From Xanthobacter autotrophicus (lineage in GTDB: Bacteria; Pseudomonadota; Alphaproteobacteria; Rhizobiales; Xanthobacteraceae), in the NCBI RefSeq assembly GCF_029991245.1, contig NZ_JAIVFO010000005.1, forward strand, positions 1 to 64,000: DNA of 64,000 nt, given 5' to 3'. Numbering within the stretch: the first letter of the stretch is position 1; each line of letters opens with the position of its first letter. The position numbers and the translations under genes were made by a program. Positions 1 through 64,000 of the stretch are shown one piece after another. The notes under the pieces are model-generated. The model saw nothing but the letters and a program-made list of their open reading frames with translations. It did not search any database and was not told where the DNA came from.

Positions 1-663
1 CCCCCTCCCCCTGCCCCGGCCTGGCCGCGCAATCCGGATCAGCGGGCGGCAATCCCCTTCCTGATCGCCGATGGGCCCGATCTGGCCGCCCCGCAATTCA
101 TCCGGCGCGACGGCCGGAACGTGCCCCTGTTCCGCCGCGTATCGGCGCGCGCGCTGATGACCTCGGCCGGGACCGTCGTTGCCGCCCGCGCCGTGGCCGA
201 CGACCTGCTGCGCGACCGGTTCGTCATCATCGGCGCCAGCCATGCCGAAAGCATGGACGGTCATCTCACGCCGATCGGCTTCCTTCCCGGGGCCCTGATC
301 GTCGCCAACGCCGTCGCGACGGCGCCCGCCGTGCTGTCGGGCCAACCGCTCGGCGCTGCCGGCGCGACGCTGATCGCGCTGGCGCTGTTCGGAGCCCTGA
401 TGGCGATCACGTCGCGGCTGCGGGCGCTCGCGGCCAGCGTCGTCGTCGCCGTCGCGGTGCTGGGCTCGCTGATGGCGCTCGGCCGCATCTTCGCCCCCTC
501 CACCGCCGGCGACATCGTGCTGGCCGCCCTCGGCATGGTGGCGTTCCTGTCGACCCTTGAAGGCCTTTTCACCCTTTGCAAGGATTGGCGCGCCCGGGGA
601 TGGCGCGCGCTGCTGAAGCCGGAAAAGCCGCGCGCAGCACAAGGCACGGAGGAGGTCGCGTGA
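1..663 (+). CDS. CHASE2-domain membrane protein, 5' end missing
   Basis: The reading frame is open from the first base, so the N-terminus lies left of the window. The visible 220 residues begin with the end of a CHASE2 extracytoplasmic sensor domain (RFVIIGASHAESMDGHLTPI is typical of its last strand, followed by the PGALIVANAVAT helix). About three hydrophobic segments follow, then a short basic cytoplasmic tail. CHASE2 domains usually feed a cyclase, kinase or other signalling domain; here the protein ends shortly after the membrane segments, so no output domain is visible. The stop codon lies 11 bases before the next start, and a GAGGAGGA ribosome site overlaps the stop. It is probably co-transcribed with the exported protein and the caspase downstream. 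Confidence 0.8.
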   Translation, partial: PPPPAPAWPRNPDQRAAIPFLIADGPDLAAPQFIRRDGRNVPLFRRVSARALMTSAGTVVAARAVADDLLRDRFVIIGASHAESMDGHLTPIGFLPGALIVANAVATAPAVLSGQPLGAAGATLIALALFGALMAITSRLRALAASVVVAVAVLGSLMALGRIFAPSTAGDIVLAALGMVAFLSTLEGLFTLCKDWRARGWRALLKPEKPRAAQGTEEVA

Positions 664-674
664 GGAGGACAGCC

Positions 675-1565
675 ATGCTGCTTGCCGGGGTGCGCCGTGG
701 GGTGCTGGCCTTCGCCCTGATGGCTGCCGCGAGCCTTCCGGCACCGGCCGGGGATGGCGCCATGCGCACGCCCGCCGGCTATGTCGTCGGCGTCGAAACG
801 CCCGCCGCCGAGCCCGACGAGGCCGCCCATATCCTGCGCGAGGGGCAGGAGGTCCCGGTCCAGATCGGCGGCGCCCTGTTCGACGGCGACCAGGTGGTGG
901 TGCGCGCGCCCAACACCTGGGTCGCCATCGAGACGGTGAATGATCGCCACATGCGCGTGGACGCGGCGCACTCGCCGCATCCGGTCAAGGGCGAGCTTCC
1001 GGCCGGCGGGCGCTTCAGCGCATTCGCCGCCATGGTCGGGGAGCTGTTCCGGGCGCGGCCGGAGGCGCGGACCGTCAACCTCATCGGGCGCAACGAGGGG
1101 GCATTGCGGCTCCAGATCGGTCGAGGTGTCACCCAGCGCGTGGTTCCCGGGACGCGACTGTGGATCGGCTGGCAGGGCGGCGTGAAGCCCTACACCGTCG
1201 AGATCCGCGACCGGGCCGAAGGCGGCGCCGTGCTGGCTGCGACGCATGCCAGCGGGCGCTCGGCGTCCGTGGCGCTCCCGCGCGAGGCAGCCGGCCCCCT
1301 GCGGCTCTCGGTGAGCGATGCAGAGGGCGCGCAGGTGCATATGGACCTTCTCGCGGACCCGGCGCCGCCCGCCGTCCCGGCATGGATCAGCGAAGGCGCG
1401 CCGACGCCGGCCTTTGGCCAGGTGGCGACCGCGCTCTGGCTGCTTGACCGCAAGCCCGCCGAATGGGACCTGCACGCCGCCGCCATGGCCGCGGAGGCGG
1501 GAGACTACGGCGCCGCCGAGGCATTGCTGGTCCGCCTCGCCGAAGGCAAGAGGCCATCGCGATGA
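675..1565 (+). CDS. exported protein of unknown function upstream of caspase
   Basis: This 296-residue protein starts at ATG 675, 5 bases after GAGGAGGA. The first 25 or so residues form a signal peptide (basic start, LAFALMAAASLPAPAGD), so it should be periplasmic or anchored. Residues about 30-120 read like a small beta-rich domain with GQEVPVQIGGALFDGDQVVV, reminiscent of FecR-type or surface-layer beta folds. The middle could be an Ig-like domain. The C-terminal 60 residues are helical and Ala-rich, like one TPR unit. I cannot assign a family. Its stop overlaps the caspase start (ATGA), which implies translational coupling and a shared role. Confidence 0.7.
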   Translation: MLLAGVRRGVLAFALMAAASLPAPAGDGAMRTPAGYVVGVETPAAEPDEAAHILREGQEVPVQIGGALFDGDQVVVRAPNTWVAIETVNDRHMRVDAAHSPHPVKGELPAGGRFSAFAAMVGELFRARPEARTVNLIGRNEGALRLQIGRGVTQRVVPGTRLWIGWQGGVKPYTVEIRDRAEGGAVLAATHASGRSASVALPREAAGPLRLSVSDAEGAQVHMDLLADPAPPAVPAWISEGAPTPAFGQVATALWLLDRKPAEWDLHAAAMAAEAGDYGAAEALLVRLAEGKRPSR

Positions 1566-3703
1566 GGGTGCGCCGCGTCCTGCTGGTCGCGCTTTCGATC
1601 CTCGGCTGCGCCGTGGCGTCCCCCGCCGCGATGGCGAAGACACGCGCCCTGCTGGTCGGCGTCTCCGACTATCCGGGCTTTCCCGCAGAGAAGCAGTTGA
1701 AGGCGCCGGCCAATGATGTGCGCCGCATGCGGTTGGCGCTGCAAGCGCGCGGCATCGCGGAAGCCGACCTTGCGGTGCTGGCCGACGGGGTGGAAGGCTC
1801 GTCCGGCCCGCCCACGCGCGCGGCCATCCTCGCTGGCATGGAGCGCCTCGCACGGGAGGCGGAGGCGGGCGACCTCGTCATCTTCTATGCGTCCGGCCAT
1901 GGCACCCGCCAGCCCTCGCGCACCAGCCTCAAGGTGGATGGGCTCGACCAGGTGTTCCTCCCCCGCGATGCGTCGCCACCGGCCCCCGGCGGGCCGCGCA
2001 ACCGGTTCGACAACGTCATTGCCGGGCCGGATTTCGGCGAACGCCTGGATGCCATCCGCGCCCGCGGCGCCGATGTCTGGTTCATTCTCGACAGCTGCTT
2101 CTCCGGATCGGCCTCGCGGGCGATCGGCGACGGGGTCCACGACAAGAAGATCGAGCTGGAGGACATCGGCCTTGCGGCCTCCACGGCCATGGCGCCCGAG
2201 AAGACCACGGTGCTCGCAGACCTGGCGCCGGCCCTGCCGCCCGGCTCCGGCAGGCTGACGGCCTTCTACGCCTCGCAGCCGAACGAGACCGCGCGGGAAG
2301 TGGCGCTGCCGCCGGGGGCGCCGATGGACAAGCGCGTCTGGGGCTCGATCTTCACCACCGCCCTCACCGACGTGCTGCAGCGCTCTCCCGCGCTCACCTA
2401 TCGCCAGATGATGGTCGAAGCCGGCCGCCTGCTGCGCGCCGATGCCGCCTTCCAGGCCCGGCAGACGCCGAGTTTCGAGGGCGACGGCATGGATGGGGCA
2501 CTGCCCGGCACGGCCGTCGCCGCAGCGGGCGCGATCTGGCGGGTGAGCGCAGGCGTGCTGCATGCCGGACAGATCGAGGGGGTGGAGGCCGGTGCCGTCG
2601 TGGCGCTCTACGACAGCGCCGCGCCCACCGCCGAAAAGCCCACGGGCTATGCCATGGTCGAGGCCGTGGAGGCGACCCGCGCCACGCTCGCGGCAGCCAA
2701 GCCGGGCTGCATGCCCACGACCACCCGCTGCCCGACGGTGGCGAACGCCCCGGCCCTCAGGCAGGCCGCCTACGCGCGCCTGGCGCGCCCCGCGCCCCCG
2801 GTGGCCTTCGGCATCTCTCACCCTCGCCCGTGGCCCGGCGCCGGCGCGCCGGACGCGGTGGCACAGGCGCGCATGGGCAAGGGGCTTGAAGCCGCGCTCG
2901 CCGGCCCGTTGAAGGAGCGCGCAAGGCTTGACGATACCGCACCCACCCTGGTGGCCTGGATGACGGCGGACGGCTTGCGCTTCATGCCGGACGGCCTCGA
3001 TCCGCTGGCGGTGGAGGCCGGGCCGCTGGCGGTGATCCCGCCCGACGCGAACCCGGACACGGCCGCCGCCGCCATTGCCCGCGCCGTGCTGCGCGCCCGC
3101 CAGCTTTCGCGGCTTCAGGCCCTCGCCGCGGCCACCAGCGCCAACGGCGACCTGGACGTGGCGGTCGAGGTCCGACGCTTCGGGCTTGATCCGGCGACGC
3201 GGCAATGCGCGTTCAAGGCCAATGCGGAGACCGTGGGCGAAGATGCCCTCGTCAAGCTCTGCGACAAGGTGCAGGTCACGGTTGAAAACCGCAGCACGCG
3301 CCCGGTCCTGGCGGCAATCTTCTTCCTCGACGACGCGTGGAACATGATCGCGCGGCGGCCGACCTGCCCCATGGGGCTCACCGTCTCGGACCGGCTGGAG
3401 CCCGGTCGGCGGCTGGTGTTCGAGGTGCCCTACCACCCCCGGGCCATCGTGCCCGGACGTGCGCCGACCACCACCAACGGCGTCTTCGTCATGGGCGTGC
3501 CCTTCGTCGAAGGCGAAACGGACCTGCCCGCGCTGTGCGCCCTGACCGGGTTCAACGATGCGAGCGGCCAGGCCACCCGCGGCGGCGAGACGGGGGGGCT
3601 CGACGACCTGATCGAAGGTGCGACGCGGGGCGGACGGCTGCCGCTCGAAAGCGCCAGCCTGTCCCTTGCCTTCTGGCCCATCAGCCAGCCCGTGAAGCCC
3701 TGA
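1562..3703 (+). CDS. exported caspase-family (C14) peptidase A
   Basis: This 713-residue protein has a signal peptide (RRVLLVALSILGCAVASPAAMA) followed by a caspase-like p20 fold that starts at KTRALLVGVSDY. The catalytic dyad is visible: His113 in YASGHGTRQ and Cys179 in WFILDSCFSGSAS. The p20/p10-like core runs to about residue 320. Residues about 330-470 form a linker with a possible beta domain. The C-terminal 250 residues carry CDKVQVTVENRS and IFFLD, shared with caspase B at 9450-11774 and resembling DUF4384-type modules. The start at ATG 1562 overlaps the preceding stop. An exported metacaspase-like enzyme would most likely cleave after Arg or Lys, but specificity cannot be read here. 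It is convergent with the trypsin gene, 18 bases away. Confidence 0.88.
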   Translation: MRVRRVLLVALSILGCAVASPAAMAKTRALLVGVSDYPGFPAEKQLKAPANDVRRMRLALQARGIAEADLAVLADGVEGSSGPPTRAAILAGMERLAREAEAGDLVIFYASGHGTRQPSRTSLKVDGLDQVFLPRDASPPAPGGPRNRFDNVIAGPDFGERLDAIRARGADVWFILDSCFSGSASRAIGDGVHDKKIELEDIGLAASTAMAPEKTTVLADLAPALPPGSGRLTAFYASQPNETAREVALPPGAPMDKRVWGSIFTTALTDVLQRSPALTYRQMMVEAGRLLRADAAFQARQTPSFEGDGMDGALPGTAVAAAGAIWRVSAGVLHAGQIEGVEAGAVVALYDSAAPTAEKPTGYAMVEAVEATRATLAAAKPGCMPTTTRCPTVANAPALRQAAYARLARPAPPVAFGISHPRPWPGAGAPDAVAQARMGKGLEAALAGPLKERARLDDTAPTLVAWMTADGLRFMPDGLDPLAVEAGPLAVIPPDANPDTAAAAIARAVLRARQLSRLQALAAATSANGDLDVAVEVRRFGLDPATRQCAFKANAETVGEDALVKLCDKVQVTVENRSTRPVLAAIFFLDDAWNMIARRPTCPMGLTVSDRLEPGRRLVFEVPYHPRAIVPGRAPTTTNGVFVMGVPFVEGETDLPALCALTGFNDASGQATRGGETGGLDDLIEGATRGGRLPLESASLSLAFWPISQPVKP

Positions 3704-3721
3704 GGTCCGGAGCCGATTCGC

Positions 3722-4957
3722 TCAGGGGCGCTTCTGCGGCTTGGCGGGCACCTGGGTTGCCGCAGCCGCCGGGGGGGCTGGCGTGGCGATGGTCTTCCTC
3801 ATCCAGTCCGTATAGAGGGCCAGCCGGGTATAGACGCCGGGCAACTCGGCGTGGCCGCAGCCGATGCCGAAGCTGACGATGCCCACCTGGACGAAGGAAC
3901 CGTCCGCCTTCCGGCTGAGGATCGGGCCACCCGAGTCGCCCTGGCAGGTATCCACACCGTCCACGGCGGCGCCGGCGCAGAACATCTGGGGCGTCACCAC
4001 GCCGCCGATCTGGGGGAGCTGCTGCTCCAGCGCCCTGCGACCCGCAGGCGACAGGTTGAACACGTAGCTGAGATCCTCGATCGCCTTGCGCGCATCCGGC
4101 GAGTTCACCAGCGCAGAGGTGAGCACGCGGTTGCACTTGTTGCGATCCACGGCGTTCAGCGTGGTTTCCATCAGGTTGGGCGACGGGCTGCCGCCCTCGG
4201 AGGTCGTGCCCCAGCCGATGATGTGCAGCCTGGCCTCGTTCGGAAGCTCGGTGGGCTCGGACTCCTGCGTCACCACCGTGACCTGCTCGACTTTGACATT
4301 GCGCCGGGGCGCGCGCTCAAGCTCGACCAGGGCGATGTCGTTGACGTTGGTGCCGGTCACATATTTCGGATGGGCAATGATGCGCTTGATCGGAATCCAG
4401 TCGCGCTCGTCCTCCTCGGCGATGAGGCTGGTGTTGCCCACGTGGACGAACAGGTTCTTGGTGCTTCGCAATCCGTCGACCTTGCCGCCCTCGCCCTCGA
4501 CGAAACAATGCGCCGCCGACAGGATCCAGCGCGACGTCAGCACCGTTCCCCCGCACATGGGGGCGAAATTCGTGACCTTTCCGTTGGTGCCGGCCACGCG
4601 GACGATCCCGGCCTGGAACGGATAGCTGCCCGGCGCAGCCTGCTGCCCGCCGACGATCTTCTCGTTGGCACCGCTCTTGAGGATCCCGCCCTTCTTGAGC
4701 GCGATGCCGGCGGCGTCATAGGGCAGCGCGCGGGCATTGCTGCCGGGCCTGGAGGGGCGATCGGCGGGGCCGATGTCGTCCGATGCCGGCAGGGTCGACG
4801 GGCGCGCGCCCACCGCGGCGGGGGCCTGCTCAAGGCGCAGCTGCTCTCCCGGCACCTGAGCCTGGGCGGCGAATGCGCCGCCGGAAAGACACGCCGAGAG
4901 CGCAACGAAACGGAGCGCCGGCCTTTGGACGAGCGGTCGAAGCAACTGGAGCATCAT
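3722..4957 (-). CDS. exported trypsin-like serine protease (S1), probable zymogen
   Basis: This 411-residue chymotrypsin-fold protease has a signal peptide (LRFVALSACLSGGAFAAQAQ) and then a pro-region of about 70 residues. Lys100 directly precedes IVGG, the classic activation site at which cleavage creates the new N-terminus. The catalytic triad is His150 (LSAAHCF), Asp207 (NDIALVELE) and Ser342 (CQGDSGGP). Asp336, six residues before the Ser, matches trypsin Asp189 and predicts cleavage after Lys or Arg, so self-activation or activation by a neighbouring Arg/Lys-specific caspase is conceivable. The start was set at ATG 4957 because it directly precedes the signal peptide; the ribosome site is weak. 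The C-terminal tail is Ala/Pro/Lys-rich. Confidence 0.9.
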   Translation of the reverse strand: MMLQLLRPLVQRPALRFVALSACLSGGAFAAQAQVPGEQLRLEQAPAAVGARPSTLPASDDIGPADRPSRPGSNARALPYDAAGIALKKGGILKSGANEKIVGGQQAAPGSYPFQAGIVRVAGTNGKVTNFAPMCGGTVLTSRWILSAAHCFVEGEGGKVDGLRSTKNLFVHVGNTSLIAEEDERDWIPIKRIIAHPKYVTGTNVNDIALVELERAPRRNVKVEQVTVVTQESEPTELPNEARLHIIGWGTTSEGGSPSPNLMETTLNAVDRNKCNRVLTSALVNSPDARKAIEDLSYVFNLSPAGRRALEQQLPQIGGVVTPQMFCAGAAVDGVDTCQGDSGGPILSRKADGSFVQVGIVSFGIGCGHAELPGVYTRLALYTDWMRKTIATPAPPAAAATQVPAKPQKRP

Positions 4958-5227
4958 GTGAGGCACTCTGTGACGACGGTGGGGATTTCCGGGCCGAGTA
5001 GCCCGAGTGCTCGCCTCTGGCATTCAGGGTCTCCGGGCTGAGCGGGGCAGAGATGAAGGGGGCAGAGAGAACGGATCGACAGGCCGATCCCTTCCGGATG
5101 GGACTTGGGTCCCAGAAGCGGGCGTCTGCGGCAACGCCGCCCCTGGTCTCCACGGACGGTGTCAGTGCGCGCCGGGCACCACGATGACTGCTGGTTTCAT
5201 TCGGCTCCCCACACACGACGCCGCGAG

Positions 5228-5254
5228 AATGTCAGACATTCCGGGAACGTCAAA
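5228..5254 (-). promoter_or_regulatory. palindrome and possible promoter upstream of the trypsin gene
   Basis: The 348-base stretch 4958-5305 between the helical-repeat protein and the trypsin gene holds no credible gene. Inside it, AATGTCAGACATT (5228-5240) is a perfect 13-base palindrome. On the minus strand a TTGACG element at 5253-5248 lies just upstream of it, in a -35-like position. This could be an operator/promoter that lets the trypsin gene be transcribed separately from the caspase B-CHAT-repeat operon. Spacing to a good -10 box is not convincing. Confidence 0.3.
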
Positions 5255-5305
5255 TGGCCCCGCCGGAGCAGGAGCCGTGCCGGCTTGCTCCAACAGGCGA
5301 TCAGC

Positions 5306-7753
5306 TCATCGCCCGTCGGCATCAGGCTTGTCCCCCGAACGGCTGCCGAGCCAATCCGCCCCCACCAGAGTCTCAAGCAGCTTGCGGTCTTCCCGCGCGC
5401 TCATGGTGTCGGTCGCCGGCGGCTTGGGGGTCCGCAGGGCGTCGACGGCGGCCTCCCGCGCCTTCGCCCCGTCGCCCAGGCCGAGATAGGCGAACGCCTG
5501 TGCGCGAAGGATGCGCCGCCCCAGGTCGCGATCGGCCTTCACCCGCCGGCGCGCGCGATCGAGCAGCGTCGACAGGGTGCGGACGGTCTTTTCGTCCGGG
5601 CCGTAATAGGATTCCAGGTTGGCGAGCCCGAGCTGGTCGGAGATGGCCTTCTCCTCGCCGACAAGGACGGGATCGCTGGCCGGAAAGACGTAGGTTTCAT
5701 AGGTCTTGCGTGCGTCGTCCATGCGGCCGAGGGCGGCGTAGAGGCCGGCAAGGTTGCGGGCCGGCTCGACGATGGCCCAAGTGTCCGCCTTGCCCGCCGC
5801 GACGAGGCTGGCGACGGCCCCCTCCCCCAGACGCAGGGCCAAGGCCCGGTCGCCGTCATCGAAGGCCATGAAGGAGCGCCTCAGGTCGAGCCGCACCTGC
5901 GTCGGCAGGTTGACGGTGCCGGCCGCCTCCCGCAGCTTCTGCGCCTCGGCGACGAGCGCCAGCGCCAGGCCCTTGTCGGTCTGGTCCGAGGCCATGTCGA
6001 GCAGAAGCTCGATGCGGTCCGTTTCGCGTCCGGGCTGGCTGGCGACGATTTCATAGGCCTCGCGCGTCAAGCGCACGGTGAGGGCCGGGTTCGACGTTTC
6101 CACGATGCCGGCGCGCAGCGTCAGCAGGCGGGCCAGCGCCGGGGTGCGCCCCTCCGGCGCCGCACGGATGTTGCCGATCGCCTCGTCCGCCATCGCGTCG
6201 GCGCGAGCGCTGTCGCCCCACCAGGCCTCGACGGCGCTGATCCAGCCCAAGATCGCCTCGTCGTGGCGGGGGTCCTGCCCGGGCAGCCGGCGCGCCAGGC
6301 GCCCGATGAATTCCACGGCGGCGGCATAGGTGGGGAAGACGTAGTCCTTCAAGCCCGCATAGTGGATCACGGTCAGCTGTTCGATCCGGTCGAAATCGTC
6401 GAGGGCGAGGGTGGCGACCTGGCGATCGACAGCGGCCCATTCGGCTGCGGCGAGGCGTGGCGCGTTGGCGGTCGCGGCGATCCGGGCGTTTTCGATCTGG
6501 AGGAGAGCGGCAGTCAGCCGCCGCTCCAGAAGGCCCGGCGCGGCGGCGGAAAGAGGTGCGTCGGGCTCGGCCATGCCGGATAAAGTGGCCGCGCGCTGCA
6601 GCGCCAGCATGCGGCGGGCCAGCTCGATGGAGCCGTTTCGCAAGGCCCGCCGGGCGATATGGCCGCACATCTGGACGACGCGCGGGTCATAGGTGCCAAG
6701 GTCGATCTGCGTGCGGGCGATGCGCGCGCCGATGAGAGCGGCCGCCGTCGCTTCGCCGATGCTGGCGAGATAGTTGGCGACGAGGTCAGCGCTCGCCAGC
6801 AGGTCCCGATCGTGGTCCTCGCGGTTCAACTGACGCAGCAGGAGCAGGTCGCGCGCCGCATCGTAGCGCTCCTCGCGCAGCGAACCCGACGGCACGTCGT
6901 TCAGGAGATTCGACAGGATCTTGTCCGCCAGGGCGGCATCACCGGTCACGATGGCGCGGTCCGCGGCCTGCCGGCACGCCGCCATGCGGGCCGCATCCGG
7001 CGCGGCGGTGCCCATGCAATCGTCCGGTCCGGGAAGCGGGCTGCCGGCCCGCTCGGCCACCGGTGCCTCCAGCGCGCCGATGACCGTATCGAGTTTCCCG
7101 GCATTGACCGTGTCCATCCGCCCCTTGCGCGCCAGGGCCTGGGCCCGGCGGAAGAAGAAGAGCGCCAGCTCGGGCCGGTCCTCGGCTTGCAGGCGCTGCC
7201 CCATGAGGGCCGCGGCCATGGCCTGCGTTTCCTCCAGATCGTCGGAAAGCGCGCCACCGCCCCGTGGGGGCTTTCCCGCCGCCAGCACGTTCATCAGCAC
7301 GTAGAATTGCAGCGTGCCGATATCATGGCGGCGATAGGTTTCGGCGAGCGTCAGTTCAGCGATGACCGTATCGGGGGCGTTCAGCGGCGCCGTGAGGTAA
7401 TTCAACAGAACCGAATGGACATTCCCGCGTATTTCCGCGGCGCGATCCTTGAGCCGGGCGCCGGCATATCCCGTCAGATCGTAGAGGACGAGCAGGAGAT
7501 CCGGATCGCCCTCGTCCTCCAGGGCCTCGCGCAGCGGGAGCAGCAAGGCCATGGCCGCCTTTGCCTTGTTGTCCTCGATCAGGCTTTGCGCCGCCCCCAG
7601 ACGGTCGCGGATATCCGCCAGCCGACGCGCCGTGTCGGCCGTCTCCTGCGTCGCCTGCGCGGAGCCCGCTCCAGCGGTCTGCGACCACCCCGGGCCGCCG
7701 GTGGCCAGGGCCATGAGGTGAACCAACACGACGATCAGCGCGAGGGGCTTCAC
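5306..7753 (-). CDS. exported helical (TPR-like) repeat protein
   Basis: The GTG start at 7753 overlaps the stop of the CHAT gene (GTGA). That start directly precedes a signal peptide (LALIVVLVHLMALATGGPGWS), giving 815 residues. The mature protein is almost entirely alpha-helical and Ala/Leu/Arg-rich. Helix pairs such as RNLAGLYAALGRMDDARKTY and ILRAQAFAYLGLGDGAKARE look like degenerate tetratricopeptide repeats, clearest in the last 200 residues. No catalytic motif is seen. CHAT and caspase peptidases are often paired with TPR proteins that bind or present substrates, so an adaptor or substrate role is likely but inferred. It is the last gene of a tightly coupled three-gene operon. Confidence 0.75.
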   Translation of the reverse strand: MKPLALIVVLVHLMALATGGPGWSQTAGAGSAQATQETADTARRLADIRDRLGAAQSLIEDNKAKAAMALLLPLREALEDEGDPDLLLVLYDLTGYAGARLKDRAAEIRGNVHSVLLNYLTAPLNAPDTVIAELTLAETYRRHDIGTLQFYVLMNVLAAGKPPRGGGALSDDLEETQAMAAALMGQRLQAEDRPELALFFFRRAQALARKGRMDTVNAGKLDTVIGALEAPVAERAGSPLPGPDDCMGTAAPDAARMAACRQAADRAIVTGDAALADKILSNLLNDVPSGSLREERYDAARDLLLLRQLNREDHDRDLLASADLVANYLASIGEATAAALIGARIARTQIDLGTYDPRVVQMCGHIARRALRNGSIELARRMLALQRAATLSGMAEPDAPLSAAAPGLLERRLTAALLQIENARIAATANAPRLAAAEWAAVDRQVATLALDDFDRIEQLTVIHYAGLKDYVFPTYAAAVEFIGRLARRLPGQDPRHDEAILGWISAVEAWWGDSARADAMADEAIGNIRAAPEGRTPALARLLTLRAGIVETSNPALTVRLTREAYEIVASQPGRETDRIELLLDMASDQTDKGLALALVAEAQKLREAAGTVNLPTQVRLDLRRSFMAFDDGDRALALRLGEGAVASLVAAGKADTWAIVEPARNLAGLYAALGRMDDARKTYETYVFPASDPVLVGEEKAISDQLGLANLESYYGPDEKTVRTLSTLLDRARRRVKADRDLGRRILRAQAFAYLGLGDGAKAREAAVDALRTPKPPATDTMSAREDRKLLETLVGADWLGSRSGDKPDADGR

Positions 7754-9450
7754 CGGCCTTCCCCCACCATGACGAAGGGCGCCCAGATCGCCGGATGCGC
7801 CAGCGTGGGGTCCGAGGGATCGGCGATCAGCGCGAGGGTGGCGCGGCGGAACGCTTCCGCCTTGGACAGGTCGGGTTCGGCCCGCAGCGCCGCCAGGGTT
7901 CCGGTGGTCAGCCGCGCGGCCGCATCGTCCCGCACCGGCCAGTGCGAGACCAGCAAGGTGCGGGCTCCGGCATAGAAGAAGGCCCTGGCGAGGCCCGACA
8001 GGCCGTCGGCGCCCGGCGTGCCGTCGCCGCCGGCGGTGTTGCAGGCGGACAGGATCACCCAGTCGGCGAACAGGTTCAGCCGGGCCGCTTCGGAGGCGGT
8101 GAGCAGGCCGTCGTCCGGGCCGTCGGCCTCCGGCGGGGTGAAGACGAGGGCGGGTTCCGACAGGCCGGGGATATCGCCCGCCAGCAGGCCGTGGGTGGCG
8201 AAGGCAAGCACGCGATAAAGGGAGAGGTCGGCCGCCTGGACCGCGCTCTTGGTGGCGGCAGCGCCGACCTGCACGGAGTCCGGGGCCGCACCCAGCGTCT
8301 GGGCCAGCCGGCGCAATTCGCCTTCCGTCTGGGGCAGCGGCGCCAGGCTGCGGACGGTTTCCAGATTGACCTTGCCGCCGCGCAGCAGCGTGCCTGCGGT
8401 ATCCGCGGCGTTGCTCGCCACCTGGGCCGGGGAGCGGCGGCCGTCGAGCTGCGGGGCGCCATAGCCGCGGAACGGCAGCGGGGCCGGCGGCCCAGCGGCG
8501 GCCGCCCGCAGCGACTTGAGGCTCGACACCGAGGGCAGCGTCACGATGCCCTGCCGCCTGATCAGCCACGACGTGTCGCGCAGCGCGGAGGGGTCGGTAT
8601 CGTCCCCGGTGGGCGGCTCGGTCACCAGAAGCGCGAAGGGCAGCGAATCGAACGGCCGCTCGGCGACGACGAAGATGCGCGCGCGGTCCGCCAGCACGGC
8701 GTCGAGCGGCGCCAGCATCCGCCGGAAGAGGTCATGGGCGGCGGCGCGGCTGAAGCGCACGCGCATGCCGGTATCGGCGCCCTCCACATCGGTGTCGCCG
8801 AAATCGCGCAGCGCTGAGCGCATCACCGCCACCGCGCCCGGATCGAGCCCGGCGCGCAGGGACTTCACCTGCGCGATCAGGGCCTCGCGCTCGACCGGCA
8901 CACGGTGCCAGTCCGCAGCATCGCGAGTCACCGCCCAGACGAAGGTCTCGCGGGTGGCGACGAAGACCAGCACCAGCGCCTCGTCCTCCCGCAGCAGGGC
9001 CTGCGCCGCGGCGATCGGCACCGGCTGGGGCTGTGAGAGTTCGGCATAGGCGGGGAAGCGCACAGCCATGTCGCGGTCGCTTTCGGCGATGCGCGCCTGG
9101 AGCGCATCAACCTCCGCGCGGCGCGCCTCCACCACCGGTTCATTGCCCGTGCCCGCTGCTCCGAGGACCTGCACGAGCGCCCGGTCGGCGCTCTTCCATG
9201 CCGTGACGAGATCCTGCCGCTGCCGCACGAGGCGAGCCAGGTCGTCCGAACCGGCGGCGAAACGCACCCCGAGCTGGGCCAGCGCCATGCTGGCCGAGGT
9301 GAGCATGGCGCTCTGGGCGTACTGGAAGGCCTCGTCGCGCAAGTGCGCCGGAGGCGGCAAGGCGTCCTGCGCCATTGCGGGCGCCATGCGCGACAGGAGC
9401 ATGCCGAGTACGCCGAGCGCAAGCAGGGCGAGGCGAGCGGCCCGGCGCAT
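7750..9450 (-). CDS. exported CHAT-domain peptidase
   Basis: This 566-residue protein begins at ATG 9450, which overlaps the caspase B stop by one base. A signal peptide (LALLALGVLGMLLSRMAPAMA) precedes a helical segment (about 35-140). The CHAT domain fills about residues 150-566, with the expected dyad His420 (AFATHGLLAGD) and Cys470 (VILSACNTAGGDG), and typical ARTLLVSHWPVRDDA and AHPAIWAPFVMVG motifs near the end. CHAT belongs to the same protease clan (CD) as caspases and separase. Most studied CHAT proteins are cytoplasmic, so the export signal is notable. Coupling to a caspase on one side and a helical-repeat protein on the other suggests one complex or cascade. Confidence 0.9.
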   Translation of the reverse strand: MRRAARLALLALGVLGMLLSRMAPAMAQDALPPPAHLRDEAFQYAQSAMLTSASMALAQLGVRFAAGSDDLARLVRQRQDLVTAWKSADRALVQVLGAAGTGNEPVVEARRAEVDALQARIAESDRDMAVRFPAYAELSQPQPVPIAAAQALLREDEALVLVFVATRETFVWAVTRDAADWHRVPVEREALIAQVKSLRAGLDPGAVAVMRSALRDFGDTDVEGADTGMRVRFSRAAAHDLFRRMLAPLDAVLADRARIFVVAERPFDSLPFALLVTEPPTGDDTDPSALRDTSWLIRRQGIVTLPSVSSLKSLRAAAAGPPAPLPFRGYGAPQLDGRRSPAQVASNAADTAGTLLRGGKVNLETVRSLAPLPQTEGELRRLAQTLGAAPDSVQVGAAATKSAVQAADLSLYRVLAFATHGLLAGDIPGLSEPALVFTPPEADGPDDGLLTASEAARLNLFADWVILSACNTAGGDGTPGADGLSGLARAFFYAGARTLLVSHWPVRDDAAARLTTGTLAALRAEPDLSKAEAFRRATLALIADPSDPTLAHPAIWAPFVMVGEGR

Positions 9451-11774
9451 CAGCGGCTCGCCTCCGGCGGGAGCAGGTCGAGCGTGAACTGCCGCACCAC
9501 CACCGCGCTTGCTTCGCCGGCCTCCTCCTCGAACGGGTTGGCCGCGCGCAGGCTGGGATCGACCAGCGCCGCCCGTCCCAGCAGATCGACGAAGGCGCGG
9601 TGGCCGGCGCCGCCGCGCATGGCCGCGGCACCCGCCGCCGCCGCTTCCACGTCGCGCTGCAGCAGGTGGCACAGGGAGGGCGGGATGCCGCCGCTGCGCG
9701 GCAGGGCGAAGACGAGGATGCGGTGCAGGCCGATCTGCGATGGCCCGTTCCTGCCCCAGGTGCGCAACGTGGTGCGCAACACCACCGGCCCCGAAGCCTT
9801 TGCCGGCAGCGTGGTGATGCAGCCGTTCTGACGCCAGTCCCGCACGGGTACGTCGATGCCCGCCAGCGGATCGAGGAAGAAGATGCCGAGATCCACGTCG
9901 CGTTCGGAGCGGTTGGCGATGGTCAGGCGCACCGTGTCGCAATGGGCCACGGCCGCCGCTGTGCCGCTGTCCACGGGCAGAGGGGGCGAGGCCCGCGAGA
10001 CCTGACCGCAACTGCGTCGCGGATCGGCCAGCCGCTCGGGATCGGTCTCCCGGATCCGGTCGAGGCTGATATCGATGTCGCCCGCTCCTTCGGCCGCGCC
10101 CCGTTCGGCGACGCTGGCGAGACGCACGAGATTGGCGGCGCGCGCATAGGCCCACACGGCGGTGCGGAGCTGCGAGGCCAGCAGCTCGGCCGGGGTCGCG
10201 ACCGGGATCGAGACGCTGCGGCCGTAGGCCTCACGATCGCGCACCAGGAGGCCGCCGTCCGGCACCAGCCAGATCTGTCCGTCGGCGAGGTGCAGGCGCA
10301 GATCCGCGGGCTGGCCCGGCGCAACCTGCTCGATACCGATCGCCGGCACGCCCTCGCGGGGTTGGAAGGCGAGGTCGATCACGCCTGCAACGTCAGGATG
10401 GTCGATGCCCGCCACGCGGAAGTGGAAGGCGACGCCGGGACGCTCCATCTGTGCCCAGATGCCGCCGCTGTCGGTGCGGCCGCCCGGTGGCGCCGGCAGG
10501 TCGGCCAGTGGCGCCCGGCTCGCGCTGGCCGTGGCGGTCGCGAGCCGGGCCATGCCGAGCCGGCGCGCATCCGGCAGCGGGCCGTCGAACAGGGCGATCT
10601 CCGAGCCCTCGTCGAAACCCTGCAGGGCACCGGCCTCGATCACCAGGTCGGTGCCCTCGCGCTGCGCGGCGAAGCGCGGAACCGCACCCGGCTGCGCGCC
10701 GAGCACGCCGCGGTCGAGGTCGCCCTCGAACACCGGCAGGGGGGCGTGGGCCACGCGCGCCGCCGCCGCGATGTCGAGGGAGACCAGGCGGGCGAGGTCG
10801 CGGAAGCTGCGCGCGCGCCCGGTTTCGAGCGCGCGCAGCAAATGCCAGGTGAACACGCCGAATGTGGCCTGCGGGCCATCCCCGGCGAGCGTCTTTCCGG
10901 CGAGGCCTTCCGCCGGTGCCGGATAGGCCCGCTCGATGGCCGGGGTCCAGGAATCGACCGCGAAGAAGGCGATCAGGCCACCCGCGCCGCCGGGGGGCGA
11001 TCCGTCAGCCGCGCGCAGCGTCCCGTTGCGCTCGGGCGCGCGGGCCGGAGCAGTTGCCGACGACGACGGCGCGCCCGCGGGCGACACCCCGAGGATCGAA
11101 GAATCCACGCCCCGCGTGGCCTCGGCCGAGCGCGTGACCGTTCCGGCGTGGCAGGCATCGATGACGACCCATACCGTGGCGCCCTTGGCGCGGATGCGGT
11201 CGAGCGCGGCGCCAAGCTCGTTGTCGACGATGGCGTTGCGGATGGTCTTCGCCACCGGATCGTAGAGGCCGGAATCCTTGGGCAACAGAACCTGGTCGAG
11301 GCCTCCGGCCTCGGGCTGGACGCCGTCGGCGGCGACTTCCGGCTGGGTGGTGCCGTGGCCGGAAAAGTGGAACAGCACGAAGTCGCCGGGTCCGGCCCGG
11401 TCGGCGAGGCGGGCGAGACCTTCCAGTATGGCGGCACGCACCGGCGCGGCGCGGGGGCGCGGCGTATCGGCGGCCTCCGGCAGCCCCTCGGCCAGAACCT
11501 CGATGTCGGCGGCGTCGAAGGCATGGCGGGTGAGATACCGCCACAGCAGGATCACATCGTTGCGCGGCCCGGCGAGGGCGCGGATCTTCGGCTCGTCATA
11601 ATCGGCGACGCCCACCAGCAGGGCAAGGTTGCGCGCCGAGGCAGGGGTCGGCAGCACAAGCCCGGCGGCGAGGACGAGGAAGCAGGCAAGGAGGCAGGCA
11701 GGGACGAGGAGGCAGGCCAACCCACCGCTCCCACGCCGGTTGCGCCCGCCTTTCGCCACCGCGCGCACGATCAA
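9450..11774 (-). CDS. exported caspase-family (C14) peptidase B
   Basis: This protein has 774 residues from TTG 11774; GTG 11768 is an alternative. The N-terminal hydrophobic stretch (CLLVPACLLACFLVLAAGLV, then PTPASA) is a signal peptide or anchor. The caspase domain begins at RNLALLVGVADYDE; the dyad is His140 (FHFSGHGTTQ) and Cys208 (VVIDACHAGT). After a low-complexity Ala/Ser stretch the core ends near residue 340. Residues 612-635 carry CDTVRLTIANRS and GIFFLD, the same module as in caspase A, so the two are diverged paralogues. It is the first gene of the caspase B-CHAT-repeat operon. The C-terminal 80 residues are unlike caspase A. Confidence 0.87.
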   Translation of the reverse strand: MIVRAVAKGGRNRRGSGGLACLLVPACLLACFLVLAAGLVLPTPASARNLALLVGVADYDEPKIRALAGPRNDVILLWRYLTRHAFDAADIEVLAEGLPEAADTPRPRAAPVRAAILEGLARLADRAGPGDFVLFHFSGHGTTQPEVAADGVQPEAGGLDQVLLPKDSGLYDPVAKTIRNAIVDNELGAALDRIRAKGATVWVVIDACHAGTVTRSAEATRGVDSSILGVSPAGAPSSSATAPARAPERNGTLRAADGSPPGGAGGLIAFFAVDSWTPAIERAYPAPAEGLAGKTLAGDGPQATFGVFTWHLLRALETGRARSFRDLARLVSLDIAAAARVAHAPLPVFEGDLDRGVLGAQPGAVPRFAAQREGTDLVIEAGALQGFDEGSEIALFDGPLPDARRLGMARLATATASASRAPLADLPAPPGGRTDSGGIWAQMERPGVAFHFRVAGIDHPDVAGVIDLAFQPREGVPAIGIEQVAPGQPADLRLHLADGQIWLVPDGGLLVRDREAYGRSVSIPVATPAELLASQLRTAVWAYARAANLVRLASVAERGAAEGAGDIDISLDRIRETDPERLADPRRSCGQVSRASPPLPVDSGTAAAVAHCDTVRLTIANRSERDVDLGIFFLDPLAGIDVPVRDWRQNGCITTLPAKASGPVVLRTTLRTWGRNGPSQIGLHRILVFALPRSGGIPPSLCHLLQRDVEAAAAGAAAMRGGAGHRAFVDLLGRAALVDPSLRAANPFEEEAGEASAVVVRQFTLDLLPPEASR

Positions 11775-11902
11775 AGGGCGCCTCGACTTGTCAGAGAACC
11801 GCCCATGGCCGGTCCGTCCCCCTCTTTTGCGCGACTATAGGCCGTAGCCTTACGGTCCGGAAGAGGTTGGGAGCGCACGGGATTTCGCGTGGGGTGAACA
11901 GC

Positions 11903-12472
11903 TCAGTCCCGGCAGCCGGTGAGCTTCCAGAGCCCGTCCGGCGGCACGAAGCTTCGACCGTCGCGCTTCCAGGTCCAGAAGGCCTTCGACAGGCCGGGAA
12001 GCTGGAGCAGCGGCGGGGCCTTCGGCGTGCCCTCGCCCGGGGGATCAACCCGCTTCAGGTCGTCGCCGAAATAATAGAGCAGCGCGGACGGCGCCGTGGT
12101 CGCGTTGAACCCCTTGCGCTTGCCGCCGGTCTTGCCTCCATCTCTGCCGCCGTCCTGGCCATTCTCCGGCCTGCCCGGCGGTGCCAGCATGAAGACGTGG
12201 GTGGCGCTGAAGCCGGGCGGATCGGCGATGCCGAACGTCGCGGCCAGCCTCTGCCGGTTCTCGGCGAGGCGAATCACCCAGGGCCGGTCGGAGGACGTGC
12301 CGTCCTTGCGCGGATGGGTGATCTCCCAGCTGTTGGCAATGCCCTCCGGCGCGCTCCAGTCGTCATCCGCATCGAGCGGCGTATAGACGGCCCGCTCCAG
12401 CGGACAATCCAATGCCGCTGCCGGCACCGCAGCACCAACGAGGAAGAAGGCGGTGCAGGCGACTCGGATCAT
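11903..12472 (-). CDS. small exported protein of unknown function
   Basis: From ATG 12472 this encodes 189 residues with a clear signal peptide (MIRVACTAFFLVGAAVPAAA) followed directly by LDCPLERAVYTPLD. Cysteines sit near both ends of the mature protein (DCPLE and LTGCRD) and could form a disulfide. A Gly/Asp/Lys-rich loop lies near residue 125. No family is recognised. It lies 128 bases upstream of caspase B on the same strand, so it may be the first gene of that operon or an independent periplasmic protein. Confidence 0.65.
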   Translation of the reverse strand: MIRVACTAFFLVGAAVPAAALDCPLERAVYTPLDADDDWSAPEGIANSWEITHPRKDGTSSDRPWVIRLAENRQRLAATFGIADPPGFSATHVFMLAPPGRPENGQDGGRDGGKTGGKRKGFNATTAPSALLYYFGDDLKRVDPPGEGTPKAPPLLQLPGLSKAFWTWKRDGRSFVPPDGLWKLTGCRD

Positions 12473-12510
12473 GATCGACCTCGTTGGATTTTGGCGCGAG
12501 GTTAGCGCAG

Positions 12511-13560
12511 ATGATGGGGGCGGCAAGACAGGACATGCGGACGAACGAGGACAGGCCCGCCGGGCCGGTGGCGCTCGCAGGCATCCGGGTGGATCGCCCG
12601 GGCGTGGACCGGCTGGCCGCCCGGGGGCTCATCTGCGCCGCAGCGCGCGACGAGGCCCTCGCCTTGATGGAGCCGCCGCGCCGCTGGGGGCTGTGGGCCG
12701 GGCGGCTCATGGGCACGGTGGGGGCGGCGCTGGTGCTGTCCGGCATCGTCTATTTCTTCGCCTTCAACTGGAACGAGATCCCGCCCCTCGCCAAGCTCGG
12801 GGCCATCGCCGCGCTCATCGCCGCCGCCTGCCTCGGCGTCCTCGTCCCCGGGCTCGAGCGGCGGGCCTTCGAGCCGGCCGCGGCGGCGGCGGTGATGCTG
12901 GTGGGCGTGTTCCTCGCCGTTGAGGGCCAGATCTACCAGACCGGCGCCGACGCCTGGACCCTGTTTGCCGCCTGGGCCGGCCTGACCCTCGCCTTTGCGC
13001 TGCTCGCCTGTTCCGCAGCCACATGGGCGGTGTGGATCGCCGTCGCGGCCGTGACCGTCGTCACCTGGTGGGACCAGACGCAACCCGACGCGGCCTTCCA
13101 CACCGGCAGCAACCTCAGCCTGATGGCGCTCTTCGCCATCGCGCTGGGCGCGCGGGAAGCGCTGGCGGCACGGGGCTTCGCCTGGCCGGCGGCGCGCTGG
13201 ACGCGGTTCTATCTCGCCCTTCCGGCCCTCGCGGCCGCGACCCAGCTGGCGTTCTTCCTGATCGAGGAAGGTGGCGGCTTCGGCCCCGCCGAATGGGGCG
13301 CCCTCGCTCTGATCGCGCTCACCCTTGCCGCCATGGGTGCGCTGTATCGATACGTGATCCCTGATGTGGTCCTGCTGGCGGCGGTGACCCTCGCGGGGTG
13401 CGCCATCGCCGATTTCGCCTTGTTCCGGCTGCTCGCGAACGGCAACGGGCGCGTCCATATGGGGACTTTTTTCGCGATGGGACTCGCCACCCTCGCCTTG
13501 TTTGCGGCCGCCGTCGCATGGCTCAGGGCGGTCTCGCGGCGGATGGAGGCCCGGCCATGA
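12511..13560 (+). CDS. DUF2157 integral membrane protein
   Basis: This is about 349 residues from ATG 12511; ATG 12514 and 12535 and a TTG at 12484 are also in frame, and none has a strong ribosome site. The N-terminal 60 residues contain the soluble GLICAAARDEAL segment typical of DUF2157. About nine or ten hydrophobic helices follow, including GAALVLSGIVYFFAFNWNEI, the most conserved DUF2157 part. The function is unknown. It is the first of three overlapping genes (DUF2157, DUF4401, GDYXXLXY) that occur together in many proteobacteria, which implies a membrane complex. Confidence 0.85.
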   Translation: MMGAARQDMRTNEDRPAGPVALAGIRVDRPGVDRLAARGLICAAARDEALALMEPPRRWGLWAGRLMGTVGAALVLSGIVYFFAFNWNEIPPLAKLGAIAALIAAACLGVLVPGLERRAFEPAAAAAVMLVGVFLAVEGQIYQTGADAWTLFAAWAGLTLAFALLACSAATWAVWIAVAAVTVVTWWDQTQPDAAFHTGSNLSLMALFAIALGAREALAARGFAWPAARWTRFYLALPALAAATQLAFFLIEEGGGFGPAEWGALALIALTLAAMGALYRYVIPDVVLLAAVTLAGCAIADFALFRLLANGNGRVHMGTFFAMGLATLALFAAAVAWLRAVSRRMEARP

Positions 13561-14684
13561 ACCGCCCCTCCATCACCCGGCCCTCCATCGATGCCGAAAC
13601 GCTCATGGCCTCCTGGCAGGCTTCCGGCGCGCTGCCGCCGGAGGCCCATGGGGCGGTGGTCGAGGCAGTGCGCGCCGCGGCCGCCGAGGAGCATCCGCCG
13701 CTTCACCTGAAGATCCTCTCCGCCGTCGGGACCCTGCTGGCGACGCTGTTTTTCCTCGCCTTCCTCGTGGTCGCAGACATCATCTCGCTCAGCAGCGGCA
13801 GCAGCCTCCTGGGCTGGGGCCTGGCGTTCCTCGCGGCGGGCATCGGCCTGTCCCTCGCCCTCCCGCGTGCCGCACAGGGCATCGGCCGGGACATCCTCGC
13901 CCAGACCGCCTTCACCGCCATGGCCCTCGGCAAGGTGATGACCGTCTCCGGCATCGTCTTGCTCGCGGGCGCGCACACGACCTGGGTGCCGACCGCCGCC
14001 ATCCTGGCGGTGACCATCGCCACCTACCCGGTGTCCGCCTCCTCGCTGGACCGCATCCTGTCGCCCTATGCCGTCGCCGCCTCGGCGCTGCTGGAGGTCC
14101 TGGGGCGCGGGAGCTTCGGCCGCGATCCGAGCCTGGCCCTTGCCGCCATGTTCACGGCGGCGACCGCGGTGGCGGGGCTTCTCCTCCTCGTCCACCGGGT
14201 CCCGCTGGCGCTGCGGCCCATCGGGATCGCCGCCCTCGCCACCATGGGGACCATCGTCTGCATCCTCGCCTCGGGGCGCGACGCCGGGCTGTGGGCGAAC
14301 CAGCGGCCGCTGGATCCGCGCGTCATCGAGGTGGTGCTGACCCTGTCGCTGGTCGGCACCATCGCCTGGGCCGCGGGTGGGGTGGGCAAGCTCGTCCGGC
14401 CGCCGCTGGCCGCGGCAACGGTCGGCGTGGTCCTCCTGGGCTTCGCGGGCGCTCCCGGCATCAGCTTCGCATTGCTGGTCCTCATCATCGGCCATGCCCT
14501 CCACGACATGCCGCTGCGGGTGGTCGGCGTGCTGGCGCTGCCGGTTTTCCTGGTGCTCTGGTACTATGGTCGGGACATGACGTTCCTGGAGAAGTCCGCC
14601 ACCCTGGTTGGCAGCGGCCTGCTGCTGCTCGCTGGGCAGGCGATCATCACCCGCGCCGGCTGGGATCGGGAGGAGGCGCCATGA
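13557..14684 (+). CDS. DUF4401 integral membrane protein
   Basis: This 375-residue protein starts at ATG 13557, overlapping the DUF2157 stop (ATGA). A short soluble N-terminus (AETLMASWQASGALP) is followed by about ten hydrophobic helices; LGWGLAFLAAGIGLSLAL and RVVGVLALPVFLVLWYYGRD are typical of DUF4401. It has no enzymatic motif. It is translationally coupled on both sides. Confidence 0.85.
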   Translation: MNRPSITRPSIDAETLMASWQASGALPPEAHGAVVEAVRAAAAEEHPPLHLKILSAVGTLLATLFFLAFLVVADIISLSSGSSLLGWGLAFLAAGIGLSLALPRAAQGIGRDILAQTAFTAMALGKVMTVSGIVLLAGAHTTWVPTAAILAVTIATYPVSASSLDRILSPYAVAASALLEVLGRGSFGRDPSLALAAMFTAATAVAGLLLLVHRVPLALRPIGIAALATMGTIVCILASGRDAGLWANQRPLDPRVIEVVLTLSLVGTIAWAAGGVGKLVRPPLAAATVGVVLLGFAGAPGISFALLVLIIGHALHDMPLRVVGVLALPVFLVLWYYGRDMTFLEKSATLVGSGLLLLAGQAIITRAGWDREEAP

Positions 14685-15112
14685 GCCCGGCGACGCGGCG
14701 CGCGCTGTTCCTTGCCGCCGGCCTCGCGGTGCTCGCCACGCTCGGCTGGAGCGTCCGGGATTTCGAGGCGCTGATGGCCTCGGGAGAAGTGGTTCTCCTG
14801 GACCTCGCCCCGGCGATCCACCTCGACGCGCCGGCCGGAACCATCATCCTCGGGCTTGATGAGCAACGGGTGGGGCGCTTCCGCCGCCTCGGCAGCACGG
14901 GTGCCCCCGGCGAAGGCGAGACGGCCTTCCGGGTGCGCCGCGCCGCGTCCGGCGACGGGGTGACGGTGGAGCCCCACTCCTTCCTGTTCCAGGAGGGGCA
15001 GGCTGACCTCTATGCGAAGGCGAAGTACGGCCTGTTCCGCGTCGATGCGAGCGGGCGCCACCTGCTGGTCGGGCTCGCCGACGCCGACGCCCGCAAGATC
15101 GAGCCGCACTGA
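14681..15112 (+). CDS. GDYXXLXY-family protein, diverged motif
   Basis: This 143-residue protein starts at ATG 14681 behind GGGAGGAGG and overlaps the previous stop. One N-terminal membrane helix (ALFLAAGLAVLATLGWSV) anchors a small extracytoplasmic domain. The family signature G-D-Y-x-x-L-x-Y is replaced here by AGTIILGLD, while the C-terminal end (YGLFRVDASGRHLLVGLAD) still fits the family, and gene order supports the call. It is probably the accessory subunit of the DUF2157/DUF4401 complex. Confidence 0.75.
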   Translation: MSPATRRALFLAAGLAVLATLGWSVRDFEALMASGEVVLLDLAPAIHLDAPAGTIILGLDEQRVGRFRRLGSTGAPGEGETAFRVRRAASGDGVTVEPHSFLFQEGQADLYAKAKYGLFRVDASGRHLLVGLADADARKIEPH

Positions 15113-15171
15113 CGGCCGAGGCCGGCGCGCCAAGAGCCGAAGCAGCACGAGCCGTTGCGCCATCGTCCGGC

Positions 15172-15702
15172 CTAGTCCGCGGCGCCGACCGAGCCCCGCA
15201 CGCCAAGCGCCCGGACCGTCCAGGCCGCGCCGAGGACCACCGCCGCGCCCGCCGCAGCGAGGAGCCAGGCAGGCATATCCTGCCACGGCCGCAGCAGGCC
15301 CGCCTTCGCTGCCGCCACCACGAGCGCCGTCACCACGAGGTAGAAGATTGCGGCCTGCCAGGTCTTCGCACGCCCCGCCCCATCCGGCGCGTCATGGGGA
15401 TCAAGAAAGCGCGGGGCGACGATGACGAGATAGACCATTTGCTGGAGCGCCCCCAGCACGAACAGCACCACCGCTACGTCGAGCAGCAGGACCAGGGCGA
15501 GCCCTCCCGCCCCGATCAGCACGGAGCCGGCGGCAAGCCAGATTTCCCGCGCGCGCTCCGCCGGATGCGGGGGACCGCCCATGATTGCCGCATAGGCGGC
15601 GTCGGCCATCGCCGAAACCGCGAGCGAGCGCACCACCAGCACGCCGCTCAGCACATAGAACAGGCCAAGGAGTCTCAGGATGGCTTCGATGATGAAGGTC
15701 AT
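15172..15702 (-). CDS. four-helix membrane protein of unknown function
   Basis: This 176-residue hydrophobic protein has about four membrane helices (ILRLLGLFYVLSGVLVVRSL, SVLIGAGGLALVLLLDVAVV, IFYLVVTALVVAAAKAG, LLAAAGAAVVLGAAWTV). The start ATG overlaps the stop of the upstream gene (ATGA), so the two form a small operon. No family is recognised and no catalytic residues stand out. Confidence 0.7.
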   Translation of the reverse strand: MTFIIEAILRLLGLFYVLSGVLVVRSLAVSAMADAAYAAIMGGPPHPAERAREIWLAAGSVLIGAGGLALVLLLDVAVVLFVLGALQQMVYLVIVAPRFLDPHDAPDGAGRAKTWQAAIFYLVVTALVVAAAKAGLLRPWQDMPAWLLAAAGAAVVLGAAWTVRALGVRGSVGAAD

Positions 15703-16082
15703 GTGGATCGGCTCAAGGTGCGATCTGCCTCAGAAGGCGCAGCCGCGACGGGATCACGCCAATATCTGACGATGGCTCTTGGACCAAGCTCCTGCGCCAG
15801 GCATCGCGCCAGTGAACGACCGGCGGCGTCGAAGGCGGCATGATCTTCCGGCGAGACGAATGTGCTTCCGGGATCGTCCCGGTTCAGCCGGGCATCGTAT
15901 CGTTCAGCCCACGCCTGAAGCTCCGCTGCCAGGGTTTGGGAGACGCCGAGAGACGCGGGATCGATGTCGCCAACCTGTCCCTCCCAGGCACTCCAGACCA
16001 CGTTTGCGCTGTCCCACCACAGCGGGTGGCAGCCGTAATCCGCCATGATCTTGATGGGCATGGGCTTCAGCGCGCGTGTCAT
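15699..16082 (-). CDS. soluble protein of unknown function
   Basis: This is 127 residues from ATG 16082; ATG 16061 is possible but has no ribosome site. Features are KIMADYGCHPLWW at the start and a helical part with LQAWAERYDARLNR and GRSLARCLAQELG. The pattern resembles small bacterial hypothetical proteins with an ADYG..PLW start; I know no function for them. It is coupled to the membrane protein downstream. Confidence 0.65.
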   Translation of the reverse strand: MTRALKPMPIKIMADYGCHPLWWDSANVVWSAWEGQVGDIDPASLGVSQTLAAELQAWAERYDARLNRDDPGSTFVSPEDHAAFDAAGRSLARCLAQELGPRAIVRYWRDPVAAAPSEADRTLSRST

Positions 16083-16210
16083 GGCAGCTATTCGCTCTCC
16101 GTGCCAAGATGAACCGGGAAGGCGAGTGCGGAACCTTCCACATGCTCAGGGCGGTGTCGATCCGCTGCCCCGCGGTCCGGAGCCTTGCTTGGCCATCCCC
16201 TCAACCCCGC

Positions 16211-16229
16211 GCCCCCTCCTTGAGGGGGC
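16211..16229. repeat. GC-rich hairpin
   Basis: GCCCCCTC and GAGGGGGC form an 8-bp stem around a 3-base loop in the 197-base gap 16083-16279. No T-run follows in either direction, so terminator function is doubtful, but it lies downstream of the 82-residue gene on the minus strand and could end its transcript. Confidence 0.35.
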
Positions 16230-16279
16230 CGGAGGCGCCGGACGAGACAGTTCAAATGCGGCGGGATCTTCAGACAGGC

Positions 16280-16528
16280 CTATGCCGCCTCCAGGGTGCT
16301 GTCCGGCACCTGGCCGAAGCTTGCGATGAGAACCGGCGGATCAGCATCGTCCGACTCGGGATCCACATCCCGCGAGAAGGCGATGGCGCCGGCGTTCACG
16401 ATCGCCATCCGGCGCGCGATCCGTTCGGCGTCGGCCGCCGTGCGGGCTTCCATGGCCGCGCCGGCCTTCAGGGCGCCACGCTTGCCCAGCTCGAACGGCT
16501 GGACCACGTAGAACGTCTTCTTCGCCAT
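16280..16528 (-). CDS. small conserved protein of unknown function
   Basis: This 82-residue soluble protein starts at ATG 16528 behind GGGAGAAAC. It reads MAKKTFYVVQPFELGKRGAL and then an Ala-rich helix (AMEARTAADAERIARRMAIV). The pattern of a YVVQPFE strand plus a helix looks like a small single-domain alpha/beta protein found in rhizobial genomes as a hypothetical protein. It stands alone and no function can be assigned. Confidence 0.7.
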   Translation of the reverse strand: MAKKTFYVVQPFELGKRGALKAGAAMEARTAADAERIARRMAIVNAGAIAFSRDVDPESDDADPPVLIASFGQVPDSTLEAA

Positions 16529-16787
16529 GGCCGTTTCTCCCTATGTGATGGCCGGAGGCTGCCCTAGACATCAGAACAAATCAAGAACTATAACGCCTGA
16601 ACCTTCCGCGAACGGGGTGCCATCCGCCCCGCTCCCGTGTAAATCGGCAAAGGGAACGCTGCGTCGCCCCCGCGCGATGTAGAACAAGCGCCGGAGAAGC
16701 CCGGCGCGTGGGAATTGGGCGCCCCACTCACAGGCCGCCGTCACGCCACACAGGCGGAGCGCCGGCCATCGCGAAAGGACACCGGGC

Positions 16788-17756
16788 GTGGAGATCGTCG
16801 CTGTCGATATCGGGGGCACGCATGCCCGCTTCGCACACGCGGAGGTCGCGGATGGACGGGTGGTGTCCCTCGGGGCGCCGGTGGTCACCCATGCCGCCGA
16901 CCATGCCAGCTTCCAACTCGCCTGGCAGGCCTTTGCCGAGACCGTGGGCACCCCCCTGCCCCGGGCCGCGGCCATCGCCATCGCCTGCCCGGTGGAGGGC
17001 GAGGTGCTGAAGCTCACCAACAATCCGTGGATCATCCGCAAGGATCTGATCCCGGAAAAGCTCAACGTGGACACCTGGACGCTGGTCAACGATTTCGGCG
17101 CCATCGGCCATGCGGTGGCACAGATCGGCGAGGAGGGGTTCGCGCCTTTCGCCGGCTCCGACCGGCCGCTGCCCGAGACCGGGGTCATCAGCATCATCGG
17201 CCCCGGCACCGGGCTCGGCGTCGCCCATGTGCTGCGCCAGGACGGCCGCTACCACGTCATCGAATGCGAGGGCGGGCATATCGATTTTGCCCCGCTCGAT
17301 TCCCTGGAAGAGGCGATTTTGCACCGCCTGCGCCAGCGCTATCCGCGCGTGTCGGTGGAGCGGATCGTCTCCGGTCCGGGCCTGGTCAACATCTACGAGG
17401 CGCTCGCCGCCATCGAGGGGTGCCCGATCGACCAACTGGACGACAAGGCCCTGTGGGCGCTCGCGACGGAGGGCAAGGACGGCCTCGCCGCCGCCGCCCT
17501 CGACCGCTTCTGCCTGAGCTTCGGCGCGGTGGCCGGCGACATCGCCCTGGTGCAGGGCGCCAAGGCGGTGGTGATCGCCGGTGGCATCGCCCCGCGGATC
17601 GCGCACCTGATCCCGCAGTCCGGCTTCGCCAGCCGCTTTTCCGCCAAGGGCCGGTTCGCGCAGCGGATGGAGGACATCCCGGTCCGCCTCATCACCCATC
17701 CCCAGCCCGGGCTCTATGGCGCGGCGGCCGCCTTCGCGGAGCAGCATACGCGGTGA
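16788..17756 (+). CDS. glk: glucokinase
   Basis: This 322-residue member of the bacterial Glk family (PF02685 type) phosphorylates glucose with ATP to glucose 6-phosphate. The N-terminal phosphate-binding motif VAVDIGGTHARFAHA, the catalytic Asp region LVNDFGAIGHAV, the GPGTGLGVAHVL loop and ECEGGHIDFAP are all present. The start is GTG 16788 behind GAAAGGAC, and length is normal. It is a single gene with no sugar transporter nearby. Confidence 0.93.
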   Translation: MEIVAVDIGGTHARFAHAEVADGRVVSLGAPVVTHAADHASFQLAWQAFAETVGTPLPRAAAIAIACPVEGEVLKLTNNPWIIRKDLIPEKLNVDTWTLVNDFGAIGHAVAQIGEEGFAPFAGSDRPLPETGVISIIGPGTGLGVAHVLRQDGRYHVIECEGGHIDFAPLDSLEEAILHRLRQRYPRVSVERIVSGPGLVNIYEALAAIEGCPIDQLDDKALWALATEGKDGLAAAALDRFCLSFGAVAGDIALVQGAKAVVIAGGIAPRIAHLIPQSGFASRFSAKGRFAQRMEDIPVRLITHPQPGLYGAAAAFAEQHTR

Positions 17757-17816
17757 GGGCTGATCGGCACGCGCCCGAGCGCGATTTCGGTTCGCATTGG
17801 CTCACGGCAATCGCCC

Positions 17817-17884
17817 TAGAGTCTTGTTTTGACGCGTTTTCTTTACGCGAACCGGTATCTGCTTCGCTCGAAAACGCTCTAGCG
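17817..17884. repeat. dispersed intergenic element, core CTTTACGCGAACCGGT
   Basis: This copy holds the 16-base core CTTTACGCGAACCGGT at 17841-17856, flanked by GACGCGTTTT and CTCGAAAACGCTCTAG. A second copy lies in opposite orientation at 60903-60955 with the identical 16-base core. GCGTTTT and AAAACGC at the ends are inverted to each other, so the element can fold. Similar elements are common between genes in Bradyrhizobium- and Xanthobacter-like genomes, from memory. Confidence 0.6.
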
Positions 17885-17946
17885 CGATTTCCGCAGAAGT
17901 GTGCAGCGGTTTTGCGTCTGGAATTGCCTAAAAACAAAGAGTTGGA

Positions 17947-17980
17947 GCATATCCGCTGAATGGGGGTTCACCGGATATGC
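17947..17980. repeat. hairpin next to the LysE gene stop
   Basis: GCATATCCG (17947-17955) and CGGATATGC (17972-17980) form a perfect 9-bp stem with a 16-base loop, ending one base from the stop of the LysE-family gene. It may serve as its transcript end. The stretch 17884-17946 (GCGATTTCCGCAGAAG and following bases) looks like the usual companion of the repeat at 17817-17884. Confidence 0.5.
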
Positions 17981-17981
17981 G

Positions 17982-18599
17982 CTAGCGCCGCCCCGCCGCC
18001 AGGAGCAGCGCGGCCCCGCCCACGAGAATGCCGGCGGACACCCGATCCGCGATGCGGGTGAAGCGGCCGGCGAGCGCGGCGCGGGCCTTGTCGGCCACCA
18101 CGGCCCACAAAACGTCGCCCACCAGCGCGATGCCTGCGAACACCGCCGCCAGCAGCGCGATCTGCGGCACGGGATCGGCCTTGTCGGTGATGAACTGGGG
18201 CAAGAAAGCCGCGTGGAACAGCAATGTCTTGGGATTGGCGAAGGCCACCGCCAGCCCCCGCCCGAAAGCGGCGCGGGCGGATGGCGTGGGCGCCTGCCGT
18301 CCCGCTCCTGCCCCGCGCCATTGCAGCACCGCGAGCCAGACGAGATAGGCCGCCCCCGCATAGCGCACCAGATCGAAATGGCGGGAGAAGGTCTCCACCA
18401 CATAGGCCAGGCCCGCCGCCACGAGCGCAAGCTGGGCGATGAGCCCCACATTGACGCCGGTGGCGGTGAGAATGCCGGCCCGCCGCCCGTGCTTGAGGCT
18501 GGTGCCGACGATGAGGGCCACGTTCGGCCCCGGCGTCGCGGCAAGCGCGACGCATGCCAGCACGAACAGGGCAAGGCTATCCGCCGCTATCATTGCCAT
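17982..18599 (-). CDS. LysE/RhtB-family amino acid exporter
   Basis: This is 205 residues from ATG 18599. It has six hydrophobic segments and the family hallmark near the N-terminus, ALAATPGPNVALIVGTSLKHG. GRGLAVAFANPKTLLFHAAF is the conserved second-half motif. The family exports amino acids or related compounds through the inner membrane; the substrate cannot be read. An in-frame extension reaches 18710 but lacks the expected hydrophobic start, so ATG 18599 was preferred. It is not linked to a LysG-type regulator here. Confidence 0.85.
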   Translation of the reverse strand: MAMIAADSLALFVLACVALAATPGPNVALIVGTSLKHGRRAGILTATGVNVGLIAQLALVAAGLAYVVETFSRHFDLVRYAGAAYLVWLAVLQWRGAGAGRQAPTPSARAAFGRGLAVAFANPKTLLFHAAFLPQFITDKADPVPQIALLAAVFAGIALVGDVLWAVVADKARAALAGRFTRIADRVSAGILVGGAALLLAAGRR

Positions 18600-18761
18600 C
18601 TCCCGATCCGGTGGCAGCCCGTCGCCCTCTGACGCATTGACCGGAAACGCTTTGACCAGGAACGGCTTCAGCCGTGCGACGACATCCAGACGCAATGCCG
18701 CGGCCGCCAACCGGCCCTCGTGGGTCCCCGCCTTGTAGGGCGATACAAGAAAGAGAACACG

Positions 18762-18798
18762 GTGTCCGACCAGCTAGCGATGCAAGCTGATCGGACAC
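18762..18798. repeat. GATCGG-type palindrome downstream of gyrA
   Basis: GTGTCCGACCAGCT and AGCTGATCGGACAC form a 14-bp stem with one mismatch around a 9-base loop, ending six bases from the gyrA stop. It may end the gyrA transcript, although no strong T-run follows. The inner part (CGAYCAGCT...AGCTGATCGG) matches palindromes at 40415-40447 and 59706-59732, so it belongs to a dispersed family. Confidence 0.55.
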
Positions 18799-18803
18799 TT
18801 GCT

Positions 18804-21548
18804 CTAGGCCTCGGATGCCTCGCCCGTGTCCTCGCCGTCGCCGTTCTCCGCCCCGGCATCGTCGCTGATATGCTCCACGGAGACGACGCGCTCGCCCTCC
18901 GCCGTGTCGAACACGATGACGCCCTGGCTGGCGCGGCCGACGATGCGGATGCCGTCCACCGGACAGCGGATGAGCTGGCCGCCGTCAGTCACCAGCATGA
19001 TCTGGTCCTGGTCCTCCACCGGGAAGGAGGCCACGAGGCGGCCGTTGCGCTCGTTCACCGCCATGGCGACGATGCCCTTGCCGCCGCGGCCGGTCACCCG
19101 ATACTCGTAGGACGACGTGCGCTTGCCGTAGCCGTTCTCGGAGACGGTCAGGATGAACTGCTCCTTCGCCCCCATCTCGGCGTAGCGCTCCTGGCCGAGA
19201 TGGCCGTTGCCGCTGGCGCCCTCCTCGGCTTCCACTTCGCCGGCCTCGGTGGCTTCGCCAGCCAGCGCGCGACGACGCTTGATGTAGGCGAGGCGATCCT
19301 CTGCCGAGGCGTCCACGTGGCCGATGATCGCCATGGAGATGATGGTGTCGCCATCCTCCAGCCGGATGCCACGCACGCCCACGCTGTCGCGGCCCTTGAA
19401 CACCCGCACCTCGGTGACCGGGAAGCGGATGCAGGCGCCGGCCGCCGTGGTCAGCAGCACGTCGTCGTCTTCCGTGCACAGCCCCACGTCGGCGATGGCC
19501 TCGCCCTCGTTGAGCTTCATGGCGATCTTGCCGTTGCGGTTCACCTGCGCGAAATCGGTCAGCGCATTGCGCCGCACGGTGCCGCCGGTGGTGGCGAACA
19601 TGATCTGCAGGCGCTGGTTCTCGTCCGAATCCTCCGGCAGCAGGACCACGGAGGTAATGCGCTCATCCTGCTCCAGCGGCAGGATGTTGATGAGCGCCTT
19701 CCCGCGCGCCTGCGGCGCCGCCAGCGGCAGGCGCCACACCTTCAGCTTGTAGACCTGCCCCTTGGAGGAGAAGAACAGCACCGGCGCGTGGGTGGAGGCG
19801 ACGAACAGGCGGGTGACGAAATCCTCGTCCCGGGTCTGCATGGCCGAGCGGCCCTTGCCGCCGCGCCGCTGCGCCCGGTAGGTGGAAAGCGGCACGCGCT
19901 TGATGTAGCCGGCGTGGGAGACGGTCACCACCATCTCCTCGCGCTGGATGAGGTCCTCGTCCTCCAGGTCGCCGAAGCCTTCCACGATCTCTGTGCGCCG
20001 CGGCGTGCCGAACTCTTCCTTGATGGCGATGAGTTCGGCCCGGATGATGGCGCGCATGCGCGGGCGGCTGGCGAGAATGTCGAGATAGTCGGCAATCTCA
20101 ACCGCCAGCTTGTCCAGCTCCTCGGCGATCTCGTCGCGGCCCAGGGCGGTGAGGCGCTGCAGGCGCAGGTCGAGAATGGCGCGGGCCTGCTCGAAGGACA
20201 GGCGGTAGGTGTCGTCCGGGCCGAGCTTGTGGCGCGGATCGGCGATGAGCGCGATGAGGGGGGCCATGTCCTTGGCCGGCCAGTCCCGCGCCATCAGGGA
20301 TTCGCGGGCGCTCGCCGGGTCCGGCGCGGTGCGGATGAGGCGGATCACCTCATCGATATTGGCCACGGCGATGGCAAGGCCCACCAACACGTGAGCCCGG
20401 TCGCGCGCCTTGCGCAGCAGGAACTTGGTGCGCCGGCTGACGACTTCCTCGCGGAAGGCGATGAAGGCGGTGAGCACGTCGTGGAGCGTGAGCACGCCCG
20501 GCTTGCCGCCGGACAGGGCCACCATGTTCACGCCGAACGAGGTCTGCAGCAGCGTCAGGCGGTAGAGGTTGTTCAGCACCACGTCGGCCTGGGCGTCGCG
20601 CTTGATCTCGATGACCACGCGCATGCCGTCCCGGTCGCTCTCGTCGCGGATCTCGGCGATGCCCTCGATGCGCTTGTCGCGCACCAGCTCGGCCATCTTC
20701 TCGATCATCGTCGCCTTGTTCACCTGATAGGGAATTTCGGTGACGATGAGCGCCTCGCGCTCCTTGCGGATGGTCTCGATGGCGACCTTGGCCCGCATCA
20801 GGATGGAGCCGCGCCCGGTAAGATAGGCTTGGCGGATGCCGGTGCGGCCGAGGATCAGCGCGCCGGTGGGGAAATCCGGGCCGGGCAGCAGGTCCAGCAG
20901 CGCCTCGGGCTCCAGCATCGGGTCGTCCAGCAAGGCGACCGTGGTATCGACGATCTCGCCGAGGTTGTGCGGCGGGATATTGGTGGCCATGCCCACCGCG
21001 ATGCCGCCGGCACCATTGACCAAGAGGTTCGGGAACTTGGCCGGAAGGACGGTCGGCTCGTGCTCGGAATTGTCGTAATTGTCCTGGTAGTCGACGGTGT
21101 CCTTGTCGAGGTCGTCCAGAAGGGCGTTGGTCACCTTCTCCAGGCGCACCTCGGTGTAGCGCATGGCCGCCGGGGCATCGCCGTCCACCGAGCCGAAATT
21201 ACCCTGTCCATCCACCAGCGGCAGGCGCATGGCAAACGTCTGCGCCATGCGCACAAGAGCGTCATAGACCGACTGGTCGCCGTGCGGATGATACTTGCCG
21301 ATGACGTCGCCCACCACACGGGCCGACTTGCGATAGGACTTGTTCCACTCGTACCCGTTCTCGTGCATGGAGAACAGGATGCGCCGATGCACCGGCTTCA
21401 GGCCGTCGCGCACGTCGGGCAGCGCCCGGGCGACGATGACGCTCATCGCATAGTCGAGGTAGGAGCGCGACAGCTCCTCCGTGATGGAAACGGGCCTGAT
21501 GTCGGACGGCGGCTCGCCGCCGGGCTTCGGCGTCTCGGAATCGGCCAA
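18804..21548 (-). CDS. gyrA: DNA gyrase subunit A
   Basis: This 914-residue catalytic A subunit of gyrase introduces negative supercoils together with GyrB. The breakage-reunion domain holds the active Tyr131 ([10 protein letters not shown]). The quinolone region reads [15 protein letters not shown]; the position of E. coli Ser83 is Gln92 and Ala84 is Ser93, while Asp87 is kept (Asp96). The GyrA box QRRGGKGRS starts the C-terminal beta-pinwheel. An acidic tail of about 35 residues closes the protein. The start is TTG 21548: an in-frame TGA lies two codons upstream and no ATG fits the N-terminus. The ribosome site is weak. Confidence 0.97.
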
Positions 21549-21868
21549 AAGTCAACACTCTCAATCGTGGAACGCAGTGCTTCCTTCTAGCCGATTCACC
21601 CCCGCGACGCCAGCGAAACCACCGCGGCGCAATGTTTTTTTCTCTTTCATTGTCAATGACTTGTCGAGGGCTTATTGCGGAACCGACCCGCAATTTGACC
21701 CTTTTGCGTCAATGCCGCCTTCAGGAGCGGCAAACAGCTTGCCGCGGAAGGTGGCCTACAGACACCACGATCCGCGTTCGGCCGGTCGAAGAACGGCTCC
21801 CGGAATGAGCTTCGACCACTACCCCCAACCCCGGTCGCTGCAGTTCGACGGCGAGGCGCCAGCAGGCT
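21549..21868 (-). promoter_or_regulatory. gyrA upstream region with -35-like TTGACA
   Basis: These 320 bases between ssb and gyrA contain no gene. On the minus strand TTGACA at 21656-21651 lies about 100 bases before the gyrA start and is followed by an A-rich stretch (GAAAGAGAAAAAAACAT), a plausible promoter without a clear -10. A purine-rich AGAAGGAAG at about 21589-21581 is too far from the TTG start to be its ribosome site. Nothing else stands out. Confidence 0.35.
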
Positions 21869-22420
21869 TCAGAACGGAATTTCGTCGTCGAGATCAGCCG
21901 CCGGGCGGCCCCCACCCGAAGCGCCGCCCGCTCCGCCCGAAGACCCCGTTGAGCCGCCGGACACTCGGCGGCCGCCGCTTGAACCGCCGGCATAGCCTGC
22001 GCCCATGGGGCTGGCCGACCCGAAATCGGAGCCGCCGGCATAGTCGTCGCTACCCGCCCCAGCCCCTTCGCCACGGCCGTCGAGCAAAGTCAGCTCGCCA
22101 CGATAGGGCCGCAGCACCACCTCGGTGGTGTAGACCTCACGCCCGTCCTTCTCGTACTTGCGCGTTTCAAGCTGGCCCTCAAGATAAACCTTGGACCCTT
22201 TTTTGAGATAGCGCTCGGCGATCCCCACAAGATTATCAGACATGATCACGACGCGGTGCCACTCGGTCTTTTCCCGTCGCTCTCCGGAAGCCTTGTCCCT
22301 CCAGTTTTCGGACGTGGCGACCGTGAGGTTGCAAACGCGATTGCCGCTCTGGAAAGACTTCACCTCCGGATCCCGGCCGAGGTTGCCAACCAGGATCACT
22401 TTGTTGACGCTGCCGGCCAT
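21869..22420 (-). CDS. ssb: single-stranded DNA-binding protein
   Basis: This 183-residue SSB has an N-terminal OB fold (about 1-115) with AGSVNKVILVGNLGRDPEV, SENWRDKASGE, TEWHRVV and KKGSKVYLEGQLETRKYE. A flexible Gly/Ser-rich linker of about 50 residues follows, and then the acidic tip DLDDEIPF that recruits replication and repair partners. It binds single-stranded DNA as a tetramer. The gene is divergent from uvrA and a LexA box lies 137 bases upstream of its start, so it is probably SOS-controlled. Confidence 0.97.
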   Translation of the reverse strand: MAGSVNKVILVGNLGRDPEVKSFQSGNRVCNLTVATSENWRDKASGERREKTEWHRVVIMSDNLVGIAERYLKKGSKVYLEGQLETRKYEKDGREVYTTEVVLRPYRGELTLLDGRGEGAGAGSDDYAGGSDFGSASPMGAGYAGGSSGGRRVSGGSTGSSGGAGGASGGGRPAADLDDEIPF

Positions 22421-22556
22421 CCTGCTGCTCCTCGCTCGTGGTCACCAATCATCCGCCCGCACCCTAGCGCCCGCGGCGCAGGGGGCCAGCCCAAAGCCGA
22501 CTTGTCCCCATGATGAACCGCGCTGAAGCGGGCGCCATCATGGGTAATTTGCCGAT

Positions 22557-22571
22557 GTTCATGATGTGTTC
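22557..22571. promoter_or_regulatory. LexA (SOS) box proximal to ssb
   Basis: GTTC-ATGATGT-GTTC matches exactly the alphaproteobacterial LexA operator GTTC-N7-GTTC. It lies in the divergent ssb-uvrA region, 137 bases upstream of the ssb start. uvrA and ssb are known SOS genes in this class, so context supports function. Confidence 0.75.
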
Positions 22572-22657
22572 CTATCGCTTCAGCCGACCGGATGCAAGCG
22601 TCATCTTCCGTCGGCACGTGGTGTGGAGGCCGGATTTTTGGCTGGCCGAACGAAAAA

Positions 22658-22672
22658 GTTCCTGATATGTTC
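22658..22672. promoter_or_regulatory. LexA (SOS) box proximal to uvrA
   Basis: GTTC-CTGATAT-GTTC is a second exact GTTC-N7-GTTC match, 299 bases upstream of the uvrA start. TGATAT at 22663-22668 inside the box could be a -10 element on the plus strand, so LexA would block it directly. The remaining gap 22421-22970 holds no convincing gene; 22710-22937 is open for 75 codons but lacks a ribosome site and has low third-position GC. The implied uvrA leader would be nearly 300 bases. Confidence 0.75.
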
Positions 22673-22970
22673 CCTACCGCATTGCACGCGACCGCCTACA
22701 TCATCGGTCATGACCACGAGCGAATTCGAAATGCTGCGATCGGATTTCATTACCGTGCGGACGGATAACGATGGCGGCGTGCCTGACCATAAGCTATCGG
22801 CATGGACGCCGGATTGGCACATGGGCCGGGGGGTGGCAGGTGCTGGCCGTGAGTTCTATCCAGCGGTGATCCCGCGCGCCGCGCGCTGCGTATGGCCCCC
22901 CACCGCCCTGGTCCAGGCGACCACCGTTCTGTCCTGATCCTTTCGCGCCCGTGGGCGCCACCGGAATTCC

Positions 22971-25900
22971 ATGTCTGATCGCGCATTTCCCACGCGGGCG
23001 GTTTCCGCTCCTGACATCGCCGGCCGCCGGGACGCTCGCACCCTGACGGTGCGCGGCGCGCGCGAGCACAACCTGAAAAACGTGGACCTCGAGATCCCGC
23101 GAGACAGCCTCGTGGTGTTCACCGGGCTTTCGGGCTCAGGCAAGAGTTCGCTGGCCTTCGACACCATCTATGCCGAGGGCCAGCGCCGGTATGTGGAAAG
23201 CCTCTCGGCCTACGCCCGGCAGTTCCTGGAGATGATGCAGAAGCCGGACGTGGACCAGATCGACGGCCTGTCGCCGGCCATTTCCATCGAGCAGAAGACC
23301 ACCTCCAAGAATCCGCGCTCCACCGTAGGCACCGTGACCGAGATCTACGATTACATGCGCCTCCTGTGGGCGCGTACGGGCGTACCCTATTCCCCGGCCA
23401 CCGGGCTGCCCATCGAGAGCCAGACCGTCTCCCAGATGGTGGACCGCACCCTGGCCCTTCCCGAGGGCACGCGGCTCTTTCTGCTCGCGCCCGTGGTGCG
23501 CGGCCGCAAGGGCGAGTACCGCAAGGAACTCGCCGAGTGGATGAAGAAGGGCTTCCAGCGGGTGAAGATCGACGGCACCTTCCACGAGATCGCGGAAGCG
23601 CCCACCCTAGACAAGAAGATCAAGCACGACATCGACGTGGTGGTGGACCGCATCGTGGTGCGTCCCGATCTCGCCGCGCGTCTCGCCGACAGCTTCGAGA
23701 CGGCGCTCGCCCTGGCCGACGGCATCGCGGTGGCGGAGTATGCCGACGAGAAGGACGAGGCGGGGGAGCCGCGGCGCATCCTGTTCTCGGAGAAGTTCGC
23801 CTGCCCGGTTTCCGGTTTCACCATATCGGAGATCGAGCCGCGCCTGTTCTCCTTCAACAATCCTTTCGGCGCCTGCCCGGCCTGCGACGGCCTGGGCGTC
23901 GAGCAGACCATTGATCCCGACCTCGTCGTGCCGGACCGGATGCGCTCGCTGAAGCAGGGCGCCATCGCCCCGTGGGCGAAATCCACCTCGCCCTATTATG
24001 GCCAGACGCTGGATGCCCTGGCCAAGCACTATCATTTCAAGCTCAATGTGCCTTTCGCCGACCTGCCGGAACAGGCGCGGGACGTGCTGCTGTTCGGCTC
24101 GGGCGCCGAGAAGATCACCTTTGCCTATGACGACGGCATGCGCGCCTACGAGACGTCCAAGACCTTCGAGGGCGTGGTGCGCAACCTGGACCGGCGCTGG
24201 AAGGAGACGGACAGCGACTGGGCACGGGAGGAAATCTCCAAGTATTTCTCCACGGTCCCCTGCAAGGCCTGTTCAGGCTATCGCCTGAAGCCGGAAGCCC
24301 TCGCCGTGAAGGTGGCCGGCAAGCATATCGGCGCGGTGGGCGAACTCTCGGTGCGGGCGGCGTCGGCGTGGTTCGAGGCTCTGCCGGGCGAACTCACCGA
24401 CAAGCAGAACGAGATCGCCGGCCGGATTCTGAAAGAGATCCGCGAGCGGCTGATTTTCCTCCTGGATGTGGGGCTTGAATATCTCACGCTCGCCCGCGCC
24501 TCCGGCACCCTGTCCGGCGGCGAGAGCCAGCGCATCCGCCTCGCCTCGCAGATCGGCTCGGGCCTGACCGGCGTGCTCTATGTGCTGGACGAGCCTTCCA
24601 TCGGCCTTCATCAGCGCGACAATGCGCGCCTTCTGGACACGCTGAAGCACCTGCGCGATCTCGGCAATACGGTGATCGTGGTGGAGCATGACGAGGACGC
24701 CATCCTCGCCGCCGATTATGTGGTGGACGTGGGCCCCGGCGCCGGCATCCATGGCGGGCGCATCGTCGCCCAGGGCACCCCGGCGCAGATCCTGGCGGAT
24801 CCCAATTCCCTCACCGGCCAGTACCTCACCGGCCAGCTGTCCGTGGGCGTGCCGGCGCGGCGCAAGCCCAATGCGAAGCGCATGCTCAGGCTTTCGGGCG
24901 CACGGGGCAATAATTTGAAGGACGTGACGGCGGAGATCCCACTCGGCCTGTTCACCTGCATCACCGGGGTATCGGGGGGCGGCAAGTCCACCCTCCTCAT
25001 CGACACACTGTACAAGGCCGTGGCGCGGCGGCTGAATGGCGCCAGCGAGGCCCCGGCCCCGTTCGACCGGCTGGAGGGACTGGAGCACCTCGACAAGGTG
25101 ATCGACATTGACCAATCCCCCATTGGCCGCACCCCGCGCTCGAACCCGGCCACCTATACCGGCGCCTTCACGCCCATCCGCGAATGGTTCTCCGGCCTGC
25201 CGGAGGCCAAGGCGCGCGGCTACGGGGCCGGGCGCTTCTCCTTCAACGTGAAGGGTGGGCGCTGCGAAGCCTGCCAGGGCGACGGCGTCATCAAGATCGA
25301 GATGCACTTCCTGCCGGACGTCTATGTCACCTGCGACGTCTGCAAGGGCAAACGCTACAATCGCGAAACCCTTGATGTCACCTTCAAGAACAAGTCCATC
25401 GCCGATGTGCTGGACATGACTGTGGAAGAAGGTGCGCAATTCTTCAAGGCGGTGCCTTCCGTCCGTGAAAAACTGGAAACGCTGCATCGCGTGGGGCTCG
25501 ACTACATCAAGGTGGGTCAGCAGGCGACCACGCTCTCCGGCGGCGAGGCGCAGCGCGTGAAGCTCTCCAAGGAGCTGTCCAAGCGGGCCACCGGACGCAC
25601 CCTCTACATCCTCGACGAGCCCACCACGGGCCTGCACTTCCACGACGTGAAAAAGCTGCTCGAAGTGCTGCATGAACTGGTGGAGCAGGGCAACACCGTG
25701 GTGGTGATCGAGCACAATCTGGAGGTCATCAAGACCGCCGACTGGATTCTCGATCTCGGTCCGGAGGGGGGAGACGGGGGCGGCGAGATCGTGGTGGCGG
25801 GCACGCCGGAGCACGTGGCGCAGCACCCGCGCTCCCACACCGGACACTTCCTCGCGGAAGTCCTGGCGCGGCGTCCTATGGCCAAGGCTGCCCCGATGGC

Positions 25901-26126
25901 GCCATCGGTGAAGGCGCCATCGACCGAAAAGGCGTCCTCGCGGAAGGCTGGAGCCCGTAAGGCGAATATCGGAAGGGCACCGGCAGGCGAGGAACCGGTG
26001 GATGCTGAACCTGCGGCAGATGCTCAACCTGAGGCAAAGGTTACGGAGGCCATTGTCGAGGTCGGCGCAGCACCGGCCAAGGCGGGTCCCCGCGCCCGTG
26101 GCCGGCGTCGGCAGGCTGCGGAGTAG
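22971..26126 (+). CDS. uvrA: excinuclease ABC subunit A
   Basis: This 1051-residue damage-recognition ATPase of nucleotide excision repair is longer than the usual 940-1000. The first ATPase has Walker [10 protein letters not shown] and signature LSGGESQRI; the second has GVSGGGKST and LSGGEAQRV. The first zinc module is incomplete (FACPVSGF instead of CPxC, with CPACDGLG kept), which I recall as common in alphaproteobacteria; CEACQGDG and CDVCKGKR are intact. The last 95 residues after LAEVLARRP form an Ala/Lys/Pro-rich, probably disordered tail. It acts with UvrB and UvrC and is likely LexA-regulated. Confidence 0.97.
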
Positions 26127-26350
26127 GTTCCTTTGGAAGGGGTTCGGCGCCGCGCTCCGGTCGGCCGGGGCGGCCCGATGTTTCAGGCCCGCGATTGCCG
26201 GGGCATTCCGCCCGGCACCTTTTGTCAGGGGTCCGTCTGAGCAAGCCGGATGCGCAAGCACGGCGGCGCGCAGGCTGAAATCCGGAGCGGACCCTTTCTG
26301 CGACGACCCTCGCGGAAGCCGGAAAGCCCTCGTCAACGCTGCGCTCCGAA

Positions 26351-26408
26351 CCGATCACACGCGAAGCCTCACATCTAACGCGAGATGTGAGGCTTCGCGT
26401 GTGATCGG
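26351..26408. repeat. 26-bp perfect inverted repeat (long hairpin)
   Basis: The arms 26351-26376 and 26383-26408 are perfect inverted copies of 26 bases with a 6-base loop (AACGCG). The arm begins CCGATCACACGCGAAGCCTC. It lies 224 bases after uvrA, in a 511-base gap (26127-26637) with no other convincing gene. No T-run follows. It could end transcription from either side, be the trace of a mobile palindrome or encode a structured RNA. The outer CCGATCA resembles the dispersed palindromes at 40.4 and 59.7 kb. Confidence 0.7.
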
Positions 26409-26534
26409 AGGTCTGTGATTGGACGGTCTTGCCCATCGGCCACGCGCACATGCGCTATGGGGTCAGCCGCAGCCGCTTTCGGCCTCCCTGCGGGGAAAGC
26501 TCAGCCGGCCATGCTCCATGCACACTTCGCAATG

Positions 26535-26567
26535 CTGCAATGCATGATCGGCTCTACTGCATTGCAG
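26535..26567. promoter_or_regulatory. inverted repeat upstream of the DUF1127 gene
   Basis: CTGCAATGCA (26535-26544) and TGCATTGCAG (26558-26567) are perfect 10-base inverted arms with a 13-base spacer, 71 bases before the small gene at 26638. The size and position fit a dimeric repressor site or a leader hairpin. Confidence 0.35.
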
Positions 26568-26637
26568 CGAGGGAGCGTATCTAGGAGGGGAAAGTCGCGG
26601 AAGCAAGAGAGACGTTTCCGCAAAGTGGAGAAGACCA

Positions 26638-26799
26638 ATGTTGCTCTGGGGTTTCCTGGCTCGCCAGTTCCGCCGGTGGCAGACGTATAATCGCACTGTC
26701 ACTGAGCTGTCCAAGCTCGACGATCGCAGCCTCGCGGACATCAACGTGTCGCGCAGCGAGATCCGTGCCCTCGCCCGGCACGCCTCCGCCGCTGTCTGA
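26638..26799 (+). CDS. DUF1127 small protein
   Basis: This 53-residue protein reads MLLWGFLARQFRRWQTYNRT and then ELSKLDDRSLADINVSRSEI. The hydrophobic start, a basic middle and the L-x-D-R-x-L-x-D-I-x-x-x-R-x-x-I core are the DUF1127 (YjiS-like) signature. GGAGAAG lies 8 bases before the ATG. Short DUF1127 proteins in alphaproteobacteria are often stress-induced, and some have been reported to bind RNA. It is followed 46 bases later by a strong terminator and is probably a one-gene transcript. Confidence 0.85.
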   Translation: MLLWGFLARQFRRWQTYNRTVTELSKLDDRSLADINVSRSEIRALARHASAAV

Positions 26800-26844
26800 T
26801 TGACGAAGAAGACATAGCCTGGCCCATGGGGCCGGACGTCGATA

Positions 26845-26875
26845 GTGGCCCCTTGCGGGGCCATTTTCGTTTTTC
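26845..26875 (+). terminator. Rho-independent terminator after the DUF1127 gene
   Basis: TGGCCCC-TTGC-GGGGCCA forms a 7-bp GC-rich stem with a tetraloop, followed directly by TTTTCGTTTTTC. This is the clearest intrinsic terminator in the window. Confidence 0.8.
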
Positions 26876-27012
26876 GGCCGGTTTCGCGGCCCGCCCGCCC
26901 AGCAGGTGATGACATCGGCAGGGGTTGAAGTCGTCGGCACGCCTGTGGCACATGGCGTCTCCCGTCGCGCCCCCGGCCTCAAGGCCCCCTTCCCCGGCGG
27001 AGCGGAGGAGCA

Positions 27013-28428
27013 ATGCCCAAGTCAGCCGACCCCGTCCACGTTGTCGGCGGCGGTCTCGCCGGATCCGAGGCGGCGTGGCAGATCGCGACCCGCGGCGTCC
27101 CCGTGGTGCTGCACGAGATGCGGCCCCAGCGCACCACCGACGCCCACCTCACCGACGGCCTAGCGGAACTGGTTTGCTCCAATTCGTTCCGCTCGGATGA
27201 TCCGGAAGGCAATGCGGTGGGCGTGCTCCATGCCGAGATGCGGCGGGCCGGCTCGCTCATCCTCGCTGCGGCCGACCGCAACCAGGTGCCCGCCGGCGGC
27301 GCGCTGGCGGTGGACCGGGACGGCTTTTCCCACGCCGTCACGCAGGCGCTCGAAGACCACCCGCTCATCGAGATCCGGCGGGAGGAACTCACCACCCTGC
27401 CCCCGGCCGAATGGGACCAGGTGATCCTCGCCACCGGCCCCCTCACCTCCCCCGCGCTCGCCGAGGCGATCCTGGCGCTGACCGGGGAGACGGCGCTGGC
27501 CTTCTTCGACGCCATCGCGCCCATCGTGCACTTCGACTCGATCGACATGGGCAAGGCCTGGTTCCAGTCGCGCTACGACAAGCCGGGACCGGGGGGTACC
27601 GGGGCGGACTACATCAACTGCCCGCTGGATGAAGCGCAGTACCATGCCTTCGTGGATGCGCTGATTGCCGGCGAGAAGGCGCCCATGCGCGACTTCGAGG
27701 CCAAGACCCCCTATTTCGACGGCTGCCTGCCCATCGAGGTCATGGCCGAGCGCGGCCGCGAGACCCTGCGCTTCGGCCCCATGAAGCCCGTGGGCCTCAC
27801 CAATCCGCATAACCCGACCGTGAAGGCCTATGCCATCGTGCAGCTGCGGCAGGACAACAAGCTGGGCACGCTCTACAACATGGTGGGTTTCCAGACCAAG
27901 CTGCGCCATGGCGAGCAGGCACGCGTCTTCCGCACCATCCCCGGGCTGGAAAACGCGGAGTTCGCGCGGCTCGGCGGCCTGCACCGCAACACCTACCTGA
28001 ACTCCCCCCGCCTGCTTGATGGAACGCTGCGGCTGAAGGCCGATCCGCGCCTGCGCTTCGCCGGGCAGATCACCGGCTGCGAGGGCTATGTGGAAAGCGC
28101 GGCCGTGGGCCTCATGGCCGGGCGCTTCGCCGCCGCCGAGCGGCACGGCGAGATGATCGTCCCGCCCCCGCTCACCACCGCCCACGGCGCGCTGCTGGCC
28201 CATATCACCGGCGGGCATGTGGAGGCGGAGGAGGCCGGGGCGCCGCGCTCGTTCCAGCCCATGAACATCAATTTCGGCCTGTTCCCGCCGCTGGAGGAAG
28301 CCCCCCGCGCCGAGCCCGGCAAGCGCCTGCGCGGTGCGGAGAAGACCCTCGCCAAGAAGAAGGCCATGGCCGCCCGCGCCCTCGCCCACATGGCGGCGTG
28401 GCTCGACACGCCGGCCCGGGCGGCTTAA
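27013..28428 (+). CDS. trmFO: methylenetetrahydrofolate-tRNA-(uracil-54-C5) methyltransferase
   Basis: This 471-residue flavoprotein makes ribothymidine at position 54 of tRNA using methylene-tetrahydrofolate and FADH2. The FAD-binding motif [15 protein letters not shown] is at the N-terminus. The family-specific [42 protein letters not shown] and [18 protein letters not shown] are all present. The C-terminal [13 protein letters not shown] fits. GGAGGAGC precedes ATG 27013. The kinase-like gene follows after 9 bases, so the two are probably co-transcribed. Confidence 0.96.
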
Positions 28429-28437
28429 GACGCGCCA

Positions 28438-29541
28438 ATGCCGCGCATTTCGAGCCCGCCGCCCCCCGTGGAATACCACGCCGATCCGGCCCGCTTCGCC
28501 GTGGACACGGTGCTGAAGCGCGACGTGTTCTCCACGGTCGAGCGCGGCGTGTGGACCGACCGCAACGGGCGGGAGTGGCCCGCCGTGCGCCGGCGCTGGA
28601 ACGAGGTATCGCTGTGGCTCGGGCCGCTGGCCCGTCGCCTCGCGGCGTTCGAGGTCAAGGCGCTGGAGCGTGTCACCAGGACCGGCGTGACCACGCCGCT
28701 GCTGGCCGTGGGCCATCGCTTCCTGGTGCGCGGCTGGGTGGAGGGCGCGCCGCTGCAGATCGCGCGGCCCACCGGCGACCTTCACTTTTTCCGCTCTGCC
28801 CGCGCGGCGCTGCATACCCTGCATGCGGCCGGCTACGTCCACAACGACCTCGCCAAGCAGCAGAACTGGCTGCGCGGCGCCGATGGCGAAGCCTGGCTCA
28901 TGGATTTCCAGCTGGCCCTGCCCATCAGCCGGCGCTGGAAGATCGGCCGGGTGCTGGCCTATGAGGACATTCGCCATCTGCTGAAGCACAAGCGCACCTA
29001 TTGCCCGCAGGCGCTCACGCCGCGCGAGAAGAAGGTGCTGGCCACCAAGAGCCTGCCCACCCGGATGTGGATGGCCACCGGCAAGAAGGTCTACCGCTTC
29101 GTCACCCGGCGGCTCATGTCCTATTCGGATACGGAGGGGCGTGGTCCGCGGGTGACGCAGGTGGCCCCGCGCATCGCCGCGGCGCTGGCCGCCCACCCGG
29201 CCGTGGCCGAGGTGCACATGGCCGATTTCCAGACCCTGGGCGGCAAGGTGGGGCTCTATGCCTTCGTTGCCACGCGCGGGCCGGTGACGGTGGAGGCGCT
29301 GCGGGCGCATCTGGCACAGGCGCTGCCAGACCGGCCCCATCTCGACCAGCTCCAGCTGGTGGAGGCCCTGCCCCACGGCGCCGACGGCGTGGTGCGGGAC
29401 GACCTGCTGCTGCTCATTGCCCGCAATCAGATCGAGATGCTCGACGTGCTGGCGGGCTCGGAGGCGGTTCGCCTTCAGGTGGCGGAAATCGCCCGCGGCC
29501 GGCTCAACCTGACGGACCGGATCACCCGCCCGGCGGCGTGA
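28438..29541 (+). CDS. kinase-like protein with C-terminal ANL-type domain
   Basis: This is 367 residues. Residues about 25-190 look like a minimal eukaryotic-like kinase of the RIO/Kdo-kinase type: His135-Asn-Asp137 in GYVHNDLAKQQNW and a DFQ motif (LMDFQLAL) for the metal-binding Asp156. Residues about 240-335 resemble the C-terminal domain of acyl-CoA synthetases (ANL family): AALAAHPAVAEVHMADF, VEALRAHLAQAL and LPHGADGVVRDDLL correspond to the HPAVAEAAV...LPRTATGKVLR pattern, but the catalytic Gly-Lys is Gly-Val. It may phosphorylate a small molecule or lipid, or be a pseudoenzyme. It lies 9 bases after trmFO. Confidence 0.75.
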   Translation: MPRISSPPPPVEYHADPARFAVDTVLKRDVFSTVERGVWTDRNGREWPAVRRRWNEVSLWLGPLARRLAAFEVKALERVTRTGVTTPLLAVGHRFLVRGWVEGAPLQIARPTGDLHFFRSARAALHTLHAAGYVHNDLAKQQNWLRGADGEAWLMDFQLALPISRRWKIGRVLAYEDIRHLLKHKRTYCPQALTPREKKVLATKSLPTRMWMATGKKVYRFVTRRLMSYSDTEGRGPRVTQVAPRIAAALAAHPAVAEVHMADFQTLGGKVGLYAFVATRGPVTVEALRAHLAQALPDRPHLDQLQLVEALPHGADGVVRDDLLLLIARNQIEMLDVLAGSEAVRLQVAEIARGRLNLTDRITRPAA

Positions 29542-29588
29542 GGTACGAGGCGACAGGCCCGCGCGGCGCTGTGCGTCCCGACTTCAGT

Positions 29589-30500
29589 TCAGAACCAGAC
29601 CTTCCCCGCGGCCGCACGGCGCGCCGCGCGCCAGAGCGCGAACTGGCGTCGGAAAGGTGAAAGCCCGGCCACGGCGCCGAACGGGTCGTTCACCCGCGCC
29701 AGCGCCTTGAGATCGCCCGCCACCAGGGCCAGCGGCAGAAAAGGCGCGGCGATGGCCGCTGCCGGACCCAGGCGCTCGGCCGCGCCCCGCGCCGCCGCAA
29801 GGTGCCGAGCCGCCACGGCGCGAAACTCAGCAAGCGCCGCCAGCAGCTGGGGCGAAACCTTGCCGGACACGGCTTCGTCCCGCCCGATGCCGTGGCGGGC
29901 CAGGAGGTCGAGGGGCAGGTAGCACTGGCCTCGCGCCGCATGGATGGGGAAGGCGCGCATGAGCCCGGTCATGGCGATGGCGACGCCGCCGTGTCCGGAC
30001 AGGTCCCCGGTTCTGGCCGAGGCCTGCGGCGACAGCACCAGCGCGGAGAGCTGGAGCAGCGCGGAGGCGGTCTCGCCCGCATAGCCCTCCAGGTCCGCTA
30101 CCGTGGGCATGGGGTCGTCGTAAAGGTCGAAGATGCGCGCATCCACCAGCGCGGTCAGGCTGGCGCGCGGCAGGGCGAAGCGCTCCGCCGTGTCGAGGAG
30201 AGCGGCGGCCACCGGATGGCCCGCCACCTCGCCGCGCCCCTGCCCCTCGATCACCTCCCGCCACCAGGCGAGACGCACTTCGCCGGGCAGCGCCTCGCGC
30301 ACCACCTCGCGCACCCGCGCCACGTCGAGATTGAAGGCATAGAGGGCGAAGAGGTGTTGGCGCCTGTCCTCCGGCGCGAACAGGGCGGCGAGGAAGCGGT
30401 CGCGGTCCTGCGCCCGCACCTGCTCGGCGCAATAGGCATAGGCGGCGGCAAGATCGGCGGCGGTCAGCGCGGTGCCGTCGGGGGCGATCTCGTCCGCCAT
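29589..30500 (-). CDS. squalene/phytoene synthase-like protein (NDUFAF6 family)
   Basis: This 303-residue protein has the trans-prenyltransferase fold. The first Asp-rich motif is degraded (FALYAFNLDVARVRE) and the second appears as YLPLDLLARHGI without the DxxxD pair. This loss and the position next to an Mth938-domain gene are typical of the NDUFAF6 branch, whose mitochondrial members help assemble respiratory complex I, rather than of true carotenoid enzymes. It is the last gene of the yajC-secD-secF-Mth938 operon, 7 bases after its neighbour. A role in complex I or membrane protein assembly is inferred. Confidence 0.8.
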   Translation of the reverse strand: MADEIAPDGTALTAADLAAAYAYCAEQVRAQDRDRFLAALFAPEDRRQHLFALYAFNLDVARVREVVREALPGEVRLAWWREVIEGQGRGEVAGHPVAAALLDTAERFALPRASLTALVDARIFDLYDDPMPTVADLEGYAGETASALLQLSALVLSPQASARTGDLSGHGGVAIAMTGLMRAFPIHAARGQCYLPLDLLARHGIGRDEAVSGKVSPQLLAALAEFRAVAARHLAAARGAAERLGPAAAIAAPFLPLALVAGDLKALARVNDPFGAVAGLSPFRRQFALWRAARRAAAGKVWF

Positions 30501-30507
30501 GGCCGGA

Positions 30508-30888
30508 TCAGACGGCGATGAGGGCCGCGCCCACGCGGCGGCCCTCGCCGAGCAGCACATTGTAGGTGGAGGCGGCGCTTGCGGTCGGCATCAGCTCGAA
30601 GCGCAGGCCCTTCTCGCGCAGGAGCTGCTTCAGCGGCTCCTTCAGGTGCGCCGGGTCGCGGCCGGTGCCGAGCAGCAACAGTTCGAAGGCCCCCGCCTCG
30701 GCGAGGATCGGCGCCAGCGCGGCCGGATCCACCTCGGCCATCCGCGCCGGACCCCAGGGGCGGATGCCCGAGGGCAGAGCCAGGATGGAGCCGGCATGGG
30801 ACATGCTGGCGAAGTGGAAAAAGCTGTCCCCATAGCCGTCTATGGTGACCTGCCGGGGGAAGAAGGGCGCGCCGGGCGGGCTTGCCAC
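30508..30888 (-). CDS. Mth938-domain protein (NDUFAF3 family)
   Basis: This is 126 residues from GTG 30888, 4 bases after the secF stop. It reads VTIDGYGDSFFHFASMSHAG, then GSILALPSGIRPWGP, and then FELLLLGTGRD and GLRFELMPTASAASTYNVLL, the conserved core of the Mth938/DUF498 fold. The mitochondrial relative NDUFAF3 is a complex I assembly factor, and the link of this gene with secD-secF in alphaproteobacteria has been used as evidence for a role in membrane complex assembly. Confidence 0.88.
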   Translation of the reverse strand: MASPPGAPFFPRQVTIDGYGDSFFHFASMSHAGSILALPSGIRPWGPARMAEVDPAALAPILAEAGAFELLLLGTGRDPAHLKEPLKQLLREKGLRFELMPTASAASTYNVLLGEGRRVGAALIAV

Positions 30889-30892
30889 CGCA

Positions 30893-31981
30893 TCACGCCT
30901 TGGCGGGACGGGCAGGCGGGCGCTTACCGCCCTTCGCAGAGCCCTTGGCGCCCACCTTGCCGGAGGTCTTGGCCGGAGCCGGAGCGACCGGCTCTTCCGC
31001 GACCTCGGCTTCCACCTCGGAGAGCTTGGCCGCCTCGTCCACGCCCAGCACCGCTTCCGGCTCACTCTTGGTCGGGCCGGCGACGGTCGAGGAGCGCAGG
31101 CCCAGGTGGATGAGGATGGGCGCCGCCACGAAGATGGTGGAATAGGTGCCGATCACCACGCCCACGGTCATCGCGAGGGAGAAGCCGCGCAGCACTTCGC
31201 CGCCGAAGAAATAAAGGGCGAGGGTGGCGAAGAAGGTGGTGGTGGAAACGATGATGGTTCGCGAGAAGGTGGCGTTCACCGCGATGTCGAGCAGTTCCGG
31301 CAGCGGCAGCTTCTTGTAGCGGCGCAGCATCTCGCGGATACGGTCGTACACCACCACCGTGTCGTTGAGCGAATAGCCCATGATGGTGAGGATGGCCGCA
31401 ATCGACGTGAGGTCGAAATCGATGCCGAAGGCCGAATAGATCATCAGGGTGACGAAGATGTCGTGCATCGTCGTCACGATGGCGCCCACGGCGAACTGCC
31501 ACTCGAAGCGGAACCACAGATAGGCCAGCACCGCCACCGCGCCGAGCACGAGGGCGAGGATGGACTGGCGCACCAGTTCGCCCGACACGCTCGGACCCAC
31601 CGTTTCCACGCGGCGCACGGTGTATTCGGCGCCCAGCACGTCGCGCACCTTGGTGATGATGGCCTGCTGGGCCTCATCGGTGGTGCCGAACGCGCCGACG
31701 CGGATCAGCACGTCGCGGGGCGAGCCAAATTCCTGGATCTGCACGTCGCCCACGTCGAGGTCGGTCAGGTGCTCGCGCAGGGCGCCGATGTCGGCCACCT
31801 GCTGGCTGGTCTGCGCCTCGATCAGGGTGCCGCCCCGAAAGTCGATGCCCAGGTTGAAGCCATAGGTGGCGAACAGCACCACGGCGATGATGGACAACGC
31901 CGCCGAGAACGGGAACGTCCAGTGGCGCAGGCGCATGAAGTGGATGTTGGTCTGCGCCGGAATGTAATCGATCAAGGGCAT
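30893..31981 (-). CDS. secF: protein translocase subunit SecF
   Basis: This 362-residue subunit is six-helical and works with SecD and YajC to drive late steps of Sec export with the proton gradient. The first helix is followed by YGFNLGIDFRGGTLIE; the signature region is GYSLNDTVVVYDRIRE. A long periplasmic loop lies between helices 1 and 2. The last 70 residues form an acidic and then Lys/Ala/Gly-rich cytoplasmic tail that many homologues lack. It starts 13 bases after secD. Confidence 0.96.
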   Translation of the reverse strand: MPLIDYIPAQTNIHFMRLRHWTFPFSAALSIIAVVLFATYGFNLGIDFRGGTLIEAQTSQQVADIGALREHLTDLDVGDVQIQEFGSPRDVLIRVGAFGTTDEAQQAIITKVRDVLGAEYTVRRVETVGPSVSGELVRQSILALVLGAVAVLAYLWFRFEWQFAVGAIVTTMHDIFVTLMIYSAFGIDFDLTSIAAILTIMGYSLNDTVVVYDRIREMLRRYKKLPLPELLDIAVNATFSRTIIVSTTTFFATLALYFFGGEVLRGFSLAMTVGVVIGTYSTIFVAAPILIHLGLRSSTVAGPTKSEPEAVLGVDEAAKLSEVEAEVAEEPVAPAPAKTSGKVGAKGSAKGGKRPPARPAKA

Positions 31982-31994
31982 GTGCGGCGGACCT

Positions 31995-33602
31995 TCAGAT
32001 GGGCAGCTTTGCCGGCCGCCGCCACTTCACCCAATAGGCGATCATCAGCCGCGTCAGGGTATAGGCAGTGAACATGGTGGTCAGAAGGCCGAGGATATAG
32101 GTGACCGCGAACCCGCGCACGGGGCCGGACCCGCCCATGAGGAACAGGATGACGGCGGTGGCAAGCGAGGTGATGTTGGCGTCGAGGATGGTGCCGAGCG
32201 CGTTCACGAACCCCTTGTCGATGGCGGAAATGGCCGAGCGGCCTTCCCGCGCCTCGTCGCGCATGCGCTCGAAGATGACGACGTTGGAATCCACCGCCAT
32301 GCCGATGGTGAGCACCACGCCGGCGATGCCCGGCATGGTCAGCGTCGCACCCAGGATCGACTGGAGCGAGAACATGAGCATGATGTGGACGGCGAGCGCC
32401 ACCAGGGCGAACAGGCCGAACAGGCCGTAGACCGCGATCATGAACACCGCCACCAAAGCGGTGGCCACATAGGCGGCGACCTTGCCGGCATGGATGGAAT
32501 CGGCGCCGAGGCTCGGTCCCACGGTGCGCTCCTCCACCACCTTCAGCGGGGCGGGCAGCGCGCCGGCGCGCAGCAGGATGGCGAGGTCGTTGGCCTGCTG
32601 CACGGTGAAGGAGCCGGAGATCTGGCCCGAGCCGCCGAGGATGGGCTCGCGGATCACCGGGGCGGAAATCACCTGATTGTCGAGCACGATGGCGAAGGGG
32701 CGGCCCACCGCGTCCTGGGTGGTGGCGGCGAAGCGCCGGGCACCGTTGTTGTTGAAGCGGAACGAGACGATGGGCTCGCGGGAGTTCTGGTCGAAGCCCG
32801 GCTGGGCGTCCACCAGGTCCTCGCCGGAGACGCGCACCTGCTTCTCCACCAGATAGGGCTGGCCGTCCTGGCCCTGCAGCACTTCGGATTCCGGCGGCGG
32901 GCGGCCTTCCAGCGCCTGCTGCGGCGACATGGACTGGTCCACCATGCGGAACGAGAGCTTGGCGGTCTGGCCCAGCAGGTTCTTCAGCCGCTGCGGGTCC
33001 TGAAGGCCGGGCACCTGCACCAGGATGCGGTCGAGGCCCTGGCGCTGGATATTGGGCTCCACCGTGCCGAGTTGGTCGATACGGCGGCGGATGATCTCGA
33101 TGGACTGCTCCACCGCCGAGCGCATGCGGGCGTTGAGCCCGGCTTCGCTCAGCTGCACCGTCACGGCGCCGTCGGAGCCGGAGGAGACCAGGATGTCCAT
33201 CTCGCCGGAGGAATTGCCGAACAGCGCGTTGGTCACCGGCGCCGCCAGCTTGCGCAGTTCCGCGACCGCCTTCTGGGTGTCGGCGGGATCGCGCAGGCGC
33301 AGGCTCACCGAGGTGTCGCGCAGCGCGAGGTTGGAATAGCCGATCTTCTGGTCGCGCAGGACGCGGCGGATCTCGTCGCGCACCTGCTCGGTGCGCTCCT
33401 TGCGCAGGGCCGTGCCATCCACCTCGAGCAGGATGTGCGAGCCGCCCTGCAGGTCGAGCCCCAGCGTCACGCGGCTGGAGGCCAGCCACGTGGGCAGGTA
33501 CGCCAGCGCGCTTTGGGGCAGGACGTTGGGCAGCGCGAACAAGAGTCCCACGGCGATGGTGAGGAGGATCGCCGTGGTCTTGAGGCGGGAGAAGTGCAGC
33601 AT
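31995..33602 (-). CDS. secD: protein translocase subunit SecD
   Basis: This 535-residue partner of SecF has an N-terminal helix, a large periplasmic P1 region starting at RVTLGLDLQGGSHILLEVD, and the C-terminal helices with ALVAVFMIAVYGLFGLFALV and GMAVDSNVVIFERMRDEARE, the conserved helix-4 motif. Length is normal for an alphaproteobacterial SecD. It lies between yajC (37 bases upstream) and secF. Confidence 0.97.
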   Translation of the reverse strand: MLHFSRLKTTAILLTIAVGLLFALPNVLPQSALAYLPTWLASSRVTLGLDLQGGSHILLEVDGTALRKERTEQVRDEIRRVLRDQKIGYSNLALRDTSVSLRLRDPADTQKAVAELRKLAAPVTNALFGNSSGEMDILVSSGSDGAVTVQLSEAGLNARMRSAVEQSIEIIRRRIDQLGTVEPNIQRQGLDRILVQVPGLQDPQRLKNLLGQTAKLSFRMVDQSMSPQQALEGRPPPESEVLQGQDGQPYLVEKQVRVSGEDLVDAQPGFDQNSREPIVSFRFNNNGARRFAATTQDAVGRPFAIVLDNQVISAPVIREPILGGSGQISGSFTVQQANDLAILLRAGALPAPLKVVEERTVGPSLGADSIHAGKVAAYVATALVAVFMIAVYGLFGLFALVALAVHIMLMFSLQSILGATLTMPGIAGVVLTIGMAVDSNVVIFERMRDEAREGRSAISAIDKGFVNALGTILDANITSLATAVILFLMGGSGPVRGFAVTYILGLLTTMFTAYTLTRLMIAYWVKWRRPAKLPI

Positions 33603-33639
33603 GTCGCGCGTTTATCTCAAAAAGGAATCGGGCGGCAGC

Positions 33640-33987
33640 TCACGCCGCGGGCGCTTCGTCCTTGGCCGGCTCGCCCTTGGCGCGGACGGTGGCGATCTGG
33701 GTGCGCAGCTGCCGCACGCGGACATTGTCGGCGATCTGAAGCTCGATCTCCGCCTCGTCCACCACGCGGGTCACCTTGCCCACGAGGCCGCCGGCGGTGA
33801 CGATCACGTCGCCGCGACGCAGGGCACCGACCATTTCCTGGTGGGCCTTGGCGCGCTTCTGCTGCGGCCGCAGGATCAGGAAGTACATCACCACGAAGAT
33901 GAGCAGGAACGGAGCAAGCTGAATGAGCATGTCGGCCCCGCCGCCGGCTCCCGTGGCGCCTTGGGCGAAAGCGGGCGTAATGAACAT
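33640..33987 (-). CDS. yajC: preprotein translocase subunit YajC
   Basis: This 115-residue protein has one membrane helix (LAPFLLIFVVMYFLILRPQQ) followed by KRAKAHQEMVGALRRGDVIV, the YajC signature. The start resembles MFITPAFAQGA of other rhizobial YajC proteins. It is the first gene of the Sec accessory operon. Confidence 0.96.
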   Translation of the reverse strand: MFITPAFAQGATGAGGGADMLIQLAPFLLIFVVMYFLILRPQQKRAKAHQEMVGALRRGDVIVTAGGLVGKVTRVVDEAEIELQIADNVRVRQLRTQIATVRAKGEPAKDEAPAA

Positions 33988-34222
33988 TTGCGTCCTCGTT
34001 CAGTCGGTGGTGGGAATCCGTGCCGCACCGGGGCTCCGGCAGGGCGGCGGGACTATAGCGGCCGGCCCGTCGAATGCAAACGAGGGGCCGGGGCAATCAC
34101 GGAACTGTTGAAAAGGCCAGGCCCGCGGCGCGCCGGACCGACGTGCCGGGCAGCCTCCGGATAGGCTGATACCGCCTGCCGGGACGGGCCGCCGGCGCCG
34201 GCGGCGCAAAGGAGACCAACCC

Positions 34223-34711
34223 ATGGACGAGGAAACCTATGGCCGCGCCGTCGCGGTTCTCGAAGCCTTCCGCGCCCGCGGCCTGACCCTCGCCACCGCC
34301 GAATCCTGCACCGGCGGCCTCGTGGCCGGGGCGCTGACGGAGGTGCCGGGCTCCTCCGACGTGGTGGACCGGGGGTTCGTCACCTATTCCAACGCCGCCA
34401 AGATGGCCATGCTCGGCGTTCCCGAGGCGACGCTTTCCGCCCATGGCGCCGTCAGCGAGGAGACCGCCCGCGCCATGGCCCAGGGCGCGCTGAAGGCGGC
34501 GGGAGTCGATGCGGTGGTGGCCATCACCGGCATTGCCGGCCCCGGCGGCGGCTCGGCGCAAAAGCCGGTGGGTCTGGTGCATTTCGCCTGCGCCCGCAGG
34601 GACGGCACCGTGGAGCACCTTGAAAAGCGCTTCGGCGAAATCGGGCGCGGCGAGATTCGCCGCTTCTCCGTGCTGCAAGCGCTCGACCTGCTGGCCCGCG
34701 CGGCGTCCTGA
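34223..34711 (+). CDS. pncC: CinA-family protein, probable nicotinamide mononucleotide deamidase
   Basis: This 162-residue protein corresponds to the stand-alone C-terminal CinA domain. AESCTGGLVAGALTEVPGSS, GFVTYSNAAKMAMLGV and GIAGPGGGSAQKPVGLVHFA are the conserved blocks. Stand-alone members such as E. coli PncC deamidate nicotinamide mononucleotide back to nicotinate mononucleotide in NAD recycling. GGAGA lies 7 bases before ATG 34223. It is transcribed divergently from yajC. Confidence 0.9.
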   Translation: MDEETYGRAVAVLEAFRARGLTLATAESCTGGLVAGALTEVPGSSDVVDRGFVTYSNAAKMAMLGVPEATLSAHGAVSEETARAMAQGALKAAGVDAVVAITGIAGPGGGSAQKPVGLVHFACARRDGTVEHLEKRFGEIGRGEIRRFSVLQALDLLARAAS

Positions 34712-34740
34712 CGCGGACAGTCCGATTTCGCGCGGGCGCC

Positions 34741-36564
34741 CTACCCGTCCGCGATCACGGCGAGGAACTGGGTGCCGTAGCGCGTGAGCTTGGCTTCGCC
34801 GATGCCGGAAATCATGCCCAGCGCCTTCATGGAATCGGGCTTCAGCTCGGCCAGGGCCATCAGCGTGGTGTCGTGGAAGATCACATAGGGCGGCACGCCC
34901 TGGGCGCGGGCGATCTCCAGCCGCAGCGCCTTGAGCTTGCGGAACAGGGCCTCGTCCGCCGGGTCCGACAGCACCGGCCCGGACCCGCGCGCGCCGCCGG
35001 TGACGCGGGCCGGGCGCGTGCGCGCCTCCGCCTTCAGCTCCACCTTCTCGGCGCCGCGCAGCACGGCGCGGCATTTCTCGGTGAGGCCGAGGCTGCCGTG
35101 GCCCTCCACGTCCACCCACAGATGGCCCATGGCCACCAGCTGGCGGACGATGGCGCGCCATTCGTCCCGCGAGAAATCCCTGCCGATGCCGAAGGTGGAG
35201 AGCTTCTCGTGGCCGAATTTCAGCACCTTCTCGTTGGCGTCGCCGCGCAGCACGTCGATGACATGGCCGGCGCCGAAGCGCTCGCCGGTGCGGTAGACGC
35301 AGGACAAGAGCTTCTGCGCCGCCTGCGTCCCATCGAAGGTGCGCGGGGGCGAGAGGCAGGTGTCGCAATTGCCGCAGGGCTCGGGGAGGTCTTCCTCGAA
35401 ATATTTCAGCAGCACCTGACGGCGGCAGCTCGCGGTCTCGCACAGGCCGAGCAGCGCATCGAGCTTGCCGCGCTCCACGCGCTTCCTCGCTTCCGGTGAG
35501 TCGGAGGATTCCACGAACTGGATGAGCTTGGCCACGTCCTCCACGCCATAGAGCAGCAGCGCTTCGGAGGGCAGGCCGTCGCGGCCGGCGCGGCCGGTCT
35601 CCTGGTAATAGGCCTCGATGCTCTTGGGCAGGTCGAGATGGACCACGAAGCGCACGTCCGGCTTGTCGATGCCCATGCCAAAGGCGACGGTGGCCACCAT
35701 CACCACCCCCTCCTCCTTCAGGAAGCGGTCCTGGTGGCGGGCGCGGGTGTCGGCGTCGAGGCCGGCATGGTAGGGCAGCGCGGTGCGGCCCTCGGTGGAG
35801 AGGATCTCGGCGGTGGCCTCCACCTTCGCCCGGCTCATGCAATAGACGATGCCCGCCTCGTCGGCGTGGGCGTCGAGGAAGGCCCGCAGTTGCGCCCTTG
35901 GATTGGCCTTCGGCTCGATGCGGTAGCGGATGTTGGGCCGGTCGAAGGAGGAGAGGAAGACCTTGCCCTCGTCCAGCGCCAGCCGCTCCATGATCTCGCG
36001 GCGCGTGGGCCCGTCCGCGGTGGCGGTGAGCGCCAGGCGCGGCACGCCGGGGAAACGCTCGTGCAGGATCGTGAGCTGGCGGTATTCGGGCCGGAAGTCG
36101 TGCCCCCACTGGGACACGCAATGGGCCTCATCGATGGCGAACAAGGCGATGCGCGCACCATCCAGCAGGGTGAGGAAGCTGTCGGTCAGAAGCCGTTCGG
36201 GCGCCACATAGAGCAGATCGAGGTCGCCCATGGCGAGCGCCCGCTCCACCTGCCGCGCCTCGCCGGGGGCAAGCGACGAATTGAGCATGGCCGCCTTCAC
36301 GCCCAGCTGGCGCAGGGCCTGCACCTGGTCGTGCATCAGCGCAATCAGCGGAGAGACGACGATGGCGGTGCCGGGCCGCACCAGCGCCGGCACCTGATAG
36401 CACAAGGACTTGCCGCCGCCCGTGGGCATCAGCACCAGGGCGTCGCCCCCCGCCGCCACATGCTCCACGATCTCCTTCTGATGCCCGCGAAAGGCCTCGT
36501 AGCCGAAGACATGGCGCAGGACGCGGAGCGGATCGGAATCAGGGGCGGCTTCAATGGCGGGCAT
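34741..36564 (-). CDS. recQ: ATP-dependent DNA helicase RecQ
   Basis: This 607-residue 3'-5' helicase of recombination and repair has motif [17 protein letters not shown], the DEAH-type box [18 protein letters not shown], and motif [18 protein letters not shown]. The zinc-binding part has [12 protein letters not shown] and CGNCDTC; the winged helix follows. An HRDC domain ([20 protein letters not shown]) fills the last 80 residues. All parts of the E. coli architecture are present. It is convergent with the CinA gene. Confidence 0.95.
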
Positions 36565-36802
36565 GGCGCCTTATAGACCCGTCGGCCGCGCGGGCAATGC
36601 GGGCCAAGGCCGCGCTGCAGCTGCCGCGCTACAGCTTGAGGCGCGCAATGACACGCGGCGCTGTCGTCGAACTGTTGCAATCCGGTCGTAGTCAGCCGGG
36701 TTGACGATCCGGCTCCATCGGCCCGAAAGGGCCGTGCCGCCCCATGCGAGCCGGATTCCCAAGTCGCGCGCCGGACCCGATCCGGCAGGGGAAGGCGGTG
36801 CC

Positions 36803-38743
36803 ATGCGAAAATCCCAGATCGTCGAAGAGCTCGGCGAAGGTGAATTGCTGCTTCCCGCCCTCATCGAGGCGGCGCTCCAGGCCAACGACCGCGCGAAGCT
36901 GCGCATGACCGCGCTTCAGGAAGCCGTGGCCCACGCCAAGGCGCCGCTGCGCCCAGTCCGCCTCATGGATGCGGAGGCCCGTGCCGCCGGCGCCGCCGAG
37001 GACGGGCTTGATGCGACCGTGGCCGGCGCCCAGCTGGTGGACGGCGGCGGCTACGCCATTCCCGGCGCCCACCGGCTGGTGGAGGCCATCCTCGACGACA
37101 TCGCCGCCATGGCCGCGCCCCTCGACGCGGCGCGCACTCCTGCGGCGCCAGGCTTTTCCGGCCGCCTCGCCGCCTTGCGCGCGCCCTTCGCCGGCATCGC
37201 CGGTGACGTGCTGGAGGAGACCGCCCTGGTGCGTCTCACCTCCGCGCGCCGCGGCGGTGAGGACAGCGCCCACCTTCTCGTCATGGACCTGCACAAGGCG
37301 CTGAACCAGCTGTCCGCCGCCATCGCCGCCGAGACCATTGCCGGTGCCCGCGCGCTCGGCGTGCTGGCGGAAGACCATGCCCGCATCGAGGCCTTCATGG
37401 CCGGGCTCAACCGCACCCGCCGCCTCGCCTTCGGCCATCCCGGGCTCGACACCACGGCCAGCCGCTCGGGCGCGCGCCTCATTCTGCAGAACGACATCGG
37501 CACCACCGACGCGCACGTGATCATCGTGGCGGTGGAGGGGCTTGACGTCACCGTCACCTACACCGACGTGCACCGCTCGCGGGCCAAGTTCTTCATCTCC
37601 CTGTTCCGGGAGTTTTCCGCCACCTGGACGCCGCTCGCCGAACGCAGCGTGGAGGGCCTTGCCGACGGCGGGCGCTTCTTCCTGGTGACCGGCCGCTATG
37701 CGGCGCGGGACGCGGCCGATCTGGATGCTTTCCTTGATGCCGTGGGCGCGCACCTCGTCTTCCTCATCGACTGGAACAAGGCGCGCAAGGCGCTCCAGAC
37801 CTTCGTGGACAAGGCCACGGCCATCCGCCTCCTCACGGATGCCGCGCGCGCCCGCTTCGGTCACCGGGCCTTCCTGGAGCTGGGCGGGGCGGAGCTGATC
37901 TTCGATGCGGTCCGCCGCAGCGCCGAAGGCCGCGTGCCCTATGGCGCCCGCCTCGACCGGGTTCTGGGCGCCGGCGCGGTGGCGCGGCTGCTCGCCGAGG
38001 TGCTGCGCCTCACCAGCGAGGGGCTCGGCGCCCAGCGCTCGGTCCGGCTCATCAAGGACGAGGTCCGCGCGGAACTGGCCCGCAGCTTCGGCTCGGCCGA
38101 GCAGGAGGTGCTGGCCCTGGCGCTCACCCAGCTCGGCCTTGCCCGGATGCTGGCCGCCGAGGTCGCCCAAGCCCTCGACGAGCCCGGAGACGGGGGGGAT
38201 GGCGTGCGCACCGCCTTCCAGCGCCGGGCCAAAAGGCTGGAGGAGAAGGCCGACCGGCAGGTGCTGGCGGCCCGCGATCTGGCGAGCGGGCCGTTCGGCC
38301 GGGGCCGGCGCTTCCTGCCGCTCACCGAATGGGTGGAGGAGGCGACCGACGCGTTCGAGGAAGCCGCCTTCCTGCTCGGCACCCAGTCCCGGCGGGAGAC
38401 CACGAACACCGCCGCGCCCCTCGCGGAGCTGGTGAGCGTGGCCATGGCCTGCTGCGGCGACCTGGTGCGCGCGGTTGCCGCCGCCTGCGAGGGACCGGCC
38501 GGCCGGCGCGAGGACATCACCGATGCCCTTGAAGCCATCGACGCGGTGATGGAAGGCGAGCGCCGCGCCGATGCCGCCCATCGCCGGGTTCTGGCGGCGG
38601 CCCTCGGCGACCCGGCACCGGTGCCGGCGTCCGCGCTGGTGGCGACCATGGAGGTCGCCCGCGCCATGGAGACCGGCACCGACCACCTCGCCCGCGCCGC
38701 CCTGGCGCTGCGAGCCTGTGTCCTGGAGGAGGTGGGATCGTGA
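36803..38743 (+). CDS. large protein with C-terminal DUF47/PhoU-like region
   Basis: This is 646 residues from ATG 36803 behind GGGGAAGG. Residues about 1-120 are helical. About 140-430 is a domain I cannot name (MDLHKALNQLSAAIAAETIA, TDAHVIIVAVEGLDVTVTYT, HRSRAKFFISLF). The part from about 430 onward fits DUF47, a PhoU-like helical bundle: RRAKRLEEKADRQVL, LPLTEWVEEATDAFEEAAFL and ALEAIDAVMEGERRAD. DUF47 proteins are linked to phosphate transport regulation. Its stop overlaps the start of the dikinase-like gene (GTGA), which indicates a joint function. Confidence 0.7.
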   Translation: MRKSQIVEELGEGELLLPALIEAALQANDRAKLRMTALQEAVAHAKAPLRPVRLMDAEARAAGAAEDGLDATVAGAQLVDGGGYAIPGAHRLVEAILDDIAAMAAPLDAARTPAAPGFSGRLAALRAPFAGIAGDVLEETALVRLTSARRGGEDSAHLLVMDLHKALNQLSAAIAAETIAGARALGVLAEDHARIEAFMAGLNRTRRLAFGHPGLDTTASRSGARLILQNDIGTTDAHVIIVAVEGLDVTVTYTDVHRSRAKFFISLFREFSATWTPLAERSVEGLADGGRFFLVTGRYAARDAADLDAFLDAVGAHLVFLIDWNKARKALQTFVDKATAIRLLTDAARARFGHRAFLELGGAELIFDAVRRSAEGRVPYGARLDRVLGAGAVARLLAEVLRLTSEGLGAQRSVRLIKDEVRAELARSFGSAEQEVLALALTQLGLARMLAAEVAQALDEPGDGGDGVRTAFQRRAKRLEEKADRQVLAARDLASGPFGRGRRFLPLTEWVEEATDAFEEAAFLLGTQSRRETTNTAAPLAELVSVAMACCGDLVRAVAAACEGPAGRREDITDALEAIDAVMEGERRADAAHRRVLAAALGDPAPVPASALVATMEVARAMETGTDHLARAALALRACVLEEVGS

Positions 38744-40377
38744 CGACCCTCAGCGCGCGCCTGTCCGAGGCGGACCACCCCCACGGCTCCCACGGGGCGG
38801 CCTCATCCCTCATCGGCTTCATCGGTCCCGGCGGGGACACCGAGCCCCTGTCGGCCCACGCCTTCGGCTCCAAGGCGGCCCAGCTCTGGCGCATGAACGC
38901 CCTCGGCCTCAACGTGCCGCCGGCCTTCGTGCTCTCCACCGCCCTGTGCGGCAAGGCGCATGCGGAAAAGCGCATCGGCGCGCTGCTGGACCAGGGCATC
39001 GCCTATCTCGAACGCGTCACCGCGCGCGGCTTCGGCGACCGGCGCCGGCCGCTGCTCGTCTCGGTGCGGTCCGGGGCGGAAAAGTCCATGCCCGGCATGC
39101 TGGAGACGGTGCTGGACGTGGGCATGACCGCCGCGACCACCCGCGGCCTCATGCGCCTCTACGGCAATCCGCGGCTTGCGGCCGATTGCCGGCGCCGCTT
39201 CATCGAGGGCTATTGCGAGGTGGTGGCCGGCCTGCCGCGCGGCCCGTTCGAAGAGGTGCTGCGCACCGTTTTGGCGGCGGAGGACGTTGCATCCGACCGG
39301 GAGCTGGATCCCGAAGCGCTGGACCGGCTGGGCGGCCGCTATCTCGATCTCGCCCGCGAGCGCTTCGACGCCGCCGTCCCCGAGGAGCCCATGGACCAGC
39401 TGCGGGCGGCGGCCGAGGCCGTGTTCCGCTCCTGGGATGCGCCCAAGGCGCAGGAATATCGGCGTATCAACCATCTGGAGGACCTGTCCGGCACGGCGGT
39501 GACGGTGCAGGCCATGGTGTTCGGCAATGCCGGCGCCCGCTCCGGCTCCGGCGTCGCCTTCTCCCGCGATCCGGCCACGGGCGCGCCGGGCCTTTATGCG
39601 GACATGCTGTTCGAGGCCCAGGGCGAGGACGTGGTGTCGGGCCGCCGCCAGCCGGTGGGGCTCGGCCGGCTCCAGGCCATGCTGCCAGATGTGGCGGCGC
39701 AGCTTGCCGATGGGGTCGGCGCGCTGGAGGCGGCCTATCGCGACGTGCAGGACGTGGAATTCACCTTCGAGGACGGCCGCCTGTTCTTCCTCCAGACCCG
39801 CTCCGCCAAGCGCACGCCCCGCGCGGCGCTGAAAATCGCGGTGGACCTCGTGGCCGAGGGGATGCGGACCGAGGCGGAAGGCCTTGCCCTGCTCGACGGC
39901 CTCGACCTGTCGCAGGTGGGGGCCACGCGCTTCACCGGTACGGCGGAGGTGGCCGCACGGGGCGTCGCCGCCTCTCCGGGCACGGTCAGTGGCCGGATTG
40001 CCTTTGACGGGGACGCCGCCCGGCGCCTGTCGGAGGGCGGAGAGCCCGTCATTCTCGTGCGGCCGGACGTGGCGACCGACGACATCGCCGGCATGGCGCT
40101 GGCGGCCGGCGTGCTCACCCGCGTCGGCGGGCGCACCGCCCACGCGGCGGTGGTTGCCCGCCAGCTCGGGCGGGTCTGCGTGGTGGGGTGCTCGGCCCTC
40201 GTCATCGATCCCGACGCCCGCAGCGCCCGCCTCGGGCCCACGGAGGTCCGGGAGGGGGACTGGCTGTCCCTGGACGGCGACGAAGGAACGGTCTTCGTCG
40301 GCCGCCGCGAGAGTGTCGTGGACCGTCCCGAGGCGGACCTCGCCACGGTGGCGGGCTGGACGGCGCGCGCGGGATAG
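38740..40377 (+). CDS. pyruvate phosphate dikinase-like protein without the PEP/pyruvate barrel
   Basis: This is 545 residues from GTG 38740. It contains the ATP-grasp nucleotide-binding part of PPDK (GSKAAQLWRMNALGLNVPP, LLVSVRSGAEKSMPGMLETV, GTAVTVQAMVFGNAGARSGS, VQDVEFTFEDGRLFFLQTRS) and the swivelling domain with phospho-accepting His468 in VGGRTAHAAVVARQLGR. Full PPDK has about 880-900 residues; the C-terminal TIM barrel that binds PEP and pyruvate is absent and the frame ends cleanly. So it could move phosphate from ATP to its His, with an unknown acceptor. Coupling to the DUF47-like gene suggests a partner protein. Confidence 0.85.
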   Translation: MTTLSARLSEADHPHGSHGAASSLIGFIGPGGDTEPLSAHAFGSKAAQLWRMNALGLNVPPAFVLSTALCGKAHAEKRIGALLDQGIAYLERVTARGFGDRRRPLLVSVRSGAEKSMPGMLETVLDVGMTAATTRGLMRLYGNPRLAADCRRRFIEGYCEVVAGLPRGPFEEVLRTVLAAEDVASDRELDPEALDRLGGRYLDLARERFDAAVPEEPMDQLRAAAEAVFRSWDAPKAQEYRRINHLEDLSGTAVTVQAMVFGNAGARSGSGVAFSRDPATGAPGLYADMLFEAQGEDVVSGRRQPVGLGRLQAMLPDVAAQLADGVGALEAAYRDVQDVEFTFEDGRLFFLQTRSAKRTPRAALKIAVDLVAEGMRTEAEGLALLDGLDLSQVGATRFTGTAEVAARGVAASPGTVSGRIAFDGDAARRLSEGGEPVILVRPDVATDDIAGMALAAGVLTRVGGRTAHAAVVARQLGRVCVVGCSALVIDPDARSARLGPTEVREGDWLSLDGDEGTVFVGRRESVVDRPEADLATVAGWTARAG

Positions 40378-40414
40378 CGGCCAATCGCGCACAAATTCTC
40401 AGAGCGCGCGCGTT

Positions 40415-40447
40415 CGCCGATCAGCTTGCGGTGCAGGCTGATCGGCG
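40415..40447. repeat. GATCGG-type palindrome
   Basis: CGCCGATCAGCTTGC and GCAGGCTGATCGGCG are 15-base inverted arms with one wobble and a 3-base loop. It lies between the convergent dikinase-like and FmdB-like genes, where it could end transcripts from both sides. It belongs to the same family as 18762-18798 and 59706-59732. Confidence 0.6.
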
Positions 40448-40469
40448 CGGACCTGGCGCTTGCGTGAAC

Positions 40470-40697
40470 CTAGCGCTTGCGTTCGGAGGGGCTGAAATTG
40501 CTCGCATGCCCCTCCCGCGCCGCCTGGGCGCGCCACACCTTGGCGGCGGCGGCCAGCTTGCCGTCGGGCGCGATGCGGCCGATCATCCGCTCCATCTTCT
40601 GCCCCCCGCACGACGGGCAGAGGGGCGTTTCCGACGCGCCCACGAGCAGTTCGGTATCCTTGTCGCAATCGGGACAATGAAAATTGTAGAGCGGCAC
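40470..40697 (-). CDS. FmdB-family zinc ribbon protein
   Basis: This is 75 residues from GTG 40697. The N-terminus PLYNFHCPDC, with Cys8, Cys11, Cys27 and Cys30 (LCPSCGG), forms the CxxC/CxxC zinc ribbon of the FmdB regulatory family. The rest is a basic helical tail (KLAAAAKVWRAQAAREGHAS). FmdB was named from a formamidase operon regulator, but most members have no known target. An upstream extension with further Cys residues exists but lacks family similarity. Confidence 0.85.
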   Translation of the reverse strand: MPLYNFHCPDCDKDTELLVGASETPLCPSCGGQKMERMIGRIAPDGKLAAAAKVWRAQAAREGHASNFSPSERKR

Positions 40698-40851
40698 CGC
40701 CGAACCTCCGTTCCTGCCACGTTCACATCCGGTGCAATGCCCGCAAATCATTGATTTGACGTGCGATTACATCAAGGACGCGCGGTCGCGCGCCGCACCG
40801 TCGTCGCCCGGTGCGGCTGCGTCTTGTGTGACAAGCAGGAAATAGGCCAGA

Positions 40852-41676
40852 TCAGTCCGCGGCCTCGGTCTCGATGCCCAGCACCTGTTCCAGCACACCG
40901 GCGGGGTCCTCGTCCTTCATCAGCGCCGTGCCGATGAGGAGGGCCTTGGCCCCGGCGGCGCCGAGCCGCTCGCGGTCGGCGGCGGTGCCAAGGCCGCCTT
41001 CCGCCACCACCAGCGCCTTGTCGGCCGGAATGAGCGGGATCAGCGTCTCGCAGGTACCCGGCACCAGCTCGAATGTGTGGATGTTGCGGTTGCTGACGCA
41101 GATGAAATCCGCCCCGGCGGCCAGCGCGGCCTCCACCTCCTGCGGGGTGTGGACCTGCACCAGCGCATCCATGGCGACGGAGGCCGCGCGCTCGCGGAAT
41201 TCGGCAAGCTGCGGGCCGAGCAGGGCGGCGGAGAGCATCACCGCGTCGGCGCCGGCGAGGCGCGCCTCGAGGATCTGGTAGACGTCGAAGATGATGTCCT
41301 GTGCCAGAAGCGGAATGTCCACCGCGTCGCGCACCGTGGCGAGGTCCGAATAGGAGCCGCGGAAGGCCTGCCGCTCCACCGCCACCGACAGCGCCGCGGC
41401 CCCGACCGCCTCGAAATCCTCGGCCAACGGCTTGTAGGGCACCATGGTGCGGAACGAGGAATCAAACGGCGAGCCGCCCTTCAGCTCGGCGATGATGCCC
41501 GGCGCGCCGTTGGTCTTGAAGGAGGCGGCAAGGGCGCCCTGGAAGCCGCGGGTCATGGGCATATCGCCGACCTTGCCCTGGATCTGGCCCAAGGAGCGGC
41601 GGACCTTGGCCTTCGCGAGCTGGTCGCGGCGCTGGAGGATGAAGGGCTTGAGCGGGCTGGCGTCTGGCAAAATCAT
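40852..41676 (-). CDS. TrpC-like (indole-3-glycerol phosphate synthase fold) protein with lost catalytic residues
   Basis: This is 274 residues with the full TrpC barrel outline (GIIAELKGGSPF, GSYSDLATVRDAVDIPLL, YQILEARLAGADAVML, AKALLIGTALMKDEDP). Compared with Sulfolobus IGPS, Glu51 and Lys53 are kept (Glu64, Lys66), but Lys110 is Gln126 (LLAQDI for LMKDF), Glu159 is Gln174 (LVQVH), Asn180 is Ser195 and Ser211 is Gly227 (AEGGL for AESGI). The usual ring-closure chemistry is therefore unlikely. No trp neighbours are present. It is divergent from a Rieske ferredoxin gene. I expect a genuine trpC elsewhere in the genome and a different job for this one. Confidence 0.8.
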   Translation of the reverse strand: MILPDASPLKPFILQRRDQLAKAKVRRSLGQIQGKVGDMPMTRGFQGALAASFKTNGAPGIIAELKGGSPFDSSFRTMVPYKPLAEDFEAVGAAALSVAVERQAFRGSYSDLATVRDAVDIPLLAQDIIFDVYQILEARLAGADAVMLSAALLGPQLAEFRERAASVAMDALVQVHTPQEVEAALAAGADFICVSNRNIHTFELVPGTCETLIPLIPADKALVVAEGGLGTAADRERLGAAGAKALLIGTALMKDEDPAGVLEQVLGIETEAAD

Positions 41677-41856
41677 GAAGGAACGTCCGTCTTCAACGGG
41701 GCAAAGGCGCCCCGGCGCGAAAAAAGCCCCTTGAACTTCCCAGATTTTGCCGCGCTTCGCCACCGTCGCGGTTGGGGCGCGGCATGGTTTCCTCTTCCCT
41801 CGGGCGCCATGATGAGCGATCGTGGTTGATATTGTTCGCCCGAAAGATTTTTTGAG

Positions 41857-42189
41857 ATGTTCACCCGCGTCTGCAAAGCAGAAACCCTGCCCGAAGGTGG
41901 CATGCGGCTCGTGATCGCCGACAGCCACCTCATTGTCCTGGCCTGGCCCGAGGATGGGGAAATCAAGGCGTTCCAAGGCGTCTGCCCCCATTCCAACACG
42001 CCGCTCAACGAGGCCGAGTTCGACGGCACCGTGATCACCTGCCCGCTCCATTTCTGGACCTGGGACCTCAACAGCGGCGATCCTATCGAGCCCAAGGAAT
42101 GCCCGCTCGCGCAGTACCCGGTGAAGGTGGAGGACGGCATCGTCTATATCGACACCGAGGGCGTCGCGCCCCTCTTCGCGGCCCCCTGA
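41857..42189 (+). CDS. Rieske [2Fe-2S] ferredoxin
   Basis: This 110-residue soluble Rieske protein carries its cluster on Cys43-Pro-His45 (GVCPHSNTPL) and Cys62-Pro-Leu-His65 (TCPLHFWTWDL). Size and pattern match ferredoxin components of aromatic or alkene mono- and dioxygenases (TmoC/XamoC type). No oxygenase or reductase gene is next to it, so its partner is unknown. The 180-base gap to the TrpC-like gene should hold divergent promoters; I see no clear boxes. An SDR gene follows 99 bases downstream. Confidence 0.9.
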   Translation: MFTRVCKAETLPEGGMRLVIADSHLIVLAWPEDGEIKAFQGVCPHSNTPLNEAEFDGTVITCPLHFWTWDLNSGDPIEPKECPLAQYPVKVEDGIVYIDTEGVAPLFAAP

Positions 42190-42288
42190 GCGGGACCGGG
42201 TGATCCCTGACCTGATCGAGACAGAGGCCGTCCTTCTGCCGGGAGCGCACCGCTTCGGGGCGGAACGGTCCAACCCGGAGTTTGAGCC

Positions 42289-42984
42289 GTGACAGAGGAA
42301 ACCGCCGTTATCGTCGGCGCCGGCAAGGGCCTCAGCGCCGCCCTCGCCCGTCGGCTCGCCAAGGACGGCTTTCGCGTCGTCCTCGTCGCCCGCGACGTGG
42401 AGAAGCTCGCCGCCCTCGTGGCGGAGACCGGCGGGCATGCCATCTCCGCCGATGCGCAGAGCCCGCCGGCCGTCGAGGCCATGTTCGCCGAGGTGGACCG
42501 GACCTTCGGGACGCCCGACCTCGTGGTCTTCAACGCCGCCACGCGCTATCGCGGCCCCATCGAGGTGCTGGACCCGGTGGACGTGATGGACACCTATGCG
42601 GTCGGCGCCTACGCCGGCTTTGTCACCGCGCAGGCGGCGGCGCGGCGCATGCTCCAGCGCGGCACCGGCTCCATCTTCTTCACCGGCGCCACCGCCAGCG
42701 TGAAGTCCATGCCCCACTCGGTGCCCTTCGCCATGGCCAAGTTCGCCCTGCGCGCCCTCGCCCAGGGCCTGGCCCGGGAACTGGGACCCCGCGGCATCCA
42801 TGTGGCCCATTTCATCATCGACGGCGGCATCGCCTCGTCCTGGGCGACCCAGGGGGAGGCAGGGCCGCCGGACAAGTGGCTCGATCCCGCCGCCATCGCC
42901 GAGACCTATCTGGCCGTGCACCGCCAGCATCGCTCCGCCTGGACCTCGGAAATGGAACTGCGCCCCTGGGTCGAGACATTCTGA
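42289..42984 (+). CDS. SDR-family protein lacking the catalytic Tyr
   Basis: This is 231 residues from GTG 42289. The Rossmann start is ETAVIVGAGKGLSAALARRL; FNAATRYRGP stands in for the NAG motif. The YxxxK site reads PFAMAKFAL, so the catalytic Tyr is Phe147 while Lys151 is kept, and the usual Ser position is also uncertain (FFTGATAS). GPRGIHVAHFIIDGGI is typical of a subgroup of bacterial SDRs. It may reduce poorly, use another acid or serve as a binding protein. It is on the same strand as the Rieske gene. Confidence 0.85.
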   Translation: MTEETAVIVGAGKGLSAALARRLAKDGFRVVLVARDVEKLAALVAETGGHAISADAQSPPAVEAMFAEVDRTFGTPDLVVFNAATRYRGPIEVLDPVDVMDTYAVGAYAGFVTAQAAARRMLQRGTGSIFFTGATASVKSMPHSVPFAMAKFALRALAQGLARELGPRGIHVAHFIIDGGIASSWATQGEAGPPDKWLDPAAIAETYLAVHRQHRSAWTSEMELRPWVETF

Positions 42985-43163
42985 TCGGCCCGCGCGCTCG
43001 GCGCTCCTGCGGAGCGTTGTGGGTGGCCTGCGGGCATGCCATGTTTCCCCTCTTGCAGAGATCCCGGCCTTGCTGACGCATCCCGGGGTCTCTTTTGCCT
43101 TTGCGCCGAACGGGCGTGGCCGGCGGGACCTGCGAAGGGCCGGCTTGAACGGGGAGAGGACAC

Positions 43164-43451
43164 TTGGCGCATTCCTTGGTGAGCGGACGCCAGATCAAGG
43201 CCGCGCGGGCCCTGCTCGGCTGGTCGCGCAGCGAACTGGCGGACCGCGCCGGCGTCACCGCTCCGACGGTGAAGGTGGTGGAGCAGGATTCGGGCGTGCT
43301 GGACGAACTGGCCTCGACCCGCACCCGCCTGTGCAACGTGCTTGCGGCGGAGGGGGTGGCGTTCCTCAACGGCGGCGCCATCGGCGTGCAGGTCGTGCCG
43401 AAGAACGAGGGCCTGCGCACCGAAGACCTCAACGCCTCCAACGACGACTGA
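43164..43451 (+). CDS. XRE-type helix-turn-helix regulator
   Basis: This is 95 residues from TTG 43164, placed 4 bases after GGGGAGAGGA; GTG 43179 is a fallback. SGRQIKAARALLGWSRSELA and DRAGVTAPTVKVVEQ form a compact Cro/C1-type HTH over residues 8-42. The rest (RTRLCNVLAAEGVAFLNGGA) is the short C-terminal strand-helix seen in many small alphaproteobacterial regulators. The target is unknown. A possible 30-residue membrane peptide gene follows 8 bases later. Confidence 0.85.
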   Translation: MAHSLVSGRQIKAARALLGWSRSELADRAGVTAPTVKVVEQDSGVLDELASTRTRLCNVLAAEGVAFLNGGAIGVQVVPKNEGLRTEDLNASNDD

Positions 43452-43459
43452 GCCGAGCC

Positions 43460-43552
43460 ATGATCCTTCACAAAGTCGCCGCGCGGCACTGGATTCTTGT
43501 CGCGATCATCCTGGTCATCGCCACGCTGGCCTATCTCGGCAGCTGGTCCTGA
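43460..43552 (+). CDS. possible 30-residue membrane peptide
   Basis: ATG 43460 opens MILHKVAARHWILVAIILVI followed by ATLAYLGSWS and a TGA. That is a basic start and one good membrane helix ending in Trp. It lies 8 bases after the HTH gene and may be translated by reinitiation, as no strong ribosome site is visible. Small size makes chance possible. Confidence 0.4.
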   Translation: MILHKVAARHWILVAIILVIATLAYLGSWS

Positions 43553-43657
43553 GGCCCGCGCGCCGGGACCGTTGTTTCCGGCGCCCTTCTCCCAACGGCC
43601 TCGGTCTTTGACCGATGCCGAAAAGGCTTCGCACAGGCGCCGCGCGGGGGTGAGGCC

Positions 43658-44323
43658 TCACTCCACCAGCAGCAAAGCGAAGCCGTCATAGCCCTTGGCG
43701 CCCACGGTCTGGACCGCGGTGGCGGACAGGCGCGGGTCGGCGCCCGCCAGGTCGAAGAGGCGCCGCACGCCGATGACGTTGGCGTCGGTGCTCTGCGCAT
43801 CCAGCACATGGCCGCTGCGCACCACATTGTCGCAGATGATGACCGTGCCGGGACGCGACAGCCGCAGCGCCCAGTGGAGATAGTCCGGATTGCTGGGCTT
43901 GTCGGCGTCGATGAAGACGAGGTCGAACGGCCCCTGCCCTTCCGCCTCCAGCTGCGGCAGGGTGTCGATGGCCCGGCCGACCCGCAGGTCCACCTTGTCG
44001 GAAAGGCCGGCGCGGGCGAGGTTGGCGCGCGCCACCTCGGCGTGGCGCGGCTCGAATTCCAGCGTCACCAATTTGCCGTCCGCCGGCAAGGCGCGGGCGA
44101 GGAAGATGGCGCTGTAGCCGCCCAGGGTGCCAATCTCCAGGATGCGCTTCGCCCCGATCATGCGGGCGAAGAGATGAAGCATCTGCCCCTGCGCCGCCGA
44201 CACGGAGATGGGTGGCAGCCCCGCCTCGGAGGAGGCCGAAAGCGCCTCTTCCAGTATCGGATCGTCCGGCAGCAGGCGCTCGACGATATAGGCGTCCATC
44301 TCGGCCCAGAGGGTCGCGCTCAT
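43658..44323 (-). CDS. SAM-dependent O-methyltransferase
   Basis: This 221-residue class I methyltransferase is of the caffeoyl-CoA/catechol type (Methyltransf_3). The SAM-binding motif is RILEIGTLGGYSAIFLARAL; FDLVFIDADKPSNPDYL holds the metal-binding Asp, and IICDNVVRSGHVLD carries the second metal site. The substrate is unknown. A ribosome site is weak, and the gene stands 36 bases downstream of the DUF6163 gene on the same strand, so they may share a transcript. Confidence 0.9.
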   Translation of the reverse strand: MSATLWAEMDAYIVERLLPDDPILEEALSASSEAGLPPISVSAAQGQMLHLFARMIGAKRILEIGTLGGYSAIFLARALPADGKLVTLEFEPRHAEVARANLARAGLSDKVDLRVGRAIDTLPQLEAEGQGPFDLVFIDADKPSNPDYLHWALRLSRPGTVIICDNVVRSGHVLDAQSTDANVIGVRRLFDLAGADPRLSATAVQTVGAKGYDGFALLLVE

Positions 44324-44359
44324 GGTCCTGTCTCCGTGCGTTCCGGGGAGTTCAGTGCG

Positions 44360-44791
44360 TCAGTCCTGGTCGCTTTCGCGCGCGGCGCGGATGGAGAGCA
44401 CCGCATAGGCCACCACCAGGGCCAGTTCCACCAGGGTGAACAGCAGCAGCCGGGTCATGCCCGCCGGCGCCCAGGCGCCGAGCACCACCTGCGCCAGTGT
44501 GGCGATGAGCCACAGCACCACCGCCCACCCCGCCCTCAGCCACAGCCCGACCCCGGCGATGGGATCGACGATGGCGGCCCAGACGATGGCGGCCTGCGCC
44601 GCCATGGGCATGGCCTCGAACCGGCTCTCCGGTCCGTCACCGATGCCGAGGATCACCGCCCAGTGGATGATGCCCTCGATGAGCAGGAAGGCGGCCACGC
44701 CGCGCAGGAACAGGAACAGCCGCCGCCGCCAGGGCGTCAGGTTTTCCCACTGGGCGCGGGCGCTGGCATCGATGGGATCGTAATGGCTCAT
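44360..44791 (-). CDS. DUF6163 membrane protein
   Basis: This 143-residue protein has four predicted helices (LRGVAAFLLIEGIIHWAVIL, AAIVWAAIVDPIAGVGLWL, AVVLWLIATLAQVVLGA, LLLFTLVELALVVAYAVL). The family is known from rhizobial genomes beside enoyl-CoA hydratase/isomerase genes. Its start overlaps the stop of the hydrolase gene (ATGA). No function is known. Confidence 0.8.
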   Translation of the reverse strand: MSHYDPIDASARAQWENLTPWRRRLFLFLRGVAAFLLIEGIIHWAVILGIGDGPESRFEAMPMAAQAAIVWAAIVDPIAGVGLWLRAGWAVVLWLIATLAQVVLGAWAPAGMTRLLLFTLVELALVVAYAVLSIRAARESDQD

Positions 44792-45858
44792 GCACCGGGT
44801 GCCAGAAGTTCCAGTTCGCTGGGGATGGGATCGAAATGCGCCGCAATGACGGCGCTGTCCACCTCATCGAGCTTTGAGGGCTGCCATTTGGGCGCATTGT
44901 CGCGGTCGACCAGCACGGCGCGCACGCCCTCGTAGAAGTCGTGGCCGGCCATGACGCGTGTCACCACCCGCAGTTCCAGCTTCAGGCAGGCGCCGAGGTC
45001 GAGCGCCCCGCCCCGGCGCATCTGCTCCATGGCGATACACAGGCTGGTGGGGGACCGAAGGCGCATCTCGCGGGCGGTGGCGGCGGCGAATTCCCCATGG
45101 GTCCCGCCGGCCGCCGCCGCGTCATCGAGCGCGGCAAGGATGGCGGACACGTCGGGGCGGCCGAACGCGTCGGCGATGAAATCGGCGCGGTCGGCGAAGG
45201 CGCCCGGCCCCGGATCGATGCGATGGTCGGCCAGAATCTGCTCCACGTCGCCGCCGGCCACGAGGGCCTCCTCCAGCGCGGCGAAGGCGCTGGAGGGGAC
45301 CACATCGGTGGCGAGCCCGCAGGCGAAAGCCTCGGCGGCGCGGATGCGGGTGCCGGTCAGGGCCAGGAACACGCCGAAGGCGCCGGGCAGGCGCGGCAGC
45401 ACATGGGTGCCGCCCACATCCGGGAACAGGCCGATGTTCACCTCCGGCATGGCGAACAGATAGCGGTCGCCCGCCACCCGGTGCGCCCCATGGGCGGAGA
45501 GGCCGAAGCCGCCGCCCATGCAGATGCCGTCGATGAGCGCCACATAGGGCTTGGGAAAGCTGCCGATATAGTCGTTGAGGACATATTCCTCGCGGAAGAA
45601 GCCGAGGGCCTCGTCGGCGCGCCCGCTCAGGCCCTGGTCGTAGATGGAGCGCACGTCGCCGCCGGCGCAGAAGGCCTTTTCGCCGGCGCCCTTGATGACG
45701 ACGCGGGTGACGGCGGGATCCTTCGCCCAGGCCCGCAGGCGGGGCAGGATCTCGCGCACCATGGGAAGATTCAAGGCGTTGAGCGCCTTGGGCCGGTTGA
45801 GGGTGATGATGCCGGCCGCGCCCTTCTCTTCCAGCAGAACCTCAGGTTCCGTTGTCAC
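44788..45858 (-). CDS. 3-hydroxyisobutyryl-CoA hydrolase-like crotonase
   Basis: This is 356 residues from GTG 45858. The crotonase fold shows KALNALNLPMV, EKAFCAGGDVRSIYDQ (oxyanion loop) and YIGSFPKPYVALIDGICMGG with GFGLSAHGAHRVA. Length and the extended C-terminal part with LELRVVTRVMAGHDFYEGVR and LVDRDNAPKW fit the HIBCH family, which hydrolyses 3-hydroxyisobutyryl-CoA in valine breakdown. Plain enoyl-CoA hydratases have about 260 residues. No valine genes are adjacent, so the physiological substrate is an inference. Confidence 0.85.
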   Translation of the reverse strand: MTTEPEVLLEEKGAAGIITLNRPKALNALNLPMVREILPRLRAWAKDPAVTRVVIKGAGEKAFCAGGDVRSIYDQGLSGRADEALGFFREEYVLNDYIGSFPKPYVALIDGICMGGGFGLSAHGAHRVAGDRYLFAMPEVNIGLFPDVGGTHVLPRLPGAFGVFLALTGTRIRAAEAFACGLATDVVPSSAFAALEEALVAGGDVEQILADHRIDPGPGAFADRADFIADAFGRPDVSAILAALDDAAAAGGTHGEFAAATAREMRLRSPTSLCIAMEQMRRGGALDLGACLKLELRVVTRVMAGHDFYEGVRAVLVDRDNAPKWQPSKLDEVDSAVIAAHFDPIPSELELLAPGA

Positions 45859-46034
45859 TGCGCCTCTCCCCTTTGCCGCCGTTTTGCCGCTGAGCGGTTC
45901 CCCCGGCAGGGTTAGACGCGGCCTTGGGCACCGTCAACGCGACTGCGCGCACCTCCGCCGTGCGCGGCTGCACATGCCGCCCGGATCCCCCAAGGTTCCG
46001 CGCCCCTCGCGGGGCAGTGCCCGGGCGGGTATAA

Positions 46035-47132
<1,098 letters not shown>

Positions 47133-47154
47133 AGCCCGCGCCGGGAGAGACCAG

Positions 47155-48420
47155 ATGACAGCCCCCGTCGTCGCCAAAAGCGACCTTAACGGCGACCTTC
47201 CCGTGACCCTCGCGGACGTGGAGGCGGCGCGGACGCTGGTGAGCGGCGCGGTATTGCATACGCCCACCCTGCATGCGCCGCGCCTGTCCGCCCTCACCGG
47301 CGCGGACGTGTATGTGAAGTATGAGAATCTCCAGGTCACCGCCTCGTTCAAGGAGCGCGGCGCGCTGGTGAAGCTAGCGCGCCTCACGCCGGAGGAGGCG
47401 CGGCGAGGCGTTGTCGCCATGTCGGCGGGCAACCATGCCCAGGCGGTGGCCTATCACGGCACGCGGCTGAAGATTTCCACCCTCATCGTCATGCCGGAGA
47501 CCACACCGCAGGTGAAGGTGGCCGCCACCGAGGCCTTCGGCGCCGAGGTGGTGCTGTACGGCGAGACCGTGGCCGACGCCTTCGAGGAGGCCACCCGCAT
47601 CTCCAAGGCGCAGGGCCGCGTCTTCGTCCACCCCTATGACGATGTGGACGTGATCGCCGGACAGGGCTCGCTGGCGCTGGAGATGATGGAGGACGGTCCG
47701 GCCTTCGACGCCGTGGTGGTGCCCATCGGCGGCGGTGGGCTCATCGCCGGCATGGCGCTGGCCTTCGCCGGGCGCTCGCCGGCGACCCAGGTGGTGGGCG
47801 TCGAGGCCCAGCTCTATCCCGCCATGTGGTCCGCCATGACCGGCGAGGCGCGCCCCTGCGGCGGGCCGACGCTGGCCGAGGGCATCGCGGTGCGCGACGT
47901 GGGCGTGCTGACATCGCAGGTGGTGCGGCGCCTGGTGCCCCATGTGGTGCTGGTGGACGAGACCGCGCTGGAGCGGGCGGTGAACGCCTTCCTCATGCAC
48001 CAGAAGACGCTGGCGGAAGGCGCCGGCGCCGCGGGCCTTGCCGCCCTCCTCGCCGAGCCCGAGCGGTTCCGCGGCAAGACGGTGGGGCTGGTGGTCTCCG
48101 GCGGCAACATCGACCCGCGCATGATCGCCGGCATTCTCCTGCGCGAGCTGGAGCGGGAGGAGCGCATCGTCTCGTTCCGCCTGACCATCCTCGACCGGCC
48201 GGGCATGCTGGGGCGCATCGCCACGCTGCTCGGCAAGCTGGGCGCCAACATCCTGGAGGTGCACCACCGGCGCACCTTCCTCGACGTGCCGGCCAAGGGC
48301 ACCCGGCTCGACCTCACCGTGGAGACCCGCGACCAGGCCCATGCCGAGCTGATCCAGCAGGCGCTGGAAGGCGAGGGCCTGCCGGTCCAGCGGCTGGGGG
48401 CGGGTGGCGCCGATTGGTGA
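47155..48420 (+). CDS. ilvA: threonine ammonia-lyase with ACT domain
   Basis: This 421-residue PLP enzyme converts threonine to 2-oxobutyrate. The cofactor Lys66 is in VTASFKERGALVKL; SAGNHAQAVAYHG and the glycine loop VVPIGGGGLIAGMA bind PLP phosphate. An ACT regulatory domain of about 80 residues (RLTILDRPGMLGRIATLLGK) closes the protein. One ACT domain and this length fit the short IlvA/TdcB-like branch, so either isoleucine synthesis or threonine breakdown is possible. It lies 22 bases after hemB. Confidence 0.93.
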   Translation: MTAPVVAKSDLNGDLPVTLADVEAARTLVSGAVLHTPTLHAPRLSALTGADVYVKYENLQVTASFKERGALVKLARLTPEEARRGVVAMSAGNHAQAVAYHGTRLKISTLIVMPETTPQVKVAATEAFGAEVVLYGETVADAFEEATRISKAQGRVFVHPYDDVDVIAGQGSLALEMMEDGPAFDAVVVPIGGGGLIAGMALAFAGRSPATQVVGVEAQLYPAMWSAMTGEARPCGGPTLAEGIAVRDVGVLTSQVVRRLVPHVVLVDETALERAVNAFLMHQKTLAEGAGAAGLAALLAEPERFRGKTVGLVVSGGNIDPRMIAGILLRELEREERIVSFRLTILDRPGMLGRIATLLGKLGANILEVHHRRTFLDVPAKGTRLDLTVETRDQAHAELIQQALEGEGLPVQRLGAGGADW

Positions 48421-48511
48421 GTTGCGCGGGCGGCGCGGACTGGTGATGCCGCGATCTTGCGCCGCAGGCCGGCCCACACCAATTAAAGGTGTCGGAAGGA
48501 GCCTTCGACCC

Positions 48512-49057
48512 ATGAGCAACACCAGCGACACGTCCCGCCAGCCGCCGTCCTATGGCTATCCGGACGGTGCGCGTCCCAGCGCCTATGATCCGGTGACCCA
48601 GCCGGAATATTTCGAGGGCGTGCTTTCCCGCCGGCTCGTGGCCTTTCTGGTCGATGCCATCCTGATCCTCGGCGGGGTGGTGCTGTTTTATGTCCTCGTC
48701 CTGCTGATGGGGCTGGTCACCTTCGGCCTGAGCTGGATCGCGTTCCTGTTCGTCTGGCCGACCTTCGTCATCGCGGCGCTCGCCTACAACGCGATCACCC
48801 TCGGCTCGCCGGCCTCGGCCACCCTCGGCATGCGACTCATGGACCTGGAGATGCGCACCTGGTACGGCGCGCCCTGCTATTCGGTGCTGGCCGCGGTGCA
48901 TGCGGTGTGCTTCTGGGTGTCGGTCTCCATCTTCACTCCGTTCGTGCTGCTGGTTGCCCTGTTCAACGACCGGCGCCGGCTGCTGCACGATTTCCTCGTC
49001 GGAACGGTGGTGGTGAACAACACCCTTCGCGCGGACGCCCTGCGGCGCCGGCCTTGA
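48512..49057 (+). CDS. RDD-family membrane protein
   Basis: This is 181 residues from ATG 48512 behind GGAAGGAG. A polar N-terminus of about 45 residues (Ser/Pro/Tyr-rich) is followed by SRRLVAFLVDAILILGGVVL, the R-x-x-x-x-x-x-D signature of RDD proteins, and three to four helices in all. GSPASATLGMRLMDLEMRTW is the second conserved block. The family has been linked to ion exchange or membrane assembly, but the role here is unknown. Confidence 0.9.
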   Translation: MSNTSDTSRQPPSYGYPDGARPSAYDPVTQPEYFEGVLSRRLVAFLVDAILILGGVVLFYVLVLLMGLVTFGLSWIAFLFVWPTFVIAALAYNAITLGSPASATLGMRLMDLEMRTWYGAPCYSVLAAVHAVCFWVSVSIFTPFVLLVALFNDRRRLLHDFLVGTVVVNNTLRADALRRRP

Positions 49058-49137
49058 TTTTTAGCCGCAGGCACACCTTCGCCTTTGACCTCGTCCCGCG
49101 CAGCGGCGATGCTGTCTTTTCCTGAGGCACGAGCGTC

Positions 49138-49887
49138 GTGAGCGAGCACCCGCGCGATACACCGCAATTCTATCTGACGGCCCCTTCCCCATGCCCGTAC
49201 CTTCCGGGCAGGGAGGAGCGGAAGGTGTTCACGCACCTTGTGGGCGACAAGGCCGCCAGCCTCAACGACGTGCTCACCCAGGGCGGCTTCCGGCGCAGCC
49301 AGTCCATCGCCTACCGCCCGGCGTGCGAGGGCTGCAAGGCCTGCGTCTCGGTGCGGATCTGCGTGGACGACTTCACCCCAAGCCGCAGCTTCCGCCGGGT
49401 CCTGGCGGACAATGCGGACCTCATCGGCCAGATCAAGCCGGCCACTCCCTCGTCCGAGCAATACGCCCTGTTCCGCAGTTATGTCAGCGGCCGCCACGGC
49501 ACCGGCGGCATGGCCGACATGAGCGTGCTCGACTACGCCATGATGGTGGAGGACACCCATGTCCACACCCGTCTTGTGGAATACCGCAAGCGCGGGCCGG
49601 ACAGCCGTATCATCCCCCGCGGCACCGGTGACCTCATGGCGGTGGCGCTGACGGACGTGCTCACGGACGGCCTGTCCATGGTCTATTCCTTCTACAACCC
49701 CCAGGTGCACGACCGCTCCCTCGGCACCTTCCTGATCCTCGACCACATCGCGCGGGCGCGGCAGATGGGCCTGCCCTACGTCTATCTCGGCTATTGGGTT
49801 CAGGGCTCGCGCAAGATGGATTATAAGCGCCGCTACCTGCCCCAGGAGCGCCTGACGCCGCACGGCTGGGAGCGGGTGGAGAAATAG
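49138..49887 (+). CDS. bpt: leucyl/arginyl-tRNA-protein transferase (Bpt/Ate family)
   Basis: This 249-residue protein transfers Leu (Bpt) or Arg from tRNA to the N-terminus of target proteins, marking them for ClpS-ClpAP. The conserved Cys-rich block [54 protein letters not shown] and [17 protein letters not shown] are all present. Length fits the bacterial aspartate/glutamate leucyltransferase. The start is GTG 49138 and the gene stands alone. Confidence 0.94.
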
Positions 49888-49907
49888 CCCTGCGGGGCGC
49901 CGGGGGC

Positions 49908-50591
49908 ATGCGCGTGGGCTATTTCAGCAATTCCGTCAACATCTTCCTTGCCGTCTTCGCGGCCCTCTTCCCCATCGTGAACCCGCTCGGCGGGGCGCCG
50001 ATCTTCCTCAATTTCGTGCGCGGCTGCACCGCGCAGACGCGGGAGCTGCTGGCCCGCAGCGTGGCCGTCTACGGCTTCCTGCTGCTTTTGGGCTCGCTGA
50101 TCGTGGGCGCGCAGGTGCTGCTGTTCTTCGGCATCACCTTGCCGGTGCTGCGGGTGGCCGGCGGCGTGGTGGTGACCTCGGTGGGCTGGAACCTGCTGCA
50201 TCAGGGCGACGAGCCGGCCAAGCGCGCCGACGGCACGCCGCTGGACGAGGCCCACGCCAAGGACCAGGCCTTCTATCCCCTCACCCTGCCGCTCACGGTG
50301 GGGCCGGGCTCCATCGCCACCACCATCGCGCTGGCCGCCAGCCACAAGTCCACCTTCGAGACCGATCTGGTCATGTCCCTGTCGTCCCTCATCGGGGCTG
50401 TGGCGGGGCTCATCGCGGTGGCGCTCACCGTCTATTTCGCCTTCCGGGAGGCGCCCACCATCGAGCGGGTGCTGGGCAAGAACGGCACCAATGTGCTGGT
50501 GCGGCTGTTCGCCTTCATCCTGTTCGCCATCGGCGTGCAGATCATCTGGCTCGGCGCGCGGGACCTGCTTGGCGAGATCCCGGGACGCTGA
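49908..50591 (+). CDS. MarC-family integral membrane protein
   Basis: This is 227 residues with six helices. NIFLAVFAALFPIVNPLGGA, with the conserved VNP-GG motif near the N-terminus, and YPLTLPLTVGPGSIATTIAL, with its TVGPG block, identify MarC/UPF0056. The family is named from the mar locus but its transport role is unproven. ATG 49908 follows the bpt stop by 20 bases, so the two may be co-transcribed. Confidence 0.9.
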   Translation: MRVGYFSNSVNIFLAVFAALFPIVNPLGGAPIFLNFVRGCTAQTRELLARSVAVYGFLLLLGSLIVGAQVLLFFGITLPVLRVAGGVVVTSVGWNLLHQGDEPAKRADGTPLDEAHAKDQAFYPLTLPLTVGPGSIATTIALAASHKSTFETDLVMSLSSLIGAVAGLIAVALTVYFAFREAPTIERVLGKNGTNVLVRLFAFILFAIGVQIIWLGARDLLGEIPGR

Positions 50592-50710
50592 GGCCAGGTG
50601 CGCTGAGGCCTCCCGCCGAACAGGGCAGTCATACCGTCGCAGCTATGCCGGTCTGCCCCGCCCCCTGCTAGAAGACCGGGAATCCCCGAAGCCTCAGGCA
50701 GGAGTGCCCC

Positions 50711-51748
50711 ATGTCCCAACCGAACCACCCCATCCGCCGCGTCGCCGTGATCGGAGCCGGGACCATCGGCGCGAGCTGGGCCGCGCTGTTCCTGTCGCGC
50801 GGGCTCGACGTGGTGGTGAGCGACCCCGCGCCCGGGGCGGCCGAGGCCACCCAGCGCCTCATCTCCGCCGCCTGGCCGATCCTCATGGAACTCGGCGGAG
50901 AGGCGTGGATAGACCCCACCAGCTGGCGCTTCGAGCCCGACCCGGTGACGGCGGTGGCGGGCGTCGACTTCGTTCAGGAGAACGCGCCCGAGCGCTACGA
51001 GCTGAAGCAGAAGCTGTTCCCCGCCATCGACGCGGTGCTGCCGCCGGAGGTGGTGATCGCCTCCTCATCCTCCGGCCTGCTGGTGAGCCGCATCGCCGAG
51101 GGCTGCCGCCATCCCGAGCGCTGCATCATCGGCCACCCCTTCAATCCGCCGCACCTCATTCCGCTGGTGGAGGTGGTGGGCGGCGAGAAGGCCAGCCGCG
51201 CCGCCATCGACACCGCTATGGATTTCTACCGCGCCATGGGCAAGCACCCCATCGAGATCCACAAGGAGGTCGCCGGCCACGTGGCCAACCGCCTCCAGGC
51301 GGCGCTGTGGCGCGAGGCCATCCACCTGGTGGAGCAGGGCGTGGTCTCGGTGGCGGACGTGGATGCGGCCGTCTGCGAAGGCCCCGGCCTGCGCTGGGCG
51401 CTCATGGGCCAGCACATGACCTTCCACCTGGGCGGCGGCGAAGGCGGCCTTGCCCATTTCATCCACCACCTGCTGCCGGCGGTGGAGACCTGGTGGGACG
51501 ATCTCGGCGCGCCGAACATGACGCCGGAGCTTCAGGCCACGCTGGTTGAAGGTGTGAAGGCGGAAGCCGCCGGCCGCTCCATCGCCGAGCTGGCGCAGCG
51601 GCGCGATACCCTGCTGACGCAGATCGTGGCGTTGAAGCACGCGCATGATGCGGTCGAGGAGAAGCAGGACCTGAACGCGCGGCTCGATGAGGCGCTGGAA
51701 GAGAGCTTTCCCGCCAGCGATCCGGTGGCGGTGCACAAGGTGGACTGA
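50711..51748 (+). CDS. 3-hydroxyacyl-CoA dehydrogenase-type NAD-dependent oxidoreductase
   Basis: This is 345 residues with an AGGAG ribosome site. The Rossmann motif is VAVIGAGTIGASWAALFLSR; SSSSGLLVSRIAEGC and IIGHPFNPPHLIPLVEVVGG hold the catalytic Ser and His region of the HAD family, and HKEVAGHVANRLQAALWREA begins the dimerisation domain. The sequence is closest in style to the carnitine/gulonate 3-dehydrogenase branch rather than to FadB. The C-terminus EALEESFPASDPVAV is a short motif that also ends many unrelated proteobacterial proteins. Confidence 0.87.
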   Translation: MSQPNHPIRRVAVIGAGTIGASWAALFLSRGLDVVVSDPAPGAAEATQRLISAAWPILMELGGEAWIDPTSWRFEPDPVTAVAGVDFVQENAPERYELKQKLFPAIDAVLPPEVVIASSSSGLLVSRIAEGCRHPERCIIGHPFNPPHLIPLVEVVGGEKASRAAIDTAMDFYRAMGKHPIEIHKEVAGHVANRLQAALWREAIHLVEQGVVSVADVDAAVCEGPGLRWALMGQHMTFHLGGGEGGLAHFIHHLLPAVETWWDDLGAPNMTPELQATLVEGVKAEAAGRSIAELAQRRDTLLTQIVALKHAHDAVEEKQDLNARLDEALEESFPASDPVAVHKVD

Positions 51749-51750
51749 GG

Positions 51751-51789
51751 GCAGCACCCCTCTTCCCGGGCAGGGAAGAGGGGTGCTGC
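51751..51789. terminator. 17-bp hairpin between convergent genes
   Basis: GCAGCACCCCTCTTCCC (51751-51767) and its exact complement (51773-51789) form a 17-bp stem with a 5-base loop, between the dehydrogenase stop and the eno stop. There is no T-run on either side. It most likely serves as a bidirectional transcript end or RNA-protecting hairpin. Confidence 0.6.
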
Positions 51790-51799
51790 AGCTTGAGAC

Positions 51800-53784
<1,985 letters not shown>

Positions 53785-53855
53785 AGCTGTCCCGTCCGGA
53801 GCCGCCGACGCCAGACGACACCAGAGCGGACCGGGGAGGACGGAGGGCACGGGTG

Positions 53856-54881
53856 ATGCCGAAGCTCATTGTCACCAATGGCGATTCTGCCGCCGAGCAG
53901 CTGCGCGCGGCGGGAATCAGGGGCCATATCGTGCCCTGGCAGGACATGCTCCACGACGGGCCGGTTCCGCCGGGCACCGACCTGGAGGAGGTGTCGGACG
54001 TGCGCGCCGATTTCCTCTCCCAGGCGCTGGGCCTGCCGTTCGACGAGGTGCGGGCGGATTTTGCCCACCGCGACGCGCAGGTGGAGGTGCATGTCGCCTA
54101 CGCGCAAGTGGAACTGTGGTTCGAGCATGACCTGTTCGACCAGCTCCAGCTGATCCAGCTGCTGTCCTATTTCGCCCACGAGCCGGAGCGCATGGGGCTG
54201 AGCCTGGTGCAGGCCTCCCACTATCTCGGCGTCATGGGGCCGGACGAGATGCGCGCCCTGGAGGCGCACCGCACGCCGGTCACCCACCTCCAGCTGGAAA
54301 CCGCACGGGAGGCCTGGGCGGCCTTCACCGCTCCCACCCCGCGGCCGCTCGCGGCCTTCCTCTCCAGGTCGCAGGTGTCCCGCGTCTATGAGGTGCTGCC
54401 CCATCTGGCGCCGGCGCTCCATCGGCTCATCGCCGAGCTTCCGGCGCCCAGGAGCGGGCTGTCGCTCACGGAAGAGCGCATCCTGCGGCATCTTCAGGAC
54501 GGGCCCATGAAGGTGGCCCACCTCTATGCCGCGGTCCATTCCATGGACGAGGCCCAGTTCCTCGCCGACCTGCCCTTCTTCCTGCGCCTCGACGGGCTTG
54601 CCTTTGCCCATGAGCCGCTGATTTTCGGCCTGCCCTTCCGCTCCAGCGAGGCCGCGGGCATGCACTTTTCCCCGGGCGACGAAAGCGCGGCCGAGCGCTC
54701 CTATCGCGCCTATGCCACGGCCGAGATCGCGCTCACGCCCACCGGGGCCGCGGCGCTGAAGGGCAGCTTCGACCATGCCTGCCAGAATGCGGTGGATCGC
54801 TCCATCGGCGGCACCCATCTGATGCCCGGCGCCATGTGGCGGTTCGACCGGACCTCCGGCACCCTGGTCATGCCGAACTAG
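53856..54881 (+). CDS. DUF1835 domain protein
   Basis: This is 341 residues from ATG 53856; GTG 53853 is also possible. The N-terminal DUF1835 region reads LIVTNGDSAAEQLRAAGIRG and then HIVPWQDMLHDGPVP. A mostly helical middle contains VELWFEHDLFDQLQLIQLL, and a winged-helix-like C-terminal part holds LTEERILRHLQDG and ALTPTGAAAL. The function is unknown. Its 3' end overlaps that of the AI-2E family gene by 14 bases. Confidence 0.85.
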   Translation: MPKLIVTNGDSAAEQLRAAGIRGHIVPWQDMLHDGPVPPGTDLEEVSDVRADFLSQALGLPFDEVRADFAHRDAQVEVHVAYAQVELWFEHDLFDQLQLIQLLSYFAHEPERMGLSLVQASHYLGVMGPDEMRALEAHRTPVTHLQLETAREAWAAFTAPTPRPLAAFLSRSQVSRVYEVLPHLAPALHRLIAELPAPRSGLSLTEERILRHLQDGPMKVAHLYAAVHSMDEAQFLADLPFFLRLDGLAFAHEPLIFGLPFRSSEAAGMHFSPGDESAAERSYRAYATAEIALTPTGAAALKGSFDHACQNAVDRSIGGTHLMPGAMWRFDRTSGTLVMPN

Positions 54882-55896
54882 GTTCGGAAACCGGCTCCGG
54901 CTTCGCCTCCATCTCGCCATGGGCCTTGAAGGCGGCAAAGGCGAGCACGGTGAGGGGCGTGGCGAGCACCACACCGAGGGCGCCGAACACATTGCCGAAC
55001 GCCACCACCGCAAACAGCGTCACCGCCGGCGGCAGCGACACCATGCGCTGCTGGAGCAGCGGGGTGATCACGTTGCTCTCCGACTGCTGGACGATGACGA
55101 AGACCAGCAGTGTCCACAGCCCCGAATCCACCCCCAGCGTCAGGGCGATGAGCACGGCCGGCGCCGCCGCCACCACCGGGCCGATCATGGGCACAAACTC
55201 GGCGAGCCCGGCGAACAGGGCGAGCGCCAGGGCCGAGGGCACCCCCACGATGGTGAGGCCGATGAAGGTGAGCACGCCCACCACCACCATGGCGATGAGC
55301 TGCGCCTTCAGGAAGTGCCGCAGGTCCTCGGAGACGGAGGCGAGCCGTCGCGCCACCGCCGGCCGCTCCGGCTCGGCCCACAGCGACAGGAACATGCGCC
55401 GGTAAAGGTCCGGCGCGGCGGCGAAATAGATGCCGCCGACGATCACCAGGAAGCTGCCGAGCACCACCTGGAAGACGTTGGAGGTCAGGCCCTGCACCGC
55501 CGAGATGACCGTCTCGCCGGAGGGTGCCGATGCCTCGGCCCGGCGCAGCAGGTCGTCGCTCATGCCTTCCAGATGAAAGCGTTGCTCGAAGGCCTTCCAG
55601 GCGGCGGGCAGCTCGTTGATCAGCTCGGCGACCTGCACCTGGATGGTGGAGCCGAACAGATAGAGGGTGAGCCCGATGCCGCCGAACACCAGCAGCGCCA
55701 CCGGGAACACCGCATAGCGCTCGGGAAAGCGGGTGAGGCGGGCGAACGGCTCCGCCAGCGCGTGCAGGGCCAGGGACACCAGCACGGCCGCGAACACCTG
55801 CAGGATCACGTCGGTGATCTTGAAAGAGAAATAGGCGAGGGCAAGGACGATGCAGGCGACGGCGACGCGCCGCGCCACGAGCCAGTCGGAAGCCAT
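54868..55896 (-). CDS. AI-2E-family transporter-like membrane protein
   Basis: This is 342 residues from ATG 55896. It has about eight hydrophobic segments and a soluble loop (residues 110-160). FVPMIGPVVAAAPAVLIALT and VQQSESNVITPLLQQRMVSL match the conserved C-terminal blocks of the YdiK/PerM (AI-2E transporter) family. Members export small molecules or act as Na+/H+ antiporters; the substrate cannot be predicted. It ends in an acidic tail. Confidence 0.9.
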   Translation of the reverse strand: MASDWLVARRVAVACIVLALAYFSFKITDVILQVFAAVLVSLALHALAEPFARLTRFPERYAVFPVALLVFGGIGLTLYLFGSTIQVQVAELINELPAAWKAFEQRFHLEGMSDDLLRRAEASAPSGETVISAVQGLTSNVFQVVLGSFLVIVGGIYFAAAPDLYRRMFLSLWAEPERPAVARRLASVSEDLRHFLKAQLIAMVVVGVLTFIGLTIVGVPSALALALFAGLAEFVPMIGPVVAAAPAVLIALTLGVDSGLWTLLVFVIVQQSESNVITPLLQQRMVSLPPAVTLFAVVAFGNVFGALGVVLATPLTVLAFAAFKAHGEMEAKPEPVSEPSSA

Positions 55897-56012
55897 GTTG
55901 TCTCTCTCGCCGGGGGGTAGCGCCGTGCGGCCTGTATAGCCCGAATGCACGGCGCCGCACATGGGCGGGTGAACGCCGGGGTCGACCGTGGCGTGTCTGC
56001 CGCACGTCCCTG

Positions 56013-56053
56013 CCCCCTCTCCCCTTGCGGGAGAGGGGTTGGGGGTGAGGGGT
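56013..56053. repeat. CT-rich dispersed palindrome, copy 1
   Basis: The unit CCCTCTCCCCTTGCGGGAGA plus GGGG and a GGGGTGAGGGG tail holds the inner palindrome CTCTCCC...GGGAGAG. This unit is widespread between genes in many proteobacteria. With copy 2 at 56095-56135 it lies in the 310-base gap between the AI-2E gene and dnaE, which holds no gene. Confidence 0.7.
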
Positions 56054-56094
56054 TCCCACCGCGAGAAAACGCCTGTCTGCCCAGGATCGCGGCA

Positions 56095-56135
56095 CACCCC
56101 TCACCCCGGCCCTCTCCCGCAAGGGGAGAGGGGGA
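56095..56135. repeat. CT-rich dispersed palindrome, copy 2 (inverted)
   Basis: This is an inverted copy of 56013-56053, almost identical over about 38 bases, 41 bases away. Together they could fold into one long hairpin in any transcript that crosses the gap, downstream of dnaE. Confidence 0.7.
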
Positions 56136-56206
56136 CTTTCGTAGAGTTCTTGCACGCGGGAGAGGATTCGGAGCGTGCCCAGTCGAACCGGCAGGGCCGC
56201 GCGTTC

Positions 56207-59200
56207 CTACGCCGCCTCCACCGAAACGACGCCCGGAATGGCCTTGATGGCCCCGGCGATCTGGGGGGAGATGGGATATTTGCCGGGCAGGCTCACTTCC
56301 ACCTCGGCCCGCGCATCCTCCACCAGCAGGATGAGGCTGATCTCGCCCGCTCCCGCATCCCCGGCCCTGCCGTCCGCCAGGCGGCGGGCGATGCCCTCGA
56401 TGGGCTCGGGGGAGCGCAGGAAGATGCGCAGGCCCTTCTGGTGGCGGGTGGTGACGGGATCGAGCTTCTCGCAGGAATTGATGCGCACGCGTACATCCTC
56501 GCCGTTCAGCTCGGCCGCGACCATCATCAGCAGGGGCGTGCCGGGCTCCAGCAGGTCGCGATAGTGGGCGAGGCCCTCGGAGAAGATCACCGCCTCATAA
56601 TGGCCCGAGGGGTCGGAGAGGCCCACGATGCCCATGCGGGTGCCGGACTTGGTCCGCCGCTCCTGCTTGGACACCACGGTGGCCGCGAGCCGTCCCGCCG
56701 CCGCCCCGGAGCGCACGGCGCGGGAGAAATCGACGAAGGACTGCACCCGCATCTTCTTCAGCGCATCGGCATAGTCATCCAGCGGATGGCCGGTGAGGAA
56801 GAAGCCGATGGAATCATATTCCCTCTGCAGCCGCTCCGAGGGTAGCCAGGGCGCCACCTCCGGAATCGGGAGGGAGGCCGCCGTGGGGCCGGAGCCGAAC
56901 ATGTCGTTCTGTCCCGACTGGGCGTTCGCCTCCACCCGTTGCGCCTCGGCCACGATGGATTCGATGGCGGCAAACGCCCGGGCGCGGTTCTTCTCCAGCA
57001 CGTCGAAGCAGCCGGCGGCCATCAGGCTTTCCAGCGTGCGCTTGTTCACCAGCTTCACGGGCAGGCGCGACGCGAAATCGGCGAAGCTCTTGAAAGCCTT
57101 GTCGCCGCGCGCCTGAACCAGCGCGTCCACCGCCGCCCCGCCCACGCCCTTGATGGCGGCCATGGCGTAGATGATCTTCCCATCCTTCACCGCGAACTCG
57201 CGGGCGGACAGGTTGATGTTGGGCGGCACCACCTCGATGCCGAGGCGCTGGGCCTCCTGCCGGAATTCCGCGAGCTTGTCCGTGTTGCCCATGTCGAGGG
57301 TCATGGAGGCGGCGAGGAATTCGGTGGGGTAGTTCGCCTTCAGCCACGCCGTCTGGTAGGCGACGATGGCATAGGCGGCGGCGTGGGACTTGTTGAAGCC
57401 GTAGTCGGCGAACTTGGCGAGCAGGTCGAAGATGGTGTCCGCCTGCGCCTTCTCGATGCCGCGCCCGGCGGAGCCGGACACGAAGCGCTCGCGCTGCTTC
57501 TCCATCTCGGCGCGGATCTTCTTGCCCATGGCGCGGCGCAGGAGATCGGCCTCGCCCAGCGAATAGCCCGCCATGGCCTGGGCGATCTGCATCACCTGTT
57601 CCTGGTAGATGATGACGCCGAACGTCTCCTTCAGGTACGGCTCCAGCATGGGGTGGAGATAGTCCGGCTTGGCGCGGCCGTGCTTGCAGTCGCAATAGAC
57701 CGGGATGTTGGCCATGGGGCCGGGCCGGTACAGGGCCACGAGGGCGATCAGGTCCTCGACGCGGTCGGCCTTCATGTCGACCAGCGCCCGGCGCATGCCC
57801 GCGCTTTCCACCTGGAATACGCCCACCGTCTCGCCCTTGCCCAGCATGGCGTAGGTCCTGGGGTCGTCCAGCGGGATCTTGGAGATGTCGAGGTCGATGC
57901 CGCGCTGGTGGATCAGCTTCACCGCCTTGTCGATGGTGGTCAGCGTCTTCAGGCCGAGGAAGTCGAACTTCACCAGCCCGGCCTGCTCCACCCATTTCAT
58001 ATTATACTGGGTGACCGGCATGTCGGACTTGGGATCGCGATAAAGCGGCACCAGCTCGTGGAGCTTCCTGTCGCCGATCACGATGCCCGCCGCGTGGGTG
58101 GAGGCGTGGCGGTTGAGGCCCTCGAGGCGCACCGCAATGTCGAAGGCGCGCTTCACCACCTCTTCCTGGTCGCGGGAGGCCTGGAGGCGCGGCTCGTCCT
58201 CGATGGCCTGCTTCAGCGTGACCGGATTGGCCGGGTTCTGCGGCACCAGCTTGCACAGCTTGTCCACCTGCCCGTAGGGCATTTCCAGCACGCGCCCCAC
58301 GTCGCGCAGCACGCCGCGCGCCTGAAGCGTACCGAACGTGATGATCTGCGCCACCTGGGCCCGGCCGTAGCGCTCCTGCACGTAGTGGATCACCTCGTCG
58401 CGGCGCTCCTGGCAGAAGTCCACGTCGAAGTCGGGCATGGACACGCGGTCGGGGTTCAGGAAGCGCTCGAACAGCAGGCCGAACCGGAGCGGGTCGAGGT
58501 CGGTGATCTGGAGCGAATAGGCCACCAGCGAGCCGGCGCCCGATCCACGCCCCGGCCCCACCGGAATGTCATGGGCCTTGGCCCACTTGATGAAGTCCGA
58601 CACGATGAGGAAGTAGCCGGGAAACTTCATCTTGGTGATGACGGACAATTCGTAGGCGAGGCGCTCCTCGTAGGTGGCGATATCCAGCCCCGGCGCCGGC
58701 CCGTGCTTGTCGAGGCGCTGGGCAAGGCCCTCCCTGGCCTGCCGCTCCAGCTCGGCGGCCTCCTCCGCGAGGGGATCCCCCTCCCCCCCACCGGAGGTGA
58801 AACGCGGCAGGATGGGCTTCACCGTGCGCACCCGGTGGGCGCAGCGCCGGGCAATCTCCACCGTATTGGCCGTGGCCTCGGGCAGGTCGGCGAACAGGGC
58901 CAGCATTTCCGCGCGGGTCTTGAAGCGATGTTCGGGGGTCAGCCGGCGCCGGTCGCCCTCCGACAGCAGCCGGCCCTCGGCGATGCACAGCAGGCCGTCG
59001 TGGGCCTCATAATCGGTCTTGCTGGCGAAGAAGGGCTCGTTGGTCGCCACCAGCGGCACCCCCTTGGCATAGGCCAGCTCCAGCAGGCCGGCTTCGGCGA
59101 GGCGTTCGGCGTCGTGGCGCTGCACCTCCACATAGAGCCGGTCGCCGAACAGGGAGGCCAGCAGGTCGAGCCGTTCCGCCGCCAGCTCCGGATGGCCGGA

Positions 59201-59653
59201 CACCAGCGCCTTGTCGAGGGGGCCGGCCGGCCCGCCGGTGAGGGCGATGAGGCCGTCATGGGCGTCGGCGAGCCATTCCATCAGGATGCGCGGCTCGTCC
59301 TCGCTGGCGGTTTCGAGGAAGGAGCGCGAGACCAGCCGCATCAGGTTGCGCCAGCCCGGCTCCGACTGGGCCAAGAGCACGATGCGCGGCCGCTTGGGCC
59401 GGATCGCCCCGCGCGGGCCGGCGGGCTCCGGCAGGTCGAGAGCGAGGGAGACCCCGGCGATGGGCTGGATGCCCGCCCCTGCCATCTTCTCGGAGAATTC
59501 CAGCGCGCCGAACAGGTTGCCCGTATCGGTGAGGGCGATGGCCGGCTGCGCGTCCGCCTTCACGAGGTCGGCCAGCTTGCCGATGGACAGCGCCCCCTCC
59601 AGCAGCGAATAGGAGGAATGGACGTGCAGATGGATGAAGCCGGGATCGGGCAT
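56207..59653 (-). CDS. dnaE: DNA polymerase III subunit alpha
   Basis: This is the 1148-residue replicative polymerase. The N-terminal PHP domain starts FIHLHVHSSYSLLEGALSIG. The catalytic Asp pair lies in SMPDFDVDFCQERRDEVIHY. HASTHAAGIVIGD, YRPGPMANIPVYCD and the helix-hairpin-helix with AIKGVGGAAVDALVQARGDK follow. An OB domain (SGAAAGRLAATVVSKQERRT) and a tail end at VVSVEAA. Length fits DnaE1 rather than the shorter mutagenic DnaE2, and no imuAB genes are present. Confidence 0.97.
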   Translation of the reverse strand: MPDPGFIHLHVHSSYSLLEGALSIGKLADLVKADAQPAIALTDTGNLFGALEFSEKMAGAGIQPIAGVSLALDLPEPAGPRGAIRPKRPRIVLLAQSEPGWRNLMRLVSRSFLETASEDEPRILMEWLADAHDGLIALTGGPAGPLDKALVSGHPELAAERLDLLASLFGDRLYVEVQRHDAERLAEAGLLELAYAKGVPLVATNEPFFASKTDYEAHDGLLCIAEGRLLSEGDRRRLTPEHRFKTRAEMLALFADLPEATANTVEIARRCAHRVRTVKPILPRFTSGGGEGDPLAEEAAELERQAREGLAQRLDKHGPAPGLDIATYEERLAYELSVITKMKFPGYFLIVSDFIKWAKAHDIPVGPGRGSGAGSLVAYSLQITDLDPLRFGLLFERFLNPDRVSMPDFDVDFCQERRDEVIHYVQERYGRAQVAQIITFGTLQARGVLRDVGRVLEMPYGQVDKLCKLVPQNPANPVTLKQAIEDEPRLQASRDQEEVVKRAFDIAVRLEGLNRHASTHAAGIVIGDRKLHELVPLYRDPKSDMPVTQYNMKWVEQAGLVKFDFLGLKTLTTIDKAVKLIHQRGIDLDISKIPLDDPRTYAMLGKGETVGVFQVESAGMRRALVDMKADRVEDLIALVALYRPGPMANIPVYCDCKHGRAKPDYLHPMLEPYLKETFGVIIYQEQVMQIAQAMAGYSLGEADLLRRAMGKKIRAEMEKQRERFVSGSAGRGIEKAQADTIFDLLAKFADYGFNKSHAAAYAIVAYQTAWLKANYPTEFLAASMTLDMGNTDKLAEFRQEAQRLGIEVVPPNINLSAREFAVKDGKIIYAMAAIKGVGGAAVDALVQARGDKAFKSFADFASRLPVKLVNKRTLESLMAAGCFDVLEKNRARAFAAIESIVAEAQRVEANAQSGQNDMFGSGPTAASLPIPEVAPWLPSERLQREYDSIGFFLTGHPLDDYADALKKMRVQSFVDFSRAVRSGAAAGRLAATVVSKQERRTKSGTRMGIVGLSDPSGHYEAVIFSEGLAHYRDLLEPGTPLLMMVAAELNGEDVRVRINSCEKLDPVTTRHQKGLRIFLRSPEPIEGIARRLADGRAGDAGAGEISLILLVEDARAEVEVSLPGKYPISPQIAGAIKAIPGVVSVEAA

Positions 59654-59700
59654 GAACCAAAGCGGGTGCGAGGAGAGTCGATTGCCGGTGATCTTAGAGC

Positions 59701-59740
59701 CGGATCCGATCAGATTGAATCAATCTGATCGGTGAATCCG
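59701..59740. repeat. GATCGG-type palindrome upstream of dnaE
   Basis: CCGATCAGATTGA (59706-59718) and TCAATCTGATCGG (59720-59732) are perfect 13-base arms around one base, with outer CGGAT/ATCCG pairing at 59701-59705 and 59736-59740. It sits in the 96-base gap between the PIN-toxin stop and the dnaE start, on the same strand as both, so it could end the toxin transcript or act as an operator for dnaE. Confidence 0.65.
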
Positions 59741-59749
59741 CTCGAAGTT

Positions 59750-60154
59750 TTAGAGCGAAGGGGCCACCAAGGTCACTGTGGGAAAGTAGCTCGTGTAGCG
59801 GCCGCGATCGCGGGTCAGGAGCGGCCGCCCGGCGACGGCGGCATGGGCGCCGATGAGAAAGTCCGGCAGAACGCCGGTGCGGGCTCCACCCGCCTTGCGG
59901 TATCGGCCGAAGACCTTGCCGGCCAGAAAGAGCGCCGCGCGCGGCGTCTCGACGAGGGTGATGCCGGCCACCGCGAAAAATTCGTCCACCGCTTCGACAC
60001 GGGCATAGCGCACCGACAGCTCGGCATAGACCATGGGATCGGCGAGGAGCGGACCCTCCAGCGCCGCCGCTTCGAGATGCTCTTGCGACCACTCGGCCCA
60101 GACCGGATCGTCCGTCACCAGATCGAGCAGCACGTTGGTATCCACGAAGGTCAT
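59750..60154 (-). CDS. PIN-domain toxin (VapC-like)
   Basis: This is 134 residues from ATG 60154. TFVDTNVLLDLVTDD starts the PIN fold with Asp5; LADPMVYAELSVRY carries the second acidic residue, PDFLIGAHAAVAGRPLLTRD the next, and RGRYTSYFPTVTLVAP closes it. PIN toxins are Mg-dependent ribonucleases that often cut tRNA. It lies 10 bases downstream of an AbrB-type antitoxin gene, the usual VapBC order. Confidence 0.9.
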   Translation of the reverse strand: MTFVDTNVLLDLVTDDPVWAEWSQEHLEAAALEGPLLADPMVYAELSVRYARVEAVDEFFAVAGITLVETPRAALFLAGKVFGRYRKAGGARTGVLPDFLIGAHAAVAGRPLLTRDRGRYTSYFPTVTLVAPSL

Positions 60155-60164
60155 CGCCGCCGGC

Positions 60165-60395
60165 TCATCCCTCGCCGCGGGTGAGCGCCATGATGGCGTC
60201 GGTGCTGAGGCCCTCCCCCGCATGGCCGCGCAATTTCGCGAACCGGCCGTGATGGGTGCTCTCCCCGACCTTGGTGAAGATCACGCGGTCACCCTCCAGG
60301 CGGAACTCCACCGCGCTGCCCGGCGTGATGCCGAGCAGATCGCGCACCCTTTTGGGAACCGTCACCTGTCCCTTGCGCGTCACCGTGCTGGCCAT
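60165..60395 (-). CDS. AbrB/SpoVT-type antitoxin (VapB-like)
   Basis: This 76-residue protein begins STVTRKGQVTVPKRVRDLLG and then SAVEFRLEGDRVIFTKV, the swapped-hairpin AbrB DNA-binding fold. The C-terminal 30 residues (STDAIMALTRGEG) would wrap the toxin. It is the first gene of the pair and probably represses the operon through the inverted repeat just upstream. Confidence 0.9.
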   Translation of the reverse strand: MASTVTRKGQVTVPKRVRDLLGITPGSAVEFRLEGDRVIFTKVGESTHHGRFAKLRGHAGEGLSTDAIMALTRGEG

Positions 60396-60397
60396 TT

Positions 60398-60427
60398 GGT
60401 AATACCTCGCACACTATACGCATTACC
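60398..60427 (-). promoter_or_regulatory. promoter/operator of the VapBC-like pair
   Basis: GGTAAT (60398-60403) and ATTACC (60422-60427) are inverted arms 18 bases apart, directly before the antitoxin start. Between them on the minus strand TATAGT fits a -10 box. An AbrB-type antitoxin bound here would cover the promoter. Confidence 0.45.
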
Positions 60428-60463
60428 TACCATAGGGACCTCGCGCCCGCGAGCCTTGCGCCT

Positions 60464-60901
60464 TTGCCCTCCGGTCTTTCCACCTCCTGGCTGTTCTGGG
60501 CCCTGCTGTCCGCGGCGTTCGCGGCGCTCACCGCCATCTTCGCCAAGGTGGGGGTGGCGAATATCCATTCCGACCTCGCGACGCTGCTGCGCACCATCAT
60601 CATCCTCGCCCTGGTGGCCGCCATGGTGGGGTTCGGTGGCTCATGGCAGGCGCCCACAGAGATCCCTGCGCGGACATGGATGTTCCTCACCCTGTCGGGC
60701 CTTGCCACCGGAGCGTCGTGGCTGTGCTATTTCCGCGCCTTGAAGCTTGGCGATGCGGCGCGGGTGGCGCCGGTGGACAAGCTGAGCGTGGTGCTGGTCG
60801 CCATCTTCGGCATCGTGTTCCTGGGCGAGCGCCTGAGCGCGCTGGCGACCCTTGGCGTCGTCCTCATCGCCGCCGGGGCGGCGCTGGTGGCGCTGGGCTG
60901 A
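60464..60901 (+). CDS. single-EamA-domain membrane protein
   Basis: This is 145 residues from TTG 60464, the only in-frame start. Five hydrophobic helices correspond to one half of a drug/metabolite transporter: WALLSAAFAALTAIFAKVGV at the start and AARVAPVDKLSVVLVAIFGI with FLGERLSALATLGVVLIAAG at the end. Such half-size EamA proteins would work as dimers. No substrate is suggested. Confidence 0.87.
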   Translation: MPSGLSTSWLFWALLSAAFAALTAIFAKVGVANIHSDLATLLRTIIILALVAAMVGFGGSWQAPTEIPARTWMFLTLSGLATGASWLCYFRALKLGDAARVAPVDKLSVVLVAIFGIVFLGERLSALATLGVVLIAAGAALVALG

Positions 60902-60902
60902 C

Positions 60903-60955
60903 GCATTTTCAAGCGTGGGCACCGGTTCGCGTAAAGGAAATGCGAACGAAAGTGC
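60903..60955. repeat. dispersed intergenic element, core CTTTACGCGAACCGGT (reverse)
   Basis: The minus strand carries the 16-base core at 60936-60921, identical to 17841-17856. The flanks TTCGCATTTC and GCTTGAAAATGC match the other copy loosely. It fills nearly the whole 58-base gap between the convergent EamA and thiL genes, so it may be used as a transcript end. Confidence 0.6.
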
Positions 60956-60959
60956 CGGC

Positions 60960-61967
60960 TCAGAAGTGGCTGAAGCTGCCGGCGCCGAGGTCCAGCGCAT
61001 GGCCGCCGGCATCGGTCACCGCGAAGCCCGGCTGCTCGCGCGTCTCGCCGATCAGCGTCACCGGCACGCCCACCCGGGCGGCCTCGGCGGTGAAGGCGTG
61101 GACCAGGGCATGGGGCACGCAGGCCACCACCTCGTAATCGTCCCCGCCGGTGACCGCGGTCCTGAACAGGCCGGCGTCCGCAGCGATGGCCGCAGCAGCA
61201 GCGGCCGAAACCGGCACGCGCCGCGCCTCGATGTGCCCGCCGCAGCCGGAAGCTCCGAGCATCTTTGCCACGTCGCCGACCAGCCCGTCGGACACATCCA
61301 TGGCAGCCTTGGCATAGCGGCGCAGGATCGGGGCGATGGCGAGCCGAGGCTGGGGGTGCAGATAGCGGTCAAGGAGATGACCGCGCTGTTCGTCGCTCAG
61401 GCCGGCGAAGGCCACAGCCTTGCTGTCCTGCCGCAGCCGCAGGCCCAGCGCCGCATCGCCGATGGTGCCGGTCACGAGGATGGCCTGGCCGGGCTTTGCC
61501 CCCGTGCGCGGCACGAATGCCCCCCGGGGCACCGACCCCAGCGCTGTCAGCGTGATGGTGACCGGACCGGGGGTGGAAACCGTGTCGCCGCCGAGGATGG
61601 GGCACAGATAGCGCTCGCAATCCTCGCCCAGGGCCGCCGAGAAGGCTTCCATCCAGGCGTCGGGCGTTTCCTTGGGCAGGGCCAGCGCCAGCAGGGCACC
61701 GAGCGGGTCGGCCCCCTTGGCGGCAAGGTCGGAGAGGTTTACCCGCAGCGCCTTGCGGGCGATGGATGCGGGCGGATCATCGGCAAAGAAATGCACTCCC
61801 GCCACCACCGCGTCCTTGGTGAGCACCAGGTCGCAGCCCACGGGCGGGGTCAGCAGCGCGGCATCGTCAAGCAGGCCGAGGGCGGCGGACGAACCGGCGA
61901 TGGGGCGCAGGAAGCGCGCGATGAAGCGGTCCTCGCCCGATCCCCCTGCCACGTCGCCGTCCGCCAT
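60960..61967 (-). CDS. thiL: thiamine-monophosphate kinase
   Basis: This 335-residue enzyme phosphorylates thiamine phosphate to the active diphosphate. GLLDDAALLTPPVGCDLVLT, FADDPPASIARKALRVNLSD, GGDTVSTPGPV and AMDVSDGLVGDVAKML are the conserved magnesium and ATP sites of the PurM-like fold. GGDDYEVV near the C-terminus fits. It starts 1 base after the nusB stop and is the last gene of the riboflavin-nusB operon. Confidence 0.95.
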   Translation of the reverse strand: MADGDVAGGSGEDRFIARFLRPIAGSSAALGLLDDAALLTPPVGCDLVLTKDAVVAGVHFFADDPPASIARKALRVNLSDLAAKGADPLGALLALALPKETPDAWMEAFSAALGEDCERYLCPILGGDTVSTPGPVTITLTALGSVPRGAFVPRTGAKPGQAILVTGTIGDAALGLRLRQDSKAVAFAGLSDEQRGHLLDRYLHPQPRLAIAPILRRYAKAAMDVSDGLVGDVAKMLGASGCGGHIEARRVPVSAAAAAAIAADAGLFRTAVTGGDDYEVVACVPHALVHAFTAEAARVGVPVTLIGETREQPGFAVTDAGGHALDLGAGSFSHF

Positions 61968-61968
61968 G

Positions 61969-62457
61969 TCAGCCGCCCTTGAATTCGTCGGGGCGCAGAT
62001 CGTGGGCCAGGGTGTCCAGCACGGCGTTGACCATGCCGGTCTCGTCGCGATCGAGGAACGCGCCGGCCACGTTCACATATTCGGTGATGACCACGCGGGC
62101 CGGCACGTCGGGCTTCGATGCCAGCTCGAAGGCGCCGGCGCGCAGCACCGCGCGCAGCACGGCTTCCACCCGCTTCAGCGGCCAGCCCTTGGTGAGGGCA
62201 TTGTCCACCATCGGGTCGATGCGGCGCTGGTCGTTCAGCACCCCTTCCACCACGGTGCGGAACAGGCGCACGTCGGCCTCGGGGAACTCCACGCCTTCCA
62301 CCTCCTGGCCGAGCCAGTGGCTCTCGAACTCGGCGAGAATGTCGTTCAGCGGGGTCTGGGCAAGGTCCATCTGGTAGAGCGCCTGCACCGCGCCGAGGCG
62401 GGCCGCGCTCTTCTTCATGGGCTTGGCGGGGGCGCCCTGAGCGGTCACGTCCTTCAT
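61969..62457 (-). CDS. nusB: transcription antitermination factor NusB
   Basis: This 162-residue all-helical protein forms the rRNA antitermination complex with NusE (S10). [29 protein letters not shown]-type helix pairs ([20 protein letters not shown]) and [20 protein letters not shown] are typical. The start ATG overlaps the ribH stop. The ribH-nusB-thiL order is conserved in proteobacteria. Confidence 0.96.
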
Positions 62458-62954
62458 GCTTCCAGCCGCCGCCGCAGGCGCAGCAGGGTGAGCGCCGCTT
62501 CCGCCGCGCCGCCGCCCTTGTTGCCTTCGGAGACGCGGGCGCGCTCCCAGGCCTGGGCCTCGGTGTCCACGGTGAGGATGCCGTTGCCCACCGGCAGCGC
62601 ATGCGCCATGCCGAGGTCCATGAGGCCACGGGCGGATTCCCCGGCCACGATCTCGAAATGATAGGTCTCGCCGCGGACCACCACGCCGAGGCCCACCACC
62701 GCGTCCACCGCATTGCCGGTGATCTCGGCCGCTTCCAGCGCGATCTCGGCGGCGATGGGCACCTCCAGCGCGCCTGGCACGGTGATCACCTCCACCTCGA
62801 CGCCGGCTGCCTCCAGCACGGCGCGGGCGCCGGCGAGAAGCTCATCGGCGAGGGCCTCGTAATAGCGCCCCTCCACGATGAGCACCCGGGCGCCTTCAAG
62901 CGGGCCGCCGTTGAGCGAGGCGGCGCCCGCGCCTTCCCTGCGCGTCGTGACCAT
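62454..62954 (-). CDS. ribH: 6,7-dimethyl-8-ribityllumazine synthase
   Basis: This 166-residue enzyme is from ATG 62954. It joins the ribityl-pyrimidine and the four-carbon phosphate to lumazine. [20 protein letters not shown] and [20 protein letters not shown] (catalytic His) are the active-site blocks; [15 protein letters not shown] closes the fold. It usually forms pentamers or 60-mers. It is 61 bases downstream of ribE. Confidence 0.96.
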
Positions 62955-63015
62955 GGAATGTCTCTCCAGAACCGTTTGGCGCCGCGCACGGCACCGGAAT
63001 TGGTCGCGAGGCGTA

Positions 63016-63627
63016 CTAGGCCCGGGGGAACTCCGCAAGCCGGGCGGCATAGCGAGCCATCAGGTCCACCTCGAAATTGACCATGTCCCCCGCCTTGACG
63101 GCCCCCCAGGTGGTGACTGCCAGGGTGTGGGGAATAAGCAGGCAGGAGAAGGTGTTGCCCTCCACCGTGTTCACCGTGAGGGAGGTGCCGTCGAGGGCCA
63201 CCGACCCCTTCGCCGCGACAAAACGGGCGAATGGCTCCGGCACCTCGAACACGAAGCGGGTGGTGACGCCGAGGTCCTCGCGCGACACCACCTTCGCCGT
63301 GCAGTCCACATGGCCTGAGACCATGTGGCCGCCCAGTTCGTCGCCCATCTTCAGCGACCGTTCCAGATTGATGCGCCGGCCCTGCGTCCAGCCGCCCACG
63401 GTGGTGATCGCAAGCGTCTCCGGTCCGGCGTCCACGGTGAAGAGGGTGCCGCGCGGGCCGCCGTCCGCCACCGAGGTGACGGTAAGGCACACCCCCGCAT
63501 GGGCGATGGAGGCGCCCACATCGATGCCCGCCGCCTCATAGGCGGTGGCGATGGTGAGGGTCTTGACCTCCCCCTTCGTCTCCACGGCGACGAGGTCGCC
63601 CATGTCGGTGACGATGCCGGTGAACAT
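63016..63627 (-). CDS. ribE: riboflavin synthase, alpha chain
   Basis: This is 203 residues from ATG 63627. It makes riboflavin from two lumazines. Two lumazine-binding repeats are visible: [12 protein letters not shown] with GVCLTVTSV in the first, and [10 protein letters not shown] with [15 protein letters not shown] in the second. The start lies one base after the ribD stop. No FMN riboswitch is seen inside this part of the operon. Confidence 0.96.
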
Positions 63628-63628
63628 G

Positions 63629-64000
63629 TCAGCGTCTCCACAAGCGCACGAGCTGGTCGGCGCCAAGCTCGGCGCGCTCCACCTCGGCGAAGCCCACGGG
63701 GGCGAAAAGGCGGCCGAGCGGACGGCCGGCCAGAGCATCATAGGCATCCGGGCCCAGCAGCACCGGGCTGTGGAAGATCGCCACCTCGTCCACCAGGCCC
63801 GCCTCCAGGACGGCGGCGGCGGTGGTGGGGCCGCCTTCCACCATCAGCCGGGTGATGCCGAGCAGGCCCAGCAGCTTGAGCACCGCCGGCAGATGCAGCC
63901 GCCCCTCAATGCCGCCACGCGGCGCGCGCAGCACCTCCACGCCCTTTTCCATGAGGGCGGCGGCGCGCTCGGCCGGGGCATCCTCCGCCGCGATCACCCA
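63629..64000 (-). CDS. ribD: riboflavin biosynthesis protein RibD, C-terminal part
   Basis: The frame is open to the right edge, so the N-terminal deaminase domain lies outside. The visible 123 residues are the end of the reductase domain: LLGLLGITRLMVEGGPTTAA and then AVLEAGLVDEVAIFHSPVLL, the NADPH-dependent reductase signature. RibD deaminates and reduces the pyrimidine intermediate of riboflavin synthesis. It is the most upstream visible gene of the rib-nusB-thiL operon. Confidence 0.93.
   Translation of the reverse strand, partial: WVIAAEDAPAERAAALMEKGVEVLRAPRGGIEGRLHLPAVLKLLGLLGITRLMVEGGPTTAAAVLEAGLVDEVAIFHSPVLLGPDAYDALAGRPLGRLFAPVGFAEVERAELGADQLVRLWRR

Follow-up and report, generated by a model that had tools for sequence, protein, structure and literature searches.

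Described bacterial caspase, CHAT and trypsin systems are mostly read as cytoplasmic immune effectors. The left end of a 64,000-nucleotide stretch of DNA from the soil bacterium Xanthobacter autotrophicus (the window) carries genes for all three kinds of protease, which an initial annotation took for one machine acting in the envelope. The question raised by this locus is whether its genes encode a single exported protease system.

Gene content and layout of the block

ORF calls and profile searches placed eight genes at positions 1-12472 of the window (Table 1), whose first base is also base 1 of its contig (C451), which leaves no room to extend it leftwards in this genome. The gene set was as initially annotated, but the number was given as seven; it is eight because the 301-aa and the 189-aa products both answer to the description of an uncharacterized exported protein.

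Table 1. Features of the protease block and the adjoining genes (window coordinates).
Feature	Position	Strand	Remarks
CHASE2 membrane protein, C-terminal 220 aa	1..663	+	PF05226 E=1.7e-7; 5' part lost at contig end
X301, 301-aa exported protein (predicted)	660..1565	+	GTG start overlaps CHASE2 stop; signal-like N-terminus
CASP1, long caspase, signal-like N-terminus, H113/C179	1562..3703	+	PF00656 (Peptidase_C14) E=1.6e-19
Trypsin-like precursor, H150/D207/S342	3722..4957	-	PF00089 E=1.7e-46; alternative start 5023
HEL815, 815-aa all-helical protein, signal-like N-terminus	5306..7753	-	predicted TPR-like superhelix
CHAT protease, 566 aa, signal-like N-terminus, H420/C470	7750..9450	-	PF12770 E=2.7e-52
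CASP2, long caspase, signal-like N-terminus, H140/C208	9450..11774	-	PF00656 E=9.1e-15; start codon uncertain
UNK189, 189-aa protein, signal-like N-terminus, no family assigned	11903..12472	-	kept in G002, G005, G008
DUF2157 and DUF4401 membrane proteins	12484..14684	+	divergent from block

The genes form two convergent arms, with stops ending at 3703 and 3722. In the sensor arm, the CHASE2 and X301 genes are joined by GTGA and the X301 and CASP1 genes by ATGA. In the effector arm, CASP2 and CHAT overlap by one base, and CHAT and HEL815 are joined by GTGA. The trypsin gene is uncoupled, with a gap of 282-348 bp to the HEL815 gene, and the CASP2 start (only TTG and GTG candidates in the first 20 codons) lies at least 128 bp from the UNK189 gene. 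The argument that tight coupling indicates one machine was not supported in that form, since the coupling defines two separate convergent units and leaves the trypsin gene out. The DUF2157 and DUF4401 genes are probably neighbours of the block rather than parts of it; of the 14 genus genomes, the 5 with HEL815 are also the ones with the DUF4401 gene.

The CHASE2 gene of the relative G002 is a 580-codon ORF (start uncertain) in which the CHASE2 domain spans residues 162-491; a single hydrophobic stretch precedes it, several lie at the C-terminus, and no further domain exceeded the cut-off. X301 is 66-83% identical to its counterparts in three relatives; the window protein had no Pfam match at E<=10, no match was obtained in the plasmid search, and its structure model was poor (mean pLDDT 43). 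A FecR family label, given by eye only, was rejected, the sole match among four members being irrelevant (E=0.18). UNK189 showed 73-88% identity to its counterparts in G002, G005 and G008 and no credible family match in profile searches.

The AlphaFold2 model of HEL815 was all helical (mean pLDDT 72.8), and its best PDB matches by Foldseek were largely TPR proteins with low TM-scores. The initial description as an 815-residue helical-repeat protein thus stands for the predicted fold, which is TPR-like, but not for the sequence, as the Pfam TPR matches were non-significant (best E=0.07). Sequence kinship with the repeats of TPR-CHAT proteins found no support, the best hhalign probability against five of them being 0.8. 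The 566-aa CHAT protein had no TPR match and is not a fused TPR-CHAT protein. In CHAT neighbours elsewhere, repeats N-terminal to CHAT scored above the cut-off in L078, L080, L172, L189 and L192 and below it in L081 and L086, and the Xanthobacter CHAT protein aligns to the C-terminal part of the repeat-bearing ones. In Csx29/Craspase, a CHAT protease is controlled by a repeat part. HEL815 probably represents the repeat part of a TPR-CHAT protein in detached form, and it would regulate CHAT in trans.

Active sites, zymogen site and N-termini

The catalytic dyads and triad (Table 1) are intact in the window, as had been claimed, and invariant among aligned relatives, in 4 of 4 sequences for CASP1 and 5 of 5 each for CASP2, CHAT and trypsin. 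CASP1 and CASP2 each have a p20 domain with a His-Cys dyad and are orthocaspase-type Peptidase C14 proteins, and the CHAT domain is full length (profile positions 2-289 of 289, PF12770). The trypsin-like protein has the features of an S1A zymogen, namely the triad, a basic activation site and an Asp located six residues ahead of the catalytic Ser. Its propeptide ends at NEK/IVGG, with a basic P1, and NEKIVGG is invariant in 5 of 5 sequences. Trypsin precursors can self-activate, and therefore cleavage at K/IVGG needs no caspase. Two Asp positions of the metacaspase substrate pocket are given in the consulted part of PMC6426788; the candidate counterparts, matched by eye, are D52/D177 (CASP1) and D73/D206 (CASP2), both invariant. 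The two caspases would accordingly be expected, from sequence, to cleave after Arg or Lys.

A simple rule, distinct from SignalP, found a hydrophobic N-terminal stretch followed by an A-x-A-type site in all seven complete products, in line with the signal sequences initially annotated. A related rule fired in 104 of 477 control ORFs (22%), with starts allowed to +30 aa in the controls, a narrower range than the +150 aa used for the cases. Of the 12 long caspases tested with this related rule, 11 were scored as signal-peptide-like, as were all 12 CHAT neighbours tested; L174, the one caspase missed, shows by eye a stretch close to the threshold, and L191a was matched at a wrong start, although its annotated N-terminus looks signal-like. 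A lipobox-like Cys was seen by eye in several CHAT neighbours. By these predicted N-termini, the block proteins would be exported.

Conservation in Xanthobacter and related loci

The whole block is kept in the same order in 3 of the 13 other genus genomes (4 of 14 counting this one). One MAG, G010, holds only CASP2-CHAT-HEL815-trypsin; no second caspase and no X301 were found in this genome, and neither of the two contigs read gave a match to UNK189. The expected recurrence of gene set and order was therefore seen in four genomes, and the partial separation of the genes, named beforehand as speaking against a single system, was found in G010. Neither the HEL815 nor the X301 gene was seen in 9 of the 13 other genus genomes, and HEL815 was not found in any of 396 further genomes sampled from the order. 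In comparisons with three relatives, dN/dS of the seven complete genes was 0.16-0.36. This purifying selection, together with the conserved order, rules out chance or an annotation artefact. No serpin was found in the 14 genus genomes, and a search of viral contigs gave one pattern match, none being a CHAT relative. The original observation of a gene set for putatively exported proteases is confirmed, with the corrections given above, and its earlier interpretation is partly supported.

CASP1 and CASP2 belong to one clade of long caspases (support 100/98). They are not tandem duplicates, as they are not sisters and CASP2 falls outside a group (94/83) holding CASP1. Of 11 long-caspase loci from outside Xanthobacter (five full-length model hits other than the window, two loci that helped build the model, and four plasmid records picked by organism among the 25 of 166 matches listed), 7 had a CHAT or trypsin gene no more than 10 kb away, compared with 1 of 40 ordinary class caspases, which were hand-picked among the matches listed, one per genome and with long contigs favoured, from the 63 of 289 genomes with a match. 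Five of the 40 comparison stretches were shortened by contig ends (L104, L121, L128, L130 and L131), and the caspase model recognised the caspase in only 29 of them. None of 37 control stretches was positive. Three loci known beforehand stood outside the 40, namely G599:C10, whose caspase is itself a long one, and two loci with trypsin or CHAT, G512:C6 and G716:C4; adding the latter two gave 7/11 versus 3/42 (p=2e-4). One positive, L173, was a weak trypsin match at about 9-10 kb, and without it and the model loci the proportion was 5/9 (p=4e-4 versus 1/40; p=2e-3 versus 3/42). In G822, a 2854-aa CHAT ORF lies about 4 kb from a long caspase but went uncounted, its CHAT match being beyond 10 kb. 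The usual Cys motif was not found by pattern search in L173 and L174, whose caspases may be inactive.

Among 14 partial matches to the long-caspase model (G950, G584 and G908 left out), five loci were positive, by CHAT in L175, L176, L181 and L186 and by a trypsin-caspase fusion in L183. This does not differ clearly from 7/11, and the CHAT/trypsin link is shared by caspases outside the long clade. A general rule that caspases sit beside CHAT or trypsin is nevertheless false for the ordinary class caspases.

In L172, from another class, genes for CHASE2, an overlapping 296-aa exported protein (predicted), an ECF sigma factor, a caspase and a TPR-CHAT protein all lie on the same strand. The 296-aa protein had no significant similarity to X301 (probability 2.5), and the match is therefore only positional. 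Distant X301 relatives directly follow CHASE2 in L080, L081 and L083, facing a CHAT protein. A further relative, L082, did not fit the pattern when read in context, and two others, G654 and G573, were left out of this reading. A two-partner-secretion exoprotein gene (PF05860, E=1.1e-21) adjoins the CHAT gene of L083; the layout of L080 and L081 resembles it by eye, not by family search. The models used found no caspase or trypsin in these three loci, which may therefore put CHASE2-X301-CHAT to a different use. Trypsin-caspase fusions were present in L037, L084, L086 and L183, the last being of QC type by its motifs, with a serpin gene directly after the fusion in 3 of 4. Among the papers listed or consulted in the literature search, none was seen to describe the Xanthobacter block or the trypsin-caspase/serpin arrangement, which pairs an enzyme with an inhibitor.

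Proposed circuit, alternatives and known systems

We propose, at about even chances, a sensor-gated protease circuit of the envelope in which a basic-specific caspase or CHAT activates trypsin. CHASE2 would act as a sensor in the inner membrane, its sensor domain being exported; X301, an exported protein made together with it, and the TPR-like scaffold HEL815 would be likely partners, holding or gating the proteases. One or more of the cysteine proteases of the circuit, CASP1, CASP2 and CHAT, would cut the trypsin precursor at K/IVGG, and the freed trypsin would attack targets in or outside the envelope. The sensor arm (CHASE2-X301-CASP1) and the effector arm (CASP2-CHAT-HEL815-trypsin) would be separable modules. 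G010, where the effector arm is present but the sensor arm is not, is a counterpoint to the circuit; L172, in which CHASE2, the 296-aa protein, the caspase and TPR-CHAT share a strand, is a counterweight to such separation. As to the end use, we can only guess: the circuit might kill, remodel the surface or defend the cell against phage or predators. If the proposal is true, regulated proteolytic relays would operate in the bacterial envelope, carried by a sensor-linked gene set with signal-like N-termini and a conserved basic zymogen site. A bolder and rather doubtful extension is a widespread extracytoplasmic cascade of Pseudomonadota, built like animal coagulation or complement. CHASE2 would be its sensor, and long caspases that are exported, along with scaffold-held CHAT, its initiators; the trypsin zymogen would be its amplifier and, in sister loci, the serpin its brake. 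The Xanthobacter block would be one full version, without serpin.

The strongest competitor, though on the unlikely side, is that two independent modules, each with its own function, lie side by side by chance or shared regulation. The convergent arms, the uncoupled trypsin, the single arm of G010 and the non-sister placement of CASP1 and CASP2 all fit it, but the order is identical in four genomes, L172 has CHASE2 on the same strand as caspase and CHAT, and CHAT or trypsin is a frequent neighbour of long caspases. Surface remodelling, in which the proteases serve, under a CHASE2 switch, to mature, shed or recycle adhesins or slime proteins of the cell itself, without death or defence, is somewhat less probable. 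It draws on the exoprotein gene beside the CHAT gene that faces CHASE2 and an X301 relative in L083, yet the Xanthobacter block has no exoprotein gene, and by the models used L080, L081 and L083 lack caspase and trypsin.

Secreted proteases for nutrition or quality control, with no signalling, appear improbable: a sensor, a scaffold and two caspases exceed the needs of digestion, and the serpin genes that follow fusions in other loci point to tight control, though Xanthobacter has none. Exported peptidases could nonetheless degrade outside or misfolded protein, and extracellular protein degradation by metacaspases is speculated upon in part of PMC4933709. That the N-terminal helices are membrane anchors of a cytoplasmic conflict system is very improbable. 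One-helix anchors can mimic signal peptides and the rule applied is crude, but A-x-A-type sites follow the hydrophobic stretch in all seven complete products, and the lipobox-like Cys of several CHAT neighbours also argues against it.

The sensor-gated envelope circuit that we favour shares protease folds and a proteolytic relay logic with the EAD, STAND and VMAP conflict systems, as far as parts of PMC8195603 and PMC10907252 describe them, but profile searches found no adaptor or NTPase domain of these types in the eight block proteins. Both caspases scored below the EACC1-associated caspase cut-off (NCBIfam NF047832; 50.3 and 38.6 bits, cut-off 140). They matched the PADLOC caspase model PDLC02987 (E=1.8e-15 and 6.3e-20); no other PADLOC 2.0.0 model matched well (BovA versus CHAT, E=0.026), and the block did not correspond to a known anti-phage system in that set. 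The association of a repeat domain with a CHAT protease recalls Csx29/Craspase, according to parts of PMC10028731 and PMC11106740, but the Xanthobacter block has no CRISPR part, its proteins carry a signal-like N-terminus and its repeat protein is encoded by a separate gene. Asplund-Samuelsson 2012 (PMC3501461, in part) noted that some bacterial caspases may carry signal peptides, and reported a metacaspase-CHASE2 protein of Trichodesmium whose caspase the authors placed in the cytoplasm. The block is similar in having caspases with a signal-like helix and in combining CHASE2 with a caspase; it differs from the Trichodesmium protein in that the caspase is separate, has its own signal-like N-terminus and lies beside CHAT and trypsin. 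A further comparison is with the trypsin/QC pseudo-orthocaspase/DUF4384 fusions of Alphaproteobacteria (Klemencic 2019, PMC6426788, in part), which link trypsin to a caspase p20 domain in one protein and to whose QC type L183 belongs. DUF4384 had no match in the eight block proteins; in contrast to these fusions, the Xanthobacter genes are separate, their caspases have a His-Cys dyad, and CHAT, HEL815 and CHASE2 are added to the set.

Organization and conservation of the caspase block

The first base of the window is also the first base of a 70,892-base contig, and the block that starts there comprises eight genes. The initial annotation had counted seven, and its CHASE2 end, two caspases, CHAT peptidase, 815-residue protein (HEL815) and trypsin were all recovered. 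The plus-strand arm, formed by CHASE2, the 301-residue protein X301 and the long caspase CASP1, is joined by GTGA and ATGA overlaps, and the minus-strand arm, which contains the second long caspase (CASP2), by a one-base overlap and then GTGA. The arms are convergent, and their stop codons lie 18 bases apart; 282-348 bases separate trypsin from HEL815 and at least 128 bases separate the 189-residue protein UNK189 from CASP2. The tight coupling proposed for the set thus applies within each arm, but neither between the convergent arms nor to the trypsin gene.

The whole block, with its order kept, was found in X. oligotrophicus 29k and X. autotrophicus DSM 432 and AM3 (protein identity 62-96%), but only partly in an uncultured Xanthobacter MAG (G010). 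There, CASP2, CHAT, HEL815 and trypsin are spread across two contigs and adjoin the same DUF2157/DUF4401 genes. The 93% complete G010 genome encodes a single caspase; X301 was not found in it, nor UNK189 on the two block contigs. HEL815 was present in 5 of 14 genus genomes, counting that of the window, and DUF4401 occurred in exactly these five; the block may thus represent either an island or a lineage trait. In a sample of 397 genomes of the order, only the window's own genome yielded HEL815. The dN/dS values of the seven complete genes were 0.16-0.36. The block is real and conserved.

Features of the block and of related loci
Feature	Stretch	Positions	Details
Whole block	window	1-12472
CHASE2 protein	window		last 220 codons only, + strand
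X301	window		301 aa, + strand
CASP1	window		713 aa, + strand
UNK189	window		189 aa, - strand, first reading right to left
CASP2	window		up to 774 aa, - strand, after UNK189
CHAT	window		566 aa, - strand, after CASP2
HEL815	window		815 aa, - strand, after CHAT
Trypsin	window		411 or 433 aa, - strand, after HEL815
HEL815 C-terminal tail	window	5306-5400
DUF2157 and DUF4401 genes	window	12484-14684
Last 32 CHAT codons, three in tandem	L036 (G010)	6267-6787	contig end; repeat or assembly artefact
CHASE2 through TPR-CHAT	L172	2414-13864	one strand
Small related proteins	L077	14500-15249
Small related proteins	L078	2614-4154
Small related proteins	L172	9279-10194
Small related proteins	L190	12236-12703
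Small related proteins	L191	9375-9995
Two long caspases, trypsin, PDZ trypsin, patatin protein, annotated two-component system	L191	1192-12082	plasmid of Pseudosulfitobacter sp. DSM 107133; caspases, trypsins and patatin protein within 12 kb
OmpA-type gene, trypsin-caspase-DUF4384 fusion, serpin	L183	3586-10939
OmpA-type gene, trypsin-caspase-DUF4384 fusion, serpin	L084	6458-13180
OmpA-type gene, trypsin-caspase-DUF4384 fusion, serpin	L086	7175-11759
Second caspase region of the genus	L037 (X. oligotrophicus 29k)	6570-17023	caspase, PP2C-like protein (by eye), Ser/Thr kinase, trypsin-pseudocaspase fusion

Predicted export, active sites and HEL815

By a simple rule, all seven complete products carried a hydrophobic N-terminus and an A-x-A-type site, which gives rule-based support to the signal sequences assigned to them earlier. 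A second rule, applied to other genomes, scored all 12 CHAT neighbours tested and 11 of the 12 long caspases as signal-like, together with the tested trypsins, fusions and serpins. Of the 11 positive caspases, L191a had been read from an incorrect start, but its N-terminus at the annotated start looks signal-like; the single miss, L174, was near-threshold by eye. Since 104 of 477 control ORFs, with a start range narrower than that of the cases, were also positive, single calls are weak, whereas the set as a whole is not.

The catalytic residues are intact, as first reported: the His/Cys pairs of the caspases and of CHAT, like the triad of trypsin, were invariant among four or five aligned sequences. 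The trypsin precursor site NEK|IVGG was kept in 5/5, and an Asp lies six residues ahead of the catalytic Ser. PMC6426788 gives two Asp residues for the metacaspase basic-substrate pocket, and both caspases carry two matching Asp residues by our reading of the correspondence. Judged from this site and these pocket residues, the activation site could be cleaved by the caspases, perhaps CHAT, and trypsin itself.

HEL815 was predicted to be entirely helical, with a mean pLDDT of 72.8 and poor confidence over residues 693-815; the model matched largely TPR proteins at low TM-scores. In scanned CHAT neighbours elsewhere, same-chain repeats precede CHAT, five of them scoring above the cut-off and two below, and the Xanthobacter CHAT is the counterpart of their C-terminal part. 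From the modelled fold and this analogy, rather than from sequence, we infer that CHAT and HEL815 may be a split TPR-CHAT. The HEL815 tail, REDRKLLETLVGADW, is strongly conserved although poorly modelled, and is possibly a docking or cleavage tail.

Related loci in other genomes

CASP1 and CASP2 are about 30% identical across roughly 600 residues. A tree built from 51 caspase domains placed both, with 12 caspases of other genomes, inside one 16-row clade (support 100/98), the remaining rows lying outside, but not as sisters. CHAT (L078, L172, L189, L192) or trypsin (L173, weak; L174; L191) lay within 10 kb in 7 of 11 clade loci outside Xanthobacter, against CHAT near one and trypsin near none of 40 other alphaproteobacterial caspases (p=2e-5, or 2e-4 once two known positives join the comparison set); 37 control stretches contained neither. 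Among 14 loci matching the long-caspase model in part only, however, four had CHAT and one a trypsin-caspase fusion, so the link seems to be a property of a wider set of exported caspases. The case for a role of just the long clade becomes weaker with this result, whereas that for an exported circuit, with its estimated probability, is unchanged. Small related proteins of unknown family, modelled from L077 and L078 members, adjoin long caspases in 5 of the 11 loci.

Four signal-like proteins (L037, L183, L084, L086) combine trypsin and caspase domains in one chain. The caspase dyad is replaced in L037, has lost its His in L183, and keeps His and Cys in L084 and L086. In L183, L084 and L086, a serpin gene lies directly 3' of the fusion (Pfam). 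An OmpA-type gene lies upstream; it was identified by Pfam in L183 and by eye in the other two, and in L084 and L183 a further caspase-like gene separates it from the fusion. Trypsin-pseudocaspase-DUF4384 fusions were known before (PMC6426788); the word "serpin" is absent from the main text of that paper.

A candidate envelope circuit

We give roughly even chances to an envelope circuit: the CHASE2 arm would act as sensor, the CASP2-CHAT-HEL815-trypsin arm as executor, and a basic-specific cut of the trypsin precursor would be the commitment step. The strongest structural rival is that two modules lie side by side, because G010 has only part of the block. When 384 other genomes of the class were searched with an X301 profile, six contained distant relatives. 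Of four read in context, those in L080, L081 and L083 (profile probability 95, identity 25%) lie directly 3' of a CHASE2 gene with overlapping longest ORFs, and the pair faces a CHAT protein; L082 showed no such arrangement. In L172, from another class of the phylum, CHASE2 is followed by an overlapping 296-residue protein without significant similarity to X301, three small proteins with signal-like N-termini (by eye), an ECF sigma factor, a probable membrane protein, a long caspase and TPR-CHAT. These loci make it more likely, G010 notwithstanding, that CHASE2, caspase and CHAT are one system. A two-partner-secretion exoprotein adjoins the facing CHAT gene (by Pfam in L083, by eye in L080 and L081), which makes surface remodelling the strongest functional rival.

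No description of the block was found in the papers covered. It is best called a variant among the caspase/CHAT/trypsin systems known from bacteria; its signal-like N-termini and its sensor and zymogen parts distinguish it.
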